Virus record (IMG/VR): IMGVR_UViG_3300025617_000881
Coordinates: 1-29,262 of that record
Source of the DNA: a virus
DNA: 29,262 nt
Direction: 5' to 3' (one strand)
Shown here piece by piece: positions 1 through 29,262 of the stretch. A program made the position numbers and the translations under genes. Every line of letters starts with the position of its first letter. Position 1 is the first letter of the stretch. Under the pieces are notes generated by a model, which was given only the letters and a program-made list of their open reading frames with translations, was not told the origin of the DNA and ran no database searches.

Positions 1-440
1 GCTGAATCATCACCGTTAATATTAATTTGTAATGGAGTTGTTAAATATCCTGCTTGACTGTGATCGCCCCATCCGTATGCTGTGTTCCAATTGTTAACTT
101 CTGTTCCTTGTAGATTAGCACTAGGAATTTTTCCATCTACAGCGTCAACAAGTAACGTACTATCGTCAGCAAACACTGAACCGTTAATATCTTTAACTAT
201 TGAACTAAGCGTTGCGTCTAAGATAATTTGATCTGTGTTTGAGTCAACTGTTACTGTAATATTGTTGTGTCTATTATGATTAAATGCCGGACCTGTTATA
301 TCAGTCACGTTGCCTGAAGCAGAACCAACCAGCGTATATAATTCTTCAAAGTTTGCGTTTACTTTGGTAAATGCGGTGCGTAACGGATCACCGTTATTTG
401 AATTAGCACCTGTTCCTAAATTAATTACTTGTTTTGTCAT
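1..440 (-). CDS. Phage structural / tail-fibre-like protein, N-terminal part (runs off left edge)
   Basis: Reading the minus strand from the ATG at 438-440 gives an open frame of about 146 codons with no stop before base 1, so only the N-terminus is present. It opens MTKQVINLGTGANSNNGDPL and continues with RTAFTKVNANFEELY, a start common in baseplate or fibre-associated proteins of marine T4-like phages. Further on it has NNWNTAYGWGDHSQAGY, a repeat-type motif frequent in phage tail-fibre and structural proteins. A GGATGA ribosome site lies 7-12 bases upstream. A TAAATATACT late-promoter-like element lies about 46 bases before the start. Role as a virion component is from family knowledge; the exact protein is unknown. 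Confidence 0.8.
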   Translation of the reverse strand, partial: MTKQVINLGTGANSNNGDPLRTAFTKVNANFEELYTLVGSASGNVTDITGPAFNHNRHNNITVTVDSNTDQIILDATLSSIVKDINGSVFADDSTLLVDAVDGKIPSANLQGTEVNNWNTAYGWGDHSQAGYLTTPLQININGDDS

Positions 441-485
441 TATTGTTCATCCAGCGGCTGTGTTTCCTGTAAATAGCTCAGTATA

Positions 486-495
486 AGTATATTTA
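486..495 (-). promoter_or_regulatory. T4-late-like promoter element
   Basis: On the minus strand the sequence reads TAAATATACT, close to the T4 late -10 element TATAAATACT. It lies 46 bases before the start of the structural gene. The same element reads TATAAGTATATTTAG on the plus strand, ahead of the ALA synthase gene, so it could serve both directions. Confidence 0.35.
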
Positions 496-507
496 GCGTA
501 ACGGACT

Positions 508-1710
508 ATGATTGAAAAAGAACCTTTTAGAAAATTAATTACAGATCTTAAAGAATCTGGAAAATATAGAGTATTCAACGATATTCTTCGTGAAGCAGGA
601 GACTATCCAAATGCTATTTGGTATGGTCCTTACAACATTAAGAAAATTATCAATTGGTGTAGCAATGACTATTTAGGTATGGGACAGCACAAAGTTGTAC
701 TTGATGCTATGCGAACAGCTCTAGATCAAACAGGAGCAGGTTCCGGAGGTACTAGAAACATTGCTGGTACAAGTCATTATCATGTAGCACTCGAACACGA
801 GCTTGCTGGCCTACATAATAAACAGCGCAGTTTATTATTTTCATCTGCGTATGTAGCAAATGAATGGACACTAATTGCTCTTTCACAAATAATCAAAGAC
901 ATTGAGTTTGTCAGTGATTCTAAAAATCATGCTAGTTTAATACAGGGTATGCGTCATAGTCGTAGACCTAAGCATATCTTTGAACATAACGATATGGAAT
1001 CACTAGAACACGCTCTATCACAAGTAGAAGGAACTCCTTGTATTGTTTTTGAAAGTGTCTACAGCATGGACGGAAGTGTTAGTAAGATAAAAGAAATTAT
1101 TAAACTAGCCAAAAAATATCGTGCTATCACATACATTGATGAAGTACATGCTGTAGGACTATATGGAGATAAAGGCGGCGGCTGGACTGAAGCATTGGGT
1201 GTTCAAGATGATATTGATATTATCAACGGAACACTAGGAAAAGCGTTTGGAGTACAAGGCGGGTACATTGCGGCTGATTCTGAAATAGTAGATGCTATTC
1301 GCAGTATTGCTAGTGGATTTATTTTTACAACTTCAATGAGCCCTGTTACTTGTGCTGGCGCATTGGCTGCCGTAAAATATCTAAAACAACATAACGAACT
1401 TAGAGAAGCACATCAAGAACGTGCTAAAAAATTAAAGTTAATGTTAAGTGACGTTAATATTGAAGTCCACACAGACAGTCAAACACACATTGTACCTGTT
1501 ATGGTGCGTGACCCTAAACTGTGTAAACGTATGAGCGACATGTTACTAGAAGATTATAACATTTATGTACAGAGTATAAACTATCCTACAGTAGACGAAG
1601 GTACAGAGAGGTTACGTATTGCTCCTACTCCGTTACATACAGATTCTATGATGGGAGATTTAGTTGATTCTCTAAGAAAAGTTTTCAAAAGGTGTAATGA
1701 AAATGTTTGA
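508..1710 (+). CDS. hemA: 5-aminolevulinate synthase (ALAS)
   Basis: Pyridoxal-phosphate enzyme that condenses glycine and succinyl-CoA to 5-aminolevulinate, the first step of C4-pathway haem synthesis. At 400 aa it is the normal length. Visible landmarks are CSNDYLGMG (51-59), [17 protein letters not shown] (76-92), [16 protein letters not shown] (136-151), the cofactor-binding [10 protein letters not shown] (211-220) and [15 protein letters not shown] with the Schiff-base lysine at K245. [11 protein letters not shown] and GTRNIAGT match ALAS better than the related BioF or KBL enzymes. The start has a weak GGA ribosome site. The 3' end overlaps the next gene by 14 bases, so the two are probably co-expressed. 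It appears full length with its key residues, so it is likely an active auxiliary metabolic gene. Confidence 0.9.
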
Positions 1711-2290
1711 TTTAAAAAGTGTTGTAAACGAACCTCCTATTATTGGGTTTGATTATAATACACAAGAGTTGGAATCTGTATATTCAAGAGAGATGATTTC
1801 AGATCCTTCTGAGCAAGGACTCGGCCATCCGTATCAAAATTTAAGAAGACTGTTCTATGGCGAGTCTGATGGATTTAGAAATTTCTATAAAACTGTACAG
1901 GATTCTGTTCCTAGTATAGTTAAAAAATTTGTAAGTATGGATCAACAGCAAACCAAAATGCCAAAACGTTGGGCATCGCATGATGTTGAAAAAATTGCTC
2001 GTAGTATAAAACTACAAGTACTGCCGGTAATTGATATGCCGGGATTTCAATTAGGAAGTCATTTAGATCAAAGAACTTGGTTCGCCACAGGTTTATTAAA
2101 CATAAGCGACAACGTATCTGTAACACATTTTACAAAGAAGAAAAAATCAACGTTTACTAGATCTTATTATAAAGCAGAAGGAGCATCTGGAAAGGGCATA
2201 CTTTGGCTTAATACTGAATCAACATGGCATCATATGACGCCAGTGCCACACGAAAGAAAAATCATACAAATAAATTTAGTACTTCTTTAA
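1697..2290 (+). CDS. 2OG-Fe(II) oxygenase-like protein
   Basis: 197 aa. The C-terminal half has the facial-triad pattern of 2-oxoglutarate/Fe(II) dioxygenases or a related cupin fold: H122-x-D124 in [10 protein letters not shown]178/H179 in STWHHMTPV, and R187 for the co-substrate carboxylate. The N-terminal 90 residues are not recognised. It overlaps ALA synthase by 14 bases (start ATG 1697 or 1703, preceded by AAAAGG) and converges on the minus-strand SDR gene with a 15-base overlap. The substrate is unknown. Similar small oxygenases are common in marine T4-like phages. Confidence 0.6.
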
Positions 2291-2920
2291 TGACCCGTGC
2301 TTTGTTATTACAGAACCAGATTGTGTAACACGACTAATAGCTGAAAGCATATCAGAACATTCTTGATCTTCTTTGGTAGAGTCTAACCATATAGGATCCA
2401 TTCCAAAGAAAATTCCTTTGTGTTCAAATTCTGTAAACATTTTCATAATACTTTGATTAGTATATTTTGCGGCACCATACAATGCGTGTTTGTATTGTTC
2501 AGGTTGGTCTTGATGTATCATGCCTGTTAACATCCAACCTATTTTTGTTTCGTTGCCGATGCTAGGTTGTATCATTTTAATTAATAGTAACGGAAGTTGA
2601 CAGTGTGTAAAGTATGCTTGATTCCATTTATTAATATTTGGTAATTGATTATTGTTTTTAAAAACTGTTTGATCTACACCGGTATAAGAGTTTTGATTAA
2701 AAAGTATAATATCATAAACTTTAGAATTACTGTTAATCTTATTAGCAATCTTTTCGATATCTTTTTGTTGTACAGTATTCCAATTTACTCTATAAGAAGT
2801 TACACCAATTATAGGCAACATTTTACTAGTAATAATATCAACAGTGTATTCTTTTGATTTTAAAAACTTTGTAAAAGATAAACCAAACTTTGATCCTCCT
2901 CCTACTAACAATACATTCAT
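2276..2920 (-). CDS. Short-chain dehydrogenase-like Rossmann protein
   Basis: 214 aa. It begins MNVLLVGGGSKFGLSFTKFL, a dinucleotide-binding beta-alpha turn (G7GGSKFG). Later YGAAKYTNQS contains a Y-x-x-x-K pair like the SDR catalytic pair, and LFNQNSYTG sits where SDRs have the N-A-G segment. The substrate cannot be told. The start ATG overlaps the stop of the upstream small gene by 4 bases, with GGAG 8 bases before it. It is the last gene of the minus unit starting with DNA ligase. Confidence 0.6.
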   Translation of the reverse strand: MNVLLVGGGSKFGLSFTKFLKSKEYTVDIITSKMLPIIGVTSYRVNWNTVQQKDIEKIANKINSNSKVYDIILFNQNSYTGVDQTVFKNNNQLPNINKWNQAYFTHCQLPLLLIKMIQPSIGNETKIGWMLTGMIHQDQPEQYKHALYGAAKYTNQSIMKMFTEFEHKGIFFGMDPIWLDSTKEDQECSDMLSAISRVTQSGSVITKHGSLKKY

Positions 2921-3162
2921 ACTTTATCTCCAAACTTTAATAAAAACACTGTGTAATCTTCTTCAGTGATTTCACCAGTAATTACTACTCTGTGTCCTAG
3001 ATAATTATGATCTGGTTTTAGGTGCCAGGTCAAGTCGTGAGCATGTTTATGACACCATTTTCCTTGTTCAGTTGCTTCCCATTTACAAAGTGGCTCAGCA
3101 ACCATTAACACCGGATCTTCAACATCCCCCATGAGGAATTCATGTAGGACACGAGTTTTCAC
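2917..3162 (-). CDS. Small unknown protein between ligase and SDR genes
   Basis: About 81 aa from a GTG at 3160-3162; a longer form from a GTG at 3190-3192 (91 aa) is possible. Neither has a clear ribosome site, so the start is uncertain. The protein is rich in histidine and tryptophan (CHKHAHDLTWHLKPDHNYLGH) and ends with a short acidic beta-like tail. The H/C cluster could bind a metal, but I recognise no family. It follows the ligase gene with no gap and overlaps the next start by 4 bases, so it is translated as part of that operon. Confidence 0.6.
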   Translation of the reverse strand: MKTRVLHEFLMGDVEDPVLMVAEPLCKWEATEQGKWCHKHAHDLTWHLKPDHNYLGHRVVITGEITEEDYTVFLLKFGDKV

Positions 3163-3163
3163 A

Positions 3164-4528
3164 TTAAATTTTCTCGCCTGCTTTGAATCCACGGAAACGT
3201 AAAAAGCGTGGGAAACGCAAACTATACGTACCGTCTTGATTCTGTGTAATGGCGTCTGCTCTTACTTCTACAATTTGCCCAGGGATACTATCTTTACTAT
3301 CCCAAAACTCAGACCTATTAGCATCAGTAAAACCACTACCGACATTAACATTAATTTGCTTTCCGTCATCAAGTCCTTCACAAACGAAAGCACCAAGTTT
3401 GTTTTCGTTCCGTCCTGTTCCTTCTTCGACATGTTTTACCTCCAGAGAAACTTCAATAAATGGCTTTTGTTTTAACCATGCCACGCTTCTCTTACATTGA
3501 TATTTGGCATTAGGATCTTTTATCATAATACCTTCAAAGCCTGCTTCAACCATTTGTTTATTGAAGTCTTTGAATTCTATCTCGTCTGTCATTACATCTA
3601 GATCAAACAGTTTCTGATCTACGATACCAACACAGCCCATTTGTTCAAACAGTTTAGTAAATGTTTTAAGTAGCTCTGTTCTACGCTTTTGACCTAAAAC
3701 ACTTTCACCTGCTTGGAATTCGCTTAGAGGCAAAATATCAAATAGCATAAGTTTAGCATCTTGTGCCTGAACATTATCTTTACGATGAACTTGTTTCATA
3801 AGGCTCTGGAAGTCTTCACTAACAACTTCTCCATCAAGTACATACGAACGCCCAATGTTATCAATTTCTTCTGTGATAGCATCTGTAATATGCGTAAAGT
3901 TTTCTAGTACTTTGCCGTTACGTGTAAACTGTGTTACAGTTTTTTTCAAGTGATCAATTACTGTGATACAACGAACGCCGTCAAGTTTAGGCTCTACCAG
4001 TTTCTTGCCTGTAATCTTGCTTTCATGATTAGCACCATCATGTGCTAGCATACATTCAAACACAGGAACTTTATAGTTGTCCTTCTTAAGTTTCTTAGCA
4101 ACTTTGTTTACAGTCTTTTCACTTACACCACAACGCAAGTCTTTAATAAGGATACGTCTATAGAAACTATTCCACTGTTCTACAGTTGCGATGCTCATCG
4201 TAAGTTCAATCGCATCACGTGCCGCGTGGCCTGTTAACTGTCTTGTTTGTAACTTATCAGCAAGATCCGCAAACACTGGCCACGCAAGTCCTTGTCCGTC
4301 TACTGTTGCTACAGGAACTTGTTGAACTCCAAATGTGTAAAGTTTGTCTAATGCCATACGCACACCTTCAAAGAACTCATCAAGTCCTTCTTCCATAGCC
4401 GCTTCAAGAATTGCTTCTTTGTCTAAGCGACTGTTGTGCGTTTCTAATGCGTGGATAATATAGGTAGGTTGTGTACGCAACATATCACCTGCTGTTGTAA
4501 ACTTCATATCGCCCATTGTGTCGTTCAT
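3164..4528 (-). CDS. ATP-dependent DNA ligase (T4 gp30 type)
   Basis: Seals nicks in duplex DNA during replication, repair and recombination. 454 aa, a little shorter than T4 gp30. Nucleotidyl-transferase motifs are visible in order: motif I EPKLDGVR with the adenylated lysine K181, motif III YVLDGEVV, motif IV GFEGIMIKDP and motif V AWLKQKPFIE, followed by an OB-fold region (VEVRADAITQNQDG). The N-terminal ~170 residues are an alpha-helical DNA-binding domain typical of gp30 ligases. The start ATG has AGAGG 6 bases upstream, and a consensus sigma70-like promoter lies at 4562-4590. It is the first gene of a three-gene minus operon. Confidence 0.93.
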   Translation of the reverse strand: MNDTMGDMKFTTAGDMLRTQPTYIIHALETHNSRLDKEAILEAAMEEGLDEFFEGVRMALDKLYTFGVQQVPVATVDGQGLAWPVFADLADKLQTRQLTGHAARDAIELTMSIATVEQWNSFYRRILIKDLRCGVSEKTVNKVAKKLKKDNYKVPVFECMLAHDGANHESKITGKKLVEPKLDGVRCITVIDHLKKTVTQFTRNGKVLENFTHITDAITEEIDNIGRSYVLDGEVVSEDFQSLMKQVHRKDNVQAQDAKLMLFDILPLSEFQAGESVLGQKRRTELLKTFTKLFEQMGCVGIVDQKLFDLDVMTDEIEFKDFNKQMVEAGFEGIMIKDPNAKYQCKRSVAWLKQKPFIEVSLEVKHVEEGTGRNENKLGAFVCEGLDDGKQINVNVGSGFTDANRSEFWDSKDSIPGQIVEVRADAITQNQDGTYSLRFPRFLRFRGFKAGEKI

Positions 4529-4561
4529 AATGCCTCTGCTTTCTATACAATTTATAACACA

Positions 4562-4590
4562 ATTATACTAGAGAATTGTAACATTGTCAA
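4562..4590 (-). promoter_or_regulatory. Sigma70-like promoter for the DNA ligase operon
   Basis: On the minus strand: TTGACA (4585-4590), 17-base spacer, TATAAT (4562-4567). Both hexamers match the consensus perfectly. It is 34 bases upstream of the ligase ATG. Confidence 0.85.
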
Positions 4591-4612
4591 GCTCTTTTTC
4601 TAGTTCTTTGCT

Positions 4613-4921
4613 TTAATCATTTGTTACTTTCGGTTGAAAGTAATACCCCCATGCTTCAGCAACAGTATCCCAATATCCTACGATTTGTTGTTTATTCCTA
4701 GCAAGTTGTTCTTGTCCTTCTGCCCAACTATTCTTCTGATACTCTTTTGTCTCAGACCATTCTTGTTTTACAAAGTCAGTAACTTTATTGTTCACTGCTC
4801 CGAATTTGATATTTTCAATAGTATTAATAATTGGATTAGTTTGTTCGTTTGCCTTTGCTTCGTAGTTGTGTACAAGTGTTACTAATGTTACTGCCACTGC
4901 TATTACTGCTATGTTTTTCAT
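4613..4921 (-). CDS. Small exported or membrane-anchored protein
   Basis: 102 aa. The N-terminus MKNIAVIAVAVTLVTLVHNY followed by EAKANE is a signal peptide, possibly cleaved after AKA, or a membrane anchor. The mature part is polar and aromatic-rich (QEWSETKEYQKNSWAEGQ, AEAWGYYFQPK) and predicted helical. No family is recognised. AGAGG lies 6 bases before the start, and the stop of the upstream gene is only one base away, so the two are co-translated. Confidence 0.65.
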   Translation of the reverse strand: MKNIAVIAVAVTLVTLVHNYEAKANEQTNPIINTIENIKFGAVNNKVTDFVKQEWSETKEYQKNSWAEGQEQLARNKQQIVGYWDTVAEAWGYYFQPKVTND

Positions 4922-4922
4922 A

Positions 4923-5420
4923 TTAGCCTCTTTCTGTTGTTAGTTTGTTTCTGAGTTTTCTACGTGACTCAATTTGCTTCCAATATCTAAATGGATGATA
5001 GGTTTGATAGTAACCTTTAGGTTCTAATAGTTTACTAGCATCATCTAGTTTTCTTATGTCTTGGATGAGTACCATTGTAAATCCTCCGGTGTTCCCTTCT
5101 AATAACCACAAGCCCTTGTTACGAACATTTAGAGAACTATTTAGGCTATCAACTCCGCCCTGTAGTTGTCCTTCATTTATTTGTTCGATGTTTGAATTCA
5201 TAGCGACTACAACCATTTCATAGGTGCCGTCAAATTTTTCACATTGCTCGCTTACTGCTGACCAAAAGTCCCATAGGTCAGCGTCTTTTACTTTAACTAC
5301 ATCAATTTTGTTTGTTTCAAGAGTATTCTTTGCGTAAGGGCAAATTTTTTGTACATGGATAGCATTGATCCATTCTACTAAGAATCTATCTAAATTTGTA
5401 TCTAAAGGATCGTAATTCAT
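4923..5420 (-). CDS. Unknown 165-aa phage protein
   Basis: Start set at ATG 5418-5420, which has AAAGGA upstream. A longer frame reaching 5477 would run through the tRNA gene and is rejected. The segment EWINAIHVQKICPYAKNT, a C-P-Y-A-K box after a helix, recalls the CPFA motif of DUF1415-type proteins, but this is a weak likeness. The C-terminus is basic (ESRRKLRNKLTTERG). It lies directly downstream of tRNA-Arg and is probably read from the tRNA promoter at 5519-5547. Confidence 0.6.
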   Translation of the reverse strand: MNYDPLDTNLDRFLVEWINAIHVQKICPYAKNTLETNKIDVVKVKDADLWDFWSAVSEQCEKFDGTYEMVVVAMNSNIEQINEGQLQGGVDSLNSSLNVRNKGLWLLEGNTGGFTMVLIQDIRKLDDASKLLEPKGYYQTYHPFRYWKQIESRRKLRNKLTTERG

Positions 5421-5432
5421 TTTATTCCTTTT

Positions 5433-5509
5433 TGGCGCACCCGAAAGGATTCGAACCTCTGGCCCCAACTTCCGCAAAGTTGTGCTCTATCCAGCTGAGC
5501 TACGGGTGC
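5433..5509 (-). tRNA. tRNA-Arg, anticodon GCG
   Basis: A full cloverleaf on the minus strand: acceptor GCACCCG/CGGGTGC with discriminator G and encoded CCA; D arm GCTC-AGCTGGATA-GAGC; anticodon stem CAACT/AGTTG with loop TTGCGGA; T arm with TTCGAAT. The anticodon GCG is at 5473-5475 and reads CGC/CGT. A20 in the D loop is the arginine identity base, and the molecule resembles bacterial tRNA-Arg(ACG) except for position 34. It has its own promoter at 5519-5547. Confidence 0.92.
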
Positions 5510-5518
5510 GTAATTATT

Positions 5519-5547
5519 ACAGTACAATCTTATTTTGGTTTTGTCAA
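5519..5547 (-). promoter_or_regulatory. Sigma70-like promoter upstream of tRNA-Arg
   Basis: Minus strand: TTGACA (5542-5547), 17-base spacer, TACTGT (5519-5524). It lies 10 bases upstream of the mature tRNA end and just after the stop of the methyltransferase gene. Confidence 0.65.
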
Positions 5548-5549
5548 GT

Positions 5550-6482
5550 TTAACATTTCCAAACATATATCTTATCCTGTTTCTTTTTACCTTTTTGTTG
5601 CCCTAATTGTTGTTTTAAATCTTCTTCTTCATCACAAGGTTTAAGTCCGTGAGCAAGAGCATCTTCATACATCTTAGGACTAATGTTAAATGCTACGTTG
5701 CCACCTTTCTTGATGTGTGTTACACATTTAGACCAAAGAGGAATAAAGAAGTTCTCATAGAAAGCCTTGTCGCTTTGCCACGGCTCCATGTGTTCATATA
5801 TTTCTAAATTAACATAAGGTGGACTTGTTAATACGAAGTCATAATCTAATTTAGAAAAGTCTACATCTAACGCACTTTGCCACAGCATGTTTAGTTTGAA
5901 TGTTTTTTCTTCTTCAAACAATCCGTTGCCAAAGTTGCGCTCTGCGTCTAAGAACTTAATCATCTTGTCATAGGCAGACTTCATTTCGATATTAGTATCA
6001 ATGCCTGTATAATCTATTCCTAAACTCCAAGCACCAAGCATACGTCCGCCCCAGCCTGCTGTAGGATCTAGTACACTTTTAGCATTGTATTTTTTATACA
6101 AGTATTTGGCAGTTGTACTCTTAAACATTACAATACTGCCTAGGTTAATTCTAAAACACTCATACACATTGCCAGCGGCTGTTCTTCCGCCCCTGTTACG
6201 AATCTTAGTTTGCTCTATCAGTTTATTCCATTGGTCTTTATCGTTCCAAATGTCATAGATAGTTTTGCCTTTCTCTCGTTTACAGTTTAGCAAGTTCTTA
6301 AACTGAAAGTGATAGAGGAAAGGATTGCCAGCAAAGTTGTTTTCGTTAGAGTCTGCGGCAAACTTGTTTAGATTATCCAAGTCACGCTGAAGCTCTTCAG
6401 TAGTAATCAATTTATGATTTTCAAGATCTTCGATTACTACACTATCAAGATGTAAGTTTACAGGTTTTAAATCGTCTGCCAT
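5550..6482 (-). CDS. DNA methyltransferase (N4-cytosine / N6-adenine type)
   Basis: 310 aa. Transfers a methyl group from S-adenosylmethionine to an exocyclic amino group in DNA. The SAM-binding motif I is DPTAGWGGRMLGAW (139-152) and the catalytic motif IV is TSPPY (219-223), the order I then IV marking the gamma/beta-like amino-methyltransferase group. The first ~120 residues may hold target recognition. The start at 6480-6482 (MADDLKPVN) was chosen because the longer frame to 6563 lies mostly inside the upstream gene; the ribosome site is weak. It overlaps the upstream gene by 16 bases. It could protect phage DNA or partner the possible nuclease next to it. Confidence 0.8.
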   Translation of the reverse strand: MADDLKPVNLHLDSVVIEDLENHKLITTEELQRDLDNLNKFAADSNENNFAGNPFLYHFQFKNLLNCKREKGKTIYDIWNDKDQWNKLIEQTKIRNRGGRTAAGNVYECFRINLGSIVMFKSTTAKYLYKKYNAKSVLDPTAGWGGRMLGAWSLGIDYTGIDTNIEMKSAYDKMIKFLDAERNFGNGLFEEEKTFKLNMLWQSALDVDFSKLDYDFVLTSPPYVNLEIYEHMEPWQSDKAFYENFFIPLWSKCVTHIKKGGNVAFNISPKMYEDALAHGLKPCDEEEDLKQQLGQQKGKKKQDKIYVWKC

Positions 6483-7621
6483 ATATTTTCTTTGTATTTC
6501 AATCCTTGGATCATATTCTGTGGTGGGCCAGCAAATGTTCCTGTGTGATAACGTATGTGCCATTCTACTGTTGTAGGGTTACTTTCTGGCTTGGTTTTAA
6601 TTTTACACAGCAAGTCAAGTCCTGCGCCAAAGGTGCCTGCTTTATCAGCAATGTCAACTTGTATATTTTCTTTAACATCATTAATACTAGGTACATAATA
6701 CACTGAATTCTTGCCAAAGTCAACATAAAAGTATGCCCGTTCTGTGAAGCCTCCTAGTTGGCTAAGTTTGACAGGATCAGTTGTTACAGTATCAATAAAA
6801 ACCTCAATTAACTTGGGCTTAATTACACGATAAAGATCGTTGCGTTCTTGTAAAAATTGTTCTTTGTTATGTTGATAAAAATCACCAAAAACTCTGTTTG
6901 CTCGTTTGGCTACCTTCTTTATTATACCTTTCTGTGTCATAAAGATGTTGTGAAACAGATTGGATTCTGTCATCCTAACACTGCCTTTGTTATAACGTAA
7001 TTCAAACTCATCTTCTGCTACACGTTCAATAGCATACTTGCCTAAGTCATGTTGCTTACGTGAAGGATCGGTCCACACATCGCCGACATTAGGAATAGAA
7101 TTAACTACGCACTTTTTAACTGCTTTCATCAAGTTAGCAAATTCAACTGGTGCCAAGTGTTCAAATAAATCACTGCCGTGAGCATTGCCTAAGTTTAGAT
7201 CTTTAGTACCAAAGTTAAACAGATTAGGTGCTCCTGCTTTAACACTTACACCACCTAGAGGATGTCCAACAAATAAAATATCTGCCGGACTATCATTGTC
7301 ATTGTTGTTATCATCTGCCTGCCAATCAAACACAGATGGAATGGCATAACCGTTGTCTACACAATAGTCTTTAATCTTTTCTACGTATTCTTTTGCTTTA
7401 TTAAAGTTAGCAATAAAATCCCGTGTACCTGTTTCACACGCAATAGGAACAGCCTTGCGAATATCTACAATAGTTTTCTCAGGGTTAACCAACTTGGTTA
7501 GGTCAAGATAATTCTCTGGAGGACGTTGGTTAAAGTCTGAACCAATATCACTCTTTGCTATACAAGCAAACAGTACAGGCAACTCTGTTACATATTTTGT
7601 TTGATTGCTTTTACCGCCCAT
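6467..7621 (-). CDS. Unknown 384-aa protein, possibly a restriction-like nuclease
   Basis: No family is firmly recognised. The segment PADILFVGHPLGGVSVKAG (from about residue 112) has an acidic residue followed by a G-V-S-V-K strand, which resembles the D-x(n)-x-x-K active site of PD-(D/E)xK restriction endonucleases in which one acid is replaced. The C-terminus (WHIRYHTGTFAGPPQNMIQG) is conserved-looking and rich in aromatic and basic residues. It sits between an HNH nuclease gene and a DNA methyltransferase gene, with 11- and 16-base overlaps, which supports a DNA-directed role. The nuclease idea is inference. Confidence 0.45.
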   Translation of the reverse strand: MGGKSNQTKYVTELPVLFACIAKSDIGSDFNQRPPENYLDLTKLVNPEKTIVDIRKAVPIACETGTRDFIANFNKAKEYVEKIKDYCVDNGYAIPSVFDWQADDNNNDNDSPADILFVGHPLGGVSVKAGAPNLFNFGTKDLNLGNAHGSDLFEHLAPVEFANLMKAVKKCVVNSIPNVGDVWTDPSRKQHDLGKYAIERVAEDEFELRYNKGSVRMTESNLFHNIFMTQKGIIKKVAKRANRVFGDFYQHNKEQFLQERNDLYRVIKPKLIEVFIDTVTTDPVKLSQLGGFTERAYFYVDFGKNSVYYVPSINDVKENIQVDIADKAGTFGAGLDLLCKIKTKPESNPTTVEWHIRYHTGTFAGPPQNMIQGLKYKENIWQTI

Positions 7622-8009
7622 TGTTTCTCTCCAATACTTCTACTATGGCTTTGTAACGATTAATATCTTCTGCTGTTGAATTATTCTTTAGTGTGTTACA
7701 ACGATAACATATAATCCACAGGTTGTCAAGTGAATTGGTTAAGTTTTCGTTGATACTTCGTGGAATAATATGATCGGTACTAGGAGTATTAACGTCTAAT
7801 TTATCTACATTGTTTTTGCCAAGGCCGTAATCTAATTCACTGCCGCAACAGGAACAGTTAGTTCCACATTTATCTAAGAACAAGTCAGGATCAACATTCC
7901 ACTTCTGTGCGTTTTTGTGTGCCCACACCGGGCGAAGGTCGCCGGTCTTACATACTAAACGATAAAGTTCACGAGTATGATATGTTGCTGGATCAAATTT
8001 TGAATACAT
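7611..8009 (-). CDS. HNH endonuclease
   Basis: 132 aa from ATG 8007-8009, which directly follows the upstream stop and has AAGGTG 6 bases before it. A longer frame to 8090 lies inside the upstream gene and is not preferred. Zinc-binding pairs C52-x-x-C55 and C101-x-x-C104 bracket the HNH core: D79-H80 in STDHIIPRS, N96 in the LDNLWIICYRC helix, and N105. Such small enzymes nick or cut DNA; in phages they may be homing nucleases or packaging helpers. There is no obvious intron or intein nearby. Confidence 0.8.
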   Translation of the reverse strand: MYSKFDPATYHTRELYRLVCKTGDLRPVWAHKNAQKWNVDPDLFLDKCGTNCSCCGSELDYGLGKNNVDKLDVNTPSTDHIIPRSINENLTNSLDNLWIICYRCNTLKNNSTAEDINRYKAIVEVLERNNGR

Positions 8010-8011
8010 GT

Positions 8012-8557
8012 CTACACCTTGTAAGTCCAGTAGTTTATCATTAAGGCCCTGCGCACTTTTGTAAAAGTAGTACGTGGATAGTGATGCCATGTATCGTTAG
8101 AAGGAACAAAGAACATACAACGATTGTCCTTTGCTTCTACTTGATAGTCATCACCTAACACTGTTCCAGGATATAATTCTTCGTGGTCAGTGTATATCAT
8201 AGCACTTAGTTTCTTTTCTAAGTGATCGTGATGTGGAAGTAATTCAAAGTCACCGTAGTCACTTATAATTTCTATCCTCGGAAACGTTCCTTCGAATGAC
8301 TCTCCGGTTACATGCTCAAAGAACAAACGATATGGACCGTCAGCAATGCTTCGTTGTAGTTCCCAGAGATTAGGCATTGCCGCTTCTGGAACATCACTTA
8401 CAAACAGTCTATAACTGTTTACTCTACGCCCACGTTCGAACTGTTCAGATTGGTGTTCAATTGCTTTTAGTTCTTTCAAACACTCTGGTGTTAGGAAGTT
8501 GTCTACAGTCCAATGTTTAAAAGGCTCAGTATATTCTTTAAACAGCGTATTGGACAT
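8012..8557 (-). CDS. 2OG-Fe(II) oxygenase (prolyl-hydroxylase-like)
   Basis: 181 aa. Double-stranded beta-helix dioxygenase pattern: H109-H110-D111 in LLPHHDHLEKKLS, the conserved YPGTVL turn, then NDTWHHYP with H158/H159 and R169 for 2-oxoglutarate. The start at 8555-8557 has GGAG 8 bases upstream. It overlaps the ParB-like gene by 20 bases and precedes the HNH gene by two bases. The substrate is unknown. In this DNA-modifying neighbourhood oxidation of a base or a protein is conceivable, but that is speculation. Confidence 0.75.
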   Translation of the reverse strand: MSNTLFKEYTEPFKHWTVDNFLTPECLKELKAIEHQSEQFERGRRVNSYRLFVSDVPEAAMPNLWELQRSIADGPYRLFFEHVTGESFEGTFPRIEIISDYGDFELLPHHDHLEKKLSAMIYTDHEELYPGTVLGDDYQVEAKDNRCMFFVPSNDTWHHYPRTTFTKVRRALMINYWTYKV

Positions 8558-9533
8558 TAACTGCTCCATTCATCATAGGCATATCAATAGTAAAGGGCAT
8601 AGTAACTAATGACTCGCAAGTACGCTTTTCATAAGCATTGATAATGCCGCTAGCAACTTTCTCTCGTACACCCATACCTCGATAGTTTGTTGGATACTCT
8701 TGAACGAATTCATCTTTAATATCTAAATGTAATCTATCAGCACTTTCAAAGAACTGCGAACATTCATAAAAGACATCTTCAAATGTTTCGTCATCGTAAC
8801 TGTCGGCTTCTTCCATTAGCTCTTTAACTTTTAGGAAACCCATCATTGTTGCTGTTGGAATCTTTTCAGTAGGCCAGTATGTACGTATCTTAGATAATAC
8901 CTGTTCTACATTTTCTACACCAAAGTGTTCTTCAGCAAGATACAAGTCTGTCATGTGTGTAATTACACCTGCTACACGTTTCTTATATCCTGTTGTACAC
9001 CCTGCGTTGTTTACTGCGTTCTCAATATTAACAGCACGATCATCACCGAGCAAGATGTTTTGCTTATGAATAAAGTATTTGGCCATTGGTTCATTGTCGT
9101 TATTCAATGCCATCAGCATCCAGCTTTCAACATTAGGGTCTGTGCTTTCTACATAGCATACAGGAATATCCATGTCTTCGCCGTACTCAAGCACCATTTC
9201 AATGCCGTGATGAGCACCGTCTGCTCCATAGTAAAGATCCTCGTCCGGATCGTAACGACAAGTTAGTGGCGTGATAACAATTGGGTTCCACTTGTTGCGA
9301 AGTTTTAAAATATGTGCTGGTTCTGGCCAGCGTTGACGTTCATAGTTTACAACAATTTTACTTGCTGGTACCCATGCTAATTTTAGAATATCTTTTAGAT
9401 TGTTTTCTCGTTTAGGAGGCTTGCCTACTCTTTGGCCAACCATACGTGCCACTTGGTTTAGTGGTACAACTTTACTTTTACGACCATGCGAAGGGTCGAA
9501 GGGTTCTTTGCGAAGTTTTTCTTTAACACTCAT
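8538..9533 (-). CDS. ParB/Srx-like domain protein
   Basis: 331 aa. Residues about 53-130 resemble the ParB N-terminal (ParB/sulfiredoxin) fold: VPASKIVVNYERQRWPEPAH, then PIVITPLTCRYDPDEDLYYG, then A104-DGAHHGIEMVLEYG, where DGAHH takes the place of the G-x-H-R nucleotide-binding box. The rest is helical and unassigned. Phage ParB-like proteins include nucleases and CTP-binding proteins, so the activity is unclear. AGGAAAG ribosome site upstream; promoter at 9590-9618. First gene of the five-gene minus operon 5550-9533. Confidence 0.6.
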   Translation of the reverse strand: MSVKEKLRKEPFDPSHGRKSKVVPLNQVARMVGQRVGKPPKRENNLKDILKLAWVPASKIVVNYERQRWPEPAHILKLRNKWNPIVITPLTCRYDPDEDLYYGADGAHHGIEMVLEYGEDMDIPVCYVESTDPNVESWMLMALNNDNEPMAKYFIHKQNILLGDDRAVNIENAVNNAGCTTGYKKRVAGVITHMTDLYLAEEHFGVENVEQVLSKIRTYWPTEKIPTATMMGFLKVKELMEEADSYDDETFEDVFYECSQFFESADRLHLDIKDEFVQEYPTNYRGMGVREKVASGIINAYEKRTCESLVTMPFTIDMPMMNGAVNVQYAV

Positions 9534-9589
9534 TTGTCTTTCCTTTATTTGACTCTAAGGGATATAGACTTTCACTCGTCTATTTTATA

Positions 9590-9618
9590 AGTGTAGTATC
9601 TTTTAAAGGAAATGTCAA
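9590..9618 (-). promoter_or_regulatory. Sigma70-like promoter for the 5550-9533 operon
   Basis: Minus strand: TTGACA (9613-9618), 17-base spacer, TACACT (9590-9595). The -35 box overlaps the stop codon of the upstream HNH gene. Confidence 0.7.
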
Positions 9619-10136
9619 GTGTTTTTGGAAAGAAAAGTATGCCAGGATGGATGTCTACAGTCAAAGCCTTGAAGCCGCCGTTTCTCTGATAGCTCATAGT
9701 AGTCAGGTCGATAAGGTGCTCGGGACGGTTTCATTATGGTCTTATCTCCCTTAGCACCATTACATTTCCTACAAGCAGTTACAAGGTTAAGCCAATTACT
9801 CTTGCCACCTTTGCTTAAAGGTACTACATGATCAACAGTTCTGTTTTTGGTTTCGCAATGTGTTCCGCAGTATTGGCATGTGAACTGGTCACGTATATAA
9901 ACATTACGCTTGCTCATTCTTACGTATGTTTTTTTCTTATGGTATTCTTTTAATATAAGAACAGCCGGAACTTGTGTTTGCCAATTTGCTGAATGTACAA
10001 TCCAATCTTCGTGCCAAGCAAGCACCCTTGCTCTATCAAGTACAAGATATCGTATAGATTCCTGCCAAGATACAACACTAAGTGGTAAAAAGCTCAAGGG
10101 CTGTGCGTCTGCGTTTAGCAACAATGTGTCTGACAA
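9615..10136 (-). CDS. HNH endonuclease, cellular-type
   Basis: 173 aa. N-terminal LNADAQPLSFLPLSVVSWQE and the KEYHKKK segment match a widespread family of bacterial HNH nucleases. The catalytic zinc domain has C87-x-x-C90, D102-H103 in RTVDHVVPLSKGG, and C122-x-x-C125-N126 followed by GAKGDK. The start codon is TTG at 10134-10136, chosen because AGAGGAAC sits 8 bases upstream. It ends inside the promoter of the ParB-like operon. The resemblance to cellular proteins suggests acquisition from a bacterium. Confidence 0.85.
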   Translation of the reverse strand: MSDTLLLNADAQPLSFLPLSVVSWQESIRYLVLDRARVLAWHEDWIVHSANWQTQVPAVLILKEYHKKKTYVRMSKRNVYIRDQFTCQYCGTHCETKNRTVDHVVPLSKGGKSNWLNLVTACRKCNGAKGDKTIMKPSRAPYRPDYYELSEKRRLQGFDCRHPSWHTFLSKNT

Positions 10137-10215
10137 AGGTAAGTTCCTCTACAAAACTATTTAATGGATGGACCAGATATAAAGTATGAACACTTTAATT
10201 TAGTTAATTATAGAT

Positions 10216-11070
10216 ATGCAAGACACAATATTGATTACAGGTTCAAAAGGATTTTTTGGAAAGCAGTTAGTGGACAGACTGAAACCTACCGGATTCAAAA
10301 TTCGCGAGATAGATATTGACGGTGGCAAGAATTATAACAGCCTAACCGAAAAAGATCTAAAAGGTGTACGGTATGTAGTTCACTTAGCTAATTCTGCTAG
10401 GATAATGCCTAGCTGGAAAGAGCCTGCTCATTATTATACAAACAACCTAAGTGACACAACAAACTTTTTTATTACTTGTCAAAAAGCAGGAGTTGAAAAG
10501 TTCTTATACTTTAGTAGCAGTAGCGTCTATGGTAACAATGGCGAGGAATATCAAAGTGAGGATCATAGATTGTGTCCTACAAATCCGTATGCTGTTAGTA
10601 AAATGGCCGCAGAACATAGTCTTAAGTTGTTTGCTGATTCTACCAAATTGATTATTGTTAGACCGTTTACTATGTTTGGCGAAACTATGCCACTTGTACA
10701 CAACGCACTAGTGATAGGAAAATTTGTAAATGCTTGGAAAAACAACAAGCCTTTAACAATCGACGGCAATGGCCAACAGAAACGGGATTTTATATCGGTT
10801 GACGACTCGGTGGATGCTGTGTTATTATTATTAGAACTTGCTAACAATGGTACCTATAATATTGGAACAGGTAAAAGCATAAGCATATTAGATCTAGCAG
10901 AACTTTTTGATTGTCCAACAGTGTTTGGACCAAATAGAAGAGGTCCTGAATACGATACATGTGCTGACGTTAGTAAGTTGAAGGCGCTAGGGTTTACACC
11001 TAGTATAGACGTAATGAATTGGATACTTGAACACAAGAAGAATAATTTTGAGGAGTTAAAATGCCACTAG
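10216..11070 (+). CDS. NAD-dependent epimerase/dehydratase (extended SDR)
   Basis: 284 aa. Nucleotide-sugar-modifying family. It has the NAD-binding G9-SKGFFG15 turn near the N-terminus, the SSSSVYG segment at about 100-106, the catalytic Y125-x-x-x-K129 in NPYAVSKMA, and the substrate-domain motif [14 protein letters not shown]. Likely acts on a UDP- or GDP-sugar, for host surface or virion glycans; the exact reaction is unclear. It overlaps the ClpP gene by 10 bases. It is slightly short for the family (usually 300-330 aa) but the core motifs are intact. Confidence 0.82.
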
Positions 11071-11678
11071 TACCTATGGTAATTGAAAGTTCATCTAACG
11101 GTGAACGTGCTTTCGACATTTACAGTCGATTGTTAAAAGAAAGAATTGTTATGCTTAACGGACCTGTTGAGGATAATATGGCTAACCTAATTGTAGCCCA
11201 ACTATTATTTTTAGAAAGTGAAAACCCAGAAAAAGATATTTCACTGTTTATTAATTCACCTGGAGGTTCTGTAACGTCAGGACTATCTATTTACGATACC
11301 ATGCAGTTTATTAAACCTGATGTAAAAACTTACGTTATGGGTCAAGCGGCTAGCATGGGTTCATTCTTAGCTATGGCTGGTACAGCAGGTAAACGTTACG
11401 TGTTACCAGAAAGTCGCACAATGATTCACCGTGTAAGCTCAGGGACACGTGGAACAGGAGGCAGTGTACATATTCAAGAGATGGAGATGGAAGATAATAT
11501 TCGTCACTTGGAAGAGTCTAAGCGTATCAATAAACGCCTAACTGAATTGTATGTTAAACATAACACCGCAGGCAAAGACTATGATGAGATGTTTGAAACT
11601 ATGAAGTTTGATACATTCCTCAGTGCTGAAGAAGCAGTAGAATGGGGTTTGGCTGATAAGGTTATTGATAAGAGATAA
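11061..11678 (+). CDS. clpP: ATP-dependent Clp protease proteolytic subunit
   Basis: 205 aa, normal for ClpP. The catalytic serine is S98 in GQAASMGSF and the histidine is H123 in TMIHRVSSG, with the aspartate in the HNTAGKDYD segment. The oxyanion-binding [12 protein letters not shown] (63-74) is present. ClpP forms a tetradecameric chamber and needs a Clp ATPase, here presumably supplied by the host. The start has GAGGAG upstream. Translation is probably coupled to the epimerase gene (10-base overlap). Phage ClpP may tune host proteolysis or process virion proteins; which of these applies cannot be seen. Confidence 0.93.
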
Positions 11679-12233
11679 TTAAATCCAGCTTTCAATAGTC
11701 TGTTGACTACAAGCTAGTACAGCATTATCCCACTGGTTCTCAGTAGGTGTATTGAAAATCCAATCTAAAGATGGTGATTTAAGAATTAACCAACTATGGG
11801 CGGGGGTCCAAGGCCCTTGCCCTTTTAGTTCGCCTTCCAACTGTCCTGGTCCCCAACTAGAATGTCCAAAGAACACTCTCCATTCGCTAGGCTGATTCTC
11901 TCCTAGCTCTTGAAACATATTAGGGTCAGATGTAATACCCATATTCATATTAATAACATTCGATCTAGGCTGTCTAAAATCAATTGAATGGGTCATGAAT
12001 ACTAAGTTTGTGTGTACTGGGCCGCCCCAATACATTGTGTGTTGTCCAATATGATCAGGACAATAAGGTCCGTTTACTAATTCTTTTATTTGATGATTTG
12101 TTGGCCTGTTGATAACAACGCCTGCGGAACCAGCTTCGCTATGTTCCCAAAGATAAATTACGCTTTTTTTAAAACGCTGATCTGTACACTGTGGTGGAGC
12201 AACTAAACAATCGCCTGCTTTAAGATCGTACAT
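11679..12233 (-). CDS. YqgE/AlgH family protein (UPF0301)
   Basis: 184 aa, close to the family length. Characteristic opening: KAGDCLVAPPQCTDQRFKKS, then VIYLWEHSEAGSAGVVINRP, then MYWGGPV and FGHSSWGPGQLEGEL. The biochemical role of the family is not settled; bacterial AlgH has been linked to transcription control. It abuts ClpP tail to tail with no intergenic base. The ribosome site lies within the end of the upstream gene (AGGATAAC). Confidence 0.85.
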   Translation of the reverse strand: MYDLKAGDCLVAPPQCTDQRFKKSVIYLWEHSEAGSAGVVINRPTNHQIKELVNGPYCPDHIGQHTMYWGGPVHTNLVFMTHSIDFRQPRSNVINMNMGITSDPNMFQELGENQPSEWRVFFGHSSWGPGQLEGELKGQGPWTPAHSWLILKSPSLDWIFNTPTENQWDNAVLACSQQTIESWI

Positions 12234-12234
12234 G

Positions 12235-12507
12235 TTATCCTGCCCTGGTTGGACTTACCCATCCGCCGTACTTTTCGCTTTTGGCTTTGATGTTATCTAG
12301 GCTTACACGGCTGTCACCTTTCTTTTGTGTTTTATCAGTATCTCTAGCTCTTAACCCTTGTGCTTTACAACTGGCAAGATTACTTGCTCCAAGTTTGCTG
12401 TCAGGCTTAGAACTTCGACATAACGCAACACTGGCCTTGCCACGTTTTCTACGTGCGGACCTTGCTTTCTTACTTGCTTCTTCTTGTACAATATCTCTAA
12501 TACGCAT
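12235..12507 (-). CDS. Small basic conserved-looking phage protein
   Basis: 90 aa, very rich in K, R, S and A (KKARSARRKRGKAS). Contains ALCRSSKPDSKLGASNLASC, a serine-rich segment I associate with small T4-like marine phage proteins, but the function is unknown. It is probably nucleic-acid binding by charge. The stop is one base from the start of the AlgH gene, whose ribosome site it contains. Confidence 0.6.
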   Translation of the reverse strand: MRIRDIVQEEASKKARSARRKRGKASVALCRSSKPDSKLGASNLASCKAQGLRARDTDKTQKKGDSRVSLDNIKAKSEKYGGWVSPTRAG

Positions 12508-12515
12508 AATATTAT

Positions 12516-12737
12516 TTAACCATTTTCTTCTATCATATCACACAGTGTGACAATGTGCTCTTTTGTATCGTATTCGTCTGGAATTAGGTTATTAACATCT
12601 CCAACTTTTATTTGTTCTAGCTTTGCCGACAGCTCATCGCCTGTATAGTTTGATTCAGCATCGCGAATCATGTTAGCAATAGTCATTCCTCTGTCATTAA
12701 TAGTTTCTATAGCAGTATAAAGTTCTTCTTTTGTCAT
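12516..12737 (-). CDS. Small acidic unknown protein
   Basis: 73 aa, predicted mostly helical and acidic (MTKEELYTAIETINDRGMTI). No family is recognised. The start ATG overlaps the stop of the upstream membrane protein gene (AATGA), so translation is coupled. Small acidic helical proteins of this kind are frequent in T4-like accessory regions. Confidence 0.6.
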   Translation of the reverse strand: MTKEELYTAIETINDRGMTIANMIRDAESNYTGDELSAKLEQIKVGDVNNLIPDEYDTKEHIVTLCDMIEENG

Positions 12738-13018
12738 TTATGTTTGCCTTCTAATTCTTTAATGCGAGCTTCTAGTTCGTCAATTTTGCTTGTTATTTTA
12801 GGATACTTTACACGCCAAGCATTGGGATCGTTCTGTAACCAAGTCCATCCCCAACGTAGTGCTAGATACTCAAGTGTAGCATCAAACTTCTTTACTGCCC
12901 AGGTTGCCATTCTTGTGTCTTTAAACCAAAACAAGAAAGCGGCACCAAAGAGTGAACCTGCGATTGCTGTGTAAATCCACAGTCTATCGGATGCCATCTG
13001 TTGTATCATTTCCCACAT
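12734..13018 (-). CDS. Small membrane protein with coiled-coil tail
   Basis: 94 aa. One membrane segment at about 15-33 (WIYTAIAGSLFGAAFLFWF), then an aromatic stretch (ALRWGWTWLQNDPNAW) and a C-terminal heptad region (KIDELEARIKELEGK). Clear AGGAG ribosome site 7 bases before the ATG. Function unknown. It is divergent from the gene at 13075. Confidence 0.65.
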   Translation of the reverse strand: MWEMIQQMASDRLWIYTAIAGSLFGAAFLFWFKDTRMATWAVKKFDATLEYLALRWGWTWLQNDPNAWRVKYPKITSKIDELEARIKELEGKHK

Positions 13019-13045
13019 GTTATTCTCCTATATGTTTACTTATCT

Positions 13046-13055
13046 TAAATATACT
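13046..13055 (+). promoter_or_regulatory. T4-late-like promoter element
   Basis: Plus strand TAAATATACT, identical to the element at 486-495 on the minus strand and close to T4 late TATAAATACT. It lies 20 bases before the ATG at 13075. Confidence 0.35.
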
Positions 13056-13074
13056 AAATGAACAGAGAAAAAAC

Positions 13075-13626
13075 ATGAAAATTCAAGTGGTCACTACCTG
13101 GAATAATAGGTTATATAAAAATTATGCTTATAGATTCGATCAAACATATAATTGGCCGTTTGATTTAACTGTTTATAATGAAGACGAAGACATGTATGAT
13201 AAGATACCTGATCTTAAAAAATTCATAGAAAGAACTAAAGATAGAGAAAATACAAGATTTTCTTACAAAGTTTACGCATACGTACATGCCATACTTAATT
13301 GCGCAAGTGACGTAGATGGTTTAATAGGTATAGATGCTGACAGCGTATTCTATAAGTCAATAGATGTTGATTGGATTAAAGAACATATTCATAAAGACGA
13401 TTGTATGATGAGTTACTTAGGGCGTGGTAGTAATTATAGTGAATGTGGATTTTTATATTTTAATATGCGCCATGATCAAACTAAAGATTATGCTCTTTAC
13501 ATGAAAAAGATGTATGATAACCGTTGGATATATACCTTACCAGAATCTCATGACAGTTATGTTTGGGACCATGTTAGAGAAAGATTTGAAGGAACTAAGA
13601 ACGTAAAAAATAAAAAAGATGTATGA
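13075..13626 (+). pseudogene. Glycosyltransferase-like protein, truncated by a tandem duplication
   Basis: 183 aa as it reads now. The segment DGLIGIDADSVFYKSID has a D-x-D as in GT-A-fold glycosyltransferases, and the N-terminus MKIQVVTTWNNRLYKNYAYR fits a beta-alpha start. The last 9 codons arise from the junction of a 109-bp tandem duplication that shifts the frame and ends at TGA 13624-13626. Removing one copy restores a single 218-aa frame from 13075 to 13840. The ATG at 13075 is chosen over longer frames because they enter the intergenic region. Either the gene was recently broken or the reading or assembly contains an extra unit. Confidence 0.65.
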
Positions 13627-13722
13627 TAACCGTTGGATATATACCCTACCAGAATCTCATGACAGTTATGTTTGGGACCATGTTAGAGAAAGATTTGAAG
13701 GAACTAAGAACGTAAAAAATAA
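13504..13722 (+). repeat. 109-bp tandem duplication (two copies)
   Basis: Copy 1 starts at 13504 and copy 2 at 13613. They differ at one base by eye (13537 T, 13646 C). The unit begins in a run of A bases and ends in another (GTAAAAAATAA), which would favour slippage or misalignment. 109 is not a multiple of three, so the frame changes by +1. Confidence 0.95.
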
Positions 13723-13840
13723 TAATATCGGAGACGGAATGGGCGGGCACGTACAGGCTAGATCGATATTAGGAACAGTTTATGATCATACAAAAGGCTT
13801 AAGAAAAATATCAGGCAAAAGCCCAGAGATAGATTTATAA
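13619..13840 (+). pseudogene. C-terminal remnant of the duplicated glycosyltransferase-like gene
   Basis: 73 aa from an ATG inside copy 2 of the repeat. Its first 34 residues equal the C-terminal part of the preceding frame, and the rest (GDGMGGHVQARSILGTVYDH) is the original C-terminus. There is no ribosome site in front of the ATG, so independent expression is doubtful. Its stop overlaps the next gene's start by one base (TAATG). Confidence 0.6.
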
Positions 13841-14499
13841 TGGATAAAGAAACACACCAATGGTTACGTAGAGCCAATATTGCCAGACCGTGGAACGGAT
13901 ATGTATATATTAATGAGCTCGGTTGGAGAAGCAATAATCAGCCTATGTGGCCAGAGCCTATTGAAGAAAGCATCGTGTTGATAGGGTGTAGTCAAACATT
14001 CGGTGGTAGCTTGCCCTATGAAGATACTATAGCACATCAATTAGAAAAACTGTCCGGGAGACAGGTATTAAATCTAGGGTGGCCTGGTTCAAACAATCAT
14101 TGGATATGGAAAATGATTGTGGATATTCAAACACATTCAACTCCTTGGGCTATTGTTGTTAACTGGACTAGTCCTGTTAGATACTACGAATGGCATACAG
14201 ATAGAATGGCCATGATCACAATGCCAAATGATACTAATGATAAATTGTTGTTCAAATTTATGGAACGTAATCCTGATTATCTAGAGAGTTTGAACACATA
14301 TATAATACAAAGTTCTAGACTGTTATGCCGCAGTAATCACTATGTTGATTTTACTTGGAATACTGGACTTCAAAACATTAACGATCTTTATTATATTAAA
14401 GGTGTTGATCAAGTATCTAAAGAAGATTATCACTGGGGTCCAAGAACTAATAAGATTGCCAGCCATTATGTTAACAATCAACTAAAAGATCAGCTCTAG
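13840..14499 (+). CDS. SGNH/GDSL-hydrolase-like protein
   Basis: 219 aa. It has a possible block I, IVLIGCSQTFGGSLPYED (serine in G-C-S-Q-T-F-G), then QVLNLGWPGSNNHW with G and N where SGNH enzymes have blocks II and III, and near the C-terminus EDYHWGPRTNKIASHYV with a D-x-H. This is the order of an SGNH esterase fold, which in phages may act on cell-surface glycans. The activity is inferred. The start overlaps the upstream stop by one base, and the 3' end overlaps the convergent gene by 29 bases. Confidence 0.6.
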   Translation: MDKETHQWLRRANIARPWNGYVYINELGWRSNNQPMWPEPIEESIVLIGCSQTFGGSLPYEDTIAHQLEKLSGRQVLNLGWPGSNNHWIWKMIVDIQTHSTPWAIVVNWTSPVRYYEWHTDRMAMITMPNDTNDKLLFKFMERNPDYLESLNTYIIQSSRLLCRSNHYVDFTWNTGLQNINDLYYIKGVDQVSKEDYHWGPRTNKIASHYVNNQLKDQL

Positions 14500-15319
14500 A
14501 ACATCTTAACCAGAATGCTTTCCATTCTGAAAAACTTGCCTCAAACACAGGAAACAATCTAGTCTGTTTGCTCTCCCTGTGCCACACACTTACAACATCT
14601 GGGTTGAATGGTCTTGCCCAATCCCATAACATAGTAAACCACTCGTCCCAAAACATATTAGGGAACTGTGTATGTTTTTGATCTTTATAAGTGCTCCACC
14701 CTTCATGTAGTGTCCAACAGTCGATAAAGTGCGGGCCTTCAATAAACTTTCTTTTAAGCAATATCGCTCTGCTATTTTTAGGATACACTTTGTCTAGGTC
14801 TGCCATATCTGTTATTGTTTGATACTTAAACTTGTTTAGTTCTTCAGGAAAGTCTTGTTCAGTCATTGCCGCTACTAGCGGACATGGTTCATTCAGCAAC
14901 CAACTAGCCCATGCCAGTTTAGCACCTTTGTTTATGCTTGGTATAACATTCATTCTAAGATTACATCTAGCTAATGGGCCATGCTTCATTAAACTTATCA
15001 TAACTTTAATGGTGCTGTCTAATGTCCATTGATCATCTTCTTTTACCTTATCGTATAATCCAAACCACAACGGGCTTCGATGTCTTAGATCATAACCTGT
15101 TACATCGTGCTTGAGAGATTCGTGTTTGGCCACAGTCCAATCTATCATAATATCTGAATCTTGTATTGTGTACAGTCTAAATTGTACACTGTCAAACCAT
15201 GCTGAAAATTCTTCGAAACTAGGATAAACTGCTTCTGAAGTTTCAAAGTCTTGCCAGCGATGGTGACCTTCCCATTGATCAAAAAGTCTGTGCCATTGAT
15301 AGAGTTTTAAGTTTTGCAT
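14471..15319 (-). CDS. Unknown 282-aa protein rich in Trp and His
   Basis: Start set at ATG 15317-15319 (MQNLKLYQWHRLFDQWEG); a longer GTG-started form to 15376 would overlap the divergent gene. No family is recognised. It is aromatic-rich (HHRWQDF, WFTMLWDWARPF) and mostly helical in appearance, with no membrane segment. It converges on the SGNH-like gene and is divergent from the gene at 15335, with only 15 bases between the two starts. Confidence 0.6.
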   Translation of the reverse strand: MQNLKLYQWHRLFDQWEGHHRWQDFETSEAVYPSFEEFSAWFDSVQFRLYTIQDSDIMIDWTVAKHESLKHDVTGYDLRHRSPLWFGLYDKVKEDDQWTLDSTIKVMISLMKHGPLARCNLRMNVIPSINKGAKLAWASWLLNEPCPLVAAMTEQDFPEELNKFKYQTITDMADLDKVYPKNSRAILLKRKFIEGPHFIDCWTLHEGWSTYKDQKHTQFPNMFWDEWFTMLWDWARPFNPDVVSVWHRESKQTRLFPVFEASFSEWKAFWLRCSRADLLVDC

Positions 15320-15321
15320 TC

Positions 15322-15331
15322 CATAAATACT
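15322..15331 (+). promoter_or_regulatory. T4-late-like promoter element between divergent starts
   Basis: Plus strand CATAAATACT differs from T4 late TATAAATACT at the first base. It lies only 3 bases before the proposed ATG at 15335, so a transcript from here would be nearly leaderless. The minus strand reads ATAAGTATTTATGG towards the gene at 15319. Confidence 0.35.
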
Positions 15332-15334
15332 TAT

Positions 15335-15745
15335 ATGAAAGACGGGGTAAGAGAAATATTCCGAGAACATGTCCACACTGTTGAGTCCCGCACAGGACTC
15401 ACACTGCCCCCTTTAGTCAAATTATACGTGGCCGAATTACTTGCTTATTACACAGACAAACCAGAAGAGATAAATCCACAACTGAGTTACACAATTCGAG
15501 TTAGTGAGATTACAAGCTCTATTTCAGCAAAACATTTAGGAGACGAACTATTATGGGTTACTGGAGTACTTGGTGCCCATAAACAAAAATACGGAATCAA
15601 TATCGATTACTTTCATAACCTAGGAGCTTCGGCTTATAGACAGACACACAGTGAAGTACTACACACCATAGCAGACGAATTTCCTGTTGTGAGCACCTTT
15701 GTTACAAAGGCCACTAGAGAATGTCCACCGGACTTAGATATTTAA
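15335..15745 (+). CDS. Unknown 136-aa phage protein
   Basis: Starts MKDGVREIFREHVHTVESRT. Helical, soluble, no recognised domain; includes LVKLYVAELLAYYTDKPEEI and a histidine-rich patch near 85-105. The ATG at 15335 is preferred to a TTG at 15314 because the latter lies inside the divergent gene. No ribosome site is visible. It is the first of three closely spaced plus genes ending at a terminator at 16248-16278. Confidence 0.6.
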   Translation: MKDGVREIFREHVHTVESRTGLTLPPLVKLYVAELLAYYTDKPEEINPQLSYTIRVSEITSSISAKHLGDELLWVTGVLGAHKQKYGINIDYFHNLGASAYRQTHSEVLHTIADEFPVVSTFVTKATRECPPDLDI

Positions 15746-15759
15746 AAGGATAATATATC

Positions 15760-16008
15760 ATGAAAGATCAGCAACTACCAGAACCAGTAACCATCACTAT
15801 CGAACAACTGTTCCAAGAGGAAGCATCTGCTCTGACAGTTTTGATAGAAGAGTTGGAACGCGAACTAATCAGTGCTGATTGGACTGATACAAAGTACTAC
15901 GAACTCCAAGAAGAGATTTTAAGACTAAGTCATACTATTGAATACTTTGCCCTTAGACTTGAAGGGTACTATGAAATAAAACGGAATGACGATCAAGACG
16001 ATGAATAA
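15760..16008 (+). CDS. Small acidic helical unknown protein
   Basis: 82 aa, acidic and strongly helical, with a likely coiled coil (EEASALTVLIEELERELISA, LQEEILRLSHTIEYF). AAAAGGA lies about 12 bases before the ATG. It overlaps the following gene by a few bases. Function unknown. Confidence 0.6.
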   Translation: MKDQQLPEPVTITIEQLFQEEASALTVLIEELERELISADWTDTKYYELQEEILRLSHTIEYFALRLEGYYEIKRNDDQDDE

Positions 16009-16249
16009 AACTGTTTATTATCTAGAGCATAAAGATTCAGGTCGAAGGTTAAAATGGTATAACACTCGTACTGGTGCTAGAATAGCACAGAAACTGCGTA
16101 ACAGAAAGCTAGGGTTTGGTGACGAACTAGAGCGGAAAATAATTAACGACAAGGAAGTTTGTTGGTACAGCACACCCAGAGACGGACATGCTAAAGGAAC
16201 ATGGATTGTTGTTGAAGATGTTATTGATAGTGTAGATTTATTAGAATAA
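16001..16249 (+). CDS. Small basic unknown protein
   Basis: 82 aa from ATG 16001 (MNKTVYYLEHKDSGRRLKWY); an in-frame ATG at 15986 would add five residues, and neither has a good ribosome site. Basic N-terminal half (TGARIAQKLRNRKLGF), acidic C-terminus (VEDVIDSVDLLE). No family recognised. The intrinsic terminator begins at its stop codon. Confidence 0.6.
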   Translation: MNKTVYYLEHKDSGRRLKWYNTRTGARIAQKLRNRKLGFGDELERKIINDKEVCWYSTPRDGHAKGTWIVVEDVIDSVDLLE

Positions 16250-16278
16250 GGGTGCTCGTCGAAGCACCCTTGTTTTTT
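16248..16278 (+). terminator. Intrinsic terminator
   Basis: A 9-bp stem (AAGGGTGCT/AGCACCCTT), 6-base loop CGTCGA, then G and TTTTTT. It ends the plus unit 15335-16249 and abuts the stop of the convergent permease gene. Confidence 0.9.
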
Positions 16279-17242
16279 ACATTCCTATTTGATTAGGAAC
16301 AATCACATAGTGTATAGCAAGTACCACTCCAACTGATGCGCCTAAGCCAATCATCATCTTAAAGAAGTCTTTGCCTATAAGTGGAAATACTGTACGGAAC
16401 TTTTCCTTGCCTGTTATCGTTGCCATAGCAAGTTCACGTCCACATAGTAGACCCACAAACACCCAAGTTGTACTCATCGGTATGTCATTCAGTTCTTTGA
16501 AGAACCAAAGGATAATCCAATACACAGCATCAATAATAGTTGCTGACCTTACGTATCTTGTGTTGTGTTTTTCCAATACAATCTTTTGTATCTTACCACC
16601 ACCTTCGCGGAACATGAACCCTAAGCCAACAACAAAAACTATGCTGACAAGGATCATTAGGTCCCAGGGTATCTGTCTTGGTAGGAACACAGCGATGTTG
16701 GCCATGTCATGACTCAACCAAGTGAACCATAGGAAGCCTGTGGTTACCCACTGTCCTATTCGCCACCAACGTTTGTGTTCTTCCTTGACAGGTTTTGCTT
16801 CATCAAGTATCTTGCTTACCACAATCCAAATAGCATAAGCCGCCACTGCCGCGACAGCATATCCCATCATACTTTTCATAAGCATTTTTTCTAATACGAA
16901 TGTACTAGCAAAGGCACTTAATACTAAAAAAGACGTACTAACTGGTACGCCTATCCTTGTAAGTATTAGTAGCAAGGCCGGAGCCATTGCGTGATACCAT
17001 TGTATTTCTTGGAATGGAATTTTGTTAAGTCTGCCGTAACTGATGTCTCCACCATTCACATACCAGCCATACCAAAGCGTATATAACAAAACGGCCGAAG
17101 CCGCTCCCCACATAACTTTCCAATTGAATCTCTCATTGTTTGATGCTATCCATGTACCGAGAGTTTGTACACTATCATTTGCGATAACTGCGTATCCTGC
17201 GAAAAGGAAGCCAACAGCCATCCATAGGGTGAGTGCGTCCAT
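16277..17242 (-). CDS. PiT/Pho4-family inorganic phosphate permease
   Basis: 321 aa integral membrane protein with about nine or ten hydrophobic segments. The N-terminal half carries AGYAVIANDSVQTLGTWIAS, where A21-N22-D23 matches the PiT G-A-N-D-x-x-x signature, and IGVPVSTSFLVLSAF, matching the G-x-P-V-S-T loop. The second half has LSHDMANIAVFLP as the internal repeat signature and IPMSTTWVFVGLL as the second P-x-S-T-T loop. PiT proteins import phosphate with H+ or Na+. The start at 17240-17242 has AGGAG 8 bases upstream. A Pho-box-like site lies at 17353-17370. This would be an unusual phage auxiliary gene for phosphate uptake. Confidence 0.8.
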   Translation of the reverse strand: MDALTLWMAVGFLFAGYAVIANDSVQTLGTWIASNNERFNWKVMWGAASAVLLYTLWYGWYVNGGDISYGRLNKIPFQEIQWYHAMAPALLLILTRIGVPVSTSFLVLSAFASTFVLEKMLMKSMMGYAVAAVAAYAIWIVVSKILDEAKPVKEEHKRWWRIGQWVTTGFLWFTWLSHDMANIAVFLPRQIPWDLMILVSIVFVVGLGFMFREGGGKIQKIVLEKHNTRYVRSATIIDAVYWIILWFFKELNDIPMSTTWVFVGLLCGRELAMATITGKEKFRTVFPLIGKDFFKMMIGLGASVGVVLAIHYVIVPNQIGM

Positions 17243-17335
17243 TATTGTTTCTCCTCTGCTTGCCGTCTTTACCACGGCGCTCACTTACTAAGACAGGACT
17301 CGACGTTGTCCTGCTGGAACACGATTGTTCGAAAT

Positions 17336-17370
17336 TATTTAGTGAATAGAAGATTACAGTTTTGTTACAG
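17336..17370 (-). promoter_or_regulatory. Pho-box-like promoter of the phosphate permease
   Basis: Minus strand CTGTAAC-AAAA-CTGTAAT (17353-17370) fits the 7+4+7 layout of the PhoB box (CTGTCAT-AWAW-CTGTCAY), with C-T-G-T and A kept in both repeats. A TAAATA -10-like element (17336-17341) follows 11 bases downstream, the spacing usual for PhoB-activated promoters. It lies 94 bases upstream of the permease ATG. Confidence 0.6.
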
Positions 17371-17373
17371 TGA

Positions 17374-17400
17374 CAAAAAAAGCACCCGAAGGTGCTTTTT
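17374..17400 (-). terminator. Bidirectional UUCG-loop terminator
   Basis: On the minus strand AAAAGCACC-TTCG-GGTGCTTTTTTT: a 9-bp stem with a UUCG tetraloop and T-run, typical of T4-like terminators. It ends the exported-protein unit (17417-17942) just before the Pho-box-like promoter; the plus strand also has a T-run. Confidence 0.9.
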
Positions 17401-17416
17401 GTTTACAACTCGCAGT

Positions 17417-17707
17417 TTACTTTGCTTCTGCTGGAAACTCGTAATTGTGTGGATAGTAGTATGGACGATACTCTGTGCCGTTACCACTCATTGAAGTGTT
17501 GTTGTAGCCCGTGCCTTTAAAGTCACCTGCGGTGCGACCTTTACCTGAGAACGACATAGTGAATGTTGCTTCACCCTCTGCGTTGCCATTGCCCGTTACT
17601 TCACCACGGCCGTCATTTACAAATGCTCCGTTGGTTGCGCCATCATTAAAGAAAGCGAATGCTGTTGTTGCGTTTAACGCTAATGCTAATGCGATAATTT
17701 TTTTCAT
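17417..17707 (-). CDS. Small secreted Gly/Asn-rich protein
   Basis: 96 aa. Signal peptide MKKIIALALALNATTAFA, cleavage likely after AFA. The mature part is low in charge and rich in G, N, T and F (FNDGATNGAFVNDGRGEVTG, NTSMSGNGTEYRPYYYPHNY), somewhat like small sulfur-globule or surface proteins; that likeness is weak. Ribosome site GAGGAG upstream. It starts one base after the stop of the preceding exported-protein gene and ends at a strong terminator, so the two form one unit. Confidence 0.7.
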   Translation of the reverse strand: MKKIIALALALNATTAFAFFNDGATNGAFVNDGRGEVTGNGNAEGEATFTMSFSGKGRTAGDFKGTGYNNTSMSGNGTEYRPYYYPHNYEFPAEAK

Positions 17708-17708
17708 T

Positions 17709-17942
17709 TTAAATCTCCTCGTTTTGCTTAAATTGAATTTTCATATCAGTTAGATATGGATCACAACCTGGTCCTTCAAGACGGTTTGCGAGCCACATTT
17801 CAAAGTCATCCTTGTCTGTAAAAGTGCGAGTAAACTCTACACTCTTGTTAGGCAATTCCCTGTTGAATGTTACTACAACTTCGCCTGCCATCACTGGCTG
17901 TACTGCTCCTAAAAATAAAACTACTGCTAATATCTTTTTCAT
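17709..17942 (-). CDS. Small secreted protein
   Basis: 77 aa from ATG 17940-17942, chosen over an in-frame TTG 12 bases upstream because GGAG is 7 bases before it. Signal peptide MKKILAVVLFLGAVQPVMA, cleavage after VMA. The mature domain is short and polar (EVVVTFNRELPNKSVEFTRT, DPYLTDMKIQF) with one cysteine. Function unknown. It follows a leader with a terminator-like hairpin (17966-18014). Confidence 0.7.
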   Translation of the reverse strand: MKKILAVVLFLGAVQPVMAGEVVVTFNRELPNKSVEFTRTFTDKDDFEMWLANRLEGPGCDPYLTDMKIQFKQNEEI

Positions 17943-17965
17943 TGGATTCTCCAAATTTTAGTCAT

Positions 17966-18014
17966 AAAAAAAGGCGACCTGCTGTAGCCTTTAGCATCGC
18001 TACATGGTTCGCCT
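17966..18014 (-). terminator. Terminator-like hairpin in the leader of the secreted-protein unit
   Basis: Minus strand: AGGCGA/TCGCCT outer stem extended by ACC/GGT after a bulge, an inner TGTAGC/GCTACA stem, then seven T. It lies between the promoter at 18055-18082 and the ATG at 17942, so it could attenuate that transcript. It could also simply stop read-through from upstream. Confidence 0.7.
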
Positions 18015-18054
18015 ACCGATTGTGTATTACTGTCTATTAGTAAACAATAATATT

Positions 18055-18082
18055 ATTATACAATTATTTATGAATTTGTCAA
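18055..18082 (-). promoter_or_regulatory. Sigma70-like promoter for the secreted-protein unit
   Basis: Minus strand: TTGACA (18077-18082), 16-base spacer, TATAAT (18055-18060), both perfect hexamers. Expected start near 18047. Confidence 0.8.
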
Positions 18083-18140
18083 CACTGATTTTCCAAACAA
18101 GAGCAGTTTTATCACAGAAAGTTTTTATGGGTATATAAAA

Positions 18141-18287
18141 TTATTTTATTAGGGTGTTGTAGTGATGCAGTCTCTGTTGTAATAGTTCGCGAGCCACGGG
18201 GTCACGCTCACGCTTCAACTGTTCAATTATCTGCTTTTGGATCTCACGAGGAGTTTGCTTACGCTTTTTGTTATGTTTATGTTTCAT
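18141..18287 (-). CDS. Very small basic protein (48 aa)
   Basis: Reads MKHKHNKKRKQTPREIQKQI and continues as a charged helix (EQLKRERDPVARELLQQRLHHYN) to TAA at 18141-18143. Regular amphipathic composition and position in a run of small minus genes support it. There is no clear ribosome site: the start lies 8 bases after a hairpin (18295-18317) that would occlude the GGGG. Function unknown. Confidence 0.5.
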   Translation of the reverse strand: MKHKHNKKRKQTPREIQKQIIEQLKRERDPVARELLQQRLHHYNTLIK

Positions 18288-18294
18288 TATGTTG

Positions 18295-18317
18295 TGTAGG
18301 GGAATTGCACCCCTACA
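18295..18317 (-). other. Stem-loop between two small genes
   Basis: Perfect 8-bp stem TGTAGGGG/CCCCTACA with a 7-base loop, no T-run. It lies just downstream of the 18328-18522 gene and just upstream of the 18287 start, so it may stabilise RNA or control the downstream start. Confidence 0.6.
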
Positions 18318-18327
18318 GTATTACGTG

Positions 18328-18522
18328 CTACCAGTTATTGGTAGATTTAGTACTCAGATGGCCTAAGATTTTATCTTTGTTAGGACCATGTTTTACTACA
18401 TACCCAGAAGTACCATTGGCATTCGCTTCAACCTCTTGACGAGCTCTCCACAATTCCATTTCCTTCTTTTTACGGGTTTGTTGCTCACTGTACTGCTTGA
18501 GCATAAATGAGTGTCTATCCAT
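18328..18522 (-). CDS. Small charged unknown protein (64 aa)
   Basis: Starts MDRHSFMLKQYSEQQTRKKK with a strong AGGAGG ribosome site 6 bases upstream. N-terminal half is a charged helix; C-terminal half is polar (GTSGYVVKHGPNKDKILGHL). No family recognised. Belongs to the series of small minus-strand genes 18141-19005. Confidence 0.6.
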   Translation of the reverse strand: MDRHSFMLKQYSEQQTRKKKEMELWRARQEVEANANGTSGYVVKHGPNKDKILGHLSTKSTNNW

Positions 18523-18601
18523 GTCACCCTCCTAGTTAAAGTTAGGTGCGTTCCTTCGGTATTACCTACTTCCGGCCCTTATGGCTGAACGATACAGTTA
18601 C

Positions 18602-18739
18602 TTATACAAAGAACACAGCAAACACAATAATGCCCACGGCACAGCCTATGCCAAGCCATGAAAGCCATATGCGAGGTTGTTCTAGATCCTCATTTGGGTC
18701 TAGTCCCATGTCTTCTAGGTCTTTTGGATCAAGTTCCAT
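18602..18739 (-). CDS. Very small single-span membrane protein (45 aa)
   Basis: Reads MELDPKDLEDMGLDPNEDLE, then QPRIWLSWLG and a hydrophobic segment IGCAVGIIVFAVFFV to the stop at 18602. GGAG lies 6 bases before the ATG (18737-18739). Acidic N-terminus and a C-terminal membrane anchor suggest a tail-anchored inner-membrane peptide. A plus-strand frame across this region is the mirror image and is not supported. Confidence 0.6.
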   Translation of the reverse strand: MELDPKDLEDMGLDPNEDLEQPRIWLSWLGIGCAVGIIVFAVFFV

Positions 18740-18822
18740 CTGCTTCTCCGTACAAGTTAACAATAATATTTAATACAGCCACACACACCACAAGCCAAAA
18801 TAGAGCGAAGCGACTGCGCTAG

Positions 18823-18842
18823 AAAAAAAGCGCGAAGCGCCA
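18823..18842 (-). terminator. Intrinsic terminator
   Basis: Minus strand GCGC-TTC-GCGC stem-loop followed by seven T (18823-18829). It lies 22 bases after the stop of the gene at 18865-19005. Confidence 0.65.
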
Positions 18843-18864
18843 GCGGTAGCGATAGATTGTGTGA

Positions 18865-19005
18865 TCAATCCTTGGCCGAGTCGTTATCTGATCGTATTAC
18901 TCGTTCTTCTCTATTCCATGCTACTAACAGTAGTACTATAAACCCGTATATTGCGCCAAGCCATAGGAACGCTAGCAGTAAGTGTCCGAGTGGGGTATCA
19001 AACAT
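18865..19005 (-). CDS. Very small membrane protein (46 aa)
   Basis: Reads MFDTPLGHLLLAFLWLGAIY then GFIVLLLVAWNREERVIRSD, ending TGA at 18865-18867. One or two hydrophobic stretches (8-29) and a charged C-terminus. It has no ribosome site; the promoter at 19014-19042 would start RNA only a few bases before the ATG, so it may be leaderless. Function unknown. Confidence 0.5.
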   Translation of the reverse strand: MFDTPLGHLLLAFLWLGAIYGFIVLLLVAWNREERVIRSDNDSAKD

Positions 19006-19013
19006 ATAAGCAT

Positions 19014-19042
19014 AATATACAGTCACAACACATAAGTAGCAA
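19014..19042 (-). promoter_or_regulatory. Weak early-type promoter on the minus strand
   Basis: TTGCTA (19037-19042), 17-base spacer, TATATT (19014-19019) followed by ATGC, like the -10 region of the plus-strand early promoters. The -35 box is 4/6. Confidence 0.4.
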
Positions 19043-19078
19043 CTAAAAAATTAACCAAAATAACAAAGAGAGTATAGG

Positions 19079-19279
19079 ATGGCAGGATATAACAGTAATC
19101 AAAAGCAACGTAGCAAACAGCAGAAACGTGTGTGGAATGGCAGAGCAGTCGTGCCCACACGCTATTACAGTAGTGAACACAAAGGTACTATGTGTGGTAG
19201 TGTAGATGGGGAGTTGGTTAGAGACAGTCGAGGAACTGTGCTACCATGGAGCAGTATACCCTACGGTACTGTAGAGTAA
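19079..19279 (+). CDS. Small basic unknown protein (66 aa)
   Basis: Starts MAGYNSNQKQRSKQQKRVWN; a basic, glutamine-rich N-terminus followed by GTMCGSVDGELVRDSRGTVL. Weak ribosome site GAGAG. It is the first gene of the plus-strand early arm and is followed by a hairpin of the GACCCC family at 19298. No family recognised. Confidence 0.55.
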   Translation: MAGYNSNQKQRSKQQKRVWNGRAVVPTRYYSSEHKGTMCGSVDGELVRDSRGTVLPWSSIPYGTVE

Positions 19280-19297
19280 AAGCACTATATAGGGCAT

Positions 19298-19320
19298 GAC
19301 CCCGCTGTGCGTATAGGGGA
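19298..19320 (+). repeat. GACCCCGCTGT hairpin repeat, copy 1
   Basis: GACCCCGCTGT then GGGG 8 bases later; CCCC/GGGG stem. It follows the stop of the 66-aa gene by 18 bases. See copies at 19535, 19761 and 27584. Confidence 0.7.
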
Positions 19321-19563
19321 GATAGAGTGAAAAGTATTTTTGGCATGTCGGATAAACCATGCGATTTTGAATCGTTTGGCCCTTAGTATGCTGTATCAAA
19401 CTCGGCTCATATGACTCAAATTAGGAGTTTTTTCCACTCAAGAAACTCCTAAAATGAATCAAAAAACTCCTTTTTTTGGGTCAAAAAAGTCAATTATTTG
19501 AATCGTTTGGCACAGTATTCACTATACACACTGTGACCCCGCTGTAAGGGGCGTGTTCTACAC
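19321..19563. other. Gene-free structured region with direct repeat and competing hairpins
   Basis: No convincing gene. A 15-base direct repeat TTTGAATCGTTTGGC is at 19366-19380 and 19497-19511. Between them, TTAGGAGTTT (19421-19430) can pair with AAACTCCTAA (19443-19452), or AGGAGTTTTTT (19423-19433) with AAAAAACTCCT (19461-19471), the latter followed by six T. Three tiny frames of about 13-15 codons occur here but lack ribosome sites. Could be an attenuator, a small RNA, or an origin-like element. Confidence 0.6.
19535..19553 (+). repeat. GACCCCGCTGT hairpin repeat, copy 2
   Basis: GACCCC-GCTGTAA-GGGG: a 4-5 bp stem with 7-base loop, immediately before the promoter at 19564. Confidence 0.7.
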
Positions 19564-19592
19564 TTGACAACTACAGTCTTATAGTGTATAGT
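19564..19592 (+). promoter_or_regulatory. Early promoter before the lipoprotein gene
   Basis: TTGACA (19564-19569), 17-base spacer, TATAGT (19587-19592), then GTATGCATAC. Confidence 0.85.
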
Positions 19593-19620
19593 GTATGCAT
19601 ACTGTAAGGGAGAATCAACT

Positions 19621-19761
19621 ATGCGTATACTACTAGTGCTAACACTACTGAGTACACTAACAGCATGTGGTCATCACAGTGTGGATCGATCATATCTACT
19701 AGAGCAACAACCAGCACAGTGCCCCTATGATGACGTAACAAATACCTATCATTGCTACTAG
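19621..19761 (+). CDS. Small lipoprotein (46 aa)
   Basis: Starts MRILLVLTLLSTLTACGHHS: a short signal peptide ending in the lipobox L-T-A-C with C16 as the lipidated residue. The mature 31 residues are polar with two more cysteines (CPYDDVTNTYHCY). AGGGAG lies 8 bases before the ATG, and a strong promoter is at 19564-19592. In size and lipobox it resembles Rz1-type outer spanins or small exclusion lipoproteins, but expression from an early-type promoter argues against a lysis role. The stop runs into hairpin repeat copy 3. Confidence 0.75.
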   Translation: MRILLVLTLLSTLTACGHHSVDRSYLLEQQPAQCPYDDVTNTYHCY

Positions 19762-19778
19762 ACCCCGCTGTAAGGGGT
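19761..19778 (+). repeat. GACCCCGCTGT hairpin repeat, copy 3
   Basis: GACCCC-GCTGTAA-GGGGT; its G is the last base of the lipoprotein stop codon. Nearly identical to copy 2. Confidence 0.7.
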
Positions 19779-19791
19779 GGGCTGTATGATC

Positions 19792-19803
19792 TATGCATGC
19801 ATA
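19792..19803. other. Perfect 12-bp palindrome TATGCATGCATA
   Basis: Contains the TATGCAT element found next to the -10 box of several early promoters but has no TTGACA at the right distance on either strand. Confidence 0.5.
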
Positions 19804-19830
19804 ATATACGGGTCATACACTATATAGGGG

Positions 19831-19859
19831 TTGACATAGCAATCAAATGGGTCTATACT
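19831..19859 (+). promoter_or_regulatory. Early promoter
   Basis: GGGG-TTGACA (19831-19836), 17-base spacer, TATACT (19854-19859). Drives the gene at 19897. Confidence 0.85.
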
Positions 19860-19896
19860 GTATAAACAATCAGAGAACAGGCATAAAGGCACTTAA

Positions 19897-20256
19897 ATGG
19901 CATCAAGTTTAGATCAACGAATCGTAAAGGCTTTCAATCGGATTAAGAGTGGTTCAAGTACCAATCAAGACATCAAAGACCTACTAACAGGTCATTTCAT
20001 ACAGGAGCAACAGAGGGTGACTCTACCATATGAGAGAATGCGTGCACTGAGGAGTGCCGAACAGTTACTATGTGATCTATTGGATCCCAAGGTCACACCC
20101 AGGGTGCCACGGGCAGTTAGACAGCGAGCTAGAAGTGTGCTCCGACATTGGCCCATGGGATCACAACTGGATCTAATAGCAGAAAGGGTGCCAGAGCTCT
20201 ACAATACTTGTGAGGATCCTCTGTATACCGCTGTCAAGGGATACAGAAAAGACTAA
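19897..20256 (+). CDS. Unknown 119-aa early protein
   Basis: Helical and basic: MASSLDQRIVKAFNRIKSGS, then ERMRALRSAEQLLCDLL and VPRAVRQRARSVLRHWP, with an acidic C-terminus. I have the impression that such SLDQRIVKAFNRIKSG proteins recur in T4-like marine phages, without known function. AAAGG lies 9 bases before the ATG. Transcription may continue into the tRNA-Leu gene 16 bases downstream. It contains a GGAGTGCC motif (20051-20058). Confidence 0.65.
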   Translation: MASSLDQRIVKAFNRIKSGSSTNQDIKDLLTGHFIQEQQRVTLPYERMRALRSAEQLLCDLLDPKVTPRVPRAVRQRARSVLRHWPMGSQLDLIAERVPELYNTCEDPLYTAVKGYRKD

Positions 20257-20272
20257 GGTTTTCAAACGGTTA

Positions 20273-20356
20273 GCCCGCATGGTGGAATAGGTAGACACAA
20301 GGGACTTAAAATCCCTCGCTATGTGCGTCCCAGTTCGAGTCTGGGTGCGGGCACCA
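20273..20356 (+). tRNA. tRNA-Leu, anticodon UAA
   Basis: Acceptor GCCCGCA/TGCGGGC with discriminator A and encoded CCA; D arm with TGGTGGAATAGGTAGACAC; anticodon stem AGGGA/TCCCT with loop CTTAAAA, anticodon TAA at 20307-20309; long variable arm CGCTATGTGCG typical of class II tRNAs; T arm CCCAGTTCGAGTCTGGG. Reads UUA/UUG. It has no promoter of its own and is probably co-transcribed with the gene at 19897. Confidence 0.95.
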
Positions 20357-20371
20357 TAACACTCAAGTACT

Positions 20372-20391
20372 ACAGCGGAGTGCCACGCTGT
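20372..20391 (+). other. Hairpin after tRNA-Leu presenting GAGTGCC in its loop
   Basis: ACAGCG/CGCTGT 6-bp stem with loop GAGTGCCA; GGAGTGCC spans 20377-20384. No T-run. May mark the 3' end of the tRNA transcript or a processing site. Confidence 0.55.
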
Positions 20392-20444
20392 CAGCACCAG
20401 ATCCTTCACGCCAAATCTTTTTCCAAAAAATCTCCAAAAAGTGG

Positions 20445-20472
20445 TTGACATTTTGGATACTGATGCTATTAT
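20445..20472 (+). promoter_or_regulatory. Early promoter
   Basis: TTGACA (20445-20450), 16-base spacer, TATTAT (20467-20472) then ATGCATAC. Drives 20503-21082. Confidence 0.85.
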
Positions 20473-20502
20473 ATGCATACAGTAAACAAAAGGAGCGAGC
20501 AT

Positions 20503-20763
20503 ATGAAGCGTAAATTTAGAACAGCATATAACGCACTTAAGAAGATTGGGTGCCCCGTATACGAAGGTGGTTACAACGGTGAGGACACTTTCCGTATTTC
20601 AGGTGAGGATAACTTGGATCATGTGTGGGCAGACTACTACCGGATGAGTGAAGAGGGTGGTTACGTGTTTGGGGTAAGCCCGCGTATTAATAAAGTGCTG
20701 GACAAGCACGGCCTGTTCGCAGAATGGTGTAATCCAGGCGTACTCAATGTTTGGGAGGTGTAG
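20503..20763 (+). CDS. Unknown 86-aa early protein
   Basis: Starts MKRKFRTAYNALKKIGCPVY with AGGAGCGA 5 bases upstream. Contains ISGEDNLDHVWADYYRMSEE and ends LFAEWCNPGVLNVWEV. Basic N-terminus, acidic middle, no recognised domain. Next gene starts two bases after its stop, so translation is coupled. Confidence 0.7.
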   Translation: MKRKFRTAYNALKKIGCPVYEGGYNGEDTFRISGEDNLDHVWADYYRMSEEGGYVFGVSPRINKVLDKHGLFAEWCNPGVLNVWEV

Positions 20764-20764
20764 C

Positions 20765-21082
20765 ATGTACGTAATCTACGAAAAGAGCACTACCTACATC
20801 ATGGGCGGCAAGGGCCGTCCTGATCATCGTGCTGTATACAAGACCATGGGTGCCGCGAAGGCCGCAATCACACGTTGGAGCAAGGCATGGTTTAAGACGG
20901 GTGATCAGTGTCGCGACAACGATCCTGTGTTCCGTTACGCTATTGCTGAATCAGCATATTTTAGCAAGAACATCGAGAAACAGCGTAGGGTAAAGAACAT
21001 GATGACGGGTGCTGAGTTTTCAGAGCCCGTGAACACCCCTGCTTATATGAGCCCCAGCAGAGAGAGCTATTGGAGCATGTAA
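20765..21082 (+). CDS. Unknown 105-aa early protein
   Basis: Starts MYVIYEKSTTYIMGGKGRPD with GGGAGG about 7 bases upstream inside the preceding gene. Contains AVYKTMGAAKAAITRWSKAW and a repeated alternation of basic and aromatic residues, suggesting a small alpha/beta fold. No family recognised. Followed by a new promoter at 21090. Confidence 0.7.
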   Translation: MYVIYEKSTTYIMGGKGRPDHRAVYKTMGAAKAAITRWSKAWFKTGDQCRDNDPVFRYAIAESAYFSKNIEKQRRVKNMMTGAEFSEPVNTPAYMSPSRESYWSM

Positions 21083-21089
21083 TTAGGGG

Positions 21090-21117
21090 TTGACACACCT
21101 GCTGTAGATGCTATAAT
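21090..21117 (+). promoter_or_regulatory. Early promoter
   Basis: GGGG-TTGACA (21090-21095), 16-base spacer, TATAAT (21112-21117) then GCATATA. Confidence 0.9.
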
Positions 21118-21144
21118 GCATATATTAATTAAGAGGAGCGACAC

Positions 21145-21432
21145 ATGAAAACTTACGGAATGTTCAGCACACAGGGCGACGATTTGGTACACACTATTGT
21201 GGAGAGTGCCGTCAAATTGAAGCGCACATTTGGTGACTCAGATGCTCAGGTATGGCAGTGGGCCTACACAGCATTGGTCAAGCTCAGCTATGGCGAGGGC
21301 TTTGGTGAAGCAACTGACACAGCGGTACGTGAAGCTGTATACGGTGCTCTAGAGGACAGCATTGAAGGCTGGAGCATTTCGGATGAAGAATATTGGTTTT
21401 ATGTTGATTCAGGGGTTGACACACACGCATAA
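21145..21432 (+). CDS. Unknown 95-aa early protein
   Basis: Starts MKTYGMFSTQGDDLVHTIVE with GAGGAGCGA upstream. Acidic, helical, with a tryptophan/tyrosine-rich end (EGWSISDEEYWFYVDSG). Its last codons lie inside the next promoter (21416-21444), whose -35 box encodes part of the C-terminus. No family recognised. Confidence 0.7.
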   Translation: MKTYGMFSTQGDDLVHTIVESAVKLKRTFGDSDAQVWQWAYTALVKLSYGEGFGEATDTAVREAVYGALEDSIEGWSISDEEYWFYVDSGVDTHA

Positions 21433-21444
21433 AGATCATATACT
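21416..21444 (+). promoter_or_regulatory. Early promoter overlapping the upstream gene end
   Basis: GGGG-TTGACA (21416-21421), 17-base spacer, TATACT (21439-21444) then GCATATAAT. Confidence 0.88.
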
Positions 21445-21471
21445 GCATATAATAAACAAATAGGAGCGAAC

Positions 21472-22521
21472 ATGATTGAGATTAAAAACGGAGTGTACAA
21501 GATCAGAGGCAACGATACTAGTATGGCAGGATATCGTTTTGAACTTGTAAAAGCATTCACCACAGACAAGCATGGCCAAGGCTATGTTACTGTAGCAGGT
21601 GGATCAGTATACCCACCCAACGCAAATATTCCAGATCGCCCAATACGCATCCGTTGCGAAAGCACAGATGACTATGAGGTGTCTGAACAGAACGTGGAGG
21701 CGGCGGCAGTGCCTGTCACTAAGGCTAGTAAAACCAAAGCAGTTGAAGAGACAGACGAAGAAGTGATTGAACGTCTTCGGGGTCGTTTTAACGTGCTGCA
21801 TGATATGACTCAAGCAGTAAAGGAAGGCAACGTGCGAGCAATGATCGTAACAGGACCTCCAGGCGTTGGTAAGTCTTTTGGCGTAGAAGAGGTGCTAGGC
21901 CGTAATGACATCTTTGACCAGATGGCAGAACGACCTCCCAAGTATGAAGTTGTCAAAGGCGCAATGAGTGCCGTTGGCCTGTATGCTAAACTGTATCAGT
22001 ATGCAGACAAAGGCAACGTTGTGGTGTTTGATGACTGTGACAGTGTACTACTAGATGACCTCTCGCTGAACATCCTTAAGGGTGCGCTGGACACCAGCAA
22101 GCGTAGACGCATTGCGTGGAACACCGATTCAAGTAAACTACGTTCAGAGGGTATTCCAGACAGCTTTGAATTCAATGCTGGTGCTATCTTTATCACCAAC
22201 ATCAAGTTTGAGAACATTCGAAGTAAGAAGCTTCAGGATCACTTGATGGCGCTAGAGTCACGTTGCCATTACATTGATCTACAAATGGATACAGAACGTG
22301 AAAAAGTACTACGTATCAAGCAGATCACACAGGATGGCATGCTGGAACACTACAACTTCCAGAACAACGAGCAAGAAGAGATCATCGACTTTATCATGAC
22401 CAACGTTAAACGACTGCGTGAGCTGAGTTTACGTACAGTGTTGAAGATTGCTGATCTGCGCAAGAGCTTCCCGGGCAACTGGGCTAGCATGGCTGAAGTC
22501 ACTGTGATGAAACGGGGCTAG
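21472..22521 (+). CDS. AAA+ ATPase
   Basis: 349 aa. After a ~110-residue N-terminal region containing a probable linker comes an ATPase core: Walker A G128-PPGVGKS-135, Walker B VVVFDDCD with D187/D188, and a sensor-like AIFITNI segment. The C-terminus is helical. The family acts on protein or nucleic-acid complexes; the exact role is unknown. In this phage it is read early from its own promoter with an AGGAGCGA ribosome site. It is different from the MoxR-type ATPase at 24563. Confidence 0.8.
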   Translation: MIEIKNGVYKIRGNDTSMAGYRFELVKAFTTDKHGQGYVTVAGGSVYPPNANIPDRPIRIRCESTDDYEVSEQNVEAAAVPVTKASKTKAVEETDEEVIERLRGRFNVLHDMTQAVKEGNVRAMIVTGPPGVGKSFGVEEVLGRNDIFDQMAERPPKYEVVKGAMSAVGLYAKLYQYADKGNVVVFDDCDSVLLDDLSLNILKGALDTSKRRRIAWNTDSSKLRSEGIPDSFEFNAGAIFITNIKFENIRSKKLQDHLMALESRCHYIDLQMDTEREKVLRIKQITQDGMLEHYNFQNNEQEEIIDFIMTNVKRLRELSLRTVLKIADLRKSFPGNWASMAEVTVMKRG

Positions 22522-22542
22522 GCAAATTGGACAACCACAGGG

Positions 22543-22570
22543 TTGACATTAACTGTAGATGTGTTATACT
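22543..22570 (+). promoter_or_regulatory. Early promoter
   Basis: GGG-TTGACA (22543-22548), 16-base spacer, TATACT (22565-22570). Confidence 0.85.
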
Positions 22571-22599
22571 AAACACTCATAACTAAGGAGAAGACTGAT

Positions 22600-22884
22600 A
22601 TGAAATATACATTTTCAAAAGACACTAAGACTTTCAAAGTATTCAAAGCTCTGAAAGATGGCGCAACAATTACACCAGCACAGGCTAAGAAGCAGTTCGG
22701 TATTGGTAACATGAGTGCCGAAGCATCACGCATCCGTCAAAACGGATATGCTGTTTATTCAAATACACGCAAGGCATCAAATGGTGTTGTGGTACGTGAA
22801 TACACTATGGGCAACCCTTCACGTGAAGTGGTAGCACTAGGTAATGCTGCAAAAGCAAAAGGTTTGACACTAGAAACTATCTAG
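22600..22884 (+). CDS. Small winged-helix-like protein (94 aa)
   Basis: Starts MKYTFSKDTKTFKVFKALKD. The stretch GATITPAQAKKQFGIGNMSAEASRIRQNGYAVYSN, read in parts, looks like a helix-turn-helix followed by a wing, a pattern seen in small phage DNA-binding proteins. AAGGAGAAG ribosome site. Followed by two intrinsic terminators, so it is the end of a transcription unit. Its DNA-binding role is inferred from the pattern only. Confidence 0.65.
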   Translation: MKYTFSKDTKTFKVFKALKDGATITPAQAKKQFGIGNMSAEASRIRQNGYAVYSNTRKASNGVVVREYTMGNPSREVVALGNAAKAKGLTLETI

Positions 22885-22936
22885 TTCAGCGAGCTACAAA
22901 ACCCAAACCCGATTCGCTCCCGGTAAGCGGTTTTGG

Positions 22937-22967
22937 ATACCCAGGCATAAGACCTGGGTATTTTTTT
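22937..22967 (+). terminator. Intrinsic terminator
   Basis: 9-bp stem ATACCCAGG/CCTGGGTAT, 7-base loop, seven T. Located 53 bases after the stop at 22884. Confidence 0.92.
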
Positions 22968-22999
22968 GGCTCTAGGGCCGGCACTCCTAGGCACTCTGG

Positions 23000-23034
23000 T
23001 TCGCCTTGATACATGCTAAAGGCGAATCTTTTTT
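23000..23034 (+). terminator. Second intrinsic terminator
   Basis: 8-bp stem TTCGCCTT/AAGGCGAA with 11-base loop, then TCTTTTTT. The stretch between the two terminators carries the only two minus-strand GAGTGCC motifs (22980-22987 and 22990-22996). Confidence 0.8.
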
Positions 23035-23045
23035 CCAAAAAGGGG

Positions 23046-23073
23046 TTGACACACAGAGCTATGAGTGTATACT
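23046..23073 (+). promoter_or_regulatory. Early promoter
   Basis: GGGG-TTGACA (23046-23051), 16-base spacer, TATACT (23068-23073) then GCATATA. Confidence 0.88.
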
Positions 23074-23102
23074 GCATATATAAGTTAACAAAAGGAGCGA
23101 AT

Positions 23103-23786
23103 ATGTCATACACCGTACAAGAACCCACCCTTCGCGATATTGCTTTCGAAGGCAAAGGTAGCATCAAAATACTGATCCACGGCCTAGAACAATGGCGTGA
23201 CATGGCTGAACTGAGACTCGACATCAAGCGTCAGAATGGCGATGAAGGCCCAGAATGGATATACACCCTTGAAACTCCCACGTATAGCGTGAAGCAGGTC
23301 AATCCTGGTGGTTGGTTGAATTTAGGCTTTGCCCTCAAAGAAGCAGGCCGCAAGATCCAGCAATATGTTGAGCTTGAAGACAAGATGGAACTGATCTTCC
23401 AAGAAGGCGAAACTTTCCGTAGAGCAGAGGCGATTGCTGAGATGAAGCGCCAGCAAGAAGCTCGTGATGCTGACCCGGCGGTTGGTATGAAGTTGGCCAA
23501 GCGTATTGTGAATGAGATGCGTCGAATCTCAAGTGAGGAATTGACTAGGCATGACTCTAGTGGCATCGTCAAGGTTTACAAGCGTGGCACAGACAATCAT
23601 CGTGATATTTCAGTCACCAAGTCATGGCGTGGACTGATACTGTTCCAAGAGCGTTATAGCCGATTGAGCCGTAAGACTGTTGAAGAGCTTATTGCGGACT
23701 CTAGCATGGAGAAATTGGATATCAGCGGTATTGGTATGCCGGATCCAAGGCTTATGAACTTTATGCTTACCAAGAGCAAAAAATAG
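23103..23786 (+). CDS. Unknown 227-aa early protein
   Basis: Start at ATG 23103 (MSYTVQEPTLRDIAFEGKGS), with AGGAGCGA upstream; a longer frame to 23013 runs through the promoter and is rejected. Middle part is a long charged helix (LEDKMELIFQEGETFRRAEA), possibly a coiled coil. C-terminal part includes YKRGTDNHRDISVTKSWRG. No family recognised. Confidence 0.7.
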   Translation: MSYTVQEPTLRDIAFEGKGSIKILIHGLEQWRDMAELRLDIKRQNGDEGPEWIYTLETPTYSVKQVNPGGWLNLGFALKEAGRKIQQYVELEDKMELIFQEGETFRRAEAIAEMKRQQEARDADPAVGMKLAKRIVNEMRRISSEELTRHDSSGIVKVYKRGTDNHRDISVTKSWRGLILFQERYSRLSRKTVEELIADSSMEKLDISGIGMPDPRLMNFMLTKSKK

Positions 23787-23787
23787 G

Positions 23788-23816
23788 TTGACATTTTGGA
23801 CATAGTATCATATACT
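23788..23816 (+). promoter_or_regulatory. Early promoter
   Basis: TTGACA (23788-23793), 17-base spacer, TATACT (23811-23816) then ATGCACATAG. Confidence 0.85.
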
Positions 23817-23846
23817 ATGCACATAGTTAGGAATTAGGAGCGACAC

Positions 23847-24488
23847 ATGAACTTTACCGCAGACCACGTTTGGGCATTGGCAGTTATCGCAGACCGTATG
23901 AACGGGGGCTATAACAAGAACCCTGTCGGACATTGGGACAACGAAACCGACAAGTGGGTTGAAGACAAGCCTGCGAACAAGGCCATGGTCAAGCAGTGGT
24001 TGCGTGAAGAAAGTGTAACTCCTACTGAAGAAGATATCAAGCAAGGCCAGGAGTGCCGGGCATACTTCAAGGGCTTCGTAATGAAAGAGCTCAGCGGTAA
24101 GATCAACGACTTTGAGCGTACCGCATTGAAGGTAAGTGCCAAGGATCACTTCGGCAGTAAAGATATGTTGGAGTTCGCTATCATATCATGCTTACCACAA
24201 GCCATGCGTAAGGACAAGGATCGTGCTGATATGTCACGAGAGATCTTTAGTTCAACACAGTTGGCTGGACAGGTAGGCGATAAGGTACAGGGCGAAGTAA
24301 CCATTATGAAGTGCCACTATTCACAGAACTACGAAAAGTTCCGGATCACGGCGCAACTAGGCGACAGTTTCATTGACTTCTGGTACAGCAAGGAGTGCCA
24401 GGTCGGTGACACGATGTCTATCAAGGGTAAGATCAAAACCCAGAGAGCAGATAAAACCACTCAGTTAAATTATGTCAAAAAAAGTTAA
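23847..24488 (+). CDS. Unknown 213-aa protein with possible C-terminal OB fold
   Basis: Starts MNFTADHVWALAVIADRMNG, with AGGAGCGA upstream. The N-terminal ~120 residues are helical and unassigned. The C-terminal ~75 residues (GDKVQGEVTIMKCHYSQNYE, FRITAQLGDSFIDFWYS, VGDTMSIKGKIKTQ) alternate like a five-stranded OB fold, as in single-strand nucleic-acid-binding proteins. That assignment is structural guesswork. It carries two GGAGTGCC motifs. Confidence 0.65.
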   Translation: MNFTADHVWALAVIADRMNGGYNKNPVGHWDNETDKWVEDKPANKAMVKQWLREESVTPTEEDIKQGQECRAYFKGFVMKELSGKINDFERTALKVSAKDHFGSKDMLEFAIISCLPQAMRKDKDRADMSREIFSSTQLAGQVGDKVQGEVTIMKCHYSQNYEKFRITAQLGDSFIDFWYSKECQVGDTMSIKGKIKTQRADKTTQLNYVKKS

Positions 24489-24496
24489 TTTAGGGG

Positions 24497-24524
24497 TTGA
24501 CATTATTCTATAAGAGTGTATAGT
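24497..24524 (+). promoter_or_regulatory. Early promoter
   Basis: GGGG-TTGACA (24497-24502), 16-base spacer, TATAGT (24519-24524) then ATGCATATAG. Confidence 0.88.
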
Positions 24525-24562
24525 ATGCATATAGTTAGGAATTAAACAAAGAGAGGTCAAAA

Positions 24563-25642
24563 ATGAGCGATATAGCAATCCGTCAAGTAGGTCCTAAAGC
24601 GGCCATCAAAGCAGTTACCAAAGCGATCCTGAAGAGACGCCCATTGTTTTTGTGGGGTGCCCCAGGCATTGGTAAGTCTGAAATTATGCAGTTTATCGGT
24701 AATACTACCGACCGTGAGGTAATTGACATTCGTCTTCCATTGTGGGAGCCGACTGATGTCAAAGGTATGCCTTATTACAATCCACAGAGCGGTAAGATGG
24801 AGTGGGCTCCACCAGTTGAACTTCCAACTGACCCAGAGTCGACAGCAATCATCTTCTTAGATGAATTGAATGCGGCTCCTCCGGCTGTTCAGGCCGCGGC
24901 TTATCAACTTGTTCTTAACCGTAGGGTTGGAACATATAAACTGCCAGCAGGCGTGGACATTGTGGCCGCTGGTAACCGTGACAGCGACAGAGGCGTGACT
25001 TATCGTATGCCTAAGCCGTTGGCTAACCGTTTCCTACACTTGGAAATGAAGCCAGACTTTGATGACTGGTTTGATTGGGCTACCCTTAACAAGGTTCATG
25101 AAGATGTCGTAGGTTACTTAGGCTTTGCCAAGCAGGACCTGTTTGACTTTGATCCTAAGAGCTCAAGCCATGCTTTTGCTACACCGCGTTCTTGGAGTTT
25201 CGTGAGCGACTTGCTCGACGATGACGACCTTGACAGCGAAACATTGATGGACCTAGTGTCCGGCGCTGTCGGCGATGGCTTGGCTGTGAAGTTTATGGCG
25301 CATCGTAAGATTGCTGGTAAACTGCCTAAGGCAGATGACATCCTTGATGGTAAGGTTAAGGACCTTGAGATTAAGGAAGTGAGTGCCATGTATTCACTGA
25401 CTGTTTCACTATGCTACGAGTTGAAAGACCGTGCTGAGAAGAAGGCTAAAGAGTGGGACAAGCAGGCGGATCGTTTCTTCCGTTATATGATGGATAACTT
25501 CCCAACTGAATTGGTTGTAATGGGTGCCAAGACTGCCCTTACAAACTACAACTTGCCGCTAGATGCTAACAAGATGGAATCCTTTGACGAGTTCCATCAG
25601 CGTTTTGGCAAATATGTTGTGAACGCGATGGAAAATTCCTAA
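24563..25642 (+). CDS. MoxR-type AAA+ ATPase
   Basis: 359 aa. Walker A G32-APGIGKS-39 and Walker B IIFLDELNAAPP with D100/E101, then VAAGNRDSD as sensor 1 and PLANRFLHLEM with the arginine finger, the layout of MoxR/AAA_5 ATPases. Such ATPases work with a von Willebrand A-domain partner to insert metals or remodel protein complexes. That partner is the next gene, 125 bases downstream with its own promoter. Ribosome site AGAGAGG. Confidence 0.85.
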   Translation: MSDIAIRQVGPKAAIKAVTKAILKRRPLFLWGAPGIGKSEIMQFIGNTTDREVIDIRLPLWEPTDVKGMPYYNPQSGKMEWAPPVELPTDPESTAIIFLDELNAAPPAVQAAAYQLVLNRRVGTYKLPAGVDIVAAGNRDSDRGVTYRMPKPLANRFLHLEMKPDFDDWFDWATLNKVHEDVVGYLGFAKQDLFDFDPKSSSHAFATPRSWSFVSDLLDDDDLDSETLMDLVSGAVGDGLAVKFMAHRKIAGKLPKADDILDGKVKDLEIKEVSAMYSLTVSLCYELKDRAEKKAKEWDKQADRFFRYMMDNFPTELVVMGAKTALTNYNLPLDANKMESFDEFHQRFGKYVVNAMENS

Positions 25643-25665
25643 CTGACCTCTTCCGTCGCACAACA

Positions 25666-25697
25666 GGGAGAGTGCCGATTTGACCCGGCATTCTCCC
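25666..25697 (+). other. 12-bp hairpin between the MoxR and VWA genes
   Basis: GGGAGAGTGCCG pairs with CGGCATTCTCCC (one G-T pair) around an 8-base loop. No T-run follows. The 5' arm holds a GAGTGCC motif (25670-25676). Possible factor-dependent terminator or processing site. Confidence 0.7.
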
Positions 25698-25709
25698 ACC
25701 CTTTAGGGG

Positions 25710-25738
25710 TTGACAAACAGATCATTTGAACATATAAT
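25710..25738 (+). promoter_or_regulatory. Early promoter
   Basis: GGGG-TTGACA (25710-25715), 17-base spacer, TATAAT (25733-25738). Confidence 0.9.
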
Positions 25739-25766
25739 ATATAATATAAACAGTTAGGAGAGCGAT

Positions 25767-26981
25767 ATGGACCCAATTTTAGAAAAACTTACAACGGCGC
25801 GGATCGGCCTGCTTCTTAAGACTCCATTCTTTGGCAACATGGCTACACGAATGAAGATCATAGACGCAACTGATTGGTGCCCGACAGCGGCAACTAATGG
25901 CCGTGACTTTTATTATAACCGTGACTTTGTTGAAAAGCTCTCCACAAAGAAATTAGAATTCCTGTTCGCACACGAAATTGGGCATTGTGTTTTTGATCAC
26001 TTTGGCAGAGCAGGTAGCCGTAACCGTCAACTGTGCAACATCGCACAGGACTATGCCATCAACCAAATCCTTGTAGACGAACGCATTGGTGAGAAGATTA
26101 CCGAAGTTGACATCTGCTTAGATTCCAAGTATCGTGGATTGGCATGGGAAGAGATTTATGATCAACTGTTCAGCGAAGCAGAAAAGAACTCAATGTCACT
26201 TGACGAGCTCATGGATAAACTAGGCGATGTGTTAGACGAGCATATCAACGAAGACTCTACCGGTCCTGGCAAGGATGGCGATAAAGACGGTAAAGGTCCA
26301 GGTCCTATGAGCAAAGAAGAGCGTCAGAAGATTAAGGACGAGATCAAAGAAGCAATGATCCAGTCAGCCGCGGCGGCAGGTGCTGGCAAAGTGCCTGGTG
26401 CTATTCAGCGATTGATTAAAGACTTAACAGAGCCTAAGATGGACTGGCGTGAAGTGCTACAGATGAACATCCAAAGCATCATCAAGAACGATTACAGTTT
26501 TCAGCGTCCTAATCGTAAGAGCCAACACAGTGGCGCATACCTTCCTGGTATGAAGAACGATGAGACTATTGATGTCGCTATTGCTATTGACATGAGTGGC
26601 TCAATTGGATTAGAGGATGCTGGTATCTTCCTTAGCGAAGTAAAAGGTATTATGGATCAGTATGTTGACTTCAACATTAAGATTTGGAGTTTCGATACAG
26701 ATGTCTACAACTATGCTGAGTTCAGTGCTGATGGCAACGATGACATTACAACCTACGAACCCAAAGGCGGTGGCGGCACAGACTTTATGTGCAACTGGAA
26801 CTTTATGAAAGAAGAAGGCATTGAGCCTAAGAAGTTCATCATGTTCACAGACGGCTACCCATGGGATAGTTGGGGTGACGAAGACTATTGCGATACATTG
26901 TTTATCGTAAAAGGTTCCAATAACAAATCGCCGTTTGGAGAGACAGTAGGATACGATGAAAAGTTTTCTAAAGCGGCTTAG
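25767..26981 (+). CDS. VWA-domain protein with metallopeptidase-like N-terminus (MoxR partner)
   Basis: 404 aa. N-terminal zinc-protease-like motif FAHEIGHCVFDH (H69-E-I-G-H73). A glycine/aspartate-rich linker (GPGKDGDKDGKGPGPMSKEE) separates it from a C-terminal von Willebrand A-like domain with a full metal-ion site: D275-M-S277-G-S279, T338 in GGGGTDF, and D362 in FTDGYP. This is the architecture of DUF2201-type partners of MoxR ATPases. It may act as an early host-modifying chaperone or protease complex. Ribosome site AGGAG. Overlaps the next gene by 26 bases. Confidence 0.82.
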   Translation: MDPILEKLTTARIGLLLKTPFFGNMATRMKIIDATDWCPTAATNGRDFYYNRDFVEKLSTKKLEFLFAHEIGHCVFDHFGRAGSRNRQLCNIAQDYAINQILVDERIGEKITEVDICLDSKYRGLAWEEIYDQLFSEAEKNSMSLDELMDKLGDVLDEHINEDSTGPGKDGDKDGKGPGPMSKEERQKIKDEIKEAMIQSAAAAGAGKVPGAIQRLIKDLTEPKMDWREVLQMNIQSIIKNDYSFQRPNRKSQHSGAYLPGMKNDETIDVAIAIDMSGSIGLEDAGIFLSEVKGIMDQYVDFNIKIWSFDTDVYNYAEFSADGNDDITTYEPKGGGGTDFMCNWNFMKEEGIEPKKFIMFTDGYPWDSWGDEDYCDTLFIVKGSNNKSPFGETVGYDEKFSKAA

Positions 26982-27582
26982 AGATTCAGTTGACGTTCTG
27001 CGGGGGAGGAGTGCCTCTGTCAACCTAGATTGCTTTGCTTCGAGTCAGACATTATCGAAGCAATGGTTGATAGAGAAGTTGGAGGAGTGCCTAGACGGCA
27101 TGACAACTCCCCCGCAGGGTTGGAGGATATGGATACTGGGAGGTTGGTATAGTCTTACCAACTTTATCCTAAGAACAAGAGCAGTCATCGATGTTGAGCA
27201 AGTAAGAAGTTTCGATTGTGATCCTAACTGTGAGCCTATCGCAGATAAGATCAACAAACTATGGGAATGGCAGGAGTGGCAGTTCAAAGCAGACACCTGC
27301 GATGTTAACAAACTAAAATATGAGAACGGAGTGCCTCATGTGGTTATTAATACCTCCGTTGAGCACATCGAAGGCGACCAATGGTACAAGAATATCCCTA
27401 ATGGTACCGTGGTAGTGCTACAAGCTAACGATCAAATACACGATGATCATATTTGGCTATGCTCGAGTCCAAAAGACCTACTAGAACGTTTTGGTGTGAC
27501 AGAGTGCCTATATGAGGGCAGTCTAGAGTTCAATTATCCAGATAATGTTTGGAGTAGGCATATGATCATTGCTATCAAGTAG
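26956..27582 (+). CDS. SAM-dependent methyltransferase-like protein
   Basis: 208 aa. WRIWILGGWYSLTNFILRTR holds a G-G-W turn at the place of SAM motif I, followed by EQVRSFDCDPNCEPIADKIN with an acidic residue at the end of strand 2 (D-C-D). Later PHVVINTSVEHIEGDQWYKN is a motif IV-like segment. The motifs are divergent and the target cannot be named. The frame starts inside the end of the VWA gene (26-base overlap), so translation is coupled. It carries four GAGTGCC motifs, the densest cluster. Confidence 0.6.
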   Translation: MKSFLKRLRDSVDVLRGRSASVNLDCFASSQTLSKQWLIEKLEECLDGMTTPPQGWRIWILGGWYSLTNFILRTRAVIDVEQVRSFDCDPNCEPIADKINKLWEWQEWQFKADTCDVNKLKYENGVPHVVINTSVEHIEGDQWYKNIPNGTVVVLQANDQIHDDHIWLCSSPKDLLERFGVTECLYEGSLEFNYPDNVWSRHMIIAIK

Positions 27583-27583
27583 T

Positions 27584-27606
27584 GACCCCGCTGTACGTGT
27601 AGGGGG
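27584..27606 (+). repeat. GACCCCGCTGT hairpin repeat, copy 4
   Basis: GACCCCGCTGT then GGGGG 7 bases later, starting two bases after the methyltransferase-like stop codon. Confidence 0.7.
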
Positions 27607-27616
27607 ATCTTTCTGG

Positions 27617-27645
27617 TTGACACAATCTATCTTTGAATGTATATT
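27617..27645 (+). promoter_or_regulatory. Early promoter
   Basis: TTGACA (27617-27622), 17-base spacer, TATATT (27640-27645) then ATGCATAC. Confidence 0.85.
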
Positions 27646-27675
27646 ATGCATACAATGAAAACTAAGGAGCGAATG

Positions 27676-27945
27676 ATGAACAACGTACAACAGGCTATTA
27701 CAGCAATCCACTCTATCCAAACTAACGATGAGCTTAATCAGATCATTGAAGCGGTCAAGCTCAAGCGTCAGTATCTGTCTAAGCAGGCAGTTAAGAGCTT
27801 TAGGGTTGGAGACAAGATCCAATTCACTAACAAAGGTGGTATCCCAGTAGGCGGCACAGTCAAGAAAGTCAATATCAAATATGTGGTATGTGACACGGCC
27901 ATTGGAACCTACAGGGTGCCGGCAACTATGTTGGAGAAGGTATAA
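27676..27945 (+). CDS. Small KOW/SH3-like protein (89 aa)
   Basis: Start chosen at the second ATG of an ATGATG pair because its distance to AGGAGCGA is better. N-terminal helix (VQQAITAIHSIQTNDELNQI) then a beta-rich part FRVGDKIQFTNKGGIPVGGT and VKKVNIKYVVCDTAIGTYRV, which looks like a KOW or SH3-like barrel as in small nucleic-acid-binding phage proteins. Its stop overlaps the next start (TAATG). Confidence 0.7.
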   Translation: MNNVQQAITAIHSIQTNDELNQIIEAVKLKRQYLSKQAVKSFRVGDKIQFTNKGGIPVGGTVKKVNIKYVVCDTAIGTYRVPATMLEKV

Positions 27946-28274
27946 TGGAATTTGGATTCATTGAACTGGCTCTCCTAGTATGGAGTGCCTTTGAGGCCGG
28001 TAAGTGGTGGGCGAATTACAACACCAAAAAGAATATGAAGGAGCTCCTGGATGACCTAGGAGTGCCCCGGGATGAGCAACTGAACTTACAGCAAAAGACT
28101 CGAGATATGATCATGGGTCCTAAAGTAATCATCTTAACAAAGATGGGAGACATGTACTTCGCACACGACGAAGACGAAGTGTTTTTAGGGCAGGACAAAG
28201 ACAGAGAAGAGCTGTTCAAATACATCGCTAAAACATGTGGCGAAGGTAGATACGAAGTGGTTGACAAGACTTGA
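27945..28274 (+). CDS. Unknown 109-aa protein with hydrophobic N-terminus
   Basis: Starts MEFGFIELALLVWSAFEAGK, a likely membrane-associated helix, then a basic linker (NYNTKKNMKELL) and a soluble C-terminal part (VIILTKMGDMYFAHDEDEVF). Translation coupled to the preceding gene. Two GGAGTGCC motifs (27982, 28059) lie within it, in different frames. The next promoter overlaps its end. Confidence 0.65.
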   Translation: MEFGFIELALLVWSAFEAGKWWANYNTKKNMKELLDDLGVPRDEQLNLQQKTRDMIMGPKVIILTKMGDMYFAHDEDEVFLGQDKDREELFKYIAKTCGEGRYEVVDKT

Positions 28275-28289
28275 GTTTGAATGTATACT
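28261..28289 (+). promoter_or_regulatory. Early promoter overlapping the upstream gene end
   Basis: TTGACA (28261-28266), 17-base spacer, TATACT (28284-28289). Confidence 0.85.
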
Positions 28290-28322
28290 GTAGGTAACAA
28301 TTAGGCAAACGGAAAGGCAACT

Positions 28323-28517
28323 ATGTTTAAATTCTTATTCGGTATATTGGTTATGATCGCATTGGTCGGCTATGGCGTGATCGATACAGGTCAAGTCCAG
28401 AGCTGGGGTGATACCGTGGTATCCTGGATCAATAGCGGCGCTGAGTATGTGAAACAAGCAACAGACAAGACAGCCACTGAGCAGGCTGTGGATGCGGTGC
28501 GAGACAAATTAAATTAA
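28323..28517 (+). CDS. Small exported or membrane protein (64 aa)
   Basis: Starts MFKFLFGILVMIALVGYGVI, a hydrophobic segment that is a membrane anchor or signal peptide, followed by an amphipathic helix (SWINSGAEYVKQATDKTATE). Purine-rich ribosome site GGAAAGG. No family recognised; could act at the host inner membrane. Confidence 0.65.
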   Translation: MFKFLFGILVMIALVGYGVIDTGQVQSWGDTVVSWINSGAEYVKQATDKTATEQAVDAVRDKLN

Positions 28518-28520
28518 TGG

Positions 28521-28549
28521 TTGACAACGGCACAGGGACGTGCTATTGT
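28521..28549 (+). promoter_or_regulatory. Early promoter
   Basis: TTGACA (28521-28526), 17-base spacer, TATTGT (28544-28549). Confidence 0.8.
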
Positions 28550-28574
28550 GTAGACATAATAACAAGGAGCGAAC

Positions 28575-28781
28575 ATGAGTAAAACTAAAAACTGGCTAAT
28601 GGACATGGAAGAAGAGTTCTACAGCATTGCTAATGACAAGATTGGCGGCTGTGAATGCTTTGACGAATTTGCTACGGCTATGGCAGAGCACAAGGAACTG
28701 ATGATTGGCCTTTACAGCGAACAAGAAATATTTGAACTGTTGGCGGAAGCGTGGACAGAGAAATGGAGTGAATATGCTTAG
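28575..28781 (+). CDS. Small acidic early protein (68 aa)
   Basis: Starts MSKTKNWLMDMEEEFYSIAN with AGGAGCGA upstream. Strongly acidic and helical (FDEFATAMAEHKELMIGLYS), a composition sometimes seen in phage proteins that mimic DNA or bind host enzymes, though this is only a possibility. The following gene starts within its last codons. Confidence 0.65.
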   Translation: MSKTKNWLMDMEEEFYSIANDKIGGCECFDEFATAMAEHKELMIGLYSEQEIFELLAEAWTEKWSEYA

Positions 28782-28926
28782 ACATTTTAAATTTGTGATG
28801 GACAACGGAACTGAATACGACATCCTGGCCAAGACGTTTGAGAACGCTTGTAAGCAGTTTGATGCGTTTGGTGAAGATGCCCGTGATATTTTGTGTATGG
28901 AAGAAAAGGAAATTACCTTACATTAG
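28774..28926 (+). CDS. Small unknown protein (50 aa)
   Basis: Starts MLRHFKFVMDNGTEYDILAK at ATG 28774, overlapping the preceding stop by 8 bases; an in-frame longer version lies inside the upstream gene and is rejected. Short beta-alpha pattern with ENACKQFDAFGEDARDILCM. GGAG lies about 8 bases before the start. Function unknown. Confidence 0.6.
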   Translation: MLRHFKFVMDNGTEYDILAKTFENACKQFDAFGEDARDILCMEEKEITLH

Positions 28927-28929
28927 GGG

Positions 28930-28958
28930 TTGACAGTTTGGACAACTGAATGTATAGT
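28930..28958 (+). promoter_or_regulatory. Early promoter
   Basis: GGGG-TTGACA (28930-28935), 17-base spacer, TATAGT (28953-28958) then ATGCATATAATG. Confidence 0.9.
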
Positions 28959-28988
28959 ATGCATATAATGTTAAACAAAGGAGCGAAA

Positions 28989-29262
28989 ATGTTTGAATTG
29001 ATTGATACAAATGCTAGTATAACTGGAACACACTTGCAAGGACACATTGAAGCAAGTTATGATGAACTGGTGAAAGCATTTGGCAAACCTGCATATGACA
29101 GCACTGTAGACGGCGAAAGCGACAAAGTTCACACACAGTGGGAACTAGAGTTTGAAAACGAAGATGGCGACTTGGTCATTGCTACAATTTACGACTGGAA
29201 AGAGGACTCAGCGTTCAACAGTCGTGTAGGCAAATACAACTGGCATATTGGCGGCAACAGTT
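28989..29262 (+). CDS. Unknown early protein, N-terminal part (runs off right edge)
   Basis: About 91 codons open to the window edge from ATG 28989, with AGGAGCGA upstream. Reads MFELIDTNASITGTHLQGHI, then SYDELVKAFGKPAYDSTVDG, QWELEFENEDGDLVIATIYD and a WHIGG end. The YDELVKAFGKP and IYDWKE pattern is common in small conserved phage proteins of unknown function. The C-terminus is missing. Confidence 0.75.
   Translation, partial: MFELIDTNASITGTHLQGHIEASYDELVKAFGKPAYDSTVDGESDKVHTQWELEFENEDGDLVIATIYDWKEDSAFNSRVGKYNWHIGGNS

Follow-up and report, generated by a model that had tools for sequence, protein, structure and literature searches.

The stoperators of mycobacteriophage L5 and of Cluster A phages in general are bound by repressors of the gp71 family. 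They occur in many asymmetric copies with one main orientation relative to transcription, and they are located in promoters as well as in downstream genes and short intergenic spaces (PMC9283540, PMC6550527). Two further phage systems are relevant to the element described here. I-TevI is a GIY-YIG endonuclease that also acts as an autorepressor, at an operator that it hardly cuts (PMC2988022), and RegB of phage T4 cuts mostly in the 5' leader and in the Shine-Dalgarno stretch (PMC3014915).

The heptamer GRGTGCC, found in the early module of the window (the whole stretch of 29,262 nucleotides of viral DNA that was analysed), is clade-wide, module-specific and oriented with transcription, and it is kept synonymously in genes and also in untranscribed promoter DNA. 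The papers listed by a literature search for the motif were all unrelated, and none of them dealt with it. Like the stoperators of L5, GRGTGCC is an asymmetric site present in many copies (22 on the plus strand in 8 kb of the window), its orientation tracks that of transcription (20 of 20 in-gene copies in sense in the window; 317 plus against 80 minus copies of GAGTGCC in relatives, the latter being mostly one conserved element), and the sites of relatives are located in promoters, both in spacers and in an element proximal to the -35 box, as well as downstream. Unlike the stoperators, it comprises 7 bp and not 13 bp, it lies mostly inside coding sequence and in one early module only, near promoters it stands at helical spacing from a palindrome, and it belongs to phages in which no repressor was recognised and no sign of lysogeny was seen.

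The heptamer in the early module of the window

The module is driven by sigma70-type promoters, strong and for the most part GGTTGACA...TATAAT-like, that are arrayed over 19831..28289 (plus strand). It contains genes for small early proteins, an AAA ATPase (PHROG 1250), a winged helix-turn-helix (HTH) protein that resembles HTH_39 and is a candidate DNA-binding regulator (PHROG 4973; 22600..22884, plus strand), a MoxR protein and a DUF2201/VWA protein. Through MoxR and the VWA protein, the closest cultured relatives are PA5oct-like jumbo phages, with 51% and 45% protein identity, and the close relatives are uncultured contigs. The motif-bearing clade is one of uncultured phages distantly related to jumbo phage PA5oct, in whose homologous region (41 kb) two plus-strand copies were found, one GAGTGCC and one GGGTGCC, without enrichment.

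In the window, GAGTGCC occurs 15 times on the plus strand and twice on the minus strand, every copy at 20-28 kb. The sequence-only reading from which this work started had listed these 17 positions with their strands, and all of them proved exact; its ten full copies of GGAGTGCC were recounted as 10 (9 plus, 1 minus), and its report of no GAGTGCC in positions 1-20,000 holds. GGGTGCC, which it had mentioned as a related and frequent word, has seven plus-strand copies and none on the minus strand, and is the same motif as GAGTGCC. The core of the motif is G-R-G-T-G-C-C, and the flanking bases are not fixed.

Within genes, all copies are on the plus strand and use three of three reading frames, as had been claimed. 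GAGTGCC is read as R-S-A (20052..20058, in the gene at 19897-20256; 27009..27015), E-S-A (21204..21210), M-S-A (21966..21972, in the AAA ATPase gene; 22713..22719, in the winged-HTH gene), V-S-A (25381..25387), W-S-A (27983..27989), E-C-R (24051..24057), E-C-Q (24393..24399), E-C-L (27085..27091; 27502..27508) and G-V-P (27329..27335; 28060..28066). GGGTGCC is read as R-V-P (20102..20108; 20186..20192), L-G-A (20548..20554), M-G-A (20848..20854; 25522..25528), Q-G-A (27914..27920) and W-G-A (24655..24661, in the part of the MoxR gene that encodes the Walker A loop). At this Walker A position, 80 of 81 aligned MoxR sequences have W-G-P and the window has W-G-A.

Two plus-strand copies are intergenic. 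One (20378..20384) is located ~60 bp 5' of the -35 box at 20445, between the inverted repeats ACAGCG/CGCTGT, and the other (25670..25676) is located 3' of the MoxR gene and 33 bp 5' of the -35 box at 25710, with an inverted partner, GGCATTC, downstream across a 10-bp gap; the sequence-only reading had correctly placed the first in a hairpin loop (ACAGCG-GAGTGCCA-CGCTGT) and the second in a hairpin arm. The minus-strand copies form a tandem pair, 10 bp apart (22980..22996), 5' of the -35 box at 23046, and it is this pair that lies between two terminators, both intrinsic.

Dinucleotide shuffling of the window gave a mean of 2.1 copies of GAGTGCC and a maximum of 7, against the 17 real ones, and by a Markov measure no other heptamer of the region is as over-represented. 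Under synonymous codon shuffling of the early genes, the real counts were 13 against 1.3 (maximum 5) for GAGTGCC, 8 against 0.5 (maximum 3) for GGAGTGCC and 7 against 0.5 (maximum 4) for GGGTGCC. The 20 copies of GRGTGCC in early genes compare with a mean of 1.85 and a maximum of 8 in 1000 such shuffles, a null that is imperfect, since a sister clade scores 2.3-fold over it, so that the true excess is somewhat lower than the raw ratios. The excess thus survives the codon-based null that had been proposed as a check. Since the module genes are all co-directional, DNA strand is inseparable from the direction of transcription. As a point counter to an operator, the sense bias by itself is compatible with an RNA signal as well.

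Conservation and confinement in relatives

GAGTGCC ranks first among the 7-mers in the plus-strand ORFs of 58 dereplicated relatives when these are compared with the synonymous-codon null (147 vs. 24), and GGGTGCC shows a similar ratio (138 vs. 29). Individual enrichment, with a threshold of p<=0.05, was found in 48 of the 58 loci; conservation of density in relatives, which had also been proposed as a check, was thereby confirmed. Every frame is enriched, with per-frame counts of 227/29/26 against 33/11/6 in the null. From one relative to the next, the position of the MoxR sites mostly shifts, and, where the aligned relative is without the system, serine may be encoded at a site by a codon of the other family (AGT to TCA). 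The reverse complement is not notably depleted in sense strands (13-19th percentile), and no substitute motif was seen in the loci without GRGTGCC.

Between -3 and +3 kb relative to MoxR, about 1-1.8 sites per kb were counted, except just before MoxR; the density drops to near 0.5 per kb until +7 kb, and is near background elsewhere. Early promoters span from -6 to beyond +10 kb on the same scale, and those at -6 to -3 kb are without the motif. An arrangement of one site per transcription unit was considered and rejected, as 201 units were empty against 189 expected.

Promoter-proximal copies and a proposed stoperator-like role

A single GGCACTC that follows an intrinsic terminator or hairpin and precedes the next GGTTGACA promoter was found in 62 of 80 relatives, with a peak at 11-20 nt 5' of the -35 box. 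The minus pair at 22980..22996 is the counterpart of this element in the window, and the winged-HTH gene sits directly 5' of it. Because the conserved minus element lies past a terminator and 5' of a -35 box, it is normally untranscribed. In the plus orientation, nine distinct promoters have TTGACAAGRGTGCC within the spacer, with R interchanged and with varying adjoining bases. Other than these spacer copies, no plus sites were found from the spacer to the start codon; counted from the beginning of the -35 box, the interval of 10 to 79 nt has none.

Whichever their orientation, intergenic copies have a palindrome, TGTKGYN6RCMACA, on their 3' side. Among 72 contexts with a motif-palindrome distance of up to 28 bp, 71 have a gap of 4-7 or 15-17 bp, and so do all 16 contexts from newly fetched loci (pooled, 87 of 88). 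The two classes of gap differ by one helical turn; the 15-17 bp class is well supported by two loci only, and many of its members belong to a single locus whose palindrome serves at the same time as a terminator stem. For 85% of the palindromes, against an expectation of 6%, a -35 box follows within 60 nt, and the commonest distance to it is 9-10 nt. Palindromes of the CRP/FNR type have the form TGTGA-N6-TCACA. TGTKGY-N6-RCMACA resembles them in its half-site spacing and in its location just 5' of -35 boxes, but the letters of the half-sites differ, and the palindrome is absent from the window, where the site at 25670 occupies the position of the GAGTGCC-palindrome element of relatives. In-gene sites have no palindrome and no partner half-sites alongside.

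These contexts bear on the alternative that GRGUGCC works in mRNA, where a phage ribonuclease or RNA-binding protein would cut or bind it and thereby mark early transcripts. The sense orientation, the restriction to early genes and the selection at synonymous positions in all frames are what such a signal would show, and a potential hairpin follows many of the intergenic copies. However, the copies in promoter spacers and in terminator-promoter gaps are normally untranscribed, leaders and Shine-Dalgarno stretches are without sites, and the sites are no more accessible in RNA than matched heptamers (0.297 vs. 0.330 unpaired). Many of the hairpins are also spoiled by unlike half-sites, which were found in about 31% of the palindromes and argue against an RNA hairpin. 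On balance, a signal read in mRNA is rather unlikely. A local hairpin TGCC...GGCA after each site was also considered, and was rejected because it gave a weak excess only. As to T4 RegB, its sites resemble GRGTGCC in being limited to early genes, and GGAG is present in part of the copies; unlike them, GGGTGCC is used equally, the ribosome-binding regions are without sites and some sites are untranscribed. The RegB-like role, one of three that the sequence-only reading had offered, is therefore unlikely, the core being GRGTGCC and not GGAG.

Location in promoters, phasing with the palindrome and the unraised accessibility in RNA together favour recognition as double-stranded DNA. Since the motif is asymmetric, in sense in genes, present in promoters and probably bound as DNA, a stoperator-like reading was chosen. 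We tentatively propose that GRGTGCC is a polar stoperator-like operator, that is, the asymmetric DNA-binding site of a putative and most likely phage-encoded regulator of the early module. Of the three roles suggested earlier, a binding site for a phage protein is the one that best fits the untranscribed promoter sites and the helical phasing with the palindrome. The protein would bind GRGTGCC as a single asymmetric unit; near promoters it would do so jointly with a dimer on the palindrome, and within genes by itself. Once bound, it might impede RNA polymerase in one direction, and in this manner initiation could be damped at promoters and elongation within genes, the early block being perhaps turned down as infection proceeds, as by the L5 repressor at stoperators. 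Points that weigh against the proposal are the lack of the motif at early promoters from -6 to -3 kb, the empty transcription units, the absence of the palindrome from in-gene sites and from the window, and the winged-HTH helix described below. If this proposal is right, polar in-gene silencer sites, known from one group of mycobacteriophages, arose independently in a large and abundant uncultured group, where synonymous choice writes them into coding sequence and promoter palindromes are coupled to them. Early-gene control in these phages would then have a simple code that lends itself to testing, and phage codon choice would have to be viewed with the caution that regulatory sites may ride on it.

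Candidate regulators and remaining alternatives

The winged-HTH protein was considered as the binder and rejected, since its recognition helix is equally conserved in a relative without the motif (L055). No repressor of the gp71 family was recognised among the annotated early genes of the window, most of the genome lying outside it.

Another alternative is that GRGTGCC is the recognition or nicking site of a GIY-YIG-like protein, acting as a strand-specific nickase or as a non-cleaving repressor similar to I-TevI. The protein has 106 aa and one domain, and in relatives its gene lies close to the module's left edge. The conserved Y, YIG, R, E and N residues are invariant in 37 sequences and the order of secondary-structure elements matches that of the GIY-YIG core, beta-beta-alpha-alpha-beta-alpha; from these two features the protein is classed as GIY-YIG-like, with a Pfam score (12.9 bits) below the cut-off and no PDB fold match in Foldseek, both of which weigh against this alternative. 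Among 55 scorable relatives, 46 of the 51 with the gene are enriched in the motif and 0 of the 4 without it (Fisher 0.0004), and pooled counts against expectation are 272 vs. 48 and 4 vs. 3.5, respectively. In 71 additional loci encoding the protein, 223 copies were counted against 42 expected. On a tree of MoxR proteins, losses of the gene are scattered, with four changes on the best tree, and the three well-supported independent pairs nearly always point in the same direction, although three pairs alone are too few to attain significance.

The I-TevI precedent (PMC2988022) is a further point in favour, as the GIY-YIG-like gene tracks the motif and composite elements are found in its own promoter region in several relatives, with a motif-palindrome gap of 16, or of 5 in L021. 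Unlike I-TevI, the protein is a small single domain, the sites number dozens and not one operator, and the gene is absent from the 29 kb of the window, which has the strongest motif. Moreover, five gene-bearing relatives (L025, L039, L054, L066 and L067) are not clearly enriched, L028 keeps two composite elements without the gene, and a cutting enzyme would be expected to deplete the sites of its own genome, not to enrich them. When words depleted in the GIY-positive phages were sought as possible nuclease targets, the signal was swamped by differences in composition. Taken together, these observations make a GIY-YIG-like protein a rather unlikely reader of the motif. More doubtful still is a reading in which a GIY-YIG-family phage protein has been turned into a polar silencer of the early module, acting by roadblock or by strand-specific nicking on an asymmetric 7-bp word that the phage multiplies across the module by synonymous change; if true, the origin of the silencing system would be a nuclease and not a repressor.

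It is very improbable that a phage small RNA carrying GGCACUC pairs to GRGUGCC in early mRNAs, through A-U or G-U at the R position. The conserved plus-strand GGCACTC adjoins a 3' UTR, where a hairpin loop complements the phage Shine-Dalgarno sequence, the R position suits wobble, and HAGTGCC is mildly enriched (2.5-3.8 fold) while HGGTGCC (A or T first) is not (about 1 fold). Against these points, GGCACTC is located past the terminator. Among the strong intergenic copies on the plus strand, too, nearly all read GAGTGCC, and the asymmetry between seed and target is therefore not specific to a small RNA. An antisense small RNA was rejected when covariation failed, in a small test of four closely related loci only: those with GGAACTC keep GAGTGCC (16) over GAGTTCC (3).

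The chance that the motif is a Chi-like polar DNA signal, or one directing replication or packaging, appears remote. It is short, asymmetric and strand-biased, as such a signal would be, but unlike Chi, which is over-represented genome-wide with a polarity linked to replication, it is limited to one module of about 10-14 kb even in contigs of 186 and 353 kb, and this confinement makes the Chi-like role suggested earlier unlikely. In the 353-kb contig, 12 sites lie within one 15-kb module against 31 in the other 338 kb, and 10 minus sites fall in 15 kb, where the 99.9th percentile of random expectation is 7. The sites are also phased with promoter elements. Finally, an unrecognised and functionless codon-context or mutational bias is scarcely probable, for although the relatives without the GIY-YIG-like gene, mostly of the sister clade, are still 2.3-fold over the codon null (49 vs. 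21), L010, L028, L055 and L056 of the motif-bearing clade itself together have 4 copies against 3.5 expected, and the motif is a sharp 7-mer, confined to the module, conserved in non-coding DNA and phased.

Conserved hairpin downstream of the winged-HTH gene
The 3' UTR of the winged-HTH gene (22600-22884, plus strand) in the early module of the window carries a conserved hairpin, CCG-ATTCGCTCC-CGG (22905-22935), which is followed on its 3' side by a terminator and which in the relatives lies about 0.9 kb upstream of the MoxR gene. The loop is the exact complement of GGAGCGAAT, the Shine-Dalgarno stretch of the module, and in one relative (L053) a second hairpin has an identical loop. Across the 58 dereplicated loci of relatives, TTCGCTCC occurs in 80 copies against about 4 expected. 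The hairpin and terminator are a candidate 3'-UTR-derived small RNA of anti-Shine-Dalgarno type.

Promoter-proximal palindrome and composite elements
The palindrome TGTKGYN6RCMACA is found in relatives at, for example, L033 11141, L020 14391 and L018 16867. In 85% of its copies there, a sigma70-type -35 box follows downstream at a distance of no more than 60 nt, and the palindrome is probably an operator for some dimeric regulator. Two contigs of relatives (L105 and L107) each contain more than one composite element, in which GAGTGCC stands 5' of this palindrome; the palindromes are identical in some of them, and the composite is possibly an expanding element.

Other repeats and features of the window
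The intergenic word GACCCCGCTG is repeated at 19298, 19537, 19762 and 27584, usually with GGGG downstream as a potential pairing partner in a hairpin. A related word, GGCCCCGCTGC, is common among relatives. Two consecutive copies of a stretch coding for MYDNRWIYTLPESHDSYVWDHVRERFEGTKNVKN occupy about 13520-13720, one ending the ORF at 12952-13626 and the other starting that at 13619-13840; either the stretch was duplicated in tandem recently or the assembly is wrong here. The ORFs at 508-1710, 3164-4528 (minus strand) and 11061-11678, judged by eye only, resemble 5-aminolevulinate synthase, ATP-dependent DNA ligase and ClpP, respectively. A glutamine riboswitch (RF01739, 56 bits) lies at 18545-18593 on the minus strand.
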